Shown here piece after piece: positions 1 to 64,000 of a stretch of DNA of 64,000 nt. The translations under genes and the position numbers were made by a program. Below the pieces are notes generated by a model that searched no databases, was not told the origin of the DNA, and was given only the letters and a program-made list of their open reading frames with translations. The stretch is taken from the NCBI RefSeq assembly GCF_030811555.1, contig NZ_JAUSQZ010000001.1, forward strand, positions 2,415,241-2,479,240. The letters are read 5' to 3'. The DNA is from Kineosporia succinea. Lineage in GTDB: Bacteria; Actinomycetota; Actinomycetes; Actinomycetales; Kineosporiaceae. How positions within the stretch are numbered: position 1 is the first letter of the stretch; every line of letters starts with the position of its first letter.

Positions 1-64
1 CCGCAACGTCCACCATTAAACAAACAACTGTGGGCAACCCTGTGGATAACTGCGTTACCGCAGG
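1..64. other. edge of oriC (dnaA-dnaN side) with DnaA boxes
   Basis: This short segment lies just downstream of the dnaA stop. It carries a perfect DnaA box on the minus strand (TGTGGATAA at 41-49, reverse complement TTATCCACA) and a weaker box-like TGTGGGCAA at 30-38. In high-GC actinobacteria the dnaA-dnaN spacer is the usual oriC, so this is probably its right margin. The rest, and dnaN itself, would lie outside the window, so the origin call is an inference. Confidence 0.6.
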
Positions 65-2449
65 TCAGGACATGCGTGAGGTCTGCTTGATGCGGTTCGT
101 CAGCTCGGTTACCTGGTTGTAAGTCGAACGGCGTTCGGCCATTTGCGTGCGAATTTTACGGTCGGCGTGGATGACCGTGGTGTGGTCGCGACCGCCGAAG
201 AGCTGCCCGATCTTGGGCAGCGACAGGTCCGTCAGCTCACGGCACAGGTACATGGCGATCTGACGGGCATTGCTCAGCGCCCGCGAGCGCGACGGACCGC
301 AGAGGTCGTCGAGCGAGACGCTGAAATAGGCCGCCGTCTGAGCCATGATCGTGGCCGACGTGATCTCCGGGGCATCGTCCGCCGGGATCAGGTCTTTCAG
401 CACGATCTCGGCCAGCGACAGGTCGACCTGCTGCCGGTTCAGGCTGGCGAACGCCGTCACCCGGATCAGCGCGCCCTCGAGCTCACGGATGTTGGTCGAG
501 ATGCGCGAGGCGATGTACTCCATCACGTCGTCACGCACCTCAAGGCGCTCGCCGATGGCCTTCTTCCGCAGGATCGCGATCCGCGTCTCGAGGTCGGGCG
601 GCTGCACGTCGGTGATGAGGCCCCACTCGAAGCGCGACCGCATGCGCTCCTCGAACCCCGACAGCTGCTTCGGCGGCAGGTCGGACGTGATCACGACCTG
701 CTTGTTCGCGTTGTGCAGCGTGTTGAAGGTGTGGAAGAACTCCTCCTGCGTCTGCACCTTGTTCTGCAGGAACTGGATGTCGTCGATCAGCAGCACGTCG
801 ACGTCCCGGTACCGGCGCTGGAACGTGCTGGCCTTGTCGTCGCGGATGCTGTTGATGAACTCGTTGGTGAACTCCTCCGAGTTCACGTAGCGCACGCGCA
901 CCCCGTTGTAGAGGTTCATCGCGTAGTGCCCGATGGCGTGCATCAGGTGGGTCTTGCCCAGCCCGGACTCGCCGTAGACGAACAGCGGGTTGTACGCCTT
1001 CGCCGGCGCCTCGGCCACGGCAACCGCCGCAGCGTGGGCGAACCGGTTGCTGGCACCGATGACGAACGTCTCGAAGGTGTACTTCGCGTTGAGGCGGGCC
1101 GGCTCGACCTGGGGCTTCACCGCTCGGTGGCGGGCCGGGCGGTCTTCGGGATGCGGCTCCGGAGCCGAGCTGGCCGGAAGACCGGTGGCCAGGCCCGGGT
1201 TGTGCACCCCGAGAGGGCTCGCGCTCGGCTGGATGATGCTCGGCTGCGAACCTTCAAGCGGCTTCGCCCGGTCGAGGTTACGGATGTCGATGACCGAGTC
1301 CGAGCTGCGGGAGTCGTCACGGAAGCCGTTGTCGCCCTGCTGGTTACGACCCGACGGCTTGAACGGCGCATCGGACCGGAACCCGCGGCGCCCTTCGCCG
1401 AAGGTGTCGCTCTCCTCGTCGTGGGCGACCGGTGCATCGGCGTCGGCCGACTCCCCGGAAGGCTCCTGGTCGTGCCCGAAGGGCGAACGACCGTTGCGCA
1501 TCGGCGGCTGGTCCGCGGAGTCACCCTGGCCGTGGTCGAAACGGCTCTCCGGACGACCCATCTCGTAGCGACTGCCGCCGTCGAAGCGGTCGTCATCGCT
1601 CTGCTCGGCCGGAGCGCGATCGAAGGCCGACGGGGCCTGGTCGCCGTCCGGACCGGACGGGTTCGGCTGCTCGAGGTCGAACCGGCCCTGGTCGGGGTCG
1701 TAGCGAACCTCGTTGTCGTAACGACTGCTCTGCCGGAGCTCACGTCGCGACTCGAAGCGCGGGCGCTCGTTGTCGTACCGGTCACGGTCGGACCGCTCGC
1801 TGTCGTAGCGATCGTTGTCGTACCGGTCGGGCTCCGGCCTCGCGCCCGGGTATCCACCGAACTGACCGGGGTAGTCCTGCCGGTAGTCGGGCTGCGGCGG
1901 CTGGTAGTCCTGCTGCTGGTACTCGCCCTGGTAACGGTCGAAGTGGTTGCGCTCGGCGCGGTCGGTGCCGTCGGGCCGGAGGTCACGCATGTCCGGCACC
2001 GCACGCGCGTTCGCGCCGGGCGGCCAGGAACCTTCGGAGTCGGCGCGGAAGTCGGCGCGCGGATTGCCGAAGCCGGCCTCTCCGGACCGGGACTTCGGGC
2101 GCACCTCGTAGGTGGCGTTCTCCTCGGAGTCGAACATCCGGATGCCACCGGCCGGGGTACGCACGTGCACCGGCTCTCCACCGGCCAGCGACGAGTCGAC
2201 CGTCACGGCCAGGCGGATCGGGATCCCCAGGTGCTCGGAGAGCAACCCGGTGATCGTGTCCCGGACGCGCTGTTCCAGGATCTCCTTGGTCAGGTCGTTG
2301 GGGACCGCCAGGATCGCCGTGCCGTCCAGCAGGCCGACCGGACGCGCGAGGCGCACGAATGCGCGCTGCTGCGGGGTCACACCCACTGAGTCGAGTGAAT
2401 CGAGGGCCCGGCGCCAGACTGAGGGGAAGTCCTCGTTCGGCGATGCCAC
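65..2449 (-). CDS. dnaA: chromosomal replication initiator DnaA
   Basis: AAA+ initiator that binds DnaA boxes and melts oriC. An N-terminal DnaB/partner-binding domain (about residues 1-90) is followed by a very long domain II linker (about 95-450) rich in Asp, Arg, Tyr, Gln and Pro with [10 protein letters not shown]-like repeats. The AAA+ domain then shows Walker [10 protein letters not shown] (about residue 492) and Walker [10 protein letters not shown], and domain IV carries the DNA-binding signature [12 protein letters not shown]. Total length is about 794 residues; DnaA is usually 450-650. I chose GTG at 2449 because GGAGG lies 8 nt upstream of it. A GTG three codons earlier (2458) directly abuts that GGAGG, so it is poorly placed. 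The gene is transcribed away from rpmH, as is normal at actinobacterial origins. Identity is certain; the exact start is less so. Confidence 0.97.
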
Positions 2450-2483
2450 GCCGCTCACCTCCGTTGCCTGTCCGTATCCGGTC

Positions 2484-2520
2484 GTTCATCCACAGCGTTG
2501 TCCACACCCTGTGTATGAAC
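2484..2520. promoter_or_regulatory. inverted DnaA-box element upstream of dnaA
   Basis: The arms GTTCATCCACAG (2484-2495) and CTGTGTATGAAC (2509-2520) are inverted repeats with one mismatch. Each arm contains a DnaA-box-like core. Between them lies TTGTCCACA (2498-2506), the form of DnaA box favoured in Streptomyces. The element sits 26-62 bp upstream of the dnaA start, where DnaA autoregulation is expected. The sequence is directly visible; the autoregulatory role is inferred. Confidence 0.6.
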
Positions 2521-2775
2521 GAGAGGCCGGACCAGGTCCAGTGTGCACTCGAGCCCGGTCGAATCCTCCAGGACCCCCGCTGCGATCAGCGGTGGATCCG
2601 GTTTGCGAATCCTGCTCAAGTGTCAATGACCTGCCGGTTCGGCGTGTCCTTGAAGACGAAGAAGCGCAAGAGAGGACCATAGCTCGTCAGGTCGCCGGTT
2701 GGGTTTGACCTTGGTGCCGCAGGCGGCGAACGGGGCTCCGACAAATCCGCATCCGCCCATTCCGACCTGGCCGGT

Positions 2776-2784
2776 TGTGGATAA
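2776..2784 (-). promoter_or_regulatory. perfect DnaA box in the dnaA-rpmH spacer
   Basis: TGTGGATAA is the reverse complement of the consensus TTATCCACA. It is isolated in the 847-bp spacer between dnaA and rpmH. Apart from this box, the inverted DnaA element near dnaA and the rpmH promoter, I see no gene in that spacer. Confidence 0.6.
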
Positions 2785-3123
2785 CTACAGCGACGCAGAT
2801 CACTCCGGATCCAGGTTTGCATCGATGATCCACATCCGTCCGCCGGCTTGATCAGGGCGATGTTGCGGTGCGTCCGCGGATGTCACCGATGGTCGCCGGG
2901 GTGCGGTTCGGGTGCGGTTCGGGTTCCCGGCCAGTCTCTCCCGGCCGTCGGCTCTGGCGGTTGTTTCTCACGCGGTCAGTGCTTGAGGACGCGCGGCACG
3001 GTGCCGCTTCCCGGTCACCTCGGGGAGCGGCTGAGAGGGAGGGCCGGACGGCGTTGCCCCCGGCTTTGAACAGTGCTTTGATCAGTAGCAGCGCCGTATC
3101 GAGGCCCGCCCGGTGGAGTGAGT

Positions 3124-3152
3124 TTGACCGAGGGCGTGTGCGCCCGTACCGT
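3124..3152 (+). promoter_or_regulatory. sigma-70-type promoter for rpmH-rnpA
   Basis: TTGACC (3124-3129), 17 nt, then TACCGT (3147-3152) is a good housekeeping promoter for a high-GC actinomycete. Transcription would start near 3159 and leave a leader of about 140 nt before the rpmH GTG. A second TTGACG at 3161 has no clear partner hexamer. Confidence 0.6.
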
Positions 3153-3296
3153 GAGAGGGCTTGACGGCGACCTCTCTTCGCATGTCCACGCAGACCTTGC
3201 GCGGGCGTCCGATGGAGGTCGGTGTCAGCGGTCGTCGTGGCAGTCCCGTCACCGGCCGCACCGATCGCACAGCACTGACTACCTGGGAGTCCTCAA

Positions 3297-3434
3297 GTGA
3301 GCAAGCGGACGTTTCAGCCGAACAACCGGCGCCGTTCCAAGACGCACGGTTTCCGCCTGCGTATGAGCACCCGCGCCGGCCGCGCCATCCTGGCCGCCCG
3401 CCGCCGGAAGGGTCGCGCGGAACTCTCCGCCTGA
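3297..3434 (+). CDS. rpmH: 50S ribosomal protein L34
   Basis: A short 45-residue protein starting [10 protein letters not shown] and ending RAELSA. It has the L34 signature: the KRTFQPN start, a run of Arg/Lys, then [19 protein letters not shown]. It is a structural protein of the large ribosomal subunit that contacts 23S rRNA. Translation starts at GTG 3297 with a weak GGGAG upstream. It is the first gene of the conserved rpmH-rnpA-yidD-yidC-khpB-rsmG run and lies 22 bp before rnpA. Confidence 0.97.
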
Positions 3435-3456
3435 TTCGACCGTCCCGGTCCCAGGG

Positions 3457-3846
3457 GTGCTTCCCAGCGCTCACCGGATGCGTCACGGCAGTGAATTCTC
3501 CACTGCTGTGCGCAAAGGTCGTCGCGCCGGTCGGCAGACCCTGGTCATCCATCTGAACCGCACCGGTTCGGATCCGGCCTCGCCGGCACGAATTGGTTTC
3601 GTCGTGTCCAAGGCGGTCGGCCCGGCGGTGGTGAGGAATCGCGTGAAGCGGCAACTGCGTCACATCACGAGAGATCGCCTAGCGGCGTTGCCGTCGGGCG
3701 CTCTCGTCGTGGTGCGGGCGAACCCAGCGGCCGCCGGATCGTCAACTCTCGCCGCAGATTTCGACAGCGCTCTGGCCTCGGCTCTCCGGTCATCACCGGA
3801 TGCCGGCTCCGAGCGTCGTCGCACGTCCGGGAGCCCTCGTGGCTGA
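3457..3846 (+). CDS. rnpA: ribonuclease P protein component
   Basis: Protein subunit of RNase P, which helps the RNA subunit cut 5' leaders from pre-tRNA. The 129-residue sequence starts at GTG 3457 ([20 protein letters not shown]). It carries the family's basic RNR-type motif as [16 protein letters not shown], preceded by GFVVSKAVG. Length is normal for the family; the C-terminus is rich in Ser and Arg. The last codons overlap the GTG start of yidD, so the two are probably translationally coupled. Position and motif make the call secure. Confidence 0.95.
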
Positions 3847-4285
3847 GACGCCGGACGGAGCTGCGCCCTCACCGGCGCCGCGCACGTTCCGGCGCCGGGC
3901 CGTGGAACTCATGACCACAGCGGCACGGATGCTCGTAAGCGTCCCCAAGCTCCTGATCATCGGTTTCCTGACCCTGTACCGCCTGCTGGTCTCCCCTCTC
4001 TACGGGCAGACCTGCCGCTTCTACCCGTCGTGCTCGCAGTACGCGCTCACCGCCGTACAGCAGCACGGTGCCCTCCGCGGTTCCTGGCTGGCCGGCAGGC
4101 GTCTGCTGCGCTGCAACCCCTGGAACCCGGGTGGCGTCGACCACGTTCCACCGGTCGTGAGCAAGGCCGGCTGTGAGCACGGGGTGAACACCGGGCTCGT
4201 CACCGAGCCCGCACCCCGGGTAGAGCACCGGGTGGCTCCCACTGACCCGAACTGCGCGCCGTCCGCTCCGCGACGTGCCGCCTGA
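3839..4285 (+). CDS. yidD: membrane protein insertion efficiency factor YidD
   Basis: Small membrane-associated protein that aids YidC/Sec-dependent insertion. The family core is clear: [19 protein letters not shown], then [15 protein letters not shown], then [16 protein letters not shown], with the conserved cysteines of the Cys-rich motif. The chosen GTG at 3839 overlaps the rnpA stop (GTGGCTGA). An ATG further in ([13 protein letters not shown]) is possible. About 50 residues follow the conserved core, longer than usual and low in complexity. The gene lies 15 bp upstream of yidC. Confidence 0.9.
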
Positions 4286-4300
4286 TCCGGCGAGGAGCCG

Positions 4301-5344
4301 ATGACCCAGATCCTGAGACCCCTTGAGTACGTCGTCGCCTGGCTCATGGTCGGGTGGCACTCCATCTGGACCGCGATCGGCCTGCCCGAGGCATCCGGCT
4401 GGACCTGGGCGCTCTCGATCGTCGGCCTGGTGGTCGTCATCCGGATCATCCTGATCCCGCTGTTCGTGAAGCAGATCAAGGCTTCCCGCGGGCTCCAGCT
4501 GATCCAGCCCGAGCTGCGCAAGATCCAGGCCAAGTACAAGGGCAAGACGGATCCTGACTCCCGTCAGAAGATGACGCAGGAAACGATGGCCCTTTACAAG
4601 GACTCGGGCACCAACCCGTTCTCCTCGTGCCTGCCGATCCTGCTCCAGGCCCCGATCTTCTTCGCCCTGTTCCGCGTTCTGAACGGCGACTTCGCCATCG
4701 GCCCGCTGAGCATGGAGCTCCGCGCCCAGCTGAACTCCTCCACGCTCTTCGGCTCGCCCCTGTCGGACACGTTCCTCAAGTCCGACCAGATGGGCACCAA
4801 GATCCTCACGGTCGTCCTGATCGTGCTGATGTCGGCCTCGACCTTCACCACCCAGCGCCAGCTGATGATGAAGAACATGCCGGCCTCGGCCCTGGACAAC
4901 CCCTTCGCGCAGCAGCAGAAGATCCTGCTCTACGTGCTGCCGCTGGTGTTCGCGGTGTCGGGCGTCAACTTCCCCATCGGTGTGCTGCTCTACTGGCTCA
5001 CCACCAACGTGTGGTCGATGGGGCAGCAGTTCTACGTGATCCGTCGGATGCCGGCTCCGGGTTCGCCCGCCGAGAAGGCTCTCAACGAGCGCCGGGCCAA
5101 GCGCGGCAAGCCGCTGCTGGGCCTCGGAGCCGCGAAGGACGAAGAGCCCGAGCCGGAAGAGACTGCGCCCCAGCCGAACCAGCGCGTGCAGCCGAAGAAG
5201 CAGACCAAGGCCCAGCGGGCCAAGGGCGGAGCCCCGAAGCCCGCTCCCGAACCGGGTTCGCCGGAAGCCGCCGCCGAGAAGAACGGCAGCCAGAAGGCAT
5301 CCAAGCCGCAGGGCAGTACAAGTGGGAAAGTGACCGAAACGTAA
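4301..5344 (+). CDS. yidC: membrane protein insertase YidC (Oxa1 family)
   Basis: Insertase of the inner membrane, acting with SecYEG or alone. The 347-residue protein has the short actinobacterial form without the large N-terminal periplasmic domain. Hydrophobic segments lie at about residues 15-50, 110-130, 165-185 and 205-235. The Oxa1 core is seen in FVKQIKASRGLQLIQPELRK and CLPILLQAPIFFALFRVL. The C-terminal 80 residues are Lys/Pro/Glu-rich, probably a ribosome-binding tail. GAGGAG precedes the ATG at a good distance. Confidence 0.95.
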   Translation: MTQILRPLEYVVAWLMVGWHSIWTAIGLPEASGWTWALSIVGLVVVIRIILIPLFVKQIKASRGLQLIQPELRKIQAKYKGKTDPDSRQKMTQETMALYKDSGTNPFSSCLPILLQAPIFFALFRVLNGDFAIGPLSMELRAQLNSSTLFGSPLSDTFLKSDQMGTKILTVVLIVLMSASTFTTQRQLMMKNMPASALDNPFAQQQKILLYVLPLVFAVSGVNFPIGVLLYWLTTNVWSMGQQFYVIRRMPAPGSPAEKALNERRAKRGKPLLGLGAAKDEEPEPEETAPQPNQRVQPKKQTKAQRAKGGAPKPAPEPGSPEAAAEKNGSQKASKPQGSTSGKVTET

Positions 5345-5412
5345 AATGGGGGCAGCGCTCGGCTCTACGGCCGGGGGCGTCTCGGGCATCTAGCGCCGTG
5401 CGTGCTCGGCGC

Positions 5413-5457
5413 CGCGACCGGAACCCACTCGGCATCTCCGGGTGGGTTCCGGTCGCG
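5413..5457 (+). terminator. hairpin between yidC and khpB
   Basis: A perfect 16-bp inverted repeat (5413-5428 with 5442-5457, core CGCGACCGGAACCCAC) has a 13-nt loop. No T-run follows, so it could be a terminator, attenuator or RNA-processing stem that separates expression of yidC from khpB and rsmG. Confidence 0.55.
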
Positions 5458-5561
5458 AATCGTTCGTCAGACAGCATGAAATTCATGTGGCCGGTCGTCG
5501 GGGGACGACCGGTGCCAGGCCTGCCAGGCGGCGGGCCGGCTGCGATGTGAGGAGACGGTTC

Positions 5562-6197
5562 ATGGAGAGCGGCGAACAGGCCGAAGCAGTGTCGGTGCAG
5601 GAGCGTCCCGCGGACGACGTGGAGCCCACCACAGCTGCCGATGAGACTGCCACGGGGGAGTCCTCCGAGACCGCGGACGCCGCGGGTGGCTCGAAGAGGG
5701 CATCCCGCTCGCGGGCGTCCATCAAGGACCTCGAGGAAGAGGGCGACGTCGCCGCCGACTACCTCGAGGAGTTCCTCGACATCGTCGACCTCGACGGTGA
5801 CATCGACATCGACGTGGAGAACGGACGCGCGTCCGTCGCCATCGTCGGAGACGGCGCCAACGACCGCGCTCTGCGCCGTTTCGTGGGTTCCAACGGCGAG
5901 GTGCTCGAGGCCCTGCAGGAACTCACGCGGCTCGCGGTGCAGGCCAACACGGGCGAGCGCAGCCGCCTGATGCTCGACGTGGCGGGCTACCGCGCGCAGC
6001 GGCGGGCCCAGCTCACCGAGAAGGCCACCAAGGTCTGCCAGCAGGTCAAGACCAGCGGTAAGTCTGTCGCCATGGAGCCGATGAGCGCGTTCGAGCGCAA
6101 GATCGTCCACGACGTCGTCGCCGAGGCCGGGCTGAGCAGTGAGTCCGAAGGCGTCGACCCCAACCGGCACGTGGTCGTGCTCCCCGCGGAGTCCTGA
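5562..6197 (+). CDS. khpB: RNA-binding protein KhpB (Jag; KH and R3H domains)
   Basis: RNA-binding protein of the Jag/KhpB/EloR family, linked in other bacteria to cell elongation and sRNA binding. The 211-residue product has an acidic, low-complexity N-terminus (about 1-60) and a KH domain (about 65-135, ending near the FVGSNGEVLEALQELTRL loop). An R3H domain follows (about 140-205, AFERKIVHDVVAE). GAGGAG lies 9 nt upstream of ATG 5562, which decides the start. It lies 6 bp before rsmG and belongs to the conserved yidC-khpB-rsmG cluster. Confidence 0.93.
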   Translation: MESGEQAEAVSVQERPADDVEPTTAADETATGESSETADAAGGSKRASRSRASIKDLEEEGDVAADYLEEFLDIVDLDGDIDIDVENGRASVAIVGDGANDRALRRFVGSNGEVLEALQELTRLAVQANTGERSRLMLDVAGYRAQRRAQLTEKATKVCQQVKTSGKSVAMEPMSAFERKIVHDVVAEAGLSSESEGVDPNRHVVVLPAES

Positions 6198-6203
6198 GCC
6201 TTC

Positions 6204-6968
6204 GTGCCCGTCGAACCTACTGAGCAAGAGGCGACCGCGGCCCGGACGGTGTTCGGGCCGCGCATCGACCTCGCGCACGCATACGCCAACGCCCTGGCCA
6301 CGGCCGGTGTCGAGCGAGGGCTGATCGGCCCTCGCGAGGCCGACCGGATCTGGGAGCGGCACCTTCTCAACTGTGCGGTGCTCCAGGAGCTCGTACCCGA
6401 GGGCGTCGAGCTCGGGGACGTCGGCAGCGGCGCCGGCCTGCCCGGTATCCCGGTCGCCATCGCCCGGCCCGACCTCACCGTCTACCTGATCGAGCCGATG
6501 CTGCGGCGGGTCACCTGGCTCCGCGAGATCGTCGCCGAGCTGGGCCTGACCAACGTCGAGATCATCCGGGCCAAGGCACACATCGTCGCCGAGTCCAAGC
6601 AGCACTTCGACGTCGTCACCTCACGCGCCGTCGCTGCGCTGCCCGCCCTCGCCGAGTGGTCGATGCCCCTCGTCCGCAAAGACGGCCAGCTCCTGGCCAT
6701 CAAGGGTGACTCCGCCGAAGAAGAGCTCGCGGCCGCGTCCGAGCTGCTCGCCTCGCTGGGGGCCGCTTCGCACGAGGTCGTCCGTTGTGGCGAGTCGGTG
6801 CTGTCCACGCCCACCACGGCCATCCGCGTGGTGGCCGGCCGTGAGGGCCAGCTGCCCAAGAAGAAGAAGAAAGCCGCTGCGCCGGCAGCCGCAGGGCCCA
6901 AGGCCTCGGCCAAGAAGAAGCCCGCCTCCCGCGGTGGCGGACGTCCCAATGCAGGACGACGCGGCTAG
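6204..6968 (+). CDS. rsmG: 16S rRNA (guanine527-N7)-methyltransferase RsmG
   Basis: SAM-dependent methyltransferase that makes m7G527 in 16S rRNA (GidB). The SAM site is seen in GDVGSGAGLPGIPVAIARPD, with the family motif VTSRAVAALPALAEW downstream. It starts at GTG 6204, 6 bp after khpB. The product is 254 residues; the last 40 form a Lys/Ala/Gly-rich basic tail (KKKKKAAAPAAAG) not needed for the fold, probably an RNA-binding extension. A strong hairpin follows and closes the rpmH-rsmG transcription unit. Confidence 0.95.
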   Translation: MPVEPTEQEATAARTVFGPRIDLAHAYANALATAGVERGLIGPREADRIWERHLLNCAVLQELVPEGVELGDVGSGAGLPGIPVAIARPDLTVYLIEPMLRRVTWLREIVAELGLTNVEIIRAKAHIVAESKQHFDVVTSRAVAALPALAEWSMPLVRKDGQLLAIKGDSAEEELAAASELLASLGAASHEVVRCGESVLSTPTTAIRVVAGREGQLPKKKKKAAAPAAAGPKASAKKKPASRGGGRPNAGRRG

Positions 6969-6988
6969 TCGCGCTCTTCACTCGCCTC

Positions 6989-7020
6989 TGTTGGGGCGGA
7001 CCAGGAAGTCCGCCCCAACA
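6989..7020 (+). terminator. terminator after rsmG
   Basis: Perfect 12-bp stem: TGTTGGGGCGGA (6989-7000), 8-nt loop, TCCGCCCCAACA (7009-7020). It lies 20 bp past the rsmG stop, with no T-tract, as is common in high-GC actinobacteria. Confidence 0.75.
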
Positions 7021-7256
7021 TCTGGTGCCTGATCCGGTATCTGCCGTGCATCGCATCCCGCTCCGGATCGGCGGCTCCCCATCTGCCTGGCCGAAGTCGA
7101 TCCGCCGGCTGTGGACAGCCTGACCTGCGGCGTCCCATCGCTCGCTTCGGCGATCACGCTGCGTCTTTGGAACGGCCGCACCCAGTCACGTCTCGTGACT
7201 CGTAGGGGCGTCAGCCACCTTTGTGCACAGCCCAACCGACGCCCTGTGTATAGCCC

Positions 7257-7265
7257 TGTGGATAA
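7257..7265 (-). promoter_or_regulatory. DnaA box downstream of rsmG
   Basis: TGTGGATAA is a perfect consensus box on the minus strand. Related words lie nearby: TGTGGACAG near 7110 and TGTGGAAAA at 7434-7442. Confidence 0.45.
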
Positions 7266-7931
7266 GTGCTGTGGGTTGTGCACATCCCGAGTCCGAACCT
7301 GCCTCCGAGTGCCGTGTCGTGAAAGGTTTGCATGCCACGCTCGTGGTTTTGACCTGCGGCTTCATGACTGCTACCGGATCGGCAACCATCCACGTCGGCT
7401 GTTGATGCCGCGACCTTCCACAAGCCCGCTCCTCTGTGGAAAAGCCTGCCGTCAGCCGGGCCTGCGGGCGGTTTCAAACAGGGTTTTGCACAGCGGTGGG
7501 AAGTGGCAACTCTGGTTACGGTGCGAAAGCACAGGTGCCTGACTCCTTGCCCGGCCTGACCAGCTGCGTCAGCGAGTTGGTGGCTGCGGTTCCCGTATGG
7601 GCCACCTGGCTGCCACCTGCGCGTCATCTCGGCGGGGGATGCCTCTCAGCGGGCGCCGATCATGCGCGCGGCTTCAGGCGCTTGATCCTGTGGCGGGGGA
7701 GGCGAAGCTGTGGCGTAACCCATGCGGTGTGATTTGCATGGGTCGAACTCGGTTGAGCCCGTCGGCCGCCTGGTGCCCTTGGCGCCCGGTCTCGGGCCCC
7801 TTCTTGTTGGTTGTTATCGTCATGACGAGGGCGGATCGCTCATACCCCGGTCTGTAGGGCGCCGCGTCCCTAGGTGCTGGCCGTCTGAGTCACCAGGCTG
7901 CCCCGGGCTAGCTGTCCCGTGTGCGCTGCCG

Positions 7932-8183
7932 CGGTGTCCTGCGTTCTTCGCCGCCGCTTCGGTGCCACGCGTTCTTCGGTGCCAGCTCGGTGTCCTGTGT
8001 TCCTCGCTGCCGGTTCGGTGCCCCGCGTTCCTTGCCGCCGGTCCGGAGCCACGCGTTCTTCGGTGCCAGCTCGGTGTCCTGTGTTCCTCGCTGCCGGTTC
8101 GGTGTTCCGCGTTCCTTGCTGCCAGTTCGGTGCCCCGCGTTCTTTGCTTCCAACGCGGTGTCCCGCGTCTCTCGCTTCCCTCG
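7932..8183. repeat. 28-bp tandem repeat array, nine units
   Basis: Nine contiguous units of exactly 28 bp, each starting CGG(T/A)G, begin at 7932, 7960, 7988, 8016, 8044, 8072, 8100, 8128 and 8156. The shared core resembles GCGTTCYTCGCTGCC. Units 2 and 5, and units 3 and 6, are nearly identical, so there is an 84-bp higher-order period (for example 7966 and 8050). There are no spacers, so this is not a CRISPR array. Open frames through it on both strands encode repetitive, unlikely peptides. Confidence 0.9.
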
Positions 8184-8882
8184 CTGCCGACCGCCGCGTC
8201 TGGCAGTCGGCCGTTCTCGGCCCGGGGGGCGTCCTGGGCCGGCCCGCTCGCGGGCTGAGAAGGCAGCCGCCCGTGTGCGCCTCGTGGGCAAGTGGGCTCA
8301 GCCTGTTTGCCCGGCAGGGGCTTCGCTCAAAGATTTGGCAGGCGCGGGGGCGGTTCTTAGGGCCATAAACATCGGCTCGCATCCTCTCCCGCCGGCGGTC
8401 GGACAGGCTGCGACCAACTTGTCTGAAGCAAGCCAGTCGGTCGCATGTGACGTCACTAAGTCTTGAGGTGGTGGCCACCGCGAGATGCGTCGTCCACCAG
8501 AGGACACACCACCTTCGCTCCCTCCATACCCCCTCCTGCCGGCAAGTCAGCACCCCAGTGCTTGGCTTGGCAGAGAGACACTGCTTGGCCCGGCACCAGA
8601 CAGTTTCTGGCCAGAGCGACCGGGTGGAGGCTCACGTCCTTTGTGAGCGGCCTTTGAAGGGGTCTTCAAGGCCGGAAAACGGAGTGTCAAAGGGTCTGGG
8701 CTTTGACGGTAATTCCAGCCCTCGTGGAGGCGTCCAGAGCTTTGGGGGCACTTCCTGCAAGGCCTCAGCATGGACACAAGGCGAAACGCTGACGCAGCAT
8801 GCCTTCAGCCGTGCCGGACACTAGGCAGGCACATGCCCCGAGAGCTGCGCTTAACCCTGCGGGGGCGCAAGGCTCGCCTGCA

Positions 8883-8896
8883 GTTTCACGTGAATC
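8883..8896. promoter_or_regulatory. parS: parS-like site 1
   Basis: GTTTCACGTGAATC differs from the palindrome GTTTCACGTGAAAC at one outer base. The same variant recurs at sites 2 and 3. It is a predicted ParB loading site. Confidence 0.75.
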
Positions 8897-9152
8897 ATCT
8901 CCGGTCACCTCGGTGCGCCCCGGCATCATCGGCACAAAGCCTTGGGCGGCAGGGCAGTCTCGTAGGGACAGGCGGGCCCGCTTTGGGGCGTCCCCGGCCC
9001 CTGGAGGTTCAAGGCTCTCAGGCAACCGACGCAGCAGCGTCGAGCGAGACCCATCTCCGCCCGACGCATTGGCTCGGCCAATGTTGGACGTGGTCCGAAA
9101 TAGATCGGCCATTGCATTGCGCATCTGGCAGTGGAGCGGTCGCATCAGTCCG

Positions 9153-9584
9153 TGCCGCCGTGCCGCCGTGCCGCCGTGCCGCCGTGCCGCCGTGCCGCCG
9201 TGCCGCCGTGCCGCCGTGCCGCCGTGCCGCCGTGCCGCCGTGCCGCCGTGCCGCCGTGCCGCCGTGCCGCCGTGCCGCCGTGCCGCCGTGCCGCCGTGCC
9301 GCCGTGCCGCCGTGCCGCCGTGCCGCCGTGCCGCCGTGCCGCCGTGCCGCCGTGCCGCCGTGCCGCCGTGCCGCCGTGCCGCCGTGCCGCCGTGCCGCCG
9401 TGCCGCCGTGCCGCCGTGCCGCCGTGCCGCCGTGCCGCCGTGCCGCCGTGCCGCCGTGCCGCCGTGCCGCCGTGCCGCCGTGCCGCCGTGCCGCCGTGCC
9501 GCCGTGCCGCCGTGCCGCCGTGCCGCCGTGCCGCCGTGCCGCCGTGCCGCCGTGCCGCCGTGCCGCCGTGCCGCCGTGCCGCCG
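9153..9584. repeat. octanucleotide array, block A: 54 copies of TGCCGCCG
   Basis: 54 uninterrupted, apparently perfect copies of TGCCGCCG fill 432 bp. Because 8 is not a multiple of 3, all reading frames stay open with an eight-residue period (AVPPCRRA on the plus strand), which creates long false ORFs. The complementary strand reads CGGCGGCA and is rich in GG runs. The array borders block B without a gap and lies between parS-like sites 1 and 2. Confidence 0.97.
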
Positions 9585-9768
9585 TGCCGCTGTGCCGCTG
9601 TGCCGCTGTGCCGCTGTGCCGCTGTGCCGCTGTGCCGCTGTGCCGCTGTGCCGCTGTGCCGCTGTGCCGCTGTGCCGCTGTGCCGCTGTGCCGCTGTGCC
9701 GCTGTGCCGCTGTGCCGCTGTGCCGCTGTGCCGCTGTGCCGCTGTGCCGCTGTGCCGCTGTGCCGCTG
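9585..9768. repeat. octanucleotide array, block B: 23 copies of TGCCGCTG
   Basis: Directly after block A, 23 perfect copies of TGCCGCTG (184 bp) follow, differing from block A by one C-to-T change at the seventh base of every unit. The sharp switch suggests that one mutated unit was later amplified as its own block. Confidence 0.97.
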
Positions 9769-10000
9769 TGCCGAGTCCTTGGCCTCTCGTGGCCAGACTT
9801 CGCAGGCTGGACCAAGACAACAAGCCAGCGAGCAAGCGTTCTTAGACCGGCGCCGGTCGCTCGACACTCTGCCGTGGAGGCGTCGGCCAAGAGGTGCGGA
9901 ACGAATGATTCCTAGCGCAGGCTCGATCAACGCCGACGTCGTCCAGTCACGGAAATTGGCGCCCCCAAACCGCTTTCGAAGCGTTACCTCCTTCGAGCCG

Positions 10001-10014
10001 GTTTCACGTGAATC
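10001..10014. promoter_or_regulatory. parS: parS-like site 2
   Basis: GTTTCACGTGAATC, the same single-mismatch variant as site 1, lies 1.1 kb from it on the other side of the octamer array. Confidence 0.75.
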
Positions 10015-10983
10015 CAGATCTCGGCGACGCGCGTCAGCTTCAAGGAGGAGAAGAGCAGCGGCGCGGGAGGGCAAGCTGCCGGCGCAAGGCTTTCCACGCA
10101 ACGGCTTACGAGCATCGAGCGGTGTTGCCACTTGCTCCCGTCGGTTAACCCGCCGCGTCCTGCTTCTCACGGGCAGCTCTGGTTCAACGAGGATGCCGTC
10201 CCATCGAAGATCCCAACCTGGCTTAGGAGCGACAGATGACATGGGGGATAGGGCACGCGGCTCTCCACTCCTAAGGGATGACAACCCTGAGCTCACGCCG
10301 GGCAACCGGTCCGGCAGCGGCCGGGTGAGCATGAGAAGTAGCGCCGCACGAGCGCGGCAGAACATGCATCCGATCCGCCAAGACGCCGGCGACGAGCATT
10401 CGCTTCACGCTGATCGGGACCGCCACGTCCACGCGATGCCCCGGTTCGAGGTTGTGCTGGATCCCGACGCCCAGTCAGAGGCACCTGGCCTCTGATGCGT
10501 GCATGCCAGAAGGAGCTGCCTTGAAGAATTAGCACTGGCCCCGATGATCGGCTGGCGGCATTAGTCTGTGCCGCAACTGGCCCGGTCAAGACTGAGCAGC
10601 GCCAACTGCCTTTACACCTGTACGTAGGCCTATCGAACCTCTGTGCTGTAGGTCGAGAGTCTGTTGGATACGCATGGTCGTGCGTCTACTAAGGCGACGG
10701 CGGGATCCCTGAACGCTTGTTCAACAAGGTCCGGCAACGTCAATCGACTCAGGGCGGAGAACCAGGAAATGAAAGCTCTCTCCACAGAGGACCGGTTCCG
10801 ACGCGAGCATCCCAGCTCCAAGCACCTAAGCGCATGGCCGGTGAAACCTCACTGATCGGTCTGCGCATCGACAGCGAGGGGCAGATCGGTTGGATGACTT
10901 AGATGTTGGTCTGCGCTCCAGCCCGGTAACTCTCGTCGGTGGAGGCGGCCCTACCCATGCTCTGCCTGCTAGACGGCAAGTGC

Positions 10984-10997
10984 GTTTCACGTGAATC
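10984..10997. promoter_or_regulatory. parS: parS-like site 3
   Basis: GTTTCACGTGAATC, the same variant as sites 1 and 2, lies 1.0 kb past site 2. Confidence 0.75.
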
Positions 10998-12186
10998 GAC
11001 TGCCACCCGTGTACCTGAATGAGTGCTGCCGATCGGGCTTCGATTCGGTGGACAAGGAGCTCACTCACGTTCAGCGCAGGACGTGATCAGTACGCGGGAA
11101 GCGGTACGGGAGCACGCCCGCAAGCTGGCCTGACGAATTAGCTGCAGGGTGCAACTCTCTACAGCCGCTGAGCTTGGAACGACTTGTAGAGAATGCACGG
11201 ACGCTGACAAGCGGTAGCAAGAATGACTCAATCTGGCCCAGGACGTGGGCGAGGCCAAGGGGCCCTCAGCGGCGACACAGGGCGACCTCAAGAGGTGGCC
11301 TGGAGCTACCTACGAAGGTGGGTGAGATGCGGCCAGGCCCGAAGAGTTATCCGCGTGGTGTGCGCGTCCGAACAGCCGGACGCAATGACTAGCCGCGCCG
11401 AGCGGGCCAGAAGTCATCGATGGTCGCCGCCGGGTGTGCGTCTCGAACGCCAGCGGCGAGGGGGATGGGCAAGGCCGACTGATCATCCGCAGATGAGTTG
11501 CTCCCGCATTGCGCCGGGCTGCACCAGCGCCGCAGGTAGGTGGCGCTCAGGACTCAGCGAGCGTCTTGCCTCGGCCTGTCAATCCGAGACTATGGTCCGC
11601 TCGTGGATACGAAGCCGCCGAGGATCTTGCGGGCCTTGTATGTGCTCGCTGAGACGATGAGTGAATAGGCCAACATGCTCGCTACCTAGCTAGAGCCGTT
11701 GCTCGCTCGCCTCGGACGACAAGGGTCGGTTCGATCACCCAGTCGGCTTGAGCTGTTGCGCAGGTATCTCGGCCGGCGTTTCAGGTCTTGGCTGGACCTG
11801 CAATTCCATAATGCCTAGGCGCTGGTGGCCGTGAGGCACAGCGGTACGCCATACATGGGTAGTCGAATTGCCAAGCCGGGTTCTGGATATATGAAGAGAT
11901 TTGTGGAGGACGCCGCCGTCCAACGTTGGGGCCCGAGGTTCGTGACCTCGAACGGCGACGCGACCGTGGACGCGGTGACCGGCGCCGATCTCTCATGAAT
12001 CGACGCTGAGGAACCGCCGACAGACGCGGAGGCTGTGGCCTGTCCGCTTGTCTGGTCATTGGTTTCGATATCGCTACGGGCGCCCGGATAGGACGAAGGC
12101 TGTTGCATGACTGAGGGGACGCGCAGTCTGGGCGTGTGGTGAGAGTGTCGGCGGTCAGCCGAGCAGCGGGCAGGTGGCCGACCGGC

Positions 12187-12200
12187 GTTTCACGTGAAAC
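12187..12200. promoter_or_regulatory. parS: parS site 4 (perfect)
   Basis: GTTTCACGTGAAAC is a perfect palindromic ParB-binding consensus, flanked by C and G (12186-12201). Confidence 0.9.
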
Positions 12201-13110
12201 GCACTTGCTGGATTGACTCGGGGATAGAAGAGCTAGCACGAGGACCCGTCCCATAGCGCCGGGTGGGCTGGCGGGTGCTTCCAGGCCCTGCGAGTAAGCC
12301 GTCGATCTAGCCAAGTAGCTATCAACGGGGAGCCATCGCGAACCGTCAGACCGAAGCCGCAGAAGGCCGGGCAGCGCCGAGCGTGTTCGATGGCCCGAAT
12401 CCTCGCCTTGGCCTGGACACCCCTCATGCTCAGCCGGGTCGTTGACCACGGCGAAGAGCTTCAACTCCTCGCGCCGCGAGACCATCAGGTGCGGCGGGTG
12501 GACGTTATCGCTAGCTTGCCAGTGCCAGCTCGCTTCCTGCTGAAACTGCCGAGCAATGACCGGACGCCATCCCGCGGGGATCTACGGCTATCGACAGGGG
12601 GAACGCGTTTGGCCCCATGGTTGTGAGAACCGGGCTCTCGGAGCAGTGCGACCCTCGTGGTGAGCGCCGGCCTACCAGTTCACGAGCCTCCTTTCGAACT
12701 AGAAGGTCGTCGGTAGGGGGTACGCGGCGCAACGCATCCGCCTCTAGGACGTCTCAGAAGCAGAGACGAGTGTCGTTCGAACCGCCGTACTTAAGAGGGG
12801 CGCCGACGGTCAGGGCCTACCGCATCATGCGGCCGCGTAGAGCACGCCTTAATAGCCTCTGCCAAGGCGAATTCAATTGGGTGGGCGGCGTCGTGGATGC
12901 AGGATGTGGCGCTCCTCGAGGAAGGCTTGAACGGAGCATCAATGGCAATGGCCAAGTTCAGCCCTCTTCGCTACTGTCCCCTGCTTCATGTGTCAGGCCA
13001 TCCGAGCAGCGAGCGAGATGCGCAGGCAATGATCTCAGCTGTATCAACGCGTCTTCACGCGACGCATGGATCCGCCTGTCTGGCTGCCAGCAGTGAGGAT
13101 GACTCATGAG

Positions 13111-13124
13111 GTTTCACGTGGAAC
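13111..13124. promoter_or_regulatory. parS: parS site 5
   Basis: GTTTCACGTGGAAC matches the Bacillus-type parS core exactly (reverse complement GTTCCACGTGAAAC). Confidence 0.88.
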
Positions 13125-13987
13125 GGAGGATGAGCCCACCTGGTTGGACGTTGGGTCCTGCACGTCGATCCCGGCCGCCAGCTGGGTCCAAGGAGTCGCC
13201 GGCATGCGAGGCCGCCTCTGCCAGGTGCTCGGTTCCGGTGGCTGGCCTGCTCGATGACGAGGTGGCCTTCACCGGCCGACGCCCTGCTCCCCGCTCGGAA
13301 GACAGGGCCGTGAACCTATTGGCTGCGGACGCGACCAAGCACGCTAGCCGAAGAGCCTGTACGAGAAACGTTCACGGATCACCCCTGGGGCTCTTTGCAT
13401 GGAGTGTTCGCGCGCCCCATCTCACGGGCTTGAATCGTCAGACGTGCTGCTCGCTCTCCAGCCGCATATCCAGGAGAGCGAGGACCAGCCTGGGTGGACG
13501 GGGTACGCCGCGCTGAAACACCCGACTACGAGTCGATCGTGGAGATGGCGAGCTGTCCAAGTTGTTGTCGACCAATGAACCGAGCCATCCACAGATTCGT
13601 CCACGGCCTGTGCAAACTCTCCGGCCTCGAGCGAGCGGCCGATCGTCGCCCCAGCTAAGTGGACCCACCTTCCTGTCGGATGGGTTGTGCACGCCCTGAG
13701 ACAGACGGTGAGAGAGGTTGCTCAGACCGCGATTGAGGCTTCCCGCCTTGACAGACCTGAAGATCAGGAGCTGCCGGGCGGAGCGGAGACCTTCGGTAGC
13801 TCACACACGCAGGCCGCGGTTCCCGGCCCACCCTGACAGCTGCTCTGCTCCCCGCCTTGATGAGCGGATACACGTTCACCAAGGCCCCGGCGCCAAGAAG
13901 GCCGTTGTTCATTTCAGCACTTCGACGTTTCCGCCAGACGCCGGCTCTCCCGTGCGACGGCACCAGCTCGGCCTTCCCCATCCGAAC

Positions 13988-14128
13988 TCAGGCCGTAGGG
14001 CGGTGGCTGTCATCAAGCTCGACCCGCCTGAACCACAGCCGCCCTGGGGTCTCGGTGAGATCGAAGTTCTCAGCGACTTGGCCCGTGGTCCTGTCGCCTG
14101 CTGGCACAAGGGCCATGATCCTGGGGCC
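13988..14128 (-). pseudogene. IS3-family OrfA-like fragment
   Basis: On the minus strand this piece reads RIMALVPAGDRTTGQ then VAENFDLTETPGRLW, ending in a stop near 13988. That pattern resembles the helix-turn-helix part of IS3-family OrfA (AGDRT-GQVA--FDLTET-VR-WV). No start codon or C-terminal leucine zipper remains. It is opposite in strand to the OrfB remnant nearby, so it may come from a different element or a rearrangement. Recognition is from family memory only. Confidence 0.45.
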
Positions 14129-14269
14129 TTGAACTCCTGTGTGAAAGACCTGCATTCCTGTGGCTTCTTTTCCCGTGCCTTCTTCTTGCCATGACATGCG
14201 TGATGAAGATCGTCCAGGAGCCACCGCGCCGACGCAACGGACCAGGCTGCGGGTGAAGTCCCCCCGCGA

Positions 14270-15046
14270 CGGTGACGCTTCGGTCTTGGCGGAGCAGATC
14301 AAGGTCAGTCAGGCCGCCGCGAAGGGGCACTACGGATCCTCGCGCATTCACGCCTACCCAGGCTGTGTTCGTCGCGTCGGCTGTGATCGTGGCCAGCGTG
14401 CGTTCCTCGGCCAGTGAGGGCAGCAGCAGGGGGAGCGGGATCAGGAAGGCCAAGACCACGGCGGACGAGGTCGCGGCCGCGAGCAGGTTAAGACGCCAGC
14501 GCACGGCTCACCTGGCGAAGCTGCCCGCCCGATGCGCCGCCCGGGAGTCATTGGCAAGCACCGTCGCCGGTCTCGCCGCACAATGACCGTTGACTCGCAT
14601 GCTGCCGCGCGGGCGGATCTGAGTGGGCAGGACATCAGCGTCGATGCCGGCGCGATCAGCACGCGCCAGTGCGGCGACATCGCCTACGTCCGGATCTGGG
14701 CCGGCTGGTTGTTCCTGGCGACCGTCATCAACAGAGCCTCCGCCGGGTGGTGGGCTGGGCCGTCGCCGATCACCAGCGCACGGACCTGGTCGAGGACGCC
14801 CCGCGCCACGCCATCGCCCGGCGGCTCCCCGGCCGGGGTGATCTCTATCCGACCGAGGCCGTCAATACGCCTCACACCAATTCGTCCGCGCAGCAACTTA
14901 ACTTAGTGTTCGTTCATGACGTGGCCGCAAAGGTCAGTGCTGGGATAGCGCCGTGGGCGAGTCGTTCTCCCTGCCAGCATCAAGACCGCATTGCTCAACG
15001 CGGTCTCTTGGCCGACCAGACCACCACGGCCCCGGCGATCTTTGAG
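14270..15046 (+). pseudogene. IS3-family transposase (OrfB) remnant
   Basis: Pieces of an IS3-family DDE transposase follow in order on the plus strand but in shifting frames. VLAEQIKVSQAAAKGHYGS and SSRIHA (about 14280-14345) match the N-terminal helix. GDIAYVRIWAGWLFLATVI (about 14675-14735) holds the first catalytic Asp. After a frameshift comes RRVVGWAVADHQRTDLVED (about 14738-14800). GRKGQCWDSAVGESFS (about 14924-14971) holds the catalytic Glu. After another shift, IKTALLNAVSWPTR lies near 14983-15025. The segment with the middle Asp is unrecognisable, and about 150 bp of unrelated sequence sits at 14350-14505. It is clearly inactive and is the only mobile-element trace I can identify in the gene-poor region. 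Confidence 0.75.
14361..14504 (-). pseudogene. possible histidine-kinase N-terminal fragment
   Basis: The minus strand reads MRWRLNLLAAATSSAVVLA then a hydrophobic run and SLAEERTLATITADA. This is the look of the first membrane helix and start of the sensor region of an actinobacterial sensor histidine kinase. After about 48 residues the frame runs into the complement of the transposase remnant, so only a fragment exists. It appears to lie inside or between pieces of the IS3 remnant. The identification rests on general resemblance and is tentative. Confidence 0.3.
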
Positions 15047-15391
15047 TCGTCGAAGGTGAGGACAACCTCCGCCGACACCGCTTCCGCGTCGGCTATCTCA
15101 GCCTCGGCGCGTATGAGCAGTCCGCTAGCTTCGGCGGTCACCGGGCTAGCCTGACCGACACAACCCGCCTGTTCGCCACAGTGGGCCACGGTCAGACTGC
15201 TTTCGGAGCTGGCACAAGACCGAAGCAGGACCTCTCATGCCGGGCTCGTCATTCATCAACAACGCCGTCCACAAGCCAGCTCTCCAGAGGTTCTCCGCTA
15301 ATGGCCGGCCTGGTCTTGTCCCCAAGTTCTCCACAGAACAGTTTTCCCCAATGCGCAGGTCAAACGACTGTGACGGTGAAACTGCACAGCG

Positions 15392-15400
15392 CTATCCACA
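15392..15400 (+). promoter_or_regulatory. DnaA-box-like site
   Basis: CTATCCACA is one base from the consensus TTATCCACA. It is isolated in the gene-poor region, with CTCCACAG nearby at about 15330. Confidence 0.3.
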
Positions 15401-16239
15401 GGGTTCGATCTGGCCGATCTTGGCTGTGCACATTGGGGGTAAGGCTGGGGATTTGGCCTCATCCCTCGGTTGTGACGAGGTCCTGGACCTCAGGACGGTG
15501 AGAGTCGTCGAGTCCATGTCGCGCGCCGAGCGCAAAGCATGAATCAGGTCGCGCTTGGTTGATCTATGGGGCCGGGCCAGCGTCAAGAGCTTCGGGCGAA
15601 CGACCAACGTGCTGACGCATGGCCTCGGGTGAGCTGAGGAGTCATGCGCCGATAAGGATCGTCGGTCCGGCAGAAGTATTGCATCAGCCTAGGCTGACCT
15701 CGCTGGTTGGACTGCCCAATCGGGTACGGCATTGCCCGGCCGAGACATTGATGTGCCGGCTAGAGCAGTAGCCCTCTTGGCGGTGTGCCGAGGCGATAGA
15801 TAGGTGATCACGGGGGACCTCCGAGCACTCCGTTCTAACGTGCGGAACGGTTGGTGGAACCTCTCCCCAAATCCTCCAAGCCGAACTTGTTTCGTCGGAG
15901 CGGACGTGCTGGCGCTTTCCCACAGGCCTTGTTCAGCGGTGTGGACTAGCAAGGATCATGATCGCCGGTGCCACTGCGAGCTGATTCAAATGCGGTGCCG
16001 GGATCTCGATGCACGGTGTCGGCCGGCTCTGTCGAGAAGGTCGCGGCTGAACGCAGGACGGACTCAACTCCGTCGGTAACACGCAACGACGCGCCGACAC
16101 ACGCTCAGGAGACGACGCCTCGCAGCCTCGGGCATCGACTGCGCGAACGGTAGTTGATGGAGGGTGTGAACGATGATCGGCAAGTTCGGGAGAAGACTCG
16201 ATGTCAGGGCTACCAGCTTGACCAGTCGGTCTGGGGGTC

Positions 16240-16253
16240 GTTTCACGTGAAAC
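16240..16253. promoter_or_regulatory. parS: parS site 6 (perfect)
   Basis: GTTTCACGTGAAAC is a perfect palindrome. It is paired with site 7 only 76 bp away (start to start), the closest pair in the window. Confidence 0.9.
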
Positions 16254-16315
16254 TGAACGGAACCGGCGGAGGCATATGCATGCGCCGCACGGACCGGCAG
16301 GGGTCATGGGTCAGG

Positions 16316-16329
16316 GTTCCACGTGAAAC
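16316..16329. promoter_or_regulatory. parS: parS site 7
   Basis: GTTCCACGTGAAAC is the exact Bacillus-type parS core, in the opposite orientation to sites 5 and 10. Confidence 0.9.
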
Positions 16330-16713
16330 AAGACGCGTCGGACCAGGTGCTCGTCGGGTGAGGTCAACCGGCATGCCCGGGCCGAGTACTGCCGTTCGAT
16401 CGAGAGTCATGCAACACCCCGGAGGTGACGTCCGAGGGGTCATGACATGAGAACGGTCAGCGTCCCCACGAATCCACCCTTGGTCTTTCGGAGCTACGCC
16501 CCTTGCGATCGCATGGCTGATGGCCGGAACTTGCCCTAAACCGATTGCGCTACGAACCCGCTAGAGCGGCAGAGATCCCGTGAGGGGGAGGCGTAGCCGC
16601 TTGCTAGACCGTCTTGGCGAATGTTCAACCCCGTCGCCCAGCCTGGATGAACCAGAACGGCAGGCTAATGGCCCGCGACAGCCAACGAGGACCAGAATCG
16701 ACTGGCCAACACC

Positions 16714-16905
16714 TCATTTTCGATTGCTCCGGCGATGGCTAGCCGAGAGGCACGGTTGAAGGCCCTCGTGGCTACGCCGCAGATCTTGGACCTCTTGGGT
16801 GGGGGACGCGAGGAAACCAGCGGACTGAAAGATGCTCATAAGCAGTCGGCCGGCCAGTGAGTTGATCAACAACACGGTGTCGGCAACTCCGGCAAGGTCG
16901 AGCAT
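16714..16905 (-). pseudogene. 63-residue ORF, possible PIN-like fragment
   Basis: The minus strand from ATG 16905 reads MLDLAGVADTVLLINSLAGR and goes on for 63 residues to a stop. The D-x-x-LLINxLAGRL pattern followed by an SPTQEVQDL segment is reminiscent of the start of PIN-domain toxins. It is far too short for one (about 130 residues), there is no ribosome-binding site, and no antitoxin is visible. It could equally be chance. Confidence 0.2.
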
Positions 16906-18507
16906 CCCAGACTCGCGACATATGGAGGTGAGTGATCCACTTCCACCCCGACATAGCCAGTCCGAGGAGGGGTGGCTTTCTTCTCACGGAAACGACAGCC
17001 TGTGCCCGGCTGAGCTGATGCCACCGGGGCTCAACGTGGCGTGTACGTGCGGTGGTGCATCGCGATGCACCGGACTGTAAGCCCTGCACGTCGTCCCGCC
17101 CATTTGTCCATAGGCAGCGTCTGACTCACCTGGCGGGGTGTGAATCCAGGATCCCTCTAGACCGCTTGGCTCCGGTAGGCGTGCCCCGTTGCAAGCGTCG
17201 CTGAATGAAGCGGAAAGAGGGGAGCATGTTCCCGGGTTGAAGCGGTGAACATCCGCAGCCTGGCAGACATCACGCGCCGCGAGGTTGGTCGGACGCCGGC
17301 CGATAACGACATCGGTGAGGTGCGCGTCCCGTGGACAAAGCGATCCAAGGCGCAGGAGCTTGACATGGACGCTCCGGGCGCTGCTGCGGCCGCGGGGAGT
17401 TGTGGATGTGCTCGGAGGAGTACTGCGTCGCCAACCTGCGCTGGCACGACCTTCCTGCGCAACTGCATCCAACGTCGCGGCGTCCAGCTTGCTATTGCCA
17501 GGCTCTCAGCACGCTTGGGTAGCAGAACCACTAGGTGGTCGACATCATCAGCGATGATCAACTATTCCTGATTGCAGTCGACGGAAGTGTCGGCGCTGAT
17601 CCATTGAAGCTACTCGCGCAAGAGATCGAGTCTCCCACCGCGCGTCGATCGCTTGATCATCTGTGATGCTGTCGGACGTATACCGAGGTATCTACCGGTC
17701 GAGTTCCGTGGGTCAGCGGAAGCATCAATGTTGGCTAGCGTCGGGGATACCTGCCTGCGGGGCAGGCCAGAAGCCAGCCTGTCGGGAACCCGATGGCGGA
17801 GCAGTAATACTCGCCGGCACCAATCCACCGCGGAATATCGCTATCGCAGGAGAGCAGGAGTCGAGGCGAGAGCCTGAGTCGGCTCTTGTTGACTGAAGGT
17901 ATGAGCACGCGCCCAGGCCGAAGGCGGTCGAGCACCTGAGCATGTACCGCTGATCGTTTTGCGGCAGTAGTGGTAGCTGGCCGCCACGCGTCTAGCCGCG
18001 ACGCGGCAATCGGCGCCTCGCGTGTCCGTTTCCAGCGGAGTCGATATGGACGCCACCTGAATTCCTGAGCATTGCTACGTCTCGAAGCCCGCATGAGCTT
18101 GCGCGAGGCAAGTTCGTGGTGCTTCCGCCTCAGGTTGCGGCATCGAAGCCCAGTGGTCGGGCTTCGGCGACACCTCATGACCGATTCGCGCCTTGTGGAT
18201 GATCGGGTGTTCAAGCTTCGCCTGCCAGATCTGTGTCATCACCAACCAAGACACAGGTGGGGATTGCGCGGCACCCTCGACGGGATTCCGGCCGCCACGT
18301 CGTCCGTTAGGGCGTCCTAGACGCGAGACAGCGACAGGCATGACCGGCAATCAAGGTGATGATTCTGCATCGGTTGAGGGGACCGGGGCACGAGCTGCTG
18401 GGCCGCACGTCGCCGATCTAGGTGGCGCTCTCTTCTTGTCTATGCAGCAGCTTCGGTGTTCTGACCTGGGATCGAGGCGCCGTTAGCATGCGTCGGCCGG
18501 CAGCTTG

Positions 18508-18521
18508 GTTTCACGGGAAAC
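18508..18521. promoter_or_regulatory. parS: parS-like site 8 (degenerate)
   Basis: GTTTCACGGGAAAC has one mismatch (T to G) in the central CACGTG core. The outer half-sites are perfect. Binding may be weaker. Confidence 0.5.
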
Positions 18522-21500
18522 CATCCTCGGCAAGGAAGCGAGCCGCGTCGCTTCCGAACGATTCCGGCGCGCCGGTTAGGGCATGGATGGATGCCTGGCT
18601 TGCCTTGCGATTCCTAGTGATCAGTGACCATGCGATGGGGTCGTTATAGCTCCGGTCCGAGCCTTGGTCGTCAAATGGCAGGGGGACGGGCAGCGGGCTC
18701 GCGCGCGCCCAAGTATGGGGCCCGCAGGTAAGCGCCAGGCAGGGAAGATTGCCGTCGACCGACCGGGCGTCGGGCTGCCCATGGGAATGCTGACCTCGCA
18801 GGCTGGTGGTACGACTCCTTGAGCCTCGAGCACTGCAGATGGCCGTTAGCGGTGCATAGCTCAGTGAACGTTGGAGCCGACCGTGGCGGTGTTGGCTGAG
18901 GATGGAGCGGATCGCAACGGTGGTCCAGCTAGGAGATGAACCTGCCTCCGTGGTGTGAGGTTGTTGGCCGTGCCCGAGGTTGGATCCGGGTCACAAGCAT
19001 TGCCGACCGAGCAGCCAGACTCATGCTGATCACCGGCCCGAAAATGGTCCGGCCGCCTAGGTGAATCCAGTGAGAGGCCTGGCCTGGGCATTGCTGACGG
19101 AGTGCTCGGGCCTGAGGTGCAGGCCAGATAGACAAGGCTAGGCGTGGGCCGCTGCGTGAGTCTTGGCGTTCGGGCTGTGCGATCCGCTGCTGCCCGCGCC
19201 CACTCCGTTCACCACATCTTCGCTCTGCGCCCCGCCACCGTGTCCCACGCCGCCGTCTCTTCGCCCACAGATCATCCTCTCCACTGCATCACGCTCCCAT
19301 GTGTCGCTTCGCCGTACCTTGGATTTGCAGGCGAGAACTGACAGCACTCGACGGTTTGAGACGACGGCCCCTGCCGAACGGAGGTGTCATCAATGAGTCT
19401 CGACAGCACCGCGCCCAGCCGCCCATGGACCGATAGCGAGATCTGGTACCTCCCATTGATGCCGGACCAGCCTTCTGAATACTGCAGTTCAGGTGGACGG
19501 CTGGTGCGGGCGGGGCGAGCACCCGAGGTCGGAGTCGCGGCTCAACGCGCGGTCTCGGGTTGTCAGAACGGGCCGTCGTTCGTGAACGCGGTGGTATCGA
19601 AGTGCTGCCGAAGCAGGCCGTCAGCCGCTACTCCTACCGCCGGCGTCATGTCTTCTCCTCTCCACCGCACCTCTGCGCGGTACGCCCAGCTACGGCAATT
19701 CCCGCTGCCGAGAGCGACGCGATCGGGTGGGAGGAGTTCGCGCTTTCCTAGGGCTGTCATAGGAACGAGAGGGCAAGGCATCTCGGGGTGCGGAGGAAGA
19801 AGAGCACGGAGGGACGGGCTGCGATACGAGGGCGCGTGGAGAGGATGCCCGCGTAGTGAGGGGCGGGGGAGAGCCTCCTGGCCCGGTCGGAACTGGGTGG
19901 CGAGGGCGATGCCGGTGACCAGGTCGAGCATCCGGTCGGCCCCGACGGCATGGGTGCCGTGCCGAGAGGGGGTGCGGGCGTCACCCGCCCTGAACCTAGA
20001 ACCGCTCGCAGACCAGGCCTCCTACTGAAGGCCGGCATCCATAACTGCGTGGGCTTCTGACTCAAGGCGCCGCGATACCGCACAGACTCAATTGATCTCG
20101 ATCTCCAACTCGCCGGTGCCGTGGCAGGACACCGGAGCTGCGGCGCATGACAGGTCGGGTACCGATCAACCGAACTCCGCAGGGCATCGCCATCACCGGG
20201 CGAGGTACGAGGAGGCGAAGGATGGTGGAAGGGGTCCAATTGGCGGGAGGCGATGAGAACGGCGCGGCGGAAGACTGCCTGCCAGGTAGGCCCGCATAGC
20301 AGTGCAGCGCATCCGCCAGGCGCAGTGGCGAGAGAAGCGATGGGGAGGCGCTATGGCGAGAGCCATGGTGGCGAGAGGGGCTCCGCGTGTAGGGGAAGGT
20401 AGTCGGTGTGACGGCCGCGAGGACCGCCATACGCCGGCAACGGATACGGGGGAGTCGTACAGCTTCGGGCTAGATCTCGGTGTGAGACCCCGGGCGCGGA
20501 GAAGTCCGGCTTGTCGAACGGGAGCCGGGGCGCTGGTATGGGAGAGCACGCAACCTGAGTTCCAGAGCCCCGTCCAGTATGAGTTGGGGGAGGGGAACGC
20601 GGGGAACCTGTGCCTCTGAACCGTGAAACGGAAGAACTCGCGAAGACAGATACGAGCTGGCCCGACACACGAGGTTCAGGGAGCTGGGCCGTCCAAGAGG
20701 ATGACGGCTGATTCCGACTCAGCAGGCGTTACCGGAGTCAGCGAAGATCTGGCTGATCCGGGGATGGCTGAGTTGAGTCGTCTCGCGATGAGAGGTTGCA
20801 CGCGGTCTGGTTGACGCTTGGCGCTTCTGGCGTCTGCGGACGACAGCGGCTGGCAAGCAGGCCCGGACACGAGGACTGGCTGCGTTGTCGGGCCCGGTGC
20901 TCATTGGCGATGCAAGATCCATTCGTCCGCGGCGGATCGTGGCTGGGCCGTAATGTTGGCGGTCGCCTCAACGCCAGGGCGCTTCCTCTTGAGCAGCGGA
21001 TCCCCGATGTGTACCGCGCTGCTGCCGGTCCAGAGTGTCGACGCTGCGTGCCCTGACGGTGGCGCCCAATGCGGGCGACGCGTCAACCATGTTCCGTACC
21101 CCATGCTCAGCCCCACTCGCGACATCGCATAACACTCGACCGGTGCCCTGCAGATGGTCTCCGTGAGACGAGACGTGGTCGCGCTGGTTCTGTTCGGGAG
21201 GATCTGATGTCGGATCTTGATGGGGTGCGGGCCTTGTGGAGTCGCGTCGTCGCTGCAGACCGGTTTCCCCACAGGCGAAGTCCCATCCTTGAGCCGGCCT
21301 GATGGCGATGCCCTTTTGGCCGCGGGGGAGCGCACCCGCCCTCGACACGAAGGCCTCGCGATTGGGGTGCGGCGCGGTGTCTTGAGAAAGCCGTGCCACC
21401 CTAACGTCGTCTCGATACCCGCCACTCCCTTAACCAGGTCCGAGCATGACGCTGGCGTTGTGTCGAGGAGCGCGAGATCGTTGGGCCTCCGGAACGGCCC

Positions 21501-22137
21501 GGACAGGGGTTCGGCAAGCCCCTTGAAGAATCCGTTCCATCGACTGAGCTCGTGGGCGACGCCGCTCCCCGTCTGCGCCGAAGGATGCCGCACCCTCGCC
21601 AGCCGTCGGCACACGACGGGTACCGGTAGAAGTTCTGGCGTCTCGAGGCACCGGTGTTGGGACTGCCGCAGGGCCATGAAGCCAGCCTTCGAAGGACGCC
21701 TTTAGAGACTTCTGTCGTTGCGAGAGCAGCGGTTTCGGACTGGCGCGTACTCGTTGCGCATCTTCGTCGCCGTCGCTATCGGCCAGCTCATGGTCCGGAG
21801 GATCAGCGCAAGAGCGCCGAGCGGGGGGCATAGCGCTCGTTCGACCGAGGCGTCGCATGTCTTTCTGACGCGCTGCGACCCTTGGCCCTAGTTCGAGCAA
21901 TAGCGAAGTGGCACTGCGAATGCCCCTCCGGATCCAGCCTGCCCGAAGTTCGAGAGCGAATGAGTTGGCCGCCCCTACGAGCGTCCGTGGTGCTGGCTGA
22001 TGCTGGGGCCCGGTCGATCGTCAGCAGACCGACCGAAGTTCGCACCAGGCGTGGGAGCGTGGGAGCCGCAGCCTTGCTCAGTACAGTCGGTCAGTCCGAG
22101 CTAGGTTGCCCGACCTACGAGAAGCCCCATGGCCGAT

Positions 22138-22151
22138 GTTTCACGTAAAAC
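22138..22151. promoter_or_regulatory. parS: parS-like site 9
   Basis: GTTTCACGTAAAAC has one mismatch in the right half. The flanking bases extend it to the 16-bp form TGTTTCACGTAAAACA. Confidence 0.65.
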
Positions 22152-22653
22152 AATCCGGCAGGGACGCAGTCGGCGAGGGCGGGCCGCGGGGCGCGAAGCG
22201 ATTCGAGATCGCACCAGCCTCCCTGAAAATTACGTGAGGGGGGCTAGTCGTTGCCTGCACCAGGCCGAGCTCGCCCTCAGCCGCAAAGGCGTGGACTTCA
22301 AACAGGTGTGGGGAAAGGCTGTGGGTAACTCCATGGCCGAGGGCGTGTGGGGTTCAGGCCAATGCCGCCAGCCGTCAAGGGCTTCGGACTTTGCCGCGCC
22401 GGGGCCAACTGGCAACCCTCTTCGCGGGGATCCCTGAGGATCTGCACGCGTATCACGGACGGTCTGTTGACGAGCTTCACCGGTCCGGGACCACGGGCCA
22501 TCCCTGCGGCGTGGGGCAAGATAGAGATGGTCCGCAGCCGAGGGCCTGAGAACTCACGGATGAGCTGGACACGGGGTCTGGCGAAGCAGGGGAGCTCGCC
22601 GGCCACGTTCCTAGGAACCGGGTGAGGAAGAGAGTCCATGGCCTAGCTTTCTC

Positions 22654-22734
22654 GACGCAGGCGACGCAGGCGACGCAGGCGACGCAGGCGACGCAGGCGA
22701 CGCAGGCGACGCAGGCGACCCAGGCGACGCAGAG
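22654..22734. repeat. 9-bp tandem repeat array
   Basis: Seven perfect copies of GACGCAGGC start at 22654, 22663, 22672, 22681, 22690, 22699 and 22708. A variant GACCCAGGC (22717) and a decayed unit (22726) follow. As a multiple of three, it reads as (ATQ)n on plus and (SPA)n on minus, in short frames with no sign of being genes. Confidence 0.93.
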
Positions 22735-23123
22735 CCGGCGAGCCGTTCGGTCGGCGGGTTTTCATAGTCCCGGGCCGCGGGTTGGCAATGGCAGGGCGTC
22801 ACTCTTCTCCTGCGTCGGCAGGCTCTCTAGCTAGTTGCTGCGTGGCTCCTTTTAGGCAGCCCCGGTGCCAACGCCGAGGCCGCCTGCTCGTTGCCATCTG
22901 GCCCCAATGAGGTCCAGTGGCCCATGAGGCTCCGGTCATAGAGAGAGCTCTTTGGCTGACCGAGGCGGGTGCCGAGGGGACTTTTCCCACTTGGGCGCGC
23001 CGGGTAGCCGACGGATCAGTGGCGCTTGGCAGCCAGCGGCCGCTTGATCGGCCAAATGCGTAGCGCCTGGCTCCAACGAAACGGTGCCCGCCATACACGG
23101 CCTCATACGCCCGAGCGGCGTGT

Positions 23124-23174
23124 TGTGGACAAGCGATGGAGCTGTCACTGCGGGCCGTTAGACAAGTATCCACA
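23124..23174. promoter_or_regulatory. DnaA-box pair in the distal parA upstream region
   Basis: TGTGGACAA (23124-23132, reverse complement TTGTCCACA) and GTATCCACA (23166-23174) lie in opposite orientations. They form the outer part of a DnaA-box group that continues at 23484 and 23596-23635. Confidence 0.5.
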
Positions 23175-23255
23175 TGTGACTAATGACTGTGGAGACAACC
23201 CGAAGCGGCACCGTCTCGGCGACGTACGCCGGGAGCCGGACGCCGCGCGGAGCGT

Positions 23256-23269
23256 GTTTCACGTGGAAC
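23256..23269. promoter_or_regulatory. parS: parS site 10
   Basis: GTTTCACGTGGAAC is an exact Bacillus-type parS core, 430 bp upstream of the parA start, among the DnaA boxes. Confidence 0.88.
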
Positions 23270-23483
23270 GGAGAGTGCTGTCCGACGGTGTTGATCGTCT
23301 TGCTGGCAGTCACGGTGCTCACCTGAGTAGTGACTCGTAGTACATCCGGCCTGCCGACGCCGGTAATCTGAAGTCCTCGTGATTGACTTGAGTGGTCACT
23401 GGTAGTGGTCTCCCCGTGCGATTCGAGTAGTCGATGGCCAGGGGATTGATGCCAGTAGAAACGCACATCGAACGCCCTCGGCC

Positions 23484-23492
23484 TGTGGATAA
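23484..23492 (-). promoter_or_regulatory. DnaA box upstream of parA
   Basis: TGTGGATAA, a perfect consensus box on the minus strand, lies about 200 bp before the parA start. Confidence 0.55.
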
Positions 23493-23595
23493 AGCTGATC
23501 ATCCCCAGGTGTGGACGGCGGCGGTGGAACGTTGTGTTCGAGGCCTTGACCTGCCTCGATGGAGCTCATTTGAGATCCGGCTGCGTTGAAGAAAG

Positions 23596-23635
23596 TTATC
23601 CACACTTATCCACAGCGAGTAAAAGCTGTGGATAG
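23596..23635. promoter_or_regulatory. three DnaA boxes in the parA leader
   Basis: Two perfect TTATCCACA boxes on the plus strand (23596-23604 and 23606-23614) are tandem with a 10-bp period. An inverted box TGTGGATAG (23627-23635) follows. The group ends 63 bp before the parA GTG, so DnaA binding could affect parA transcription. Sequence is directly seen; effect is inferred. Confidence 0.7.
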
Positions 23636-23698
23636 ACACACCGATGCCGGCCGTTGCGAGAGATGATGGTTCGGGGCGGGACGACGGAAGGGACGTTG

Positions 23699-26080
23699 GT
23701 GAGCGACTTGGGCTGGCCCTCGGCAGCACTGAAGCGAATGGCCAACGGACTTGGGTGGCCAAAGAGCGATCGCAAGCCTGTTTCCCGTGAAACATCGTCC
23801 AGCAACCCGGCGCCAAAAACGCCTGCCGTCTCTGCGCAAGACTCTGTCTCCGGCGGCGAGGCAGCGGGGCAGGGCCAAATTGAGGCGCGACGTCGAGCCC
23901 CTGGCGGCGAGCCGTTCGGGAGTGCCTCGGTCGCTGGGCATGACGCAGTAGTAGCTACAGACTCTGCTTCAGGAGCGGGCGAATCTGGTGCGCGCTTTGG
24001 AACTGACACCAACGCCGGGATTGGCGGGTCGCCGAGCATGGAGTCGGGGCGCGGCCCTGACGGCGGCGGCGGCCTTTCTGGCTTCCGTCGTTCCAGCGTT
24101 TCTTCCGGCGGCCGCCACGCGGCACCGTCACAAACGCAGACGCCGCCGGTCCGCCAGATAGATCTCCGCCAGGTCGAGGAGCCTGCTCTGCGGAGTCAGG
24201 TCTCGGCCGCTGCGGAGGCGCGGCGTCAGTCGGGCCCGTCCGTGCAACAGCGTCAGCACGAGCGGACCAACCTGGACGGCCAGGCGACCGACTACACACA
24301 GGTCCAGGAAGGCCGGGCTGTGCCCCGCCACACGCCGGCAACTACGCCGGCTCAATCCACGCCGCCGCAGTCGTTTCGAGCTCAGCCAAGTCCAGGCCCG
24401 ACCCCGTCGCCGCTGACCCCGTCGCCGCTGACCCCGCCGCACACGGCCCCGTCGAACCCGACCCAGTCGCACCCCACGCAGTCGCACTCCACGCAGGCTC
24501 ACCAGGTCCAGACACACCCCACACAGGGGCGCCCGGCCCAGTCCCATCCCGCACAGGAGCGCCCGGCCCGGTCGCACCCCGGCCAGCTCAAGCCCGACGC
24601 CCCACAAAATCCCGCCCCCCGCCAGCGCCCGACCCAAGTAGTCGACCTGCGTGAGAACGATCTTCCGCCCGCGCCGGTCGATCGCTTCAGTACCGGGGGC
24701 GGAGTATTTGCGCCGGAGGGATACGATCAGGGCGGTAGTCCCATTGGAAGTCCGGGCCAGCCGATCGTTGCCCCCGACATCGACCAGATCGTCGCGGCGT
24801 ACATGAAGCGGGCCCATAGTGAGAATGGCTCTCTGATCGATACGGACCCGGCCGAGCAGCGACACGGAAGCGCTCCGGCCAGCCAGTACGCCAGCGCCGA
24901 CAACGGCGGCAGCAAGACGGGGGCACAAGCCCTGCGTCACCCACCATCTGCAGAGGTTCGGATGTCATCGAGCAACGAGCCCAGCACCCCGGACACCGAG
25001 GCCGGATACTCGATGTCCGTCACCCGTCCCTGGCTGGGGGTGGAGCCGACGCCGACGTTCCGGCAGCCGGCTCCGCGTCCCGCCGAGGCACGGGAGGCTG
25101 GAGCGACGACCGCACCGGCGACAGGAAGTCAGCCGCTGGTCGAATCGATCTCGCTGCTCGACGACTCGACTCCGCTCGCGCTCGAGGTCGCTGAAGACAC
25201 GCGCCGCCGCATCGCGCTGGCCGGCCGCCGATTCCCGCGTCCCAAGCAGACGCGGGTGCTGACGGTGTCGAACCAGAAGGGCGGCGTCGGCAAGACCACG
25301 ACCACGGTGAACATGGCCGCGGCCCTGGCCCAGGCCGGTCTGCGCGTTCTGGTGCTCGACATCGACCCGCAGGGCAACGCGTCCACGGCGCTGGGTATCG
25401 ATCACCATGCCGAGGTGGACAGCATCTACGACGTGCTGGTCGACAGCATGCCGCTGAAGAACGTCGTGCAGAAGTGCCCCGACGTCGACAACCTGTGGTG
25501 CGCCCCGGCCACGATCGACCTGGCCGGCGCCGAGATCGAGCTGGTCTCGCTGGTGGCCCGCGAGTCGCGGCTGCAGAAGGCGGTGACCAAGTACCTCGAG
25601 GAGCAGGAGGCCGGAGACGGCCGTCTCGACTACATCCTGATCGACTGCCCGCCCAGCCTGGGCCTGCTCACGGTCAACGCGTTCGTCGCGGCGCAGGAGG
25701 TGCTGATCCCGATCCAGTGCGAGTACTACGCGCTGGAAGGGCTGTCGCAGCTGCTGCGCAACGTGGACCTGATCAAGGGGCATCTCAACCCCCGCCTGCA
25801 CGTCAGCACGATCCTGCTGACCATGTACGACGGGCGTACCCGCCTGTCGTCGCAGGTCGCGGACGAGGTTCGGGCACACTTCACCACCGAGGTGCTGAAG
25901 ACCACCGTGCCGCGGTCGGTCCGCATCTCCGAGGCGCCCAGCCACGGGCAGACGGTCATGACCTATGATCCGGCGTCCAGTGGGGCGCTGTCCTACCTGG
26001 AGGCCGCGCGTGAGCTGGCCGAGCAGGTACTCGACGAGAGCGAACGCGAACAGAGCAACGCCGCGACCGACCGGTCGTGA
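23699..26080 (+). CDS. parA: chromosome-partitioning ATPase ParA with a long N-terminal extension
   Basis: ParA-type deviant Walker ATPase that moves ParB-bound origins. The ATPase domain fills about residues 515-785: deviant Walker A KGGVGKTT (about 527-534), Walker A' LVLDIDPQGNAS, Walker B YILIDCPPSLG. Before it lie about 510 residues rich in Pro, Gln, Ser, Thr and His, with repeats such as SPLTP and HPTQS. They include two related short motifs, RQIDLRQVEE (about 152) and TQVVDLREND (about 312). Codons in the extension keep high third-position G/C and no stop interrupts, so it is probably translated. The ATPase domain ending is normal. I start at GTG 23699 because GGAAGGGA lies 5 nt upstream; TTG 23654 is an alternative. 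A parS-like site lies inside codons for VSRET near residue 30. ParA is usually 260-350 residues; this product is 793. Confidence 0.93.
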   Translation: MSDLGWPSAALKRMANGLGWPKSDRKPVSRETSSSNPAPKTPAVSAQDSVSGGEAAGQGQIEARRRAPGGEPFGSASVAGHDAVVATDSASGAGESGARFGTDTNAGIGGSPSMESGRGPDGGGGLSGFRRSSVSSGGRHAAPSQTQTPPVRQIDLRQVEEPALRSQVSAAAEARRQSGPSVQQRQHERTNLDGQATDYTQVQEGRAVPRHTPATTPAQSTPPQSFRAQPSPGPTPSPLTPSPLTPPHTAPSNPTQSHPTQSHSTQAHQVQTHPTQGRPAQSHPAQERPARSHPGQLKPDAPQNPAPRQRPTQVVDLRENDLPPAPVDRFSTGGGVFAPEGYDQGGSPIGSPGQPIVAPDIDQIVAAYMKRAHSENGSLIDTDPAEQRHGSAPASQYASADNGGSKTGAQALRHPPSAEVRMSSSNEPSTPDTEAGYSMSVTRPWLGVEPTPTFRQPAPRPAEAREAGATTAPATGSQPLVESISLLDDSTPLALEVAEDTRRRIALAGRRFPRPKQTRVLTVSNQKGGVGKTTTTVNMAAALAQAGLRVLVLDIDPQGNASTALGIDHHAEVDSIYDVLVDSMPLKNVVQKCPDVDNLWCAPATIDLAGAEIELVSLVARESRLQKAVTKYLEEQEAGDGRLDYILIDCPPSLGLLTVNAFVAAQEVLIPIQCEYYALEGLSQLLRNVDLIKGHLNPRLHVSTILLTMYDGRTRLSSQVADEVRAHFTTEVLKTTVPRSVRISEAPSHGQTVMTYDPASSGALSYLEAARELAEQVLDESEREQSNAATDRS
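23780..23793. promoter_or_regulatory. parS: parS-like site 11, inside parA
   Basis: GTTTCCCGTGAAAC has one mismatch in the left part of the core. It is read in frame as VSRET near residue 30 of ParA. Confidence 0.55.
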
Positions 26081-26297
26081 CAAGGGGGAAAGGGCGACTG
26101 GCACGTTCGTACGAGAACGGCCAGTAGCTCCGGCCGAGAGGTTCAGCCTCGGAGCCATCCCGCCGATCGGCGGGGAGTAGCTACGCCAGATGGGTGACCG
26201 GGTCACACGGGTGATCCATTTCGGCGAGCGCACCACAGCCATCCACGGGGACCAGACCACAGAGCGGAAAACCCATGCGTAACGACGAGGAGCAGGC

Positions 26298-27377
26298 GTG
26301 AGCGACAAGCGTAGAGGCTTGGGGCGAGGCCTCGGAGCGCTGATCCCGCCGCCGCCGGCGGCGCGGCCCGCTGGTGACCGACCGGTCGATGTTCTCTTCA
26401 ACGAGCGTCCGGAGGGCGAGGCCTCGGCCAGCGACGAGGGCAAGGTCGAAGAGACCGCCGCCGACCAGCCGGAGAAGGGCCAGGAGACGCCGGCTCCCAA
26501 GGCCAGCACTCCGGAGCTGGTTCCGGTGCCCGGTGCCTACTTCACCGAGCTCCCGGTCACCGCCATCGTGCCGAATCCCCGCCAGCCGCGGTCGGTGTTC
26601 GACGAGGAGGCGATGGCCGAGCTGGTGCACTCGGTCAAGGAGATCGGCGTCCTCCAGCCGATCGTGGTGCGCTCGGTGCCCGGCTCGGGCTCCGGCGGTG
26701 ACGCGTCGTACCAGCTCATCATGGGCGAGCGGCGCTGGCGCGCGACCACCGAGGCCGGCCTCGCCACCATCCCGGCGATCGTCCGGGACACCAACGACGA
26801 CGACCTGCTGCGCGACGCGCTTCTCGAGAACCTGCACCGCAGCGAGCTGAACCCGCTCGAAGAGGCCGCGGCCTACCAGCAGCTGCTCGACGACTTCGGC
26901 TGCACCCACGAGGTGCTGGCCACGCGCATCGGCCGCTCCCGCCCCCAGATCAGCAACACCATCCGCCTCCTGCGTCTACCGCCGCAGGTGCAGCGCCGGG
27001 TTGCCGCGGGTGTGCTGTCGGCCGGCCACGCCCGGGCTCTGCTCGGTCTGGAGAACGCCGAGGCGATGGACGAGCTGGCGTCGCGCATCGTCAAGGAGGG
27101 CCTGTCGGTGCGCGCCACCGAAGAGGTCGTCCAGCTCTCCGAGCCCAGCGACGCGTCCAAGCCCCGGGCTCGCAACAAGCCCAAGGCCGGTGGCCGCAAC
27201 GTGGAGCTCGACGAGCTGGCCAACCGCCTCGGCGACCGGCTCGACACCCGCGTCAACATCGCGCTGGGCAAGGCCAAGGGCAAGCTGAGCGTCGAGTTCG
27301 CGAGCGTCGAAGACCTCAACCGCATTCTCGACGTCCTGGCCCCTGACCTGCGTAAGGCGTTCCAGAGCGGCGAGTAG
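26298..27377 (+). CDS. parB: chromosome-partitioning protein ParB
   Basis: CTPase/DNA clamp that loads at parS and spreads. Motifs in order in the 359 residues: an N-terminal [13 protein letters not shown] segment for contact with ParA, then box I NPRQPR (about 94-99). The CTP-binding box GERRWRA follows (about 143-149), then the helix-turn-helix region with [15 protein letters not shown], and a C-terminal dimerisation domain ending LRKAFQSGE. It starts at GTG 26298 with GAGGAG close upstream. The 217-bp gap from parA holds palindromes CCGCCGATCGGCGG (about 26159-26172) and GTGACCGGGTCAC (26194-26206), possibly regulatory. It should bind the parS sites in the neighbouring gene-poor region. 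Confidence 0.97.
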
Positions 27378-27384
27378 AACCAGC

Positions 27385-27437
27385 AAACCAATGGTGGACG
27401 CCCCGGTCGACTCGACCGGGGCGTCCACCATTGGTTT
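27385..27437. terminator. bidirectional terminator between parB and ddl
   Basis: A perfect 26-bp inverted repeat (27385-27410 and 27412-27437, arms starting AAACCAATGGTGGACG) has a single central base. It serves the two convergent genes and overlaps the last bases of ddl. A-rich and T-rich ends act as T-tracts on either strand. Confidence 0.9.
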
Positions 27438-28374
27438 ACAGGGCCTTTTCGACCAGTCGCCGGTACACCTCGGCCGGGGCCAAGCCGGCGGCCTCGATCG
27501 ACATCGGGAGCAATGACGTCTCGGTCATGCCCGGGGCCACGTTGACCTCGAGGAACCAGGGCTGGCCGGACGGGTCGACGATCAGGTCGGTACGGGACAC
27601 GTGCCGCAGGCCGAAGGCCCGGTGGGCCGCGAGCGCCGCCGCCTTCACCGCCTCGGAGACCTCGGGCGTCAGCCGCGCCGGGCAGAAGAACTCGGTCGCC
27701 CCGGCGATGTAGCGGGCGTCGAAGTCGTAGAACCCGGAGTCGGGGACGATCTCCACCGGCGGCAGCGCGATCGGCCCGTCGCCGGTGTCGAGGACGGTGA
27801 CGGCCACCTCGGTGCCGCTGATGCGCTGCTCGACCAGGGCGACGTCACCGTAGGCGAAACAGTCGACCATGGCGCGGGGGAGTGACTCCTCCTGACGCAC
27901 GGCCGAGGCACCCAGGGCTGATCCGCCCCGGGCCGGCTTCACCACCAGTGGCAGGCCGAGCCGTTCCACGATGGACGCCAGCACGCGGTTCGCGCCCAGC
28001 TCCCGGAAGATGCCGTGGGGCAGCGCGACGAAGCGGGGTGCGGACAGGCCCGCCTCGGTGGCGACGCTCTTGGCCACGGACTTGTCCCACGACAACCGGC
28101 ACGCCGCCGGGTCGGAACCCACGTAGGGCACCCCGACCAGCTCGAGGACGTCCCGAACCGCACCGTCTTCCCCACTGACGCCGTGCAGCAACGGCCACAC
28201 CACGTCCACCTGCCCCGACCGCAACGTCTCGAGGAGACGGTCGTCGACGTCCGTGATCGTGACCTCGCACCCCGCCTCGCGCAGCACTTCCGCGACCCGT
28301 CGGCCCGACCGCAGCGAGACCTCACGTTCGTGCGAGAGGCCACCCGCCAGGATCAGAACCCGCGGCGACAACAT
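27436..28374 (-). CDS. D-alanine--D-alanine ligase-like ATP-grasp enzyme
   Basis: ATP-grasp ligase of the Ddl family, joining two D-Ala for the peptidoglycan stem. Motifs seen in the 312 residues: LILAGGLSHEREVSLRSGR at the N-terminus, HGVSGEDGAVRDVLELVGVP (about 65-84), LVVKPARGGSALGAS (about 144-158) and WFLEVNVAPGMTETSLLP near the C-terminus. Length is normal for the short Ddl form. GGAGG lies 13 nt upstream of the ATG. An actinomycete usually has another ddl elsewhere, and close relatives of unknown substrate occur beside parB, so strict Ddl activity is likely but not proven. The aminotransferase gene lies 45 bp upstream in the same direction. Confidence 0.85.
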   Translation of the reverse strand: MLSPRVLILAGGLSHEREVSLRSGRRVAEVLREAGCEVTITDVDDRLLETLRSGQVDVVWPLLHGVSGEDGAVRDVLELVGVPYVGSDPAACRLSWDKSVAKSVATEAGLSAPRFVALPHGIFRELGANRVLASIVERLGLPLVVKPARGGSALGASAVRQEESLPRAMVDCFAYGDVALVEQRISGTEVAVTVLDTGDGPIALPPVEIVPDSGFYDFDARYIAGATEFFCPARLTPEVSEAVKAAALAAHRAFGLRHVSRTDLIVDPSGQPWFLEVNVAPGMTETSLLPMSIEAAGLAPAEVYRRLVEKAL

Positions 28375-28419
28375 GACTTGCGTACCTCCGAAAGCCAGCG
28401 AAAAAGGAAAGAGGAAGCG

Positions 28420-29739
28420 TCAGTTCACTTCCGGGCCCGGAGACTCGACCACGGGTCCGTCGCGGCGCGACCGCGGCCCCGGCCCGAAGGTGGTCTGCAC
28501 CTCGAGCTCTTCGTCGATGACCCCGGCCAGCCGCCGTATACCCTCGCGGATACGCTCGGGCGTGGGGTAGCAGTACGACAACCGCATGTAGTCGCGACCC
28601 TGACCGTCGGTGTAGAACCCGGTACCCGGCGCGTACGCCACCCGGGCCGTGACCGCGCGCGGCAGCATGGCTTTGGAGTCGAGACCGTCGGGCAGGTGCA
28701 CCCAGACGTAGAAACCGCCCTGCGGGTTGTTCCAGCTCGAGGTCGGGAGCATGTCGTGCAGCGCCTGCAGCATCGCGTCGCGGCGCTCGCGGTACAGCTC
28801 GCGGAACAAGCCGATCTGGTGCTTCCAGTCGTGCTCGGCGAGGTACGTGGACACGGCCATCTGACTGAACGAGCTCGGGCACAGGATGGCGGATTCGCTG
28901 GCCAGGACCAGCTTTTCGCGCACCGCGTGCGGGGCCACGGCCCAGCCGACGCGGAAGCCGGGGGCGAAGGTCTTGGAGAACGAGCCGAGGTAGATCACGC
29001 CCTCCTCGTCGAACGACCGCAGCGCCGGCAGCGGGTCGCCGTCGAAGCCGAGCAGCCCGTAGGGGTCGTCTTCGAGCACGAGAACGCCGAAGCGGCGGGC
29101 GATTTCGAGGATCTGAGGACGCCGGTGGGCGGCCAGGGTGACACCCGCCGGGTTGTGGTAGTTGGGAACCGTGTAGAGCAGCTTGACCCGGCGCCCGGCG
29201 CGCTTCAGTTCGATCAGCGTGTCCGAAAGGGCCTCGGGGATCAGGCCTTCCGCGTCCATTGCGACGTGCACGACGTCGGCCTGGTACGAGCGGAAGACTC
29301 CCAGGGCGCCCACGTAGCTGGGGGCCTCGGCGAGCACCACGTCACCCGGGTCGACGAAGATGCGGGTGACCAGGTCGAGGGCCTGCTGCGAGCCGGTGGT
29401 GACGACGATGTCGTCGGGGTGCGCGGTGACCTGGTTGGGGGCCATCACGTCGAGGATGCGGCGGCGCAGTTCGGGGTCGCCCTGGCCGGAGCCGTACTGG
29501 AGGGCGACGGACCCCTTGGTGTCGACGAGGCCGGCCAGTGAGCGGCTGACGACGTCCATCGGCAGTGCGGACAGGTTCGGCATGCCGCCGGCGAGCGACA
29601 CCACCTCGGGGCGGGAGGCCACGGCGAAGAGAGCTCGGATCTCGGATGCCGTCATGCCCTGGGTGCGTGCTGCGTAGGACCCCAGCCAGTGATCCAGCCG
29701 GGAACCCTTGTCGCCTCGTACGCCATCACCGGTCTGCAT
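28420..29739 (-). CDS. PLP-dependent class I/II aminotransferase (LysN/MocR-like)
   Basis: Fold-type I aminotransferase. Motifs: SLAGGMPNLSALP near the N-terminus, GSGQGDPELRRRI, the PLP-site segment TTGSQQALDLVTRIF, YTVPNYHNPAGVTL, and the Schiff-base lysine in YLGSFSKTFAPGFRVGW. This set is typical of 2-aminoadipate/aromatic aminotransferases and of MocR aminotransferase domains, but no GntR DNA-binding domain is attached. I chose ATG 29739, with GGAGGTGG about 10 nt upstream, over an upstream ATG at 29790. The substrate is unknown. It is probably co-transcribed with the ligase gene downstream. Confidence 0.85.
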   Translation of the reverse strand: MQTGDGVRGDKGSRLDHWLGSYAARTQGMTASEIRALFAVASRPEVVSLAGGMPNLSALPMDVVSRSLAGLVDTKGSVALQYGSGQGDPELRRRILDVMAPNQVTAHPDDIVVTTGSQQALDLVTRIFVDPGDVVLAEAPSYVGALGVFRSYQADVVHVAMDAEGLIPEALSDTLIELKRAGRRVKLLYTVPNYHNPAGVTLAAHRRPQILEIARRFGVLVLEDDPYGLLGFDGDPLPALRSFDEEGVIYLGSFSKTFAPGFRVGWAVAPHAVREKLVLASESAILCPSSFSQMAVSTYLAEHDWKHQIGLFRELYRERRDAMLQALHDMLPTSSWNNPQGGFYVWVHLPDGLDSKAMLPRAVTARVAYAPGTGFYTDGQGRDYMRLSYCYPTPERIREGIRRLAGVIDEELEVQTTFGPGPRSRRDGPVVESPGPEVN

Positions 29740-30019
29740 GGTGCCGAACCACCTCCGCCGCTCGCGATGCCAGAATTGGGAGCAGACCATCAGGAGTTAC
29801 CGACGATGTCCAGGGGATAACGTTCGGTAACTGAGAAGTAACTGCCTGACGTATTCACGTAAGCCGCGTGACAGGCCTACGATCTTTTTCGTCTGACATC
29901 CTCGTCAGTACCCTGCTGACTGCCGAGGATCAGTGCGATGGGATCTGTCCTCACCAGGAGTGTCGCACCAAGCCCGCACCGCCCGCATCACTCGACCCGA
30001 ACGTCGCAGGAGCTGTTGG

Positions 30020-30682
30020 ATGAGCCGGAGGCTCGCACCGCTCACGCTGGACAATCTCTCGGATCTTCCGAGTACGTGCCGGCGTTGTGTCACCTGGGAA
30101 CTCGACCCTCTGGCCGCCAAGCAGGCCAGCGCTGCGGGGGACACGGGGTTCGAGAAGGAGGCCTGGATCTCCGGGACCCTGCTGGAGTGGGGTTCCTGCG
30201 GCCGGGTCGCCTACGTCGACGATCAGCCCGCGGGCTTCGTGACGTACGCACCGCCCGCTCTCGTGCCCCGCGCCCTGGAGTTCCCGACGTCGCCGGTCAG
30301 CGGAGACGCCGTGCTCCTGATGACGGCCCGGGTGCTGCCCCAGTTCGCCGGAGCCGGTCTGGCCCGCATGCTGCTGCAGGCCACCGCCAAAGACCTCAGC
30401 CGGCGCGGTGTGCGGGCACTGGAGGCGTTCGGCCTGACCGCGGGGGGCGGGATGACCGCCGATCCCACGGGCGAGGACAAGGAGAAGGCGTCCTGCCTGG
30501 TGCCGGCCGATCTGCTCACCGCCGTGGGTTTCAAGACCGTCCGTCAGCACCATCGCTTCCCTCGCCTGCGGCTCGAGCTCAAGACCGCCATCTCCTGGCG
30601 CGAAGACGTCGAGCTGGCCCTTGAGCAGATTCTCGGCACCGTCCGTCTCCCTGCTCTCAGCGGCACCAGCATCGCGAACTAG
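30020..30682 (+). CDS. GNAT-family N-acetyltransferase
   Basis: Acetyl-CoA-dependent acetyltransferase of the GNAT fold, 220 residues from ATG 30020. The N-terminus has a conserved TCRRCVTWELDPLAAK segment seen in actinobacterial proteins beside parB/trx genes. The acetyl-CoA loop is in LPQFAGAGLARMLLQATAKDL (about 107-127), followed by GVRALEAFG. The substrate is unknown. The 280-bp region upstream is shared with the divergent aminotransferase gene and shows no clear promoter. A strong terminator separates it from the convergent cwlM. Confidence 0.8.
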   Translation: MSRRLAPLTLDNLSDLPSTCRRCVTWELDPLAAKQASAAGDTGFEKEAWISGTLLEWGSCGRVAYVDDQPAGFVTYAPPALVPRALEFPTSPVSGDAVLLMTARVLPQFAGAGLARMLLQATAKDLSRRGVRALEAFGLTAGGGMTADPTGEDKEKASCLVPADLLTAVGFKTVRQHHRFPRLRLELKTAISWREDVELALEQILGTVRLPALSGTSIAN

Positions 30683-30726
30683 ACCGCCGCGTCCACCATC
30701 AATGGGGGACGCGTCGGTGAGATGAA

Positions 30727-30764
30727 CGAAAAGGCCCCCACCGACATCGGTGGGGGCCTTTTCG
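30727..30764. terminator. bidirectional terminator between GNAT gene and cwlM
   Basis: CGAAAAGGCCCCCACCGA (30727-30744) and its exact reverse complement (30747-30764) form an 18-bp stem with A/T-rich outer ends, a classic intrinsic terminator for both strands. A weaker hairpin (30689-30712) precedes it. Confidence 0.92.
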
Positions 30765-30778
30765 TGCAACCGGAACAG

Positions 30779-32014
30779 TCAGCGCTGGCGGGCGAACGCC
30801 TGCACGTCGCTGAGCTTCAGGGTGCCCGTCTCGGCGTCGTTCTCGGCCAGGTAGAGCCGCTGCACCGCGAAGAGCATCGACTCCGCCACCAGGGCACGGA
30901 AGTCCGCGTCGCCGAGGCGACCGGCGTCACCCGGGTTGCTCAGGTAGCCGAGGGCCAGGATGACCGCGGGCATGTGCGTGAGCCGGACCGGGTCGTAGGA
31001 GCACGGATGGCTGCGGTCGTCTTGCAGGCCGGTGCGCGCGACGATCTCGCGCTGCAGGAGCACCGCCAGACGCTGGCCCACCTCGGAGTGCTGACCGACC
31101 CGGCCGCCACCCCAGTAGAACGTGGCCACACCGGATGCCACCGGGTTCGCGTGCCGCTCGGTGACCAGGGAGATCACCAGATCGGCCTTCTCGGACTCGG
31201 CCAGGGCCACGCGGTCTTCGGTGCTGATGTCTTCGTCGGGCCGGCGGGTCAGCTTCACCCGCGCACCGACGGCCGACAGACGATCGGCCAGCCGCAGGGC
31301 GATGTCATAGGCGACGGCCGCTTCGGTGACCCCGCCGGACCCCGGGGTGCGGTCGGAACCCGGGTCGAGCACCACGGTCTTGCCGCTCAGGCTCACCCCG
31401 GCCATGGCGACCGAACCACGCGACCGCAGCGCCCACGCGTCTCCACCCGACACCGAGCGCCCCAGGGCACCCAGAGCCGTGAAGGTGGGACGGCCGCAGA
31501 TGCCGTCGGCCGGCAGGCCGAGACCGCGCTGCAGCTCGCGCAGCGAGGTCTCGGTGGCCGGGCCGAAGATGCCGTCGACCGGACCCGCGTGCAGCCCGAG
31601 CACCACCATGCGCTCCTGCAGCGCGGAGACGTCGTCTCCGCGCATCCAGTGCCCGGCGGTCAGCAGCAGCGTGCGGTCGCCCAGACGCCAGCGGGCGCCG
31701 TCGAGAGCCAGGGCCGTCTGCGGGCCCACGACCCCGTCGGCGACCAGCCCACGATCCTGCTGGAAGCCACGCACGGCCGCGTCGAGACCGGTGTCGAAAC
31801 CGGACTCGTCGGCGGGCGGGGACTCCGGGGGCAGGGCGCCGGCCCGGATGAGCAGCGCCCGCAGCACGGGCACGAGCTCGTCGGTGTCACCGGCGCGGAG
31901 CGGGCGCCCGGCCGCAGCAAGCAGGCTGGTGGGCATGTCCACGGCGGCCGGCGCTCCGTTCTGGTGTTTGCGGGTGGGGGACGAGGACAGATGGCGGGGG
32001 GAAGAACTCACCAT
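30779..32014 (-). CDS. cwlM: CwlM-like peptidoglycan regulator (degenerate amidase)
   Basis: Orthologue of mycobacterial CwlM by order (trxB-trxA-cwlM) and domain plan. Two peptidoglycan-binding repeats lie at about residues 45-105 (FQQDRGLVADGVVGPQT) and 120-180 (GPVDGIFGPATETSLRELQ), followed by an Amidase_3 fold (about 205-395). The zinc site is eroded. The usual His of DPGHGG is Ser (LDPGSDRTPG). The His of the SIHAN strand aligns with Val in ISLVTERHAN. The catalytic Glu of VEVGF is lost in ILALGYLSN. The middle Glu remains (VTEAAVAYDIAL). Mycobacterial CwlM likewise lacks ligands and acts as a regulator of MurA and a partner of MurJ, not as an enzyme; the same role is inferred here. The start is uncertain. 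It lies 19 bp downstream of trxA. Confidence 0.85.
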   Translation of the reverse strand: MVSSSPRHLSSSPTRKHQNGAPAAVDMPTSLLAAAGRPLRAGDTDELVPVLRALLIRAGALPPESPPADESGFDTGLDAAVRGFQQDRGLVADGVVGPQTALALDGARWRLGDRTLLLTAGHWMRGDDVSALQERMVVLGLHAGPVDGIFGPATETSLRELQRGLGLPADGICGRPTFTALGALGRSVSGGDAWALRSRGSVAMAGVSLSGKTVVLDPGSDRTPGSGGVTEAAVAYDIALRLADRLSAVGARVKLTRRPDEDISTEDRVALAESEKADLVISLVTERHANPVASGVATFYWGGGRVGQHSEVGQRLAVLLQREIVARTGLQDDRSHPCSYDPVRLTHMPAVILALGYLSNPGDAGRLGDADFRALVAESMLFAVQRLYLAENDAETGTLKLSDVQAFARQR

Positions 32015-32033
32015 CGTGATCGGGCGGGCCGGA

Positions 32034-32369
32034 TCAGTTCAGGAACTCGGCCAGCTCACGCAGCAGGATCGGCTTCGGCTTGGCCCCGATCAGGGACTTC
32101 ACCAGCTCACCACCCTGGTAGACGTTCAGCGTGGGGATCGAGGTGATGCCGACCTTGGCCGAGACCTGCGGGTTCTCGTCGGTGTTGATCTTCACCACGG
32201 TGATCTCGGGGTGCGCGGCCGCGATCTCGGCGAGCACCGGCGCCACCTGCAGGCACGGGCCGCACCAGGGAGCCCAGAAGTCGACCAGCACGGGCTTGTC
32301 GGACTCCAGCACCTCGGCCTGGAAGGTCGCGTCGGTGACGGCCTTGGGGGCGCCAGCGGTGTCAGCCAT
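32034..32369 (-). CDS. trxA: thioredoxin
   Basis: Dithiol reductant of 111 residues with the active site WAPWCGPCLQVAPVL (about 31-45) and the cis-Pro segment VGITSIPTLNVYQGG (about 73-87), a normal thioredoxin fold and length. It is reduced by TrxB, encoded just upstream, and is followed after 19 bp by cwlM. A strong hairpin separates it from trxB. Confidence 0.96.
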   Translation of the reverse strand: MADTAGAPKAVTDATFQAEVLESDKPVLVDFWAPWCGPCLQVAPVLAEIAAAHPEITVVKINTDENPQVSAKVGITSIPTLNVYQGGELVKSLIGAKPKPILLRELAEFLN

Positions 32370-32475
32370 GAGCTCTCCTCGAAAGTGGCGTTCAGTAAAG
32401 CGAATTCAGATGGTTCTCAAGGTCGCGGGGAAGACCCGGACGATGATGCCGGACCGGGCGGGGCACGGCACGGAC

Positions 32476-32506
32476 GTCGGGCCCGCGAGTTTCCCGCGGG
32501 CCCGAC
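32476..32506 (-). terminator. hairpin between trxB and trxA
   Basis: A 12-bp perfect stem (32476-32487 and 32495-32506, arms GTCGGGCCCGCG/CGCGGGCCCGAC) has a 7-nt loop, just past the trxB stop. It may attenuate read-through, so trxA could be made at a different level from trxB or have its own promoter. Confidence 0.6.
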
Positions 32507-32512
32507 CGAGGA

Positions 32513-33535
32513 TCAGTGGGTGACCGCGCTCCAGTGCGCGACGGTCTCGGCGCGGCCCGCAGCGGCGCTCGCGACCGCACCCTCGTCGAGGCCGGCGGTC
32601 ACGTCCTCGACGGCGGCGAGGAAACGCTCGGCGTCGATCGCGGCGGTGGTGCCGGAGGCGGCGGCGGTGATGGCCTGCTGGTACTCGTGGTCGACCACGT
32701 CACCACAGGCGAACACGCCGGGGACGCTGGTGCGGGACGAGCGGCCGTCGACCGAGATGTAGCCGGCGTCGTCGAGCTCCAGCTGGCCCTTGACCAGGTC
32801 GGTGCGCGGGTCGTGCCCGATCGCCACGAACAGGCCGGTGATCTCCAGGTCGCGCTCCTTACCGTTGACGGTGTCGCGCAACCGCACGCCGGAGACCTTC
32901 GCGTCGCCGTGGATGTCCACGACCTCGCTGTTCCAGGCCCAGCGGATCTTCGGGTTGGCGAGCGCGCGCTCCTGCATGATCTTGGACGCGCGGAGCGAGT
33001 CGCGGCGGTGCACCACCGTGACGGTGCGCGCGAAGCGGGTGAGGAACGTGGCCTCTTCGAGCGCGGAGTCGCCACCACCGACGACGGCGATGTCCTGCTC
33101 GCGGAAGAAGAACCCGTCACAGGTGGCGCACCAGCTCACGCCGTGGCCCGAGAGCGTCTTCTCCTTCGGCAGGCCGAGCTCGCGATAGGCCGAGCCGGTG
33201 GCCAGGATGATCGCCTTGGCCTGGTAGGTGGTGCCGTCGTGCAGCTTGACCGTCTTGATGTCGCCCGTGGCGTGGAGTTCCGTGACGTCGTCGGGAATCA
33301 ACTCGGCGCCGAACTTCTCGGCCTGGCCACGGAGCTTGTCCATCAGCTCCGGCCCCTGGATGCCCTCGGGGAAACCGGGGAAGTTCTCCACCTCGGTGGT
33401 GTTCATCAGCGCGCCACCGGAAGTCACCGAACCCTCGAAGACCAAGGGGTTCAGGCTGGCGCGAGCCGCGTAGAGAGCCGCGGTGTAACCCGCCGGTCCC
33501 GAACCGATGATGATGACGTTCCTGACGTCGCTCAC
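32513..33535 (-). CDS. trxB: thioredoxin-disulfide reductase
   Basis: NADPH-dependent flavoprotein that reduces thioredoxin. Motifs in the 340 residues: FAD site [17 protein letters not shown] at the start, the redox-active [10 protein letters not shown] (about 136-145), NADPH site [15 protein letters not shown] (about 152-166), and [14 protein letters not shown] near the end. I start at GTG 33535, with GGAG upstream and the FAD motif directly after; an earlier ATG at 33607 is less likely. A SigR-type promoter lies in the 113-bp gap before it. Confidence 0.96.
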
Positions 33536-33573
33536 GTCTTCTCCAAGTCCACGGAATTGCCTGCTCGCTGTAG

Positions 33574-33600
33574 AACCGTTCGGGTGCTCGTCGTGTTCCC
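33574..33600 (-). promoter_or_regulatory. SigR/ECF-type promoter of trxB
   Basis: Read on the minus strand: GGGAAC (33600-33595), exactly 18 nt, then GTT (33576-33574). This fits the SigR/SigH pattern GGGAAY-N18-GTT known for trxBA in Streptomyces. The start site would be near 33567, about 30 nt before the trxB GTG. Which ECF factor reads it is inferred; the neighbouring SigM-like factor is another candidate. Confidence 0.65.
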
Positions 33601-33648
33601 GGCGCACCCCGGCCGCAGGCTCAGCCGAACCCCCTGGTCAGAGGCGCC

Positions 33649-35055
33649 TCACGAGTTCACGTCGATCACATCGATGGTGCCGTCGTCACCAGGTTGACAG
33701 GTTCTCGCGACGATCCACACCTGGTAGCCACCACTTGTACCCGGCAGCACGATCAGTGCCGCCTCCTGGCCGTTGTAGCTGGCGAGGTCGACCGCGACCG
33801 GCTGGGCGTCCTTCTGGTCGATGGCCTCCAGGCACTGCGACAGCGCTTCGGGGTCTTTCAGCAGGTCTCCGCCACTGGCGGCGGCCGTGTTGCCCTCGTC
33901 CTCGCCCTGGCTCTGGGCCGAGAAGGTGCCGGACTCCTCGTCTTCCGCCGCTTCCCCGGCCTTCGTGTCCGCCGAGGCGGACGCCGGGGTGGTGACCAGG
34001 CTGCTGATCTGCTGGTCGAGACCCTGACGGCGGTACTTGGTGCCGCTCTCCTGCACGGACGCCACCAGGGGGGCGCTCGCGGAGGTGGACGCGCCGCCGC
34101 CGGAGCCTTCGTCGGACTGGCCGCCGAGCACCTTCCAGGCGACCCCGCCGCCTCCGGCCAGGGCCATCACGAACACCACGGCGGCGGCGATCTTCGGCGA
34201 GATCGTCGGCCAGCGCGAGGGTTCGTCGGCCTTCTGCTCCTCCAGGGCCTGGCGGCGCACGCGCACGGCCTGGGTGGAGTCCATGCGGGTGAGCTTGCCG
34301 GGGGCGCGGTCGCGCACCGGGCGCATCTGGGTGGTCATCGAGCCGGTGTTGGGCCCGGGGGCCGCCGAGCGCACGGTGCGGCGCTTGCGCACGGGCTGGG
34401 TCAGCTCCGGGTCGTGGTCGTCCCGGACCGCGGGTTGCAGCACGGTGGCGTCGCCGGCCGGGAACTGCTCGTCGCCGCCGGTGCGCTTGAGCGGGCGCAC
34501 GGTGTACGACGAGGACGTGTTCGGGGCGGGTTGGTTGCCCTGAGTGCCTGGGGTGTTCTGAGGGCCCTGGCCGGTCGCGGCCGGGCGCAGGGGCTGCTCC
34601 TGTGGGTGCCGCGTCGGCTGCGGTCCGGTGTGCTGACGCTGCGGGCCGGTGCCGTGCTGCTGACCCGCGCCGTGCTGGCGCTGCGGTTGCTGGCGCGACT
34701 GTGGCTGCTGCTGGTGGGACTGCTGTTGCTGCGGGCCGGTGCCGCCGCCCCGCGCGTCACGTCGCAACGGACCCGTGCGCTGCGGGCCGGTGTGTTGCTG
34801 CGGTTGCTGGGGGGCCTGGCCATTCCGGGCCAGGCTCATCGCCTGCTCCAGCCGGGCCATCACCTGCGGCGGCATCGACTCGGGCGGCGCCTGCCGCAGG
34901 AGCCCACGGATGCCCTCGGCGCTCGAGAGCACCTCCGAGCACCGGGCACAGCCCATCACGTGGGCCTCGACCTGGCGGGCGACGTCGATCGGGAGCACAT
35001 CGGCGGCGAGATCGGCGAGGAGGTCGTTCTCCGGGTGCGCTGGCACGCTCACCAC
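33649..35055 (-). CDS. anti-sigma factor with zinc finger and long linker (SigM regulator)
   Basis: Membrane anti-sigma factor, by position that of the adjacent ECF sigma (RsmA-like). The N-terminus has the zinc-associated motif HVMGCARC (about 32-39, H-x3-C-x2-C). Residues 75-285 form a low-complexity linker rich in Gln, Pro, Arg and Gly (QQPQQH, HTGPQ repeats). One membrane helix lies near 287-308 (IAAAVVFVMALAGGGG). An extracytoplasmic domain of about 160 residues follows, with a few Cys residues (SQCLEAI, VARTCQPG). At 468 residues it is about twice the usual size. It overlaps sigM by 7 nt, implying coupled translation. Confidence 0.85.
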   Translation of the reverse strand: MVSVPAHPENDLLADLAADVLPIDVARQVEAHVMGCARCSEVLSSAEGIRGLLRQAPPESMPPQVMARLEQAMSLARNGQAPQQPQQHTGPQRTGPLRRDARGGGTGPQQQQSHQQQPQSRQQPQRQHGAGQQHGTGPQRQHTGPQPTRHPQEQPLRPAATGQGPQNTPGTQGNQPAPNTSSSYTVRPLKRTGGDEQFPAGDATVLQPAVRDDHDPELTQPVRKRRTVRSAAPGPNTGSMTTQMRPVRDRAPGKLTRMDSTQAVRVRRQALEEQKADEPSRWPTISPKIAAAVVFVMALAGGGGVAWKVLGGQSDEGSGGGASTSASAPLVASVQESGTKYRRQGLDQQISSLVTTPASASADTKAGEAAEDEESGTFSAQSQGEDEGNTAAASGGDLLKDPEALSQCLEAIDQKDAQPVAVDLASYNGQEAALIVLPGTSGGYQVWIVARTCQPGDDGTIDVIDVNS

Positions 35056-35807
35056 CCCTCTCCTGCTCGGCTGCGTCCTCGTGGCGGTTCGTCGGATCTG
35101 ACGCGGCCGGTGCCCCTGGGGTTCCCGGAACTTCCCGGCCGTCGGCCCTGTTCGTCGTCGTAGGGGTCGTTGCGGTAGGGGCTGGGGCGGGCGTCACCGA
35201 TGAATCCGGGGCTCGCCGTCCCCGCCGGGGCCGGGCGCCGATCATGGCTCTGAGCTGGGGCGGCCGGGGCGCTGCCACCGCGCAGCAGCTGGGCCAGGGC
35301 GACCCGGGCGCGTGAGCAGCGGGACTTCACCGTGCCCTCCGCCACACCGAGCATCTGCGCCACGTCGGCGACCGGGATGTCTTCCAGGTCGACCAGTACC
35401 AGGGCCACGCGCTGGGCCTCGGGCAACTTGCCGAGGGCGGCGCGGACGTCGAGACGGGCCACGGTGGCGCCGTGCTCGTCGAAGCTCGCGACCACGTCGC
35501 GTTCGCCCAGCGGCACACTCGGGCGGGCCGCCCGCCGGCGCAGCCGGTCGAGGGAGGCGTTCACCACGATCCGGTGCAACCAGGTGCTGACCGCGGCGTC
35601 ACCCCGGTAGTTGTCGGCGTACCGCAGCGCCGAGACCATCGCGTCCTGCACGGCGTCGGCTGCCTCTTCGGGGTCGCCCGTGGTGCGCAGCGCGACGGCC
35701 CAGAGCCGATCGGCGTGCCGACGGACGATCATCGAAAAGGCGTCCGGGTCGCCGGTGAGGTGGGCGGCGATCAGACGACGGTCGTCCACCTCGCCGTCGT
35801 CACTCAC
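35049..35807 (-). CDS. sigM: ECF RNA polymerase sigma factor (SigM-like)
   Basis: ECF sigma factor: region 2 (about 20-90, FSMIVRRHADRLWAVALR, with DAVQDAMVSAL and STWLHRIVVNASLDRLRRR) and region 4 (about 125-175, LPEAQRVALVLVDLEDIPV then VAQMLGVAEGTVKSRCSRAR). After it, about 75 residues rich in Pro, Arg and Gly form an unusual C-terminal tail, so the product (252 residues) is longer than usual. The order sigM - anti-sigma - trxB - trxA matches the mycobacterial sigM-rsmA-trxB2-trxC locus, on which the name rests. It overlaps the upstream pseudokinase gene by 4 nt. Confidence 0.88.
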   Translation of the reverse strand: MSDDGEVDDRRLIAAHLTGDPDAFSMIVRRHADRLWAVALRTTGDPEEAADAVQDAMVSALRYADNYRGDAAVSTWLHRIVVNASLDRLRRRAARPSVPLGERDVVASFDEHGATVARLDVRAALGKLPEAQRVALVLVDLEDIPVADVAQMLGVAEGTVKSRCSRARVALAQLLRGGSAPAAPAQSHDRRPAPAGTASPGFIGDARPSPYRNDPYDDEQGRRPGSSGNPRGTGRVRSDEPPRGRSRAGEGW

Positions 35808-38716
35808 GTCAATCGCACCTCAGAGACATCCAGCCGGTACTCACCCTCAACGTAGGGCAGTTCGGTGAACCACAAAATGACGTACTTCGCCGGATCGACA
35901 TCGTCCTTGACGTCGACCGTGACCGAGCCACCTTCGAACTTCCCGGAGCCGATGAGCTTCGAGTCGTCGTAGTCGGGTTCGTCGGACGAGCGCAGTTGCA
36001 CCCGGCCACCCTTTCCGGCGGCATCGATCTCCGCGGAGCTTACCGCCGCGGAACGCCTCAACTCGATCGCCAGCCCCAGGCCTTTCTTCAGGCCCCCAAA
36101 TTTGGCATTTCCGTACCAGTTGGACTGCCAGACGGTGCCCTTCTTACCGTCGACAACGAGCGGCGCGTCGGCTGAGTTCTCGTCACCGTCGCCCTCCGGG
36201 TCGATCGCGCGGACGTCGTCGACCTTCACCGGCTCCGCCTGCACGGACTTGCCCGGCGTGGCAGAAGCTGCCGCGGACGCGGACTCGACCGGCTCGGAGG
36301 TGTTCGCGGCCCGGGTGGTGATCCTCGGGCCGGACTCGCGGAACGCCACCGGCTCGTCGTCGCCCCCCGTCACCAGGCCGCGCAGCTGCCAGGCCGCGAC
36401 CAGCAGCAGCACCAGGAACACCCCGACGATGCCGAACAGCACCTTGCGGGACTGGTTCTTCGGCGGGGCCTCGGGCGGGATGACGATGGGGAACGGGCCG
36501 CTGGACTCCAGCGGTGAGGGCGGCTGACCGGCGTGCGGGTTGTTCGACCAGCCCTGCTCCCAGGGCAACCGGGAGGCAGCGGCGGCGGGCCCGCGGCCCG
36601 CGGCGGGACCACGGTGTCGTCCTGGACCGGCTTCTCGCTCGGAACCCATCCCGGAATGCTGGCCCCGGGCGTCGTCCGGCGCCACTTCATCGGCGCGCGC
36701 GTCGCCGGTGGGCGCGCTCGCGGACGCGAACAGCGAGGGCGGGGAGCCGGGGGCGACGGCCTGCCCCGACCCCTGCCCCGACCCCTGGCCAAGGGGCTGG
36801 TCGGGGGTTCCGATCGGGCGGGACGTGGGGCGTCCGGCCCTCAGGCCGGCAGCGGTACGGGCGGCCGCCGCCGTCGGGATCGGGCCGCTGTCGAGCGGAT
36901 TCGGGCGCGACGGCGTGGTGCGCGGGGGCTGCGCGAACTGCGCCGGGCGGGCCGGTTGCCCGGCCGGAGGCTGCTCGGCCGGCGCTGGTGCGAGCGCGTT
37001 TCGGGCGTCGCGCATCGGGGCCGGGGTGAGATCGGTGTTGGCGGCCGTCTGCACGCCGAAGAGCGCGTCGGTGCGCGCACTGCTGCCCTTCGGACGCGGT
37101 GGCAGCGGCATCGAGCCGGTCATCGCGACGCTGGGGGTCGGGAAGATCGACGCGGTGCGCCGCACTCGCGGGGCGGGGTGGGCTTCGGGGGCGGGCGGGG
37201 GTGATGAAGGACGTTGTGGAGACTGCGGACGCAGGGGCGCCTCGGGCGGCTGGGCGAGACGAGGAGCGGCCTGACGCTTCTCCGGGGGCCGGACGCCGGG
37301 TGCGCCACCGGACGAGGGAGAACCGGCCTGGTTCGAGTTCGAGGTGGACCGGCCCGAGGCGGTCGTCCAGGGAACGGGCTGCCGGGGACGGGCCGGAGCG
37401 GCGTCGGGACGCGCGGCACCGGAATCACCCGCCGGCTCGGAACCGGCCGGGGCACCACCGCCGAACATGGCGTCGGTGCGGTCTTTCCGCTCGTTGCCCC
37501 GCACCCGCGGAGGCAGCGGCATCGAGCCGGTGATCGCGACGCTGGGCGTGGGGAACAGCGACGCGGTACGGCGCACCGGCTGCTGGCGCGCGGCGTCGGA
37601 CCGGGGAGCCTCGGGGCGCGACGCCGGGGCCGAGGGCGAGCCGCTCGTGCCGGGTGGGGCGAGCAGTTCGCGGGGCACCGCGGTGGGCGGCATCGTGGCG
37701 TCCGGATCGGGGATGCCGACCTCGCGGTCGTGGCGGCGCGGGTCGAACAGGTTCTCGCCCCCGCCGGACGGCCAGATCGAGCCCTGGTTCTGCGCGGTGG
37801 CCGGGCTGAGCGGGCCGGACGAGACCGGGCCGCCCGGCCGGAAGCCGGAGGCCGGGGTCTGCCCGCGCTGTGAGCGGCTGCGCATGACCAGTGCCGGGTT
37901 CGGCGTGGGCGGAGAAGCGACGGGCGGGCGCGGCCGGGAGGCCGAACGCAGCGGCGCCTCCTCGGCGCTGGGCCACGGCGAGAGCATGCCCACGACCTCG
38001 GCCGGCGAGTGCGGACCGCTGTCGAGCGCGCCGAGCGTGAGCAGGCAGAGCCGGTTCAGGTCGCCCGGGATGTCGGGAATCAGCTCGGTCGGCGCGATCG
38101 GGCCGCCGTCGTTCGCCCGTGGCGCCGGGGCGAACCCGGTGTCGGCGAGCGGCCAGCGCCCGGTGAGACCGGCGTAGAGCAGGGCGATCAGGGCCACGGC
38201 GTCGGTGCGACCGGCCTCGCTCGCCCCGGCCGGCTCGATGCCGGCGGCGGCCGCCTCGACCGCGACTCCGGAGATCTTGATCGTGTTGTCGTAGGTGACG
38301 ATCACCGAGCGCGGGGTCAGCCGCAGGTGGTGCAGCCCGCGGGCGGCCGCGCCGCGCAGGCCCTGGGCCACCTCGCCGACGATGCGCCGCACCACCGGCG
38401 GATCGAGCGGCGCTCGCTCGATCAGGGTGGCCACGGAGTCGCCGTCGATGTCGGCGCTGACCACGAACGTGATGTCGTCGTGCGTGCCCACGTCGAGCAC
38501 GCGCACGAGTCTCGGGTCGTCGATGAGGGCGGCCCGGCGCGCGGCGTCGGCCACGTCGGCCGAGTAGGGGTGACCGGGTCGCATGACCCGGACCGTGACC
38601 GGCCGATCGAGGGTGAGGTCGGCGGCTCGCCAGACCGACGAGTCGGTGCCGGCGTGGTAGCGGTCTTCAAGCCGGTAGCGGCCGGCCAGGACCGTGCCCC
38701 GGGTGGCGTTGGACAA
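35804..38716 (-). CDS. MurJ-associated membrane pseudokinase
   Basis: A 970-residue membrane protein. The N-terminal protein-kinase fold (about 10-255, LAGRYRLEDRYHAG...) lacks catalytic residues. The VAIK lysine strand reads VTVRVMRP, the HRDLKPxN loop reads HHLRLTPRSV, and DFG is replaced by ISGVAV. A Pro/Ala/Ser-rich linker (about 255-755) contains two near-identical copies of a motif VRRTAS(L/I)FPTPSVA then TGSMPLPPR (about 375 and 517). One membrane helix (about 757-778) is followed by a discoidin-like extracellular domain (to 970). In mycobacteria the equivalent parts are fused to MurJ (MviN), whose phosphorylated pseudokinase binds FhaA; here it is a separate gene downstream of murJ. 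It overlaps sigM by 4 nt. Confidence 0.85.
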   Translation of the reverse strand: MSNATRGTVLAGRYRLEDRYHAGTDSSVWRAADLTLDRPVTVRVMRPGHPYSADVADAARRAALIDDPRLVRVLDVGTHDDITFVVSADIDGDSVATLIERAPLDPPVVRRIVGEVAQGLRGAAARGLHHLRLTPRSVIVTYDNTIKISGVAVEAAAAGIEPAGASEAGRTDAVALIALLYAGLTGRWPLADTGFAPAPRANDGGPIAPTELIPDIPGDLNRLCLLTLGALDSGPHSPAEVVGMLSPWPSAEEAPLRSASRPRPPVASPPTPNPALVMRSRSQRGQTPASGFRPGGPVSSGPLSPATAQNQGSIWPSGGGENLFDPRRHDREVGIPDPDATMPPTAVPRELLAPPGTSGSPSAPASRPEAPRSDAARQQPVRRTASLFPTPSVAITGSMPLPPRVRGNERKDRTDAMFGGGAPAGSEPAGDSGAARPDAAPARPRQPVPWTTASGRSTSNSNQAGSPSSGGAPGVRPPEKRQAAPRLAQPPEAPLRPQSPQRPSSPPPAPEAHPAPRVRRTASIFPTPSVAMTGSMPLPPRPKGSSARTDALFGVQTAANTDLTPAPMRDARNALAPAPAEQPPAGQPARPAQFAQPPRTTPSRPNPLDSGPIPTAAAARTAAGLRAGRPTSRPIGTPDQPLGQGSGQGSGQAVAPGSPPSLFASASAPTGDARADEVAPDDARGQHSGMGSEREAGPGRHRGPAAGRGPAAAASRLPWEQGWSNNPHAGQPPSPLESSGPFPIVIPPEAPPKNQSRKVLFGIVGVFLVLLLVAAWQLRGLVTGGDDEPVAFRESGPRITTRAANTSEPVESASAAASATPGKSVQAEPVKVDDVRAIDPEGDGDENSADAPLVVDGKKGTVWQSNWYGNAKFGGLKKGLGLAIELRRSAAVSSAEIDAAGKGGRVQLRSSDEPDYDDSKLIGSGKFEGGSVTVDVKDDVDPAKYVILWFTELPYVEGEYRLDVSEVRLT

Positions 38717-38971
38717 GCCCGTGCACTTCCTTCCAGCCCGATGGCGGCGGTCCGTACGGGTCGCTTCTGGGTGTTTCGCGGTGACTGGGTGCCGATCGAC
38801 GCCGCTTGTTCACGATCGTCGGTACGGATCCGTATTCCATCGTAGTTCTCCCGGTCGCCGGGAACGAGATGTCGTGCACATCACAGACCCATGAGTGCCG
38901 TACGCCCCCTTGGGAGTGACACGCCGAAACCTGTGCGTACGCAGCGTGAGTGCGGCGCCGGGCCCGGGGGA

Positions 38972-41878
38972 TCAGTGGGTGGAGTGCCGCGCGACGGTCG
39001 CCGGGGACGAAGGCAACCGGCGCAGCAGAGGCCCCGCGACGTCCTCAATCTCCTTGACCCCGAGCTGCCGCAGCCCGGCGATGTAGATCGCGATCAGCAC
39101 CAGGCCGCCCACCACCGTGGCGATGATGTTGATGGCCCAGGCGTCGCCCAGGAAGATGTGGATGCACTGCCCGAGCAGCCAGGCCACCACCCCACCGACG
39201 GCGGCCACCAGGATCAGCTCGACGTGCGTGCGCATCACCTGGTGACCGTCCAGGTCACCGAAGCGCCGCCGCAGGATGGTGTAGGCCAGGAAGGCACTGA
39301 CGAAGTTCGACGCGGCCATCGAGACACCCACGCCGATGACGATGTACTCGGGCCTGGTGTCGCGCAGCACGAACAGCGAGATCATGTTGCCGACGGCCCA
39401 GGTGCCGCTGGTGGCGACCTGGATGAAGAACGGCGTCTTGGCGTCCTCGAAGGCGTAGAAGACCCGCTGGAACAGGTACTGCGCGCTGTACGGGATGAGG
39501 CCGAGGGACATGGCCATGACCACGTAGGCGATGCCGTTCGTCTCGACCGACCGGGCGCTGGGGAACATCGAGCGGGCGATGTCCGGGCCGAGGGCCAGGA
39601 TCGCCGCGGTGGACACCGCCGTGGCCAGGCCGGTCAGCCGCAGGCCCAGCGACAGGTCGGCGCGGACGTCGCGGATCCGGTTCTCCGCCGCCGCGTTGGA
39701 CATGCTCGTGAACAGCGCGGTGACGAGCGAGACGGCCACCAGCGAGTGCGGCAGCATGAACAGCAGCAGCGCGTTGTCGTAGACCGACTTACCGGTCTTG
39801 ATCAGGGCCTCGGGCCGGTCGTTGGTGAGGTTCTGGGCGGTGGTGGTGACCTTCGAGATGACGACGAAGGCGACCTGCTGCACCACCACGGCGGCGAAGG
39901 TCCAGCCGGCCACCCGGCTCGCCGAGGCCAGGCCGACGCCGCGCAGCCCGAACTTGGGCCGGAAGCGGATGCCGGCCCGCTTGAGGATCGGGATCAGGAC
40001 GATGGCCTGGGCCGCGACACCCAGGGTCTGGCTGCCCGCGAGCAGCATGATCATGCCCGCGCTCCACTCGCCGACCGGCTGGGAACCGCCGCCGAAGACC
40101 GCGATGAAGGCGACCAGGCCGATGATCGACACCACGTTGTTGGCCACCGGCGACCACATGAAGGCGCCGAAGTGACCACGGGCGTTCAGCACCTGGCCGA
40201 GCAGGGTGTAGAGACCGTAGAAGAAGACCTGGGGCAGGCAGTACAGCGAGAAGGCCGAGGCCAGGGTGACCAGGTCGGGCGGCCAGTCGTTCGAGCCGTA
40301 GACCTTGATCAGCAGCGGTGAGGCCACGATGACCGCCACGGTGACCACGGCCAGCAGCGCGAGCGCGGCCGTGAGCAGGCGGTTGATGTAGTCCTCGCCA
40401 CCGTCTTTCTGCTTGGCGGCGCGGGCGATCTGCGGCACGAGCACCGCGTTCAGCACACCACCGGCCAGGAGGATGTAGAGCGCGTTGGGCATGATGTTGG
40501 CGACCGAGAAGGCCTCCGCCGCGTCACTACCCGCCGTCACCGCGGCCACCAGCACCGACGCCCGCACGAAGCCGAGCAGGCGCGAGGCCATGGTTCCGGC
40601 CGCCATCAGCGCGCTGCTGCCCAGGAGGGACGCGCGGGAGGAGGCGGCCTTCTCCTTGGCCGTCTCCGGCTCGTCGTACTCCGGGTACTCCTCGACCTCG
40701 TCGTACTCGGGCTCGGCGTAGCCGCGGTCGTCGTAGGGCCGGGCCGGGGGCGCGACCGGCGGCAGCGGCCGGCGTGGGGCCCGGGCGATCGGGGCGCGGA
40801 TCGGCTCGATCGGCCGGGTGATGTCCGAGGCGCCCGCCGGGCCCTCGAGGCCGAGCAGGCTCAGCGATCCGGTGAGCTCGCTCTGGTCGATGCCGGACAG
40901 GTCGTACGGACTGTCCGGGGTGGGCGTCGGCGACGAGCGCCAGCCCCGCCGGTTCTGCGGGACCGGGGTCTCCGGGTCGAGCGGGTGGAAGTACGGCTGC
41001 CCGCCGGTGTCCGGGTCGTAGTCCTCGTCGTACTCGCCGTCGTCGAACTGGTCGTCGTCGTAGTCGTCGCCGGGCTGGCCACCCAGGCCGCTCGAAGCAC
41101 CGCTCGAACCACCGTGACCGCCGCCCTGGGCGTAGTCGTCCTGGGACTGGTCGTAGGGCTCGTCGTACTGCCGGTCGCCGTAGCCGTCGTCGGTGGCCAG
41201 GTACTCGTAGCCGCCCTGCCCGTTGCGGCCGGTGCCCTGGAGCGGGCCCTCCTGGTGACGCGCCTGCTCGGGGCGGTACGGCCGGACCCGCACGGTGGGG
41301 TCGCTCGGCGCCACGGCCGGGGGCTCGGGCTGCTGCTGACGGGCGCGGCGGCCCTCCCGCACCATCGGGCGGGTGGGCTCGGCCGGGGCCTGGGCAGCGT
41401 CGTGAGGCGCCTGGGCGCTGTCGTGGGGTGCCTGGTCGGCGTCGTGGGGTGCTTGCGCGTAGCCCGGGTCTTGAACGATCTCCTGGGCGTACTGGGACGG
41501 CTGTGGCCGCGGGCGACGTCGGCGGCGGGGCTGCTCGGCCGGCGGTTGGTTCCACCACGCGTCGGCGGGCTGCTGCGGTGCCGGTGGTTGCGGGGCCGCA
41601 GGGGCGCCGGGGGACTGCCGGGCCGCCCGCGCGCGGCGCGGGCGGGTCTCGTGCTGGGCCACGTACTCGGCCTCTCTCTGTGCCGCGTACGGGTCTACGT
41701 ACTGGGTCTCGTCCTGCTTCGGGTACCCGCCGTCGTGCGGGTGCGGGTCGGCCGGGGCGTACTGGTCGTGCGTGTACTGCTCCGGTGCCTGCTGACCGTC
41801 AGCCCGCCGCGGCCGTAACGGCCGGTCCGGATCGTCGCCGGGCACAGGTGTGGCGTCGTCCGACGACCACCCGCTCAC
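38972..41878 (-). CDS. murJ: lipid II flippase MurJ with long N-terminal region
   Basis: MOP-superfamily transporter that moves lipid II across the membrane. About 410 N-terminal residues are disordered in appearance, rich in Gln, Pro, Asp, Tyr and Arg. The MurJ core then starts at SRASLLGSSALMAAGTMASR and continues LLGFVRASVLVAAVTAG, with about 14 hydrophobic segments to the C-terminus. NALYILLAGGVLNAVLVPQ is the usual MviN segment. Usual MurJ length is about 510-560; this one is 968. It overlaps the upstream DUF6049-like gene by 4 nt. A 255-bp gap separates it from the pseudokinase gene downstream. Confidence 0.93.
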   Translation of the reverse strand: MSGWSSDDATPVPGDDPDRPLRPRRADGQQAPEQYTHDQYAPADPHPHDGGYPKQDETQYVDPYAAQREAEYVAQHETRPRRARAARQSPGAPAAPQPPAPQQPADAWWNQPPAEQPRRRRRPRPQPSQYAQEIVQDPGYAQAPHDADQAPHDSAQAPHDAAQAPAEPTRPMVREGRRARQQQPEPPAVAPSDPTVRVRPYRPEQARHQEGPLQGTGRNGQGGYEYLATDDGYGDRQYDEPYDQSQDDYAQGGGHGGSSGASSGLGGQPGDDYDDDQFDDGEYDEDYDPDTGGQPYFHPLDPETPVPQNRRGWRSSPTPTPDSPYDLSGIDQSELTGSLSLLGLEGPAGASDITRPIEPIRAPIARAPRRPLPPVAPPARPYDDRGYAEPEYDEVEEYPEYDEPETAKEKAASSRASLLGSSALMAAGTMASRLLGFVRASVLVAAVTAGSDAAEAFSVANIMPNALYILLAGGVLNAVLVPQIARAAKQKDGGEDYINRLLTAALALLAVVTVAVIVASPLLIKVYGSNDWPPDLVTLASAFSLYCLPQVFFYGLYTLLGQVLNARGHFGAFMWSPVANNVVSIIGLVAFIAVFGGGSQPVGEWSAGMIMLLAGSQTLGVAAQAIVLIPILKRAGIRFRPKFGLRGVGLASASRVAGWTFAAVVVQQVAFVVISKVTTTAQNLTNDRPEALIKTGKSVYDNALLLFMLPHSLVAVSLVTALFTSMSNAAAENRIRDVRADLSLGLRLTGLATAVSTAAILALGPDIARSMFPSARSVETNGIAYVVMAMSLGLIPYSAQYLFQRVFYAFEDAKTPFFIQVATSGTWAVGNMISLFVLRDTRPEYIVIGVGVSMAASNFVSAFLAYTILRRRFGDLDGHQVMRTHVELILVAAVGGVVAWLLGQCIHIFLGDAWAINIIATVVGGLVLIAIYIAGLRQLGVKEIEDVAGPLLRRLPSSPATVARHSTH

Positions 41879-44532
41879 CTGTTCTCCTTCGGCTTCGTCG
41901 GACTCCGGCGCTCCGCTCCCTTCGTCACGGCAAGCGTCGGCACCGAACTCGACTTCGTTTCATGCATACCCCGGGGCGGCCCCGGAGTCCCGGAAGCAGA
42001 TCCAGTGCCGGGCACGCGACGTTGGTCATCCCCCTGACTCGAGCCTTGTGGACTTCGATCCGTTGCGCCACCTGAGGGACTGTGAGATGCGCCGTCCGTC
42101 ACACCCGGCGGGTTCGCGGGGCCGGTCCGGGGCACCGGTGCCGCCGCCCGGGCCGCCGCTTCCTTCGCGGCAGCCTCCTTGGCCGCCTTCCGGGCCGCCC
42201 GGGTGGCCTCGTCGTCGACGTCCGGAATCGTGTTGAGCGGCACCTTGGGCCGGTTGCGGTTGCGGCGGAAGCTGCGCAGCAGACCCATGAGCAGCAGCAG
42301 CACGAGCAGCACGGCCATGCCGATCATGCCCCAGCTCTCCCACTTCGGCCGCACCTTGACCTCGAAGGTCTGGGTGCTGCCGAGAACCCGCTGCCGGGTG
42401 CCCTCACCGGTCAGGAGCTTGGCGTCGACGATCACGTCGCCGGTGGCGATCGCCCGGGCCTCCACCCGGAACGACTGCCGGTGCTGACCCGCGATCGTCA
42501 CCGGGGCGGGCTGCTCCTCGATCTTCAGCTGCCCCGAACGCGTGCTGAAGGTCACCGAGACCCGCACGTCGTAGTCGGTCTGGTTGTCCACGGTGACCGG
42601 GATCAGCGCCGACTGTGCGGTGAACGTCTTGCTGGTCGAGCCGATGATCAGCTGCACCCCACCGGTCAGGTCACCCACGTCGTCACCCACCGCCAGCCGC
42701 GCGGCGGCCTGACCCTCCAGGTCGGACCGCCAGGCGAACGACAGCAGCGAGGCGATGCGCTGCTCCAGGCGCTGCACCACGTCCTGGTCGTTCACCAGCG
42801 CGGGAGCGATGTTGTCGAGGTCGCGGTCCATCGCCTGGGCCTTGCTCAGGTTGCCCTTGGGCAGCTCGCTGCGCGCGGCCCGGCGCCCGTACTGGTGCGC
42901 CTCCCGGTCCACGGCCGCCGACTCGCCGAGCTTCTTCAGCCCGCCGCCGGTGACCCACGAGGCCTGGTCCAGAGCAGCCGTCAGCCGCTGCACACCGGCC
43001 GGCTGCGGGTCCCAGTCACGGGGCGCGACGGCCATCACCTGACGGCCGGTGCCGGCGCCGGACTCGGCACTGATCGCCGCCAGCACGGCCAGCATGGTCT
43101 GCGTCGTCTGCGCCCCCGGGTCGCGGCCCGCCTCGGCGAACAGGGCGGACAACTCGTCGTCGTACAGCAGTCCGGTGAGCGAGCCGCTCTTGCTGCGCAC
43201 CGTGCTCGTGCCGTTCGGCGTGTAGCTCACCGCCGGGTCGGGGTCCTGCTGACCGGCCGAGAGGATCACCGACCGGTAGCCGGTGTCGAGCAGCCCGTCG
43301 ATGCCCTGGGTGGAGATCAGCCCGTCGGCCGGCCAGGCGATCCGCGACGAGAGCGGACGTCCGAGCGTCTCCTTCTCGATCGTCTCGCCGAGCTTGTCCG
43401 ACTGACGCAGCAGCCCTGCACTCTTACCGCCCTTGAGCAGCGAGTTCAGGTCGGTGTCGGCATACGGCAGGCCGAGCACGGTGCGGCCCGCGCGGCCCTG
43501 CGAGATCCGGGTGAGCAGGCTCGACCCGAGCGTGCGGGCGTTCTCGTCGGTGATCGTCAGCTCGTTGCCGGTCTTGGACGACGGGGTGGCGGGCGCACTC
43601 GGCGACACCGGCGGGGTACTGACCGAGGCGGACGGGGTGCTCTCCTCCTCACCCTCGGCCTCCGCGTCGTCGGCGGTCGCCTCCTCGCTGACCCCGCCCT
43701 CCTTGAGCGCCTGTGCGGCGGCCAGCAGGGCCGGGTCGACGGCCCAGCTGATCGAGGTGTCCTGGGTGGCCGTCAGGATGCGAGAGAGCCGCGCGCCCGG
43801 CAGCAGCTCGGCGGCCGCCTCCTGGGTGGCCAGACCCGCCGTGGTCGACGGAACGGCCGAGGTCAGCGGCGCGAGCAGGGTCAGGCCGAGCTTGGACTCG
43901 GCCTCCTGCGGGGCCCAGACCACGGTCGAGCGCAGCGCGTTCAGCTGCTGACCGGTCACCGAGGTCGCGACCAGGGCGAACGGACGCGGCCCGAACGAGC
44001 TGCCGTAGGCGGTCAGGCCGAGACCACCGGCGGGCACGGTGAACCGGAACGACGCCGACTTGTTCGCGCCGATGTCCATCTTCTTCGTGGCCAGGGTGGC
44101 GCTCGTGGTGGCGACGTCGCCGTCGTCCACCCACTCGACCACCGCGTCCCGGCCGCTCAGCGCGTTGCCGCTGAACCTCAGCGACACCGTCACGTTCTTC
44201 ACCGCCCGGGCACCCTGATTACGCGCCACCCCGGTGATCACCAGGTCGTCCTGCGCCGTCAGCGAGGCCGGGGTGACGTTCGTGAGGCTCAGCTGCAGCC
44301 CCCGTCCGGTTCTGGCGGCCGTGCCCGTGGTGCTTTTGGACGTGGTGGTGCCCGTGGTCGCGGAACTCCCGACGACCGCGGTGGTCGGGTCGGGAGTCGC
44401 GCTCGCGGGCAGCGCCGGTCTGCCGGCGGCCGCCGCGAGGGGCGCGGCCGAGGGGCCGAGCACCCCCAGGGTGACGGCCAGGGTGAACATTCCGGCGCCG
44501 AGTCCCTTGCGCACGTTCGCCAGGTACCTCAC
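41875..44532 (-). CDS. DUF6049-like secreted/membrane protein
   Basis: An 885-residue protein that sits between a Nudix gene and murJ in many actinobacteria; its function is unknown. A signal peptide is visible (KGLGAGMFTLAVTLGVLG, about 9-36), then a large extracytoplasmic part (about 40-725) with NTF2-free beta-rich segments such as LQLSLTNVTPASLTAQDDL. One membrane helix (about 732-755, WGMIGMAVLLVLLLLMGLL) and a basic, Pro/Ser-rich cytoplasmic tail follow. Coupling to murJ by a 4-nt overlap suggests a cell-wall role. It also overlaps the Nudix gene by 4 nt. Confidence 0.8.
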   Translation of the reverse strand: MRYLANVRKGLGAGMFTLAVTLGVLGPSAAPLAAAAGRPALPASATPDPTTAVVGSSATTGTTTSKSTTGTAARTGRGLQLSLTNVTPASLTAQDDLVITGVARNQGARAVKNVTVSLRFSGNALSGRDAVVEWVDDGDVATTSATLATKKMDIGANKSASFRFTVPAGGLGLTAYGSSFGPRPFALVATSVTGQQLNALRSTVVWAPQEAESKLGLTLLAPLTSAVPSTTAGLATQEAAAELLPGARLSRILTATQDTSISWAVDPALLAAAQALKEGGVSEEATADDAEAEGEEESTPSASVSTPPVSPSAPATPSSKTGNELTITDENARTLGSSLLTRISQGRAGRTVLGLPYADTDLNSLLKGGKSAGLLRQSDKLGETIEKETLGRPLSSRIAWPADGLISTQGIDGLLDTGYRSVILSAGQQDPDPAVSYTPNGTSTVRSKSGSLTGLLYDDELSALFAEAGRDPGAQTTQTMLAVLAAISAESGAGTGRQVMAVAPRDWDPQPAGVQRLTAALDQASWVTGGGLKKLGESAAVDREAHQYGRRAARSELPKGNLSKAQAMDRDLDNIAPALVNDQDVVQRLEQRIASLLSFAWRSDLEGQAAARLAVGDDVGDLTGGVQLIIGSTSKTFTAQSALIPVTVDNQTDYDVRVSVTFSTRSGQLKIEEQPAPVTIAGQHRQSFRVEARAIATGDVIVDAKLLTGEGTRQRVLGSTQTFEVKVRPKWESWGMIGMAVLLVLLLLMGLLRSFRRNRNRPKVPLNTIPDVDDEATRAARKAAKEAAAKEAAARAAAPVPRTGPANPPGVTDGASHSPSGGATDRSPQGSSQGDDQRRVPGTGSASGTPGPPRGMHETKSSSVPTLAVTKGAERRSPTKPKENR

Positions 44533-45014
44533 GCGGAATCCAGGAGTCGCACACTCGCCTCGCGCGCTATCCGGCGTTCGTTGGGGAACGCCAGTTTCTC
44601 GTCCAGATCAGGTAGAGGGACCCAAGCCACGTCGATGGCCTCGTGGTCGGGATCGCCCTCGGTGCTGAGCTGACCTCCGGTGGCCAGCAGAAGGTAATGA
44701 TGCACGTGCTTGTGCACCCTTTTGCCCTCGACCGAGAACCAGTAGTCGATCGTTCCCAGACCGTGAAGAATCCGGCCCTGGATCCCGGTCTCCTCCTCGA
44801 TCTCCCGGACGGCCGCCTGCTCGGGCGTCTCGTCCAGCTCGAGATGGCCCTTGGGCAGGCACCATTCCACCCGGCCGGCCCGGTTCAGGCGGGCGATCAC
44901 GGCTCCGCGCGGCTGCGGTCCGGAGTCGTCGACGACCAGGCCGCCGGCCGAGGTCTCCTCCACGGTCGGCAGCGACCGGCGCGGCCCGTGCGGGGGCCGT
45001 GAGGGTCGGGGCAT
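44529..45014 (-). CDS. Nudix hydrolase
   Basis: A 161-residue Nudix protein with the box GHLELDETPEQAAVREIEEE (about 74-93) followed by TGI, which fits GX5EX7REUXEEXGU. Family members hydrolyse nucleoside diphosphate derivatives; the substrate here is unknown. ATG 45014 (MPRPSRPPHG) is chosen over an upstream ATG (45167) because the upstream part lies inside the divergent pcnA gene. It is the first gene of the minus-strand block ending at cwlM and divergent to pcnA with about 50 bp between them. Confidence 0.9.
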   Translation of the reverse strand: MPRPSRPPHGPRRSLPTVEETSAGGLVVDDSGPQPRGAVIARLNRAGRVEWCLPKGHLELDETPEQAAVREIEEETGIQGRILHGLGTIDYWFSVEGKRVHKHVHHYLLLATGGQLSTEGDPDHEAIDVAWVPLPDLDEKLAFPNERRIAREASVRLLDSA

Positions 45015-45063
45015 GCCGTCACTGTAACTACCCCGGCCCACCCATCTGGCACGCTTGGGGCTC

Positions 45064-46641
45064 GTGCCACAGACCCCCGCCGACCAGCTGACCGACGCCC
45101 GCCGGGCGGCGGCAGCCCGTCTGATCCCGCTGCAGCCCCTGCTCACCGAGCTCGGATCCGTCTTCACCTCCGCAGGTCACAGGCTTGCCCTGGTCGGCGG
45201 TCCGGTGCGGGACGCCCTGCTGGGCAGGCGTAGTCCCGACCTCGACTTCACCACCGACGCGCGCCCGGACGAGACGATCCGGCTGCTGCGTCAGTGGGGC
45301 GACTCGCACTGGGACATCGGCAAGGTGTTCGGGACGATCGGGGCGAAGAAGGGCGAGCACGTGGTGGAGGTCACCACGTACCGCGCCGACGTCTACCGCG
45401 AGGACTCGCGCAAGCCCGAGGTCGCCTTCGGGGACACGCTCGAGGCCGACCTGCTGCGCCGCGACTTCACGGTCAACGCGATGGCCCTGGAACTTCCCTC
45501 GCTGACGTTCGTCGACCCCTACGGCGGCCTGGCCGACCTGGCCGCCCGCGTTCTGCGGACCCCCGGCGCGCCCGAGGTCTCGTTCGGTGACGACCCGCTG
45601 CGGATGATGCGCGCGGCCCGGTTCGCCGCCCAGCTCGGCTTCACGGTCGACCCCGCGGCGGTCGCCGCGATGAAGGACATGGCCGACCGGATCTCCATCG
45701 TCTCGGCCGAGCGGATCCGGGTGGAGCTGGAGAAGCTGCTGCTCGCACCCGACCCCCGCCCGGGTCTGGAGCTGCTGGTCTCGACCGGGCTGGCCGAGCG
45801 GGTGCTGCCCGAGCTGCCCGCGCTGAAGCTCGAGATCGACGAGCACCACCGGCACAAGGACGTCTACGAGCACTCGCTGATCGTGCTGGAGCAGGCGATC
45901 GCGCTGGAGGACGGTCCGGACGGCCCGGTGCCCGGTCCGGACCTGGTGCTGCGCCTGGCCGCGATCCTGCACGACATCGGCAAGCCGGCCACGCGCCGTT
46001 TCGAGGCGGGCGGCGGCGTCTCCTTCCACCATCACGAGATGGAGGGCGCCAAGCTCACCACCCGGCGGATGCGGGCGCTGCGCTTCGACAAGGAGACGAC
46101 CCAGCAGGTGTCCCGGCTGGTGCAGCTGCACCTGCGGTTCCACGGTTACGGCGACGGGGCCTGGACCGACTCGGCGGTGCGCCGTTACGTCACCGACGCC
46201 GGTCCGCTGCTCGACCGGCTGCACAAGCTCACCCGGTCCGACTGCACCACGCGCAACAAGCGCAAGGCGGCGCGGCTGGCGTCGGCCTACGACGACCTCG
46301 AGCTGCGGATCGCGCAGCTGCGCGAGGCCGAGGAGCTGGACGCGGTGCGCCCCGACCTCGACGGCAACCAGATCATGGAGATCCTCGGCATCCCGGCCGG
46401 GCGTGACGTGGGGCGGGCCTGGAAGTTCCTGAAGGAGCTGCGGCTCGACCGCGGGCAGATCGGCTACGACGAGGCGCGCGAGGAACTGATCGCCTGGTGG
46501 GCGCAGGAGAACGCAGCTGACCAGCCCGGCGATCAGGCGGCTGACCAGCCCGGTGTTCGTGTCGGTGACCAGCGTGACGGCGGTGACCCGGACGGGTTAC
46601 GACCCGCCCCTTCGGGCGGCGAAACCACCGAAACGGCCTAA
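45064..46641 (+). CDS. CCA tRNA nucleotidyltransferase
   Basis: tRNA nucleotidyltransferase/poly(A) polymerase family enzyme that adds or repairs tRNA 3' CCA ends. The nucleotidyltransferase site is LALVGGPVRDALLGR with DLDFTTDA (about 42-68). The DLLRRDFTVNAMAL segment follows, and an HD domain is seen in AAILHDIGKPATR then FHHHEMEGAK. The N-terminus is short and the start is probably GTG 45064, close to the divergent Nudix gene. The C-terminus ends with an Asp/Gln/Gly-rich tail including repeated DQP(G)DQ words. This locus (pcnA beside murJ) is standard in actinobacteria. Confidence 0.93.
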   Translation: MPQTPADQLTDARRAAAARLIPLQPLLTELGSVFTSAGHRLALVGGPVRDALLGRRSPDLDFTTDARPDETIRLLRQWGDSHWDIGKVFGTIGAKKGEHVVEVTTYRADVYREDSRKPEVAFGDTLEADLLRRDFTVNAMALELPSLTFVDPYGGLADLAARVLRTPGAPEVSFGDDPLRMMRAARFAAQLGFTVDPAAVAAMKDMADRISIVSAERIRVELEKLLLAPDPRPGLELLVSTGLAERVLPELPALKLEIDEHHRHKDVYEHSLIVLEQAIALEDGPDGPVPGPDLVLRLAAILHDIGKPATRRFEAGGGVSFHHHEMEGAKLTTRRMRALRFDKETTQQVSRLVQLHLRFHGYGDGAWTDSAVRRYVTDAGPLLDRLHKLTRSDCTTRNKRKAARLASAYDDLELRIAQLREAEELDAVRPDLDGNQIMEILGIPAGRDVGRAWKFLKELRLDRGQIGYDEAREELIAWWAQENAADQPGDQAADQPGVRVGDQRDGGDPDGLRPAPSGGETTETA

Positions 46642-47041
46642 TCGTTAGGTACTGAGTGTTCGGGTTACCCGGCGCGCGAGCCGGTCGTCGGGGACCATGG
46701 ACACCAGAAACTCAGGGGAATGTCCGGAATGTGGACGCCGAACGGGTGGCGACCTCGCTGAGGCTGCCCGGCGGTCACTCTTGGTCACCGGGCGGTTTTC
46801 CGCGAGAGCGGCGTTCATTCGCAACAATTGAGCCGTGTCGCGGCGCGTCAAAGGGTGAGCCGTACGCCTGATGGGGTAAGCCTGGTCGTTTTTCTTCGGC
46901 ATCACCGTTGGTCTCCGGGCCCGCTGGACTCTAGAGTGGCGGAGCCTCGGACACTTGAGGCGAGATCAGGCGCAACCCGTTGTACGAGGCAATCTGCAAC
47001 GCAGCGCGACCAAGTCGTTACTAGTAAGGGGAGGAGTCATC
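46642..47041. other. 400-bp intergenic region before the FHA gene
   Basis: No gene is supported here. Short frames on both strands lack a start signal. AAGGGGAGGAG just before 47042 is the ribosome-binding site of the FHA gene. I see no convincing promoter hexamers or terminator. Confidence 0.5.
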
Positions 47042-49453
47042 GTGCAAAGCGGGATCGCATATGCCGCAGGGCAACTCCTTGCTGTCGTCGCGCCGAGAAC
47101 TGTGCTCGTCGTCGACGCGCCGACGGACTGGTCTCTGGCCGGTCCGTTGTGGGAGCTGGCCCTCGACGACGCACCCGTCGACGAGATCCTCGACGTGCTG
47201 GTCCGGCGCGGTATCCGTACCGCCCCCAGCTTCGCGATCGTCCGGGTCGAGGTTGACGCGGTTCGCGCCCTCGTCCGGGGCAGCGTGCCGGTGTGCTTCG
47301 AGCGCGCCGGCGAACCGGTGCGCCTCGACGCCACCGGCGCCACCACCTGGCTGGAGGGCCTGATCTCGGGCGCCCGCCGGGTGCTCGTCGGCGACGTGGA
47401 GAGCAGCACCGAGCTGCCGTTCACCGTCTCCACCGGGGTCGTGCTGGTCTCCGGCCTGGCCCTGAACTGCACTCCGGTCGCATCCGACGCCGAGACCCCG
47501 GCCGTCGTCTCCGAGGCCCCCGCCGTCGCGGCCCTGCCGGCCGCACCCGAGGCCGCCGAGGAGCTCACGCCGGAGTCCGCTCCCCTGAGTCTCGCCGGTG
47601 CTCCCGGCGCCGAGCGGGTCGTCGACCTCACCGAGGGCGAGTCGCGCACCCCCGCGTACTCCGGTGCCCCCGGCATCGAGGCCCGCGAGGGCTGGTCGGC
47701 GCTGCCGTCCCGCACGGGCGGCACCGGTGGCTTCCCGCGTGAGGTCAACGGCCACGTGCCGTCGGTGCTCGACTCCCCGGCCTCCGGCACCCCGCAGCCG
47801 TCCTCCTCCGGTCCGGTCCCGGCGCCCTCGTCGTTCTTCGACTCGCGCTCCGGTTCCGACGACCCGGGCGAGCTGCACGACGTCGACGACCTCGCCGGCG
47901 GCTCGTCCGACGAGCGTCCCGACGACTCGCCGTCCGAGAACGACGGCGAGCAGGCCCGCTCGTTCGACTTCGACGACCTCCTCACCGACGACTCGGCGCA
48001 GGCCCCGGCCGAGCCCGAGCTCCCGGCCCTGCCGCAGCGCGACCCGGGCAGCAGCGACGTCCCCAGCCTCAACGGCCACGGCCCGGGGGTTCCGCCCAAG
48101 CCGCGTCCCGGTGGTGTGCCGGCCGGCTGGCCGCCGGTCTCCGACGAGCCGGAGCCGTTCACCGCGTTCCGGTCCGAGCCCTCGGCGCCGGATTCCTCGG
48201 CCCCGTGGGGCGCCCCGGCGTCCGACCTGTCGTCGAGCCCGTTCGGTGGCGACTCCTCGCCGAGCCCCTTCGGCGACCCCTCGCCCAGCCCGTTCGGCGC
48301 CGAACCGGCTCCCAGCGCCTTCGGTGCCGACCCGGCCCCGAGCGCGTTCTCCCCGGAGCCCGCGCCGGCGGCCGAGCAGTCGTCCGCCGCGCTCGGTGAC
48401 CTGCCGCTGCGGGTGCGTGGCCGGTCGCTGCGCCCCGAGCACCAGGTGCCCCCGTCGGCCCCGAACTCCCCGGTCAACGGCTCGCGCATGCTCGGCGACC
48501 AGTCCGACCGCGCCGGTCAGGGCGGTGGCTCGATCTTCGAGCCGCCGGTCGCCCCGCTCGAGGAGTCCGACTCCGAGGTCTCCCGGGTCGACCTGCCCCC
48601 GGCCTTCTTCCGCGGTTCCCGTAACCAGCCGGACGACGAGGTCGAGGCCCCGCAGGACGACCAGTCCGACGACTCGGGCTGGCAGAGCGGTCCGGACAAC
48701 GCCTGGGCCCCGCAGCAGCGTGGGTTCAACGACGACCAGGGCTACGACAACTCTGATGCGGGCTACAACGGCTCCGACAACGGGTACAACGGGGCTGACT
48801 CGGGTTTCAACGGCACCGACTCCGGCTTCGACAGCGGTGGCTTCAACGCCCAGCCGTCGGCCTTCGGAGCTCCGGCCATGCCCGACGCGTTCCGTCCCGA
48901 CACCGAGGGCAACGAGCACGCCGGCGACGAGATCGACGAGGTCTCCGACGACCAGCAGGACGGCGCCGAGGACATCGAGGGCCGCGAGCCCCCGCGTCTG
49001 CTCGGTGTCTGGTGCGACGCCGGGCACGTCACCTCGCCCGACCGCTCGGAGTGCCGGGTCTGTGGCCTCACGGTGCCGCCGCAGGCTCCGATCCTGGTCG
49101 CCCGCCCGCCGCTGGGTGTGCTGGTCTTCGACAACGGTGACCGGATCGAGCTCGACCGCCCGGTCGTTCTCGGCCGCGACCCGAAGGCCCAGTCCAACTC
49201 GGCCGACCCGGAGGCGCCGATCCTGCACGCCGTGGCGAGCTCGACCGGCCAGGTGTCCCGCACCCACGCCGAGATCCGGCCCTCGGGCTGGGACGTCCTG
49301 CTCACCGACCTGGGCGCGATGAACGGCACGGCGCTGACCCTGCCGGGTGAGTCGCCGCAGGCCATCGAGCCGGGTGTGCCCACCGCGATCACCCCGGGCT
49401 GCCGGGTCGACCTCGGTGGCGAGACCGGCTTCGTGTTCGAGGTCGAGGGCTGA
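47042..49453 (+). CDS. FHA-domain protein with long disordered middle and zinc ribbon
   Basis: An 803-residue protein in three parts. The N-terminal domain (about 1-140) is unrecognised: SGIAYAAGQLLAVVAPRTVLV. The disordered middle (about 150-650) has SPFG/SAFG repeats and a GYNGSDNGYNGADSGFNG-type repeat. The C-terminal part has a zinc-ribbon-like C-x3-H...C-x2-C (CDAGH, CRVCG, about 658-680). An FHA domain follows (about 700-803) with the phosphothreonine-binding residues GR, SRTH and NGT (VLGRDPK, VSRTHAE, GAMNGTA). It would bind Thr-phosphorylated partners of Ser/Thr kinases. The partner is unknown; nearby candidates are the pseudokinase, CwlM and MurJ. GTG 47042 is preceded by a strong GGGGAGGAG. 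Confidence 0.85.
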   Translation: MQSGIAYAAGQLLAVVAPRTVLVVDAPTDWSLAGPLWELALDDAPVDEILDVLVRRGIRTAPSFAIVRVEVDAVRALVRGSVPVCFERAGEPVRLDATGATTWLEGLISGARRVLVGDVESSTELPFTVSTGVVLVSGLALNCTPVASDAETPAVVSEAPAVAALPAAPEAAEELTPESAPLSLAGAPGAERVVDLTEGESRTPAYSGAPGIEAREGWSALPSRTGGTGGFPREVNGHVPSVLDSPASGTPQPSSSGPVPAPSSFFDSRSGSDDPGELHDVDDLAGGSSDERPDDSPSENDGEQARSFDFDDLLTDDSAQAPAEPELPALPQRDPGSSDVPSLNGHGPGVPPKPRPGGVPAGWPPVSDEPEPFTAFRSEPSAPDSSAPWGAPASDLSSSPFGGDSSPSPFGDPSPSPFGAEPAPSAFGADPAPSAFSPEPAPAAEQSSAALGDLPLRVRGRSLRPEHQVPPSAPNSPVNGSRMLGDQSDRAGQGGGSIFEPPVAPLEESDSEVSRVDLPPAFFRGSRNQPDDEVEAPQDDQSDDSGWQSGPDNAWAPQQRGFNDDQGYDNSDAGYNGSDNGYNGADSGFNGTDSGFDSGGFNAQPSAFGAPAMPDAFRPDTEGNEHAGDEIDEVSDDQQDGAEDIEGREPPRLLGVWCDAGHVTSPDRSECRVCGLTVPPQAPILVARPPLGVLVFDNGDRIELDRPVVLGRDPKAQSNSADPEAPILHAVASSTGQVSRTHAEIRPSGWDVLLTDLGAMNGTALTLPGESPQAIEPGVPTAITPGCRVDLGGETGFVFEVEG

Positions 49454-49457
49454 TCCC

Positions 49458-50867
49458 TCAGTCCGTCAGGTTCCGCTGAGCAGCGGGGGTCCGGTTCTCC
49501 GGGCCCCCGTTCTCGTTTTGCCCCACCGGCGAAGGGGATTCGGCCGGTGAAGAGGCTTCGGCCAGAGTCTGACGCTGCCGGTGCTCGCGGAACGTGTAGC
49601 CGATCCCGGCCACCGCGAACACCAGGGCCACGTCCATGAAAACCATGGGCGAGTAGCCGTCCTGGGGCAGCAACAGCACCGACAGGCCGGCCGCCGACAC
49701 CAGCGCGACGTTGAAAACCATGTCGTAGAAGCCGAACACGCGACCGCGGAACGAGTCGTCGACGTCGCCCTGCAGGATCGAGTCGACGCAGATCTTGATG
49801 CTCTGACCGGTCAGGCCGAACACGAACGAGCCGAACCAGAGCAGCCAGATACCGGCGTCGGTGACGAAACCGGCCTGCACCACGGCGGCGATGCCGAGGC
49901 AGATGCCGATCCAGCGCCAGGAGCCGATCCGGGTGGCCACGATCGGCGTGAGGAACGCGGCCACGGCCACCCCGAGACCCAGCGCCGCGACCGTGCGGGC
50001 CAGCAGGGCGACTCCGGCGTCGGGGTTGTCCGGGTCGCTGAAGTAGTTGCGGCACAGCAACATCACGGTGATCGTCATGATCCCGTAGCCGATCCGGTGC
50101 AGCCCGATCACGCCCAGTGCGTTGGCCACGGTACGGCGGCTGCGCACGTGCTCGGCGCCGGCTCGCAGGTCACGCAGCACGTCGCGGGCCACGCTGCCGA
50201 GCGAGCGCAGGTTGAGCGGTGCGCTCCGTTCCGGCCCGAGCAGGGTGCGGGGCATCCGCAGGGCGAGCAGCGAGGCGGTGGCGTAGCCGACGGCGGCCAC
50301 GCCGACCACGACGGCGTCCGTGGAGTCGCCCGCCCCGAGCAGGGTTCGCAGGCCGAAACCGACGGCGCCGCCGAGCATCGTGGCCACCGTGCCGCAGGTG
50401 GGGGAGACCGCGTTCGCCATCACCAGCTCGTGCCGGGGCACCACCTGCGGCAGGGAGGCGCCCAGCCCGGCCAGGAAGAACCGGTTCATCGACAGGCAGG
50501 CCAGGGCGGTGAGGTAGACCGGTGGGCCGACCCCGATCGTGAAGATCATCGTGGCCACCCCGAGCACCATGACCGAGCGGATCGCGTTGGCCAGCAACAG
50601 GATCTGGCGCCGTTGCCATACGTCGAGCAGAACGCCGGCGAACGGGCCGATCAGGGTGTACGGCACGACGGTCACCACGGCGGCGAGGGCCACGGCCGTC
50701 GGCGTGGTGGCGCGGTCGGTGGAGAAGAAGACGAGGCTGGCCAGCCCCACCTGGAAGGCGCCGTCGGACGCCTGGGACACCAGGCGCACGGAGAACAGTT
50801 TGCGGAAGCTCGCCCCGCGCAGGACGACCATCAGATCGGTGAGGAATGACCGCCTGTCTGCTGGCAC
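49458..50867 (-). CDS. MFS transporter
   Basis: Major facilitator superfamily protein of 469 residues with about 12 hydrophobic segments, starting FRKLFSVRLVSQASDGAFQVGL, with the loop GPFAGVLLDVWQRRQILL (a variant of the MFS motif A). The substrate is unknown; the sequence resembles the large group of putative drug exporters in actinobacteria. It converges with the FHA gene, 4 bp apart, with a shared hairpin inside its 3' end. Confidence 0.85.
   Translation of the reverse strand: MPADRRSFLTDLMVVLRGASFRKLFSVRLVSQASDGAFQVGLASLVFFSTDRATTPTAVALAAVVTVVPYTLIGPFAGVLLDVWQRRQILLLANAIRSVMVLGVATMIFTIGVGPPVYLTALACLSMNRFFLAGLGASLPQVVPRHELVMANAVSPTCGTVATMLGGAVGFGLRTLLGAGDSTDAVVVGVAAVGYATASLLALRMPRTLLGPERSAPLNLRSLGSVARDVLRDLRAGAEHVRSRRTVANALGVIGLHRIGYGIMTITVMLLCRNYFSDPDNPDAGVALLARTVAALGLGVAVAAFLTPIVATRIGSWRWIGICLGIAAVVQAGFVTDAGIWLLWFGSFVFGLTGQSIKICVDSILQGDVDDSFRGRVFGFYDMVFNVALVSAAGLSVLLLPQDGYSPMVFMDVALVFAVAGIGYTFREHRQRQTLAEASSPAESPSPVGQNENGGPENRTPAAQRNLTD
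49484..49509. terminator. hairpin shared by the FHA and MFS genes
   Basis: An 11-bp stem with one G-T wobble (49484-49494 with 49499-49509, CGGGGGTCCGG/CCGGGCCCCCG) has a 4-nt loop. It lies in the 3' coding end of the MFS gene and just past the FHA stop. Confidence 0.6.
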
Positions 50868-51044
50868 CCGACCAACAGTAAGCCTGTCACCGCGCGGTGA
50901 CGCTTTGGAACGCCGGACGGTGTGCGGCGGTTTCCTTCAGACGTCCATCGGCAGGTGGGCTTCGTGACCAACTCGACCGCCGCGTCCATCATCATGCCGG
51001 AGTTCGGGTGAGATGTGACGACCGCAAGCACTAGCGTGTAACCG

Positions 51045-51419
51045 ATGGGGATCTTGACGGACTATCTCGCCTTCCTCGGCATCGTGATCGTGGTCGGCAT
51101 GCCGCTGACGTTCTTCCTCGCGGTGTCCGGAGGCCTGCTGTGGGGCCTGATGCACCGGTTGCCGGGCTGGTTCTTCCCCGTCGCGCTGGTGGTCTGCGCG
51201 GTGATCTTCACGGTGGTGCTGACCGCCTCCGGGCGGGCCGTCGAAGACGAGATGCTCGCGGTGCTCACCGAGCTCGTCACGCTCAACCTGGTGATCGCGG
51301 TGCCGGCGCTGCTGGTGGGCTGGGGCCTGTGGTGGTATCGCCGCTCGACCAAGCGCAGGGCCGCCCGGGCCCGCAAAACCCGGAAGCCGGACAGCGTTTC
51401 CGCTGCCCGGCTTCCGTAG
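51045..51419 (+). CDS. small integral membrane protein, unknown function
   Basis: A 124-residue hydrophobic protein with three likely membrane helices: FLGIVIVVGMPLTFFLAVSG, WFFPVALVVCAVIFTVVL and LNLVIAVPALLVGWGLWW. A basic tail (RRSTKRRAARARKTRKP) is probably cytoplasmic. No family recognised. The upstream 177 bp, shared with the divergent MFS gene, hold no clear promoter. Its 3' end overlaps a hairpin that also serves ino1. Confidence 0.7.
   Translation: MGILTDYLAFLGIVIVVGMPLTFFLAVSGGLLWGLMHRLPGWFFPVALVVCAVIFTVVLTASGRAVEDEMLAVLTELVTLNLVIAVPALLVGWGLWWYRRSTKRRAARARKTRKPDSVSAARLP
51381..51416. terminator. convergent terminator between the small membrane gene and ino1
   Basis: A 16-bp stem with one mismatch (51381-51396 and 51401-51416, arms starting CGGAAGCCGG) has a TTTC loop. 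It overlaps the last codons of the small gene and lies 18 bp from the ino1 stop. Confidence 0.7.
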
Positions 51420-51433
51420 GTGACGCCTGAGGA

Positions 51434-52507
51434 TCAGGCCTCGCCGCGGATGAACTTCTCCACGTCTTCCTTGGCCTGACGGTCTTCGACCTGCACCGGC
51501 GGGGACTTCATGAAGTAGGCCGAGGCCGAGACGACGGGGCCGCCCACGCCGCGGTCCTTGGCGATCTTGGCGGCGCGCAGGGCGTCGATGATCACACCGG
51601 CCGAGTTCGGGGAGTCCCAGACCTCGAGCTTGTACTCCAGGTTCAGCGGGACGTTGCCGAACGCGCGGCCCTCGAGGCGCACGTACGCCCACTTGCGGTC
51701 GTCGAGCCACTGCACGTAGTCGCTCGGGCCGATGTGCACGTTGCGGGCGCCGAGGTCGTGCTCGATGTTGCTGGTGACGGCCTGCGTCTTGGAGATCTTC
51801 TTCGACTCGAGACGGTCGCGCTCGAGCATGTTCTTGAAGTCCATGTTGCCGCCGACGTTCAGCTGGTAGGTGCGGTCGAGCACCACGCCACGGTCTTCGA
51901 ACAGCTTCGCCATCACGCGGTGCGTGATGGTGGCGCCGACCTGGCTCTTGATGTCGTCACCGACGATCGGCACGCCGGCGTCGATGAACTTCTGCGCCCA
52001 CTCCGGGTCGGAGGCGATGAACACCGGCAGGGCGTTGACGAACGCCACGCCCGCGTCGATGGAGGCCTGCGCGTAGAACTTGTCAGCGTCTTCCGAGCCC
52101 ACCGGCAGGTAGCTGACCAGGACGTCGACCTTGCGCTCCTTGAGCACCTGGACGATGTCGACCGGGGCCTCGGAGGACTCCTCGATCGTCTCGCGGTAGT
52201 ACTTGCCCAGACCGTCGAGCGTGTGGCCACGCTGCACGGTGACGCCGGTCGGCGGCACGTCGGCGATCTTGATGGTGTTGTTCTCGCTCGAGTTGATCGC
52301 ATCCGCGAGGTCGAAACCGACCTTCTTGGCGTCCACGTCGAAGGCGGCGACGAACTCGATGTCGCGCACGTGGTAGTCGCCGAACTGGACGTGCATCAGG
52401 CCGGGGACGGTGCCCTGCGGGTCAGCGTCGGCGTAGAAGTGGACGCCCTGCACCAGCGAGGACGCGCAGTTACCGACACCGACGATGGCAACGCGGATGG
52501 AACCCAT
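51434..52507 (-). CDS. ino1: inositol-3-phosphate synthase (actinobacterial type)
   Basis: NAD-dependent synthase that converts glucose-6-phosphate to inositol-1-phosphate, the first step to phosphatidylinositol lipids and mycothiol. The 357-residue product begins [20 protein letters not shown] (Rossmann fold) and has [39 protein letters not shown] and [13 protein letters not shown], typical of the family. It lies 62 bp downstream of a padR-type regulator gene in the same direction, so they probably form one unit. Mycothiol synthesis links it functionally to thiol redox genes in this window. Confidence 0.93.
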
Positions 52508-52569
52508 GCGTTTCTCCTAATAATTTCTAGCGGGATCGTGATCGAGGACCGGGTGCCGGGGCTGGGTGG

Positions 52570-53157
52570 CTACCGGGCCTCGTCGTCTGGGGGGTGGGTC
52601 ATGTTGCTCGCCCGTTCGGTGTCGATGAGCTCCGAGAGCCATCGCACCTCGCGGTCCACGGACTCCAGGCCGTGCCGCTGCAGTTCGAGCGTGTACTGCT
52701 CGGCGCGTTCCCGGCTGCGGTGCATCGACTGCCGGTAGCCCTCGCGCCGTTCTTCGAGGCGCGTGCGCCTGCCCTCCAGGATCTGCAGCCGGGTGACGGC
52801 GTCGGTCCTGGCGAAGAACGCGAAGTGGACGTCGAACCGCTCGTCCTCCCAGGCCGCGGGTCCCGGGTGGGAGACGAGCGACTGGAAGTGCTCCTTGCCC
52901 TCGGCCGTCAGCTCGTAGACGATCCGGGCACGTCGGCCGCCCAGAGGGGCAGTCGTGTCGGATCCACCGGGGGCCGCCTCACGGATCCAGCCCGAGGCCA
53001 GGAGCGACTTCAGGCACGGGTACAACGTGCCGTAGGAGAGCGCCCGGAACGGGCCGAGCAGGGCGTTGAGCCGTTTGCGCAGCTCGTAACCGTGGAGGCC
53101 GGACTCCTGCAGCAGGCCGAGGACGGCCAGCTCGAGAACGTCGCTGCGACGGCCCAT
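52570..53157 (-). CDS. PadR-family transcriptional regulator
   Basis: A 195-residue PadR: a winged-helix domain (about 1-90, VLELAVLGLLQESGLHGYEL, then ALSYGTLYPCLKSLLASGW) and a C-terminal helical dimerisation domain (about 110-190, TRLQILEGRRTRLEERR). Such a gene is found just upstream of ino1 in many actinobacteria, so it probably controls ino1. Inverted repeats lie upstream of its start and may be its operator. Confidence 0.88.
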   Translation of the reverse strand: MGRRSDVLELAVLGLLQESGLHGYELRKRLNALLGPFRALSYGTLYPCLKSLLASGWIREAAPGGSDTTAPLGGRRARIVYELTAEGKEHFQSLVSHPGPAAWEDERFDVHFAFFARTDAVTRLQILEGRRTRLEERREGYRQSMHRSRERAEQYTLELQRHGLESVDREVRWLSELIDTERASNMTHPPDDEAR

Positions 53158-53236
53158 GCCGGTACCTCCACTTCCTGCTGCCTCGTGCTTCGTCCGGGAT
53201 CAGAGCGGGACCCGGATGTAGCCACCGATGCCGCGT

Positions 53237-53264
53237 TACATCGAGGCAATGTATCGGAGCGATA
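53237..53264. promoter_or_regulatory. possible PadR operator
   Basis: Two overlapping inverted repeats lie 80-107 bp upstream of padR: TACAT-N7-ATGTA (53237-53253) and TATC-N5-GATA (53252-53264). PadR-like sites commonly have ACAT/ATGT half-sites. The rest of the 360-bp gap to the divergent PBP gene shows no further sign. Confidence 0.4.
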
Positions 53265-53517
53265 TATCCGAGCTTCGAGTCCGACCATACGACGCCGTGA
53301 ATCGCAGGACAAGACCGGGTGGCTCACAGTCGACGCGCACGCGGGCAGCAGGTAGCTGACTGTTAAGTCCTCTTCTGCGCGCCGTGACGCACAGCGAAAA
53401 CCCCTAGGCTCGCTACCGGCGGATTTGGGAAGAACAGGGGCGCCGCCGCACACTGGTCCGATCCGTCAACCGGACGAATGCCTCAGGGCGCACGGAAACT
53501 GGAGGGCATCGGCCATC

Positions 53518-56500
53518 GTGGAACGTCCTTCTGGTCCATCCCGTCGCCGCCCCGGCGGTCCCGACGGCGAAGCCGGCGGTCGTGACGGCCTGGGTGGCCG
53601 TCGTCTCGACGCACAGCAGCAGCAACAGCAGCAGGGCGGCCAGTCCGGAGTTCCCGGCGGGCAGCGCGCCAACGCGCAGCCCGGTCTGGGTGGGCGCCGC
53701 CTCAACGCGCAGGGTCAGCCCCGTCAGGGGCTGGGTGGGCACCGCAACAGTGCTCCCGGCAATGCCCCGGCCGATCCCGGCCCTTCCCGGCAGCGTCCGT
53801 CGCGCCCGGACTCGCCCCGGCGGTCCCAGCAGCCGCCCCGGGAGCCGCAGCAGCCGCCGCAGGCCCCTCGTGAGTCCCGGCAGGCCCCTCGGGAGCCCCG
53901 GCCGTCGAGGCAGGACCCGTCCCGTCAGTCCCGGCGGCCGGACGCGCCCCCGCAGCCGCCGCGCGAGCGTCCCCGCGCGAACCGGTCCGAGCGGTCCGAG
54001 CCGGGCTACCCCGACGCTCGCCAGGCACCGCCCAGCCCCTACCAGGGCAACCCGTACCCGGCTGACGAGCGCTCGTCGATGCCCCCGGCGTCCCAGCCGC
54101 GGGAGCTTCGCGAACGGGCCCGTTCCCGACCCCCCGAACGGCCCATGGCCCGTCCGGTAGCTCCCGGTTCCGACCCGTACAACCCCAGCTCACGGGGTGG
54201 TGACGGGGAGGATCGCACCGCTGTCTTCGGCGCGTCGCCGTACGACGAACTGGGCCGTGAGGCACAGTCGCCCGACGGGATGTCAGGAGGCAGGCGGGCT
54301 CAGAACCGCCTGCGGGACAGCCGCGCCGGTCGCATGCTCGCCAACACCGGCGCGCTGAGCCTGTTCGGCGGCGCAGAGGACGAGGAACTGGACAGCAGAA
54401 CGGCACGCGCCCGCGGCGCCCGCGCACCCGGCGGGCGGGGCGGCGGCGCAGGCCTGCCTCCGCAGGGGTACCACCGCTACGTGAACTACCCGCGCTGGGG
54501 CAGGACCGGCCTCAAGCGCTGGCTTCCCTCGTGGAAGCTCGTGACCGGCATCTTCGCCTTCTTCACGATCATGGCCTTCGGCGTCGTGTTCTGGTTCTAC
54601 AACTCGGTGGCCATCCCCAAGCAGGACCCGGAGATGCTGGCGCAGACCACCACGGTCTACTACGCCGACGGCAAGACCGAGATGGGCCGGCTGTCGGTGC
54701 AGAACCGGCAGAACGTGGACCTCGCGCAGGTTCCCAAGGAGGTCCAGGACGCGGTGGTCGCGGCCGAGGACAAGACCTTCTGGTCGAACAGTGGCGTCAA
54801 CCCCACCTCGATCGCGCGTGCCCTCGTCGCCACCGTCAAGGGCGGCAACCAGCAGGGTGGCTCGACGATCAGCCAGCAGTACGTGAAGAACGTCTACAAC
54901 CAGCGCGAGCTGTCGTACAAGCGCAAGCTCAACGAGGCCGTGCTGGCCATCAAGATCAACCAGACGCTCGAGAAGGAAGAGATCTTCGAGCGCTACCTGA
55001 ACACGATCTACTGGGGCCGCGGCGCCTGGGGGATCCAGGCCGCGTCGAAGGCCTACTTCAACAAGGACGTCGAGAAGCTCACCCCGACCCAGGGTGCCTT
55101 CCTGGCCGGCATCATCAACGCCCCGGAGGCGGCCGACCCGCGCGACGAAGACCCGACCCGCAAGGAGCGCGCCGAGCGCCGCTGGGGCGTGGTGGCCGAC
55201 GCGATGGTCGAGAACGGCACGATCACCGCCGACGAGCGGGCGAAGATGAAGTTCCCGAACGTGATCAAGGAGAAGACCAGCACCTCCACCACCGGGCAGA
55301 CCGCCTACCTGATGGAGATGGTGAAGGAAGAGGCCGAGGACGCCGGCATCGCCGAGGACGACCTCACCACCGGCGGCTACAAGATCACCACGACCTTCAA
55401 CAAGCGGCTGGTCGAGGCGGGTGACAAGGCCGTCAAGAAGTGGACCAAGGGTGCGCCCAAGGGTCTGCGGGTCGGCATGGCCTCGGTCAACCCCAGCACC
55501 GGCGGCGTGCTCGCCATCTACGGCGGCACCGGCATCGACAAGCAGCTGAACCAGGCCACGAAGGACCGCGCCCAGGGCGCCTCCACCTTCAAGCCGTTCA
55601 CCCTGATCGCGGCCCTCGAAGACGGCGTCAGCCTGGACTCGTACTACGACGGCAACAGCCCTCGCGTGATCCGTGAGGGCACCAAGCAGATCAAGAACGA
55701 CAGCGACACCAGCTACGGCTGGATCAACCTGATCAAGGCCACGGCGAGCTCGGTCAACACCGTGTACGTCGACCTGAACAACCGGATCGGCCCGGAGAAG
55801 ACCAAGGACGCGGCGATCGCCGCCGGTATCCCGAAGAACACCCCTGACCTCGGCTCGAACCTGGTCAACGTGCTCGGTACCGCCAGCGTGCACCCGATCG
55901 ACCTGGCCACCGCCTACGCCACCTTCGCCGCCCAGGGCGTGCACCGCCCCTGGCACGTGATCAACTCGATCACCGCGGTCGAGGGCGACCGGCCGGTCTA
56001 CGACGTCCCGGAGAAAGACACCAAGGGCACGCGGGTCTTCGACAAGGACGCGGTCTCCGACCTCACCTACGCCATGCAGGCCGTGGTCAAGGAGGGGTCC
56101 GGCAAGTACGCGCAGGTGTTGAACCGTCCCATCGCCGGCAAGACCGGTACCTCGACGGCCAGCAAGTCCGCCTGGTTCGCGGGCTTCACCCCGCAGGTGG
56201 CCACCGTGGTCGGCCTGCACCAGGTGGGCAAGGACGGCCAGAGCCTGGTCACCCTCGAGGGCTGGGGTGAATTCCAGAGCGGCATCTACGGTGGTTCCTA
56301 CCCGGTGCGGATCTGGACCGATTACATGGCGGCCGCACTCGAGGGCAAGGACGTCGTCGACTTCCCGGAGCCGGTGCACGGCGGCACGGTCGCCAACGCC
56401 TCACCGACCCCCGAGGTGTCCCTGGAGCCCTCGCCGTCGATCAGCCCGTCGGTGGAGCCCTCGGAGCGGCCGACGATGCCGACGCAGCCGACCTTCACGC

Positions 56501-56628
56501 AGCAGCCGACGCAGGCGCCGACCCAGCAGCCGACCCAGTCGCCGGAACCGACCGTCAGCGAGACCCCGGAACCCGATTTCACCTTCCCGGGGCAGGGCGA
56601 CGATGACGACGACAACGGCTTCCCGTGA
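53518..56628 (+). CDS. bifunctional class A penicillin-binding protein
   Basis: Class A PBP that polymerises and cross-links peptidoglycan. A disordered, Arg/Gln/Pro-rich cytoplasmic region (about 1-335) begins with three related words, GLGGRRLDAQ, GLGGRRLNAQ and GLGGHRNSAP. One membrane helix follows (about 341-363), then a GT51 glycosyltransferase with EDKTFW (about 418) and GGSTISQQYVKN (about 447). The transpeptidase has STFK (about 689), the SSVN motif (about 745) and KTGTS (about 873). A Pro/Thr/Ser-rich tail ends FPGQGDDDDDNGFP. GTG 53518 is taken as start, with GGAGGG upstream. At 1036 residues it is longer than most. It overlaps the next gene by 4 nt. Confidence 0.92.
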   Translation: MERPSGPSRRRPGGPDGEAGGRDGLGGRRLDAQQQQQQQGGQSGVPGGQRANAQPGLGGRRLNAQGQPRQGLGGHRNSAPGNAPADPGPSRQRPSRPDSPRRSQQPPREPQQPPQAPRESRQAPREPRPSRQDPSRQSRRPDAPPQPPRERPRANRSERSEPGYPDARQAPPSPYQGNPYPADERSSMPPASQPRELRERARSRPPERPMARPVAPGSDPYNPSSRGGDGEDRTAVFGASPYDELGREAQSPDGMSGGRRAQNRLRDSRAGRMLANTGALSLFGGAEDEELDSRTARARGARAPGGRGGGAGLPPQGYHRYVNYPRWGRTGLKRWLPSWKLVTGIFAFFTIMAFGVVFWFYNSVAIPKQDPEMLAQTTTVYYADGKTEMGRLSVQNRQNVDLAQVPKEVQDAVVAAEDKTFWSNSGVNPTSIARALVATVKGGNQQGGSTISQQYVKNVYNQRELSYKRKLNEAVLAIKINQTLEKEEIFERYLNTIYWGRGAWGIQAASKAYFNKDVEKLTPTQGAFLAGIINAPEAADPRDEDPTRKERAERRWGVVADAMVENGTITADERAKMKFPNVIKEKTSTSTTGQTAYLMEMVKEEAEDAGIAEDDLTTGGYKITTTFNKRLVEAGDKAVKKWTKGAPKGLRVGMASVNPSTGGVLAIYGGTGIDKQLNQATKDRAQGASTFKPFTLIAALEDGVSLDSYYDGNSPRVIREGTKQIKNDSDTSYGWINLIKATASSVNTVYVDLNNRIGPEKTKDAAIAAGIPKNTPDLGSNLVNVLGTASVHPIDLATAYATFAAQGVHRPWHVINSITAVEGDRPVYDVPEKDTKGTRVFDKDAVSDLTYAMQAVVKEGSGKYAQVLNRPIAGKTGTSTASKSAWFAGFTPQVATVVGLHQVGKDGQSLVTLEGWGEFQSGIYGGSYPVRIWTDYMAAALEGKDVVDFPEPVHGGTVANASPTPEVSLEPSPSISPSVEPSERPTMPTQPTFTQQPTQAPTQQPTQSPEPTVSETPEPDFTFPGQGDDDDDNGFP

Positions 56629-58340
56629 GCGGGCGCCGGGTCCGGCAGCCGAGCGTGAGACCCGGCGCGCCCCGGTGGTCACAGACACCGGCCGAGCTTG
56701 ACGACGGGGAGGGCGTCTACGCGCCCTCCCGTCTCGACCCGCTGGTGCGCATCGCCACCCCGGTGATCGGTGGCCCGGCCGGGAGCCGGCTCGCCTCGGC
56801 CACCGGATTCTGGCGCGCCGGAACGGTTCTCGTGGCGCTCTCGGCCGTGGTCGTGGGCCTGGGCATCGTGCAGAAGCAGCACTGCCGGGCCGACGGCTGG
56901 AGTTCACCCGACCAGTTCTGGCACGCCTGCTACAGCGACATCCCGGTGATCTACGCCAGTTCCGGGCTCGGCGGCGCCGAACGCCCGGGCCTGTCCCAGG
57001 CTCTCGGCGTCGAGGGCGGTCTCGGCCAGTCGCCGCTGGCCGGGCTGATGATGTGGGTGACCTCGGGCCTGGTCGACGGCAACCAGACCGGGGCCGGGCG
57101 CAGCTTCTTCGACCTCACCGCCCTGCTCCTCGCGGCCCTGCTCGCGGTCGCGGTCGCCGCGACCGCCTTCACCCTGGGCCGGCGCGGCTGGGACGCGTCG
57201 CACCTCGCACTCAGCCCGGTCGTCATCACCGCCGGCCTGATCTCGTACCAGATCCTCGCGGTCGCCCTGGTCGCGCTCGCCCTCTTCGCCCTCTCCCGCA
57301 GCCGGGCGCTGGCCGGGGGCATCCTGCTCGGCCTGGCCGTGGCCGCCGCCGCCCAGTACGCCGTCGTCGGCCTGGTCGTCGCCGGGCTCGCCCTGTGGCG
57401 CAGCCGGGCCTACGAGTCGCTCGAGGCCGAGCCCGGTCGTGACCACCGGGCCCTGGCCGGGGTGTCGTTCGCCGGCACCGCGCTGATCACCTGGCTCCTG
57501 CTGCGCGTCGTGCTGCTGCCGGGCGTCACCGGTGGGTTCGGCGCCGCCTGGTCGGCCTGGCGCGACGGCGCCCCCGGCTACGGGTCGCTCTGGCTCGTGC
57601 CGCAGCTGCTCGGCGCCTCCGAGCCCGACCCGGCCTCGTCCTGGGGCGGCCGGGCGGCCCAGCTGCTGTTCGGCTGGATGTTCAGCACCGGCGCCCTCGG
57701 TGGCGCCGTCACCTCGGCCCTCGTCGTGCTCGCTCTCATCGTCGTGACCGGGGTGCTGCTGCGCGTCACCGTGTTCCGGGTGCCGCCGCTGGCTCCGGCC
57801 CGGAGCGCTCCCGACCCGATGGCGGTCCCCCTGCCCCTTCGGGGTGGGGAGGTGCCCCCAGCGGCGGCTGCCTCGGACGCGATGGTCGAGTGGGTGACCC
57901 GCCGGGTCGCGCCGGTCTCGCTCGCCGCCCTCGCGTTCGTGCTGGTGACCTCGAAAGCCCTGCCGGCCCAGGCGTCCCTGCTTCTTCTGCCCCTGATGGC
58001 CCTGACCGGCCTGCGCTGGCGCGACCACCTGATCTGGGCCGGCACCGAGGCGGTCTACTTCGTCGGGATCTGGCTCTACATCGCCGGGGAGACCACCTCG
58101 AACCGCGGGCTGCCGTCGCAGTTCTACCTGGTCATGCTGCTCGCGCGGCTCGCCGGGATCGCCTGGGTGGGTGTTCAGGGGGTGCTCGCGTACCGCGCCT
58201 CGGGCCTTTCCGACGAGGCCTACCGGCCCTCGCCGGAGCCGACCGGCAGTCACGACCTCTGGGAGATTTCGTTTCCGGGTCTTGACGCAGGTACTCTTCA
58301 TGGCGATCGCGAAGCTGGTACTCCCCATTCCTCGGGGTGA
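56625..58340 (+). CDS. membrane glycosyltransferase-like protein (GT87-type)
   Basis: A 571-residue protein with about 10-12 hydrophobic helices, of the kind found beside the class A PBP gene in many actinobacteria and often annotated as a glycosyltransferase 87 family or hypothetical membrane protein. After the first helix comes CYSDIPVIYASSGLG, then long polytopic segments. Acceptor and donor are unknown. The GTG start overlaps the PBP stop by 4 nt (GTGA), so the two are probably co-translated and may act together in envelope synthesis. Confidence 0.65.
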   Translation: MSGRRVRQPSVRPGAPRWSQTPAELDDGEGVYAPSRLDPLVRIATPVIGGPAGSRLASATGFWRAGTVLVALSAVVVGLGIVQKQHCRADGWSSPDQFWHACYSDIPVIYASSGLGGAERPGLSQALGVEGGLGQSPLAGLMMWVTSGLVDGNQTGAGRSFFDLTALLLAALLAVAVAATAFTLGRRGWDASHLALSPVVITAGLISYQILAVALVALALFALSRSRALAGGILLGLAVAAAAQYAVVGLVVAGLALWRSRAYESLEAEPGRDHRALAGVSFAGTALITWLLLRVVLLPGVTGGFGAAWSAWRDGAPGYGSLWLVPQLLGASEPDPASSWGGRAAQLLFGWMFSTGALGGAVTSALVVLALIVVTGVLLRVTVFRVPPLAPARSAPDPMAVPLPLRGGEVPPAAAASDAMVEWVTRRVAPVSLAALAFVLVTSKALPAQASLLLLPLMALTGLRWRDHLIWAGTEAVYFVGIWLYIAGETTSNRGLPSQFYLVMLLARLAGIAWVGVQGVLAYRASGLSDEAYRPSPEPTGSHDLWEISFPGLDAGTLHGDREAGTPHSSG

Positions 58341-58369
58341 ACCTCTTCCGAGACGCACAAAGCCCTCCT

Positions 58370-58388
58370 GTCACGGAGAGACCGTGAC
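58370..58388 (+). promoter_or_regulatory. hairpin in the rpsF leader
   Basis: GTCACGG-AGAGA-CCGTGAC forms a 7-bp perfect stem 29 bp before rpsF, followed by CCG and a strong AAAGGAGGTGG ribosome-binding site. An autoregulatory S6:S18-binding leader occurs before rpsF in many bacteria, but I cannot show that this stem is that element. Confidence 0.3.
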
Positions 58389-58416
58389 CGCTTAGACCAA
58401 AGGAGGTGGGTAACGC

Positions 58417-58707
58417 ATGCGTCAGTACGAGCTGATGGTCATCCTCGACCCCGAGCTCGAGGAGCGGACCGTCGCGCCCTCGCTCGACAAGTTCCTCGGT
58501 GTCATCCGCAAGGGTGGCGGAACCGTCGAGAAGGTCGACATCTGGGGTCGTCGCCGACTCGCGTACGAGATCAAGAAGAAGGCTGAAGGCATCTACGCGC
58601 TGGTCGACATGACCACGACGCCGGCCGACGCCAAAGAGCTCGACCGCCAGCTGAACCTCAACGAGTCGGTGCTGCGGACGAAGCTGATCCGCCCCGGCAG
58701 CCGCTGA
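58417..58707 (+). CDS. rpsF: 30S ribosomal protein S6
   Basis: Structural protein of the small subunit, 96 residues, beginning [19 protein letters not shown] and with the S6 segment [20 protein letters not shown]. Strong AAAGGAGG precedes the ATG. First gene of rpsF-ssb-rpsR-rplI. Confidence 0.97.
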
Positions 58708-58771
58708 TCTTCTTCCCGCTCTCACCGGCGGAACCCCCACCAGCAATCCAGCAGGACCGGAGAGAAACCGC

Positions 58772-59341
58772 ATGGCCGGCGACACGACGCTCACGCTGAT
58801 CGGCAACCTCACGAACGACCCCGAACTGCGTTTCACCCCCTCCGGGGCGGCGGTGGCGAACTTCACCGTCGCGTCCACCCCCCGCGCGTTCGACCGCCAG
58901 TCGAACGAGTGGAAGGACGGCGAGACGCTGTTCATGCGCTGCTCGGTCTGGCGCGAGGCGGCGGAGAACGTCGCCGAGTCGCTGACCCGCGGCTCCCGGG
59001 TGATCGTCACCGGGCGGCTGAAGAGCCGCACGTACGACACCCGTGAGGGCGAGAAGCGCACCGTGGTCGAACTCGAGGTCGACGAGCTGGGCCCCTCGCT
59101 CCGTTACGCCACCGCCAAGGTCAACAAGACCCAGCGCGGTGGAGGTGGCGGCGGCGGAGGTGGCTTCGGCGGCGGTGGTGGCGGTGGCTACTCCGGCGGT
59201 GGCAGCGGTGGCGGTGGCGGTTACTCCGGCGGCGGCGGGAACTCCTCCGGCCCGGCTGACGACCCCTGGGCCACCGGCCCGGCGTCGTCGGGCGGCGGCG
59301 GTGGCGGTTTCGGCGGCAGCCAGGAAGAACCCCCCTTCTGA
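58772..59341 (+). CDS. ssb: single-stranded DNA-binding protein
   Basis: Tetrameric SSB of 189 residues: an OB-fold (about 1-115, [19 protein letters not shown], then [20 protein letters not shown]), a Gly-rich linker (about 120-175) and the tip QEEPPF, a variant of the usual acidic DDDIPF partner-binding end. The gene lies between rpsF and rpsR as is standard. Confidence 0.97.
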
Positions 59342-59394
59342 TCTCACACCGACTCGATCGGTGAACCCACTCGTGCAGTAAGGAGCAGACCACG

Positions 59395-59631
59395 ATGGCC
59401 AAGCCACCCGTGCGTAAGCCGAAGAAGAAGCAGAACCCCCTGAAGGCCGCCAAGATCACGGTGGTCGACTACAAGGACACCACCCTGCTGCGGAAGTTCA
59501 TCTCCGACCGCGGCAAGATCCGGGCCCGCCGGGTCACCGGTGTCACGGTGCAGCAGCAGCGTGAGATCGCCAAGGCCGTCAAGAACGCGCGGGAGATGGC
59601 TCTTCTGCCGTACTCCAGCTCGGCCCGCTGA
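59395..59631 (+). CDS. rpsR: 30S ribosomal protein S18
   Basis: 78-residue S18 with [19 protein letters not shown] and [20 protein letters not shown]. It has no cysteines, so it is the zinc-independent form. It pairs with S6 in the ribosome. Confidence 0.97.
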
Positions 59632-59648
59632 GCAGAGGAGACGCCAGA

Positions 59649-60098
59649 ATGAAGCTCATCCTGACGCAGGAAGTCTCCGGCCTGGGCACCCCGGGCGACG
59701 TGGTCGAGGTCAAGGACGGCTACGGCCGTAACTACCTCGTCCCGCGTGGCCTGGCCACGTCCTGGACCAAGGGCGGCGAGAAGCAGGTCACCGCCATCCG
59801 CAAGGCCCGCAAGGCCCGCGAGATCGCCACCATCGAAGAGGCGAACTCGGTCAAGGCCAAGCTCGAGGCCAAGCCGGTGCGGCTGGCTGTCCGCGCGGGC
59901 GGCTCCGGCCGTCTGTTCGGCGCCGTCACCACGGGCGACATCGCCGACGCGATCATCGCGGCCGACGGCCCGAAGGTCGACCGTCGCAAGGTCGAGGTGC
60001 CGCAGCCGATCAAGACGACGGGCGACCACGTCGCGCACGTTCGGCTGCACGCCGATGTCCAGGCCAAGGTGACGCTGAAGGTCGTCGCCGAGGGCTGA
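59649..60098 (+). CDS. rplI: 50S ribosomal protein L9
   Basis: 149-residue L9 with the N-terminal signature [19 protein letters not shown] and [16 protein letters not shown], then a long helix and the C-terminal domain ([16 protein letters not shown]). GAGGAG precedes the ATG. It is the last of the ribosomal group; a terminator follows. Confidence 0.97.
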
Positions 60099-60114
60099 GA
60101 CAGCTCGTTCCGCC

Positions 60115-60149
60115 GAAACCCCGGTTTCCCTCGTGGGAACCGGGGTTTC
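60115..60149 (+). terminator. terminator after rplI
   Basis: GAAACCCCGGTTTCCC (60115-60130) pairs with GGGAACCGGGGTTTC (60135-60149) with one bulged T and a TCGT loop, a strong stem 16 bp past the rplI stop. Confidence 0.75.
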
Positions 60150-60216
60150 CGCGTCTGAGCCGACGGCCGCGGATTGGCCCTTTGGTCTTCGCGGCCCACC
60201 GACGAGAATAGGTTTC

Positions 60217-60423
60217 ATGAGTGACGAAGCACGGCCCTCGTTCGGCCGCCGTGTGTACATGGCCCTGTTCCAGATCATGGGCCCCGCCGACGTGAAGCCC
60301 GTGGGCGCGCCCGCGGCGCACAACCCCGCCGACCCGACCATTCCCGCCGGCTACCACCTCGAGACCTTCACCCAGCCCGACGGCGTGAAGAAGCGAATCA
60401 TGGTTCCCGACGACGACGAGTAG
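60217..60423 (+). CDS. small conserved-type hypothetical protein
   Basis: A 68-residue protein from ATG 60217: MSDEARPSFGRRVYMALFQI..., with an internal FQIMGPADVKPVG and an acidic end DDDE. It lacks a membrane segment and any known motif. High third-position G/C and its place just before the convergent MATE gene favour a real gene, but the function is unknown. Confidence 0.55.
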   Translation: MSDEARPSFGRRVYMALFQIMGPADVKPVGAPAAHNPADPTIPAGYHLETFTQPDGVKKRIMVPDDDE

Positions 60424-60425
60424 GC

Positions 60426-61820
60426 CTACCGGTACGCGCCGGTGACCAGCCACTGGTCACCGCGCTCGCGGCGCCTCAGCACCACGGCCCGCACCACCAT
60501 CCAGCCCCCGGCGAAGGCCACCCAGAGCCACACCAGGCCGGCCTTGCCGTCAGGACCCCACAACCCGATCGCGATGGCCGCAGGGGCGTACAGGGCGGTC
60601 TGCGCGACCGCCGCGAAGGCGAGGAAGCGCCCGTCCCCGGCGCCGATCAGCACCCCGTCGAGCACGAACACGTAGCCCGCGACCGGCTGGGTCAGCGCCG
60701 CCACCACCAGGGCGCCGGTGAGAGCGGTGCGCACCTGGGGATCGTCGCTGAACAACGGCCCGAGCACCCCGGCGCACAGCAGCAGCACCCCGGCGAACAC
60801 CGCGCCCGCCCCGATGCCCCAGCGCACCATCCGGGTGGTCGCCCGGCGCGCACCCTCCACGTCGCCCGCGCCCAGGGCGGTGCCGGTCAGTGCCTGGCCC
60901 GCGATGGCCAGGGCGTCCAGGCCCAGCGCGAGCAGGTTCCAGACGCCCAGCGCGACCTGGTGCGCGGCCAGGGCTGGTGCCCCGAAGCCCGCCGCCACGG
61001 CCGTGGTCAGGAGCAGCAGCAGGCGCATCGCCACGGTGCGGATGAGCAGGGGGACGCCGGTGCGGCCGGCCAGCCGCACGCCGGCCAGGTGGGGCTTGAG
61101 AGACACCCCTTCACGCCGGGCGTCACCCACCACGTAGCCGATCGCGGCCACCGCCATGCCGCACTGGGTGATGGTGGTGCCGATCGCGGAACCCGCGATG
61201 CCCCAGCCGACCCCGTGCACGAACAGCAGGTTCAGCAGGGCGTTCACGATCGCGCCGGTGACGGCTATCCACAGCGTCACCCGAGTGTTCTGCAGCCCGC
61301 GCAGCACCCCCACCAGGGCCAGCACGATGAGCATGGCCGGGATACCCGGCAGGGCCCAGCGCAGGTAGGTGATGGCCGCGTCGCGTACCCCGGCCTCGGC
61401 GCCGGCCGCCCCGATCAGGTCGACGGCGTAGGGAGCCGCCGGGTAGCCGATGAGCGCCACCGCGATCCCGATCCCGGCGGCCAGCCAGGCCGCGTCCAGG
61501 CCGATCGCGACCGCCTTGGTGCGCTCGCCCGCCCCCATCAACCGGGCGACGCTGCTCGTGGTGCCGTAGGCCAGGAACACGAAGATGTAGACGGCCGTGG
61601 TCAGGAGGGCGGCCGCGATGCCCAGCCCGGCGAGTTCGGTGGTGCCCAGGCGGCCGACGATGGCCGAGTCCGCGAGAAGGAACAGCGGTTCCGCCACCAG
61701 GGCCCCCAGCGCCGGGAGCGCGAGGGCCAGGATCTGTCGGTCGGTGCTGGTCCGGCCGGGACTCTTGCTCAGCCGGATCACCTCGGTTCGGTCGGCCTGC
61801 GATGACGGCGGTCTCGTCAC
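60426..61820 (-). CDS. MATE/DinF-type efflux transporter
   Basis: Multidrug and toxic compound extrusion family protein with 12 hydrophobic segments; the core begins LALALPALGALVAEPLFLLA and has VGRLGTTELAGLGIAAALL, the usual MATE start. I take GTG 61820; an upstream ATG at 61883 would add 21 charged residues. It is 2 bp from the convergent small gene. Substrates are unknown. Confidence 0.85.
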   Translation of the reverse strand: MTRPPSSQADRTEVIRLSKSPGRTSTDRQILALALPALGALVAEPLFLLADSAIVGRLGTTELAGLGIAAALLTTAVYIFVFLAYGTTSSVARLMGAGERTKAVAIGLDAAWLAAGIGIAVALIGYPAAPYAVDLIGAAGAEAGVRDAAITYLRWALPGIPAMLIVLALVGVLRGLQNTRVTLWIAVTGAIVNALLNLLFVHGVGWGIAGSAIGTTITQCGMAVAAIGYVVGDARREGVSLKPHLAGVRLAGRTGVPLLIRTVAMRLLLLLTTAVAAGFGAPALAAHQVALGVWNLLALGLDALAIAGQALTGTALGAGDVEGARRATTRMVRWGIGAGAVFAGVLLLCAGVLGPLFSDDPQVRTALTGALVVAALTQPVAGYVFVLDGVLIGAGDGRFLAFAAVAQTALYAPAAIAIGLWGPDGKAGLVWLWVAFAGGWMVVRAVVLRRRERGDQWLVTGAYR

Positions 61821-62033
61821 CTCATAGTGTGCACGACGGGATGGCGGGCGGGCCGCTATGTCCCGTTCCCGATCGGCGACCATATGGTTCGGTTCGGATA
61901 TGGGGCATTTGGTGACAGTGAGGTGACGGTGCGCTGAATCGGCGCCAGATATTTGGCGTCCACAGCCGGTGGACAGCTCCGTGGCCGGTCAGAGCGCTGT
62001 GGGTCTCGTCTCGTCCACTGGTTCTCCCCACTG

Positions 62034-62105
62034 TTATCCACAACATGTGCACAAACCCCGGCCTTTGTGCACCGGTTATCCACAGTGCGGGGCAGGTTAT
62101 CCACA
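62034..62105 (+). promoter_or_regulatory. three phased DnaA boxes upstream of dnaB
   Basis: Three perfect TTATCCACA boxes lie in the same orientation at 62034-62042, 62076-62084 and 62097-62105. Their spacings are 42 and 21 bp, four and two turns of DNA, so they face the same side. They sit directly upstream of the dnaB promoter. The sequence is plain; control of dnaB by DnaA is inferred. Confidence 0.75.
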
Positions 62106-62134
62106 ACCGTGAGGTCAGGGTGTGGACGGCGTCG

Positions 62135-62163
62135 TTGAAGGTGGGCTGACGACCACGTATTTT
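62135..62163 (+). promoter_or_regulatory. sigma-70-type promoter of dnaB
   Basis: TTGAAG (62135-62140), 17 nt, TATTTT (62158-62163). The last DnaA box ends 29 bp before the -35. The start site would be near 62170, with a leader of about 135 nt. Confidence 0.6.
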
Positions 62164-62304
62164 CAGGAGGCCTGCTCACGCGCCGAGTCGGCCGCAGCCG
62201 GTGGGAGCGAGTTCTGTCGTATCCCTCCGATTGACCGGCCGGCACCGCCATCGTGGTCGAGTCGGTCGAATCGTTAGCAGAGCACCAGCTGGGAAGAGGG
62301 TTCG

Positions 62305-63687
62305 ATGTCCATCGCCGATCTGTCCGTGGGATCGTCCGACGGGAGCGGTGGGTCGGATCTCGGCCGCACGCCGCCCCAGGACGTGGCGGCCGAGCAGAGC
62401 GTGCTCGGCGGCATGATGCTCTCGAAAGACGCGATCGCCGACGTCGTCGAGGAGCTGAAGGGCACCGACTTCTACCGGCCCGCCAACGAGCTGGTGTACG
62501 ACGCGATCCTCGATCTCTACGGCCGGGGTGAGCCGGCCGACGCGGTCACGGTCGCGGCCGAGCTGACCAAGCGCGGTGAGCTCTCGAAGGTCGGCGGCCC
62601 GGCCTACATCCACACCCTGATCTCGTCGGTGCCCACGGCCGCGAACGCCGGCTACTACGCCCGCATCGTGCGCGAGCGGGCGGTGCTGCGTCGTCTGGTC
62701 GACGCGGGCACCCGCATCGTGCAGCTGGGCTACAACGGCGCCGACGGTCACGGCGGTGGTGACGTCGAAGAGATCGTGAACTCGGCGCAGGCCGAGATCT
62801 ACAAGGTCAGCGAGGCCCGCACCAGCGAGGACTACGCGGCCCTGTCCGAGGTGATCGAGGGCGCGATCGACGAGATCGAGGCCTCCAGCCACCGCGGCGA
62901 CGGCCTGACCGGTGTGCCCACCGGCTTCGCCGACCTCGACGCGCTGACCAACGGCCTGCACCCGGGGCAGATGATCATCATCGCCGCACGTCCGGCTATG
63001 GGTAAAAGCACGTTCGGTTTGGACATCTTGCGTTCTGCCGCAATCCATCACCGCATGACCTCGGTCATGTTCAGCCTCGAAATGGGGCGCAACGAGATCA
63101 CCATGCGCCTGCTCTCGGCCGAGGCGCGCATCCCGCTGCAGAACATGCGTAAGGGCACCATGCGTGACGAGGACTGGACGCGTCTGGCGCAGACCATGGG
63201 CAACGTCAGCGAGGCACCGCTCTTCATCGACGACAGCCCCAACATGTCGCTGATGGAGATCCGGGCCAAGTGCCGGCGGCTGAAGCAGCGGCACGACCTC
63301 AAGCTGGTGGTCATCGACTACCTCCAGCTGATGACGAGCGGTAAGCGCGTCGAGAGCCGTCAGCAGGAGGTCTCCGAGTTCTCCCGTGCCATCAAGCTTC
63401 TCGCCAAGGAGCTGCAGCTGCCGGTGATCGCGCTGAGCCAGCTGAACCGTGGTCCCGAACAGCGCACCGACAAGAAGCCGGCCATGTCCGACCTTCGCGA
63501 GTCGGGCTCGATCGAGCAGGATGCCGACATGGTCATCCTGCTTCACCGAGAAGACGCGTACGAGAAGGAGTCTCCGCGCGCCGGTGAGGCCGACTTCATC
63601 GTGGCCAAGCACCGTAACGGCCCCACCGACACGATCACCGTGGCTTTCCAGGGGCACTACTCGCGCTTCGTCGACATGGCCCAGTAG
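62305..63687 (+). CDS. dnaB: replicative DNA helicase DnaB
   Basis: Hexameric helicase loaded at oriC by DnaA. The 460-residue product has the N-terminal primase-interaction domain (about 15-115, PQDVAAEQSVLGGMMLSKD) and the RecA-like domain (about 200-440). The latter has Walker A ARPAMGKSTFG (about 232), Walker B VVIDYLQLM (about 334) and the arginine-finger region SQLNRGPEQR. No intein interrupts it, unlike some actinobacterial dnaB genes. A GAGGG-type site precedes ATG 62305. DnaA boxes lie upstream. Confidence 0.96.
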   Translation: MSIADLSVGSSDGSGGSDLGRTPPQDVAAEQSVLGGMMLSKDAIADVVEELKGTDFYRPANELVYDAILDLYGRGEPADAVTVAAELTKRGELSKVGGPAYIHTLISSVPTAANAGYYARIVRERAVLRRLVDAGTRIVQLGYNGADGHGGGDVEEIVNSAQAEIYKVSEARTSEDYAALSEVIEGAIDEIEASSHRGDGLTGVPTGFADLDALTNGLHPGQMIIIAARPAMGKSTFGLDILRSAAIHHRMTSVMFSLEMGRNEITMRLLSAEARIPLQNMRKGTMRDEDWTRLAQTMGNVSEAPLFIDDSPNMSLMEIRAKCRRLKQRHDLKLVVIDYLQLMTSGKRVESRQQEVSEFSRAIKLLAKELQLPVIALSQLNRGPEQRTDKKPAMSDLRESGSIEQDADMVILLHREDAYEKESPRAGEADFIVAKHRNGPTDTITVAFQGHYSRFVDMAQ

Positions 63688-63769
63688 CAGAGCGGCACCA
63701 GCACCATGGCGGACGTGGTGGTCACCCAGGGAGGTCGCGGCACCGAGGTATGTTCGCGGGGCGTACGAC

Positions 63770-64000
63770 GTGACGTCTGAACATCCCCGGGCCGAGGGGC
63801 TCGACGCCCAAGGGCTTGCCGCGCAGCTTCGCGAACAGCACGGGGGTACGCCTCACAGTCGACGGGCCGGCGGGCGGGGGTGAGGTTGGGGCAGCGCTCG
63901 TGACCTGGCCCGACGGGCACCGGGGGGTGTTGAAATGGCGTCCGCACAGCCAGAAGCGCGACCTGCTGCGGGGGCCTCTGGCGGTGTGCGAGGCGGCCCG
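63770..64000 (+). CDS. phosphotransferase N-terminus, apparent frameshift, cut by the window edge
   Basis: From GTG 63770 the frame reads VTSEHPRAEGLDAQGLAA then QLREQHGG and soon stops. One frame over, from 63846, the sequence reads VRLTVDGPAGGGEVGAAL, then VTWPDGHRGVLKWRPHSQ, and stays open to the edge. Together they look like the start of an aminoglycoside/choline-kinase-like phosphotransferase, with the nucleotide loop GGGEVGAAL and a conserved Lys in GVLKW. The shift falls at a run of five G (63842-63846); four G would join the frames. It is either a real frameshift or a sequencing error. The family call is moderate. Confidence 0.5.

Follow-up and report, generated by a model that had tools for sequence, protein, structure and literature searches.

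Why should a Kineosporia chromosome keep about 16.7 kb of seemingly empty DNA directly in front of its partition genes? The locus lies in the window analysed here, a 64,000-nucleotide stretch of the Kineosporia succinea chromosome, and the interval runs from 6969, just after the rsmG stop at 6968, to 23698, before parA. We consider it likely that the interval is the Kineosporia chromosomal ParABS centromere, spread over gene-free filler. The cognate parA and parB, recognised by their AAA_31/ParA and ParB_N/HTH_ParB/ParB_C domains, lie directly downstream of the parS field. The parA start codon is inferred; a conserved start block suggests 23696–23699, within an ORF of 23654–26080, and the N-terminal peptide is conserved in all six Kineosporia. 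At the other boundary, rsmG is 80–84% identical in the five other Kineosporia. It is followed by a terminator-like hairpin, and a stem (9 or 19 bp) occurs after rsmG in two of those five (G005 and G003); the stem search found none of at least 9 bp in the other three, and with such a stem in only three of six Kineosporia we rejected a conserved terminator. The gap has a G+C content of 0.644 against 0.662 for ordinary intergenic DNA of the same genome, near the value that neutral filler would show.

A codon-usage model trained on the same genome called 6966–25129 free of coding signal, the final ~1.4 kb of this call being the low-complexity N-terminal part of parA. The call is the longest of 608 stretches that the model scored as non-coding within a sample of 843,243 bases (10.5% of the genome, window included); the calls were cross-checked for the window and not for each sampled stretch. 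The next-longest calls, of 5.1 and 4.7 kb, hold a 23S rRNA motif and an 881-aa ORF missed by the model, respectively, and the fourth, of 3.4 kb, is the dnaA–dnaN gap with oriC. Foreign-looking genes can indeed escape the model, as did the 881-aa ORF of L147 and several Pfam-positive ORFs in L122. Once 8901–9800 is excised to remove the 8-bp array, no open frame exceeds 266 aa, compared with 304 ± 53 aa for the longest in 200 Markov shuffles. Among 104 stop-to-stop frames of at least 85 aa, searches of Pfam, NCBIfam and PHROGs gave no credible family match beyond one IS3 fragment; the PHROG 157 transposase has a single match in the interval. From these searches, and Pfam on ten ORFs, we rejected hidden genes. 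Matches to Prion_octapep (best 1.4e-12) and Fibrinogen_BP (1.4e-5), three members each, were set aside as presumed repeat peptides of the 8-bp array; PcF, HOASN, Orexin, TILa and GcrA (0.0013–0.01) were discarded as weak family matches. The in-gap tblastx pieces all score below 60 bits and fall on DnaA-box element 1 or 2, the 8-bp array or scattered short stretches; we take the small E-values of some as summed statistics with flanking genes. An Rfam scan of the interval gave no match, and known structured RNA was rejected. Promoter depletion as a sign of silence was likewise rejected, as the interval has 0 promoters against 2.1 ± 1.4 expected, a difference that is not significant. The interval behaves as non-coding DNA, with open frames no longer than in Markov shuffles, and the earlier note's description of a gap without an intact gene is borne out by codon model, shuffles and profile searches alike.

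What the interval does hold is parS (Table 1). The whole window carries 11 copies of the palindrome GTTTCACGTGAAAC, far beyond the 0.04 expected by chance (search with up to two mismatches; every match has none or one). Ten lie in the interval and the eleventh at 23780, within the parA start; spacings in the window of 76–3630 bp agree with the 0.1–3.6 kb given earlier. The genome has 14 sites with at most one mismatch, 11 of them in this window; 11 of the 14 are within ~26 kb of the dnaA–dnaN DnaA-box cluster and all 14 within ~210 kb. In six Kineosporia genomes, 57 of 67 such sites fall in the stretch from rsmG to the ParA ATPase domain (five of the eight counted for G004 are on a separate 6.9-kb contig, taken as the interval middle), and a backward-read parS control gave no match in the six. 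The order of variants is also kept: AATC-type sites are found mostly on the rsmG side and GGAAC-type sites on the parA side, a difference reached by 6 of 20,000 label shuffles. Spacing is irregular, with a CV of 0.60–0.81 in five Kineosporia; this gives no hint of selected phasing, and regular phasing was rejected. Interval length correlates with parS number (Spearman 0.71) over 71 non-Kineosporia loci, a value without phylogenetic correction and partly expected, as longer DNA has room for more sites; these are 71 of 80 loci, nine without an rsmG match on the locus, including the genus's three named species, being omitted. With five Kineosporia added the coefficient is 0.77, using hand-entered rounded lengths and counts that include two-mismatch sites.

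Table 1. Features of the rsmG–parB region (window coordinates)
Feature	Position	Strand	Details
rsmG (gidB)	6204–6968	+	Pfam GidB 1.3e-51; left boundary, reads toward interval
Perfect 13-bp hairpin	6989–7020	+	Stem search; directly 3' of rsmG stop, terminator-like, without T tract
DnaA-box element 1	7257–7443	-	Boxes 7257–7265, 7435–7443; GGTTTTGACCTGC at 7345–7357 between boxes
28/84-bp tandem array	7932–8176		Species-specific; not found in any of four relatives scanned
parS 1	8883–8896		GTTTCACGTGAATC
8-bp tandem array, 78 copies	9150–9773		Species-specific; other 8-mers in 3 of 4 relatives scanned
parS 2	10001–10014		GTTTCACGTGAATC
parS 3	10984–10997		GTTTCACGTGAATC
parS 4	12187–12200		Perfect palindrome
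parS 5	13111–13124		GTTTCACGTGGAAC
Decayed IS3-family transposase fragment	14523–14729	+	NCBIfam NF033516 6.7e-5, 22 bits vs cut-off 160
DnaA-box element 2	15327–15400	+	Boxes 15327–15335, 15392–15400; CGCAGGTCAAA at 15354–15364
parS 6	16240–16253		Perfect palindrome
parS 7	16316–16329		GTTCCACGTGAAAC
parS 8	18508–18521		GTTTCACGGGAAAC
parS 9	22138–22151		GTTTCACGTAAAAC
9-bp tandem array	22653–22732		Species-specific
parS 10	23256–23269		GTTTCACGTGGAAC
DnaA-box element 3	23484–23635		Boxes 23484-, 23596+, 23606+, 23627-; parA upstream region
parA	23699–26080	+	Pfam AAA_31 7.9e-57; right boundary; long low-complexity N-terminal extension
parS 11	23780–23793		Within parA codons (VSRET); same position in 6 of 6 Kineosporia
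parB	26298–27377	+	Pfam ParB_N, HTH_ParB, ParB_C

The extra DNA, which would have told against the earlier note's reading had it been confined to this genome as prophage or IS remains, is found in all five Kineosporia with a single-contig locus, at about 9.6–17.8 kb between rsmG and parA (the sixth is split over contigs; the G005 interval includes 75 N), and therefore does not represent recent debris confined to a single strain. The rsmG–parB distance is 4.2–7.1 kb in other Kineosporiaceae genera (five of seven with both genes on one contig). Across 138 further members of the class its median is 1.17 kb, nine of 147 surveyed genomes having been dropped (two without an rsmG match, two without a parB match, five contig-split). 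By blastn, rsmG and parAB align among Kineosporia at 77–88% identity, and in the gap only short DnaA-box footprints or the parA upstream region align. The method can see conserved non-coding DNA, since it recovered a 720–880-bp oriC core from the dnaN–dnaA gap in four of four relatives. At the level of sequence, then, the spacer DNA is not alignable between Kineosporia species. Words of 12 letters common to at least four of the six gaps number 33, against a mean of 0 in ten Markov controls (G004 entered with its two contig ends only), and every one is a piece of parS, a DnaA box or one motif. As judged from these comparisons, parS, three DnaA-box elements and the motif CGCAGGTCAAA are what is conserved in the interval, and little else. 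The test proposed in the earlier note asked for conservation of the parS sites and the arrays and for none of any ORFs; the sites are conserved and no conserved ORFs were found, the arrays do not persist, and the DnaA boxes join the conserved set.

The three tandem arrays are present as that note described, and their unit and position differ in each of five species. Because of this variation, and because short-period arrays are frequent elsewhere in the genome (24 rows in 827 kb), we place them outside the conserved design and rejected them as Kineosporia centromere repeats. IS remnants also differ by species (IS3 in G000, DDE_3 in G005, IS4/5 DDE in G003). Could an insertion between rsmG and parA, be it a prophage, an integrative element or a gene cluster that has since degenerated, have left the interval behind? 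The IS3 fragment would fit, as would four stretches of 66–148 bp with 81–91% identity elsewhere in the genome. However, the 104 open frames gave no other credible match, the enlarged interval recurs in five of five species with unrelated sequences, and a single ~200-bp IS3 fragment in 16.7 kb does not make a prophage or IS island; we regard this origin as highly improbable.

A far stronger contender, to which we give somewhat less than even chances, is that the parS sites are functional and the long spacers only tolerated, the interval being a gene-free site near the origin where IS elements decay and arrays grow, with length lacking function. Deletion would be restrained, since random deletions would often take a parS site or a DnaA element. 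The unconserved spacer sequence, the different IS families and varying arrays, the shuffle-like open frames, the irregular parS spacing and the intergenic-like G+C content all agree with tolerated spacers, as does a dnaA–dnaN gap that is likewise long (about 2.7–3.8 kb in five Kineosporia). Against them, the length is held at 9.6–17.8 kb in all five single-contig species despite replaced sequence, and another family also has enlarged parS-bearing intervals (five of five genomes sampled) with more parS. Moreover, other non-coding stretches in the 843 kb reach at most 3.4 kb, with the rRNA and missed-ORF stretches set aside, so deletion works elsewhere in the genome.

The DnaA boxes raise a different possibility. 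Element 1 has a same-strand box pair 176–179 bp apart in all six Kineosporia, with its motif found by the word search. The footprint of element 2 recurs in G002 and, inverted, in G005 (blastn), with a 65-bp box spacing in all three; a related element is present in G001, and none was found in G003 or G004. Element 3, at least three boxes upstream of parA, is in all six. Five other family members lack this cluster, G007 having one single box before the parA frame, and all five scanned have only 0–2 single boxes from rsmG to parB. The interval elements hold two to four boxes each, and CGCAGGTCAAA stands in two of them, elements 1 and 2, with boxes on either side, as it does in the 5' part of the dciA ORF, left of dnaN. 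Loci of the datA/DARS type combine clustered DnaA boxes with a site at which a DNA-bending protein binds. These elements, their conservation and the shared motif would suit an interval devoted mainly to DnaA titration or replication control, with parS incidental. We think this very unlikely, as parS sites outnumber the elements and occur across the family and beyond, some parS-bearing intervals have no DnaA boxes, and the main box cluster, with its conserved, alignable core, sits in the dnaA–dnaN gap (genome ~2.4131–2.4140 Mb, outside the window on its left; Pfam confirms dnaA and dnaN). The position of that cluster also led us to reject the interval as oriC. It had been said to border both oriC and parAB; the second holds, and oriC is no direct neighbour, with ~8 kb of genes (dnaA, rnpA, yidD, yidC, jag, rsmG) between.

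ParB clamps close with CTP and slide on flanking DNA, as is established for ParB generally. If the interval is the ParABS centromere that we favour, ParB dimers would load at the 10–11 parS sites, which are spaced at 0.1–3.6 kb across a gene-free field of 15 kb; occupancy is predicted from the presence and conservation of parS and from parAB lying next to the field. By analogy, CTP-closed clamps would slide from parS along the flanking DNA, and the ParB field may form one partition complex, pulled by ParA and loading SMC. The origin-folding role proposed earlier is plausible by analogy with ParB/SMC biology. The three DnaA-box elements, present and conserved, may tie the field to replication control or parA expression. 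The DNA between sites would be filler whose sequence changes freely, replaced from one species to the next by inserting IS elements, slippage arrays and point mutations as site number and rough order persist. We lean slightly towards the lack of genes and the wide spacing being themselves useful, as a transcription-free run for the clamps; the length of the filler may be either selected or merely tolerated. The runway step is weakened by two findings: one parS suffices for chromosome folding and growth in Corynebacterium glutamicum (PMC7083940), and in another study a model that leaves out transcription reproduces a ParB profile well (PMC10387095).

Clusters of parS upstream of parA are already known from Myxococcus, and the Kineosporia interval is a variant of that arrangement. 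M. xanthus has many parS (22–24) upstream of parAB, on a 9.1-Mb chromosome and close to its origin (PMC3899335, PMC3778016). Its 22 sites lie within a 3.12-kb probe, whereas Kineosporia spreads 10–11 over 15 kb, with spacers to 3.6 kb; the Kineosporia field also contains DnaA-box elements, and its sequence turns over from species to species. C. glutamicum, an actinobacterium, likewise has its parS close to ori, ten in all and nine in intergenic DNA, and the cluster is the hub of ParB-dependent folding; its sites span 35 kb, one of them lying within a gene, 73 kb from oriC, whereas those of Kineosporia form one gene-free block beside parA (PMC7083940). Among Actinomycetales and neighbours (Kineosporiaceae, Cellulomonas, Phycicoccus, Nocardioides and others), 67 of 71 loci carry 1–8 parS from rsmG to the ParA ATPase domain, in intervals with a median of 1.17 kb and a maximum of 6.3 kb, against about 11–19 kb in five Kineosporia. 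G172, from another family of the same order, resembles Kineosporia in its enlarged parS-rich rsmG–parA interval (14 parS on the locus) and differs in having nine of them in a ~287-bp tandem-repeat array and ordinary genes inside; self-comparison found no such parS-bearing array in the Kineosporia intervals. Among the publications listed by a limited literature search, none described an enlarged gene-free parS interval.

Eukaryotic regional centromeres occupy kilobases of gene-free, fast-evolving DNA and have an epigenetic identity without conserved sequence-specific sites. The Kineosporia field shares the first property, which makes the earlier term regional centromere apt as description; it departs from the eukaryotic type in that parS is sequence-specific and conserved, and M. 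xanthus is a precedent for the clusters. It is conceivable, and in our view rather unlikely, that length and silence, not sequence, are under selection, with parS and the DnaA elements the sole sequence-specified parts, and that such a centromere evolved at least twice, in Kineosporia and in the family of G172, once via a ~287-bp parS satellite. The Kineosporia species, with spacer sequence replaced and sites kept, and class members with rsmG and parB more than ten times closer as the contrast, offer a natural experiment on whether transcription and bound proteins limit the spreading of ParB clamps and whether a centromere gains from empty DNA. The conserved DnaA-box elements in the parS field are a place to probe the coupling of segregation to replication.

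Between the end of rsmG (6968) and the inferred start of parA (about 23699), 16.7 kb of the K. succinea genome (G000; 8.07 Mb on a single contig, the window at 2,415,241-2,479,240) appears to hold no gene. A codon-usage model trained on 20 stretches sampled from this genome detected nothing coding between 6966 and 25129; at its far end, that span takes in the low-complexity part of parA. Of the 608 stretches that the model called non-coding in the 843 kb surveyed, none is longer than this one; the next three are a 5.1-kb call bearing a 23S rRNA motif, a 4.7-kb call containing an ORF missed by the model, and the dnaA-dnaN gap (3.4 kb). The missed ORF encodes 881 aa and lies near 2.64 Mb (L147, 331-2976). 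With the 8-bp array removed, open frames reach up to 266 aa (longest in Markov shuffles, 304 ± 53) and 73 frames reach at least 100 aa (69.7 ± 6.3 in shuffles). When the 104 open frames that measure 85 aa or more were searched against Pfam, NCBIfam and PHROGs, the sole credible family match was a decayed IS3 transposase piece; no Rfam family matched in the interval.

Five Kineosporia carry rsmG and parB on a single contig, at distances of 19.3, 20.1, 17.5, 12.5 and 18.3 kb; G004, the sixth, has them on different contigs and is left out. Of seven other family members, five have the two genes on the same contig, 4.2-7.1 kb apart. Across 138 further class members the median distance is 1.17 kb, and six of these exceed 3 kb. 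From rsmG to the ParA ATPase domain, the median is 1.17 kb and the maximum 6.3 kb (71 of 80 named loci).

The parS sequence, the loading site of ParB, is present in a number far above chance: 11 were observed and 0.04 expected. The interval holds 10 of these, and the eleventh falls within the first parA codons. In the six Kineosporia genomes together, 67 sites have one mismatch or none, and 57 of them sit in the stretch that runs from rsmG to the ParA ATPase domain (G000, 11 of 14; G001, 8 of 10; G002 and G005, 10 of 12 each; G003, 10 of 11; G004, 8 of 8). Counted among them are the parA-start site, present in every genome, and a second site within the parA extension in G003 and G004. Five of the G004 sites lie on a separate 6.9-kb contig without any gene called, probably the central part of the G004 interval. 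Variant order is mostly kept, the AATC type close to rsmG (one clear exception, in G001) and the GGAAC type toward parA; within-species label shuffles were equally extreme in 6 of 20,000 cases. The spacing is irregular (CV 0.60-0.81). At 71 non-Kineosporia loci, kinship ignored, parS number rises with interval length (Spearman 0.71). Two parS lie farther out (genome 2495624 and 2621451), some 73 and 199 kb from rsmG. Both are matched by sites at comparable distances in G002 and G005, the nearer one also in G003.

The DNA around these sites is replaced between species. By blastn, rsmG and parAB are 77-88% identical among Kineosporia, and the interval aligns at short footprints only. The same search recovered a 720-880-bp core of the dnaN-dnaA gap in four of four relatives and is thus able to detect conserved non-coding DNA. 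In five Kineosporia that gap (genome 2411915-2415307, left of the window) measures about 2.7-3.8 kb, its remainder outside the oriC core being mostly unalignable. Words of 12 letters found in at least four of the six gaps (G004 as its two contig ends) numbered 33, against none in Markov controls, and each belongs to parS, to a DnaA box or to a single motif around CCGCAGGTCAAAACC. Tandem arrays differ in unit and position in each of five species, and the IS remnants of G000, G003 and G005 are of different families. Gap G+C (0.644) is near that of ordinary intergenic DNA in the genome (0.662). Short-period arrays are frequent outside the interval too (24 rows in 827 kb). Just one of these rows has period 8; five period-8 G+C-rich arrays, all with different units, occur in the intervals of four of five species (G000, G002, G003, G005).

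Conserved footprints and other features of the interval and of parA (window coordinates)
Feature	Position	Description	Occurrence
blastn footprint	~7221-7366		aligned in 4 of 5 relatives
DnaA-box element 1	7257-7443	same-strand box pair, 176-179 bp apart	6 of 6 Kineosporia
CGCAGGTCAAA	7348-7358		
IS3 transposase piece	14523-14729	decayed	
blastn footprint	15279-15403		2 of 5 relatives (G002, G005)
DnaA-box element 2	15327-15400	boxes 65 bp apart	G000, G002; inverted in G005
CGCAGGTCAAA	15354-15364		
blastn footprint	parts of 23306-23808	extends into parA start	
DnaA-box element 3	upstream of parA		6 of 6 Kineosporia
ParA N-terminal extension	23699-25200	long, low-complexity	

G001 carries an element related to element 2, and none was found in G003 or G004. 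The inversion of element 2 in G005 (8303-8391 of locus L001 against window 15316-15403) indicates that inversions occur within the interval. CGCAGGTCAAA or a near match lies between the boxes of elements 1 and 2. Besides its two window copies, the genome has a third at 2408305, amid more DnaA boxes within the 5' portion of dciA, an ORF to the left of dnaN, and a fourth at 4.59 Mb. The three copies around the origin are flanked by DnaA boxes. Since its backward-read control occurs five times, CGCAGGTCAAA is unusual by placement only. The rsmG-to-parB stretches of five other family members hold 0-2 single DnaA boxes; G007, from outside Kineosporia, has one just upstream of the parA frame.

The open frame ahead of the Walker motif of ParA spans 387-994 aa in the six Kineosporia, which share an extension peptide of the general form GTLVSDLGWPSAALKRMANGLGWPK...VSRET; GWP motifs also occur in several other family members. 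Our guess is that the extension may be a polar-anchor binder.

After loading at parS, ParB closes with CTP, then slides and brings in further ParB. With 10-11 loading sites in a gene-free field, a dense partition complex would form over the full stretch, flanked by a predicted strong hairpin after rsmG (G000) and by parA, which points away from the field. In one study, ParB spread as far as about 15 kb from parS; a roadblock halted its sliding in vitro on stretched DNA, with bypass possible on slack DNA (PMC9242446). We suggest that the emptiness of the field may be beneficial. Against this, published work accounts for a ParB profile without transcription (PMC10387095), describes in vivo profiles without strong change near genes (PMC9242446) and finds a single parS sufficient for folding in C. 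glutamicum (PMC7083940). That the spacers are simply tolerated filler is not much less likely.

Clustering of parS upstream of parA is already known from M. xanthus, with 22 sites in a 3.12-kb probe in one paper (PMC3899335) and 24 sites in another (PMC3778016). Our literature search found no account of gene-free parS spread over 10-18 kb, of filler turnover alongside parS conservation, or of DnaA elements inside such an interval; these features may be new in Kineosporia.

Our preferred reading is a ParABS centromere spread over gene-free filler. Long parS-bearing intervals recur in another family of the order (f19), at 3.5-12.7 kb to parB in all five sampled genomes. In G172, from this family, nine parS lie within a self-similar stretch upstream of parA (locus L122, about 7488-10105; contig G172:C5). 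Blastn self-matches are 68-72% over 400-2400 bp, TRF reports period 287 at 8766-9819, and the eight steps between sites are 275-301 bp, except one of 502. Neighbouring units (7539-10046) are 75-86% alike at aligned positions against 65-70% when shuffled; the end units are not clearly above shuffled ones. The stretch is a chromosomal parS satellite, a diverged tandem array of about 287-bp units. The G172 interval also carries ordinary genes, about 4.4 kb remaining between the DUF6226 and GNAT genes, and the array is absent from all 28 other genomes drawn from its genus, bar a 36-bp match in one. It represents one route by which interval length and parS number increase jointly.
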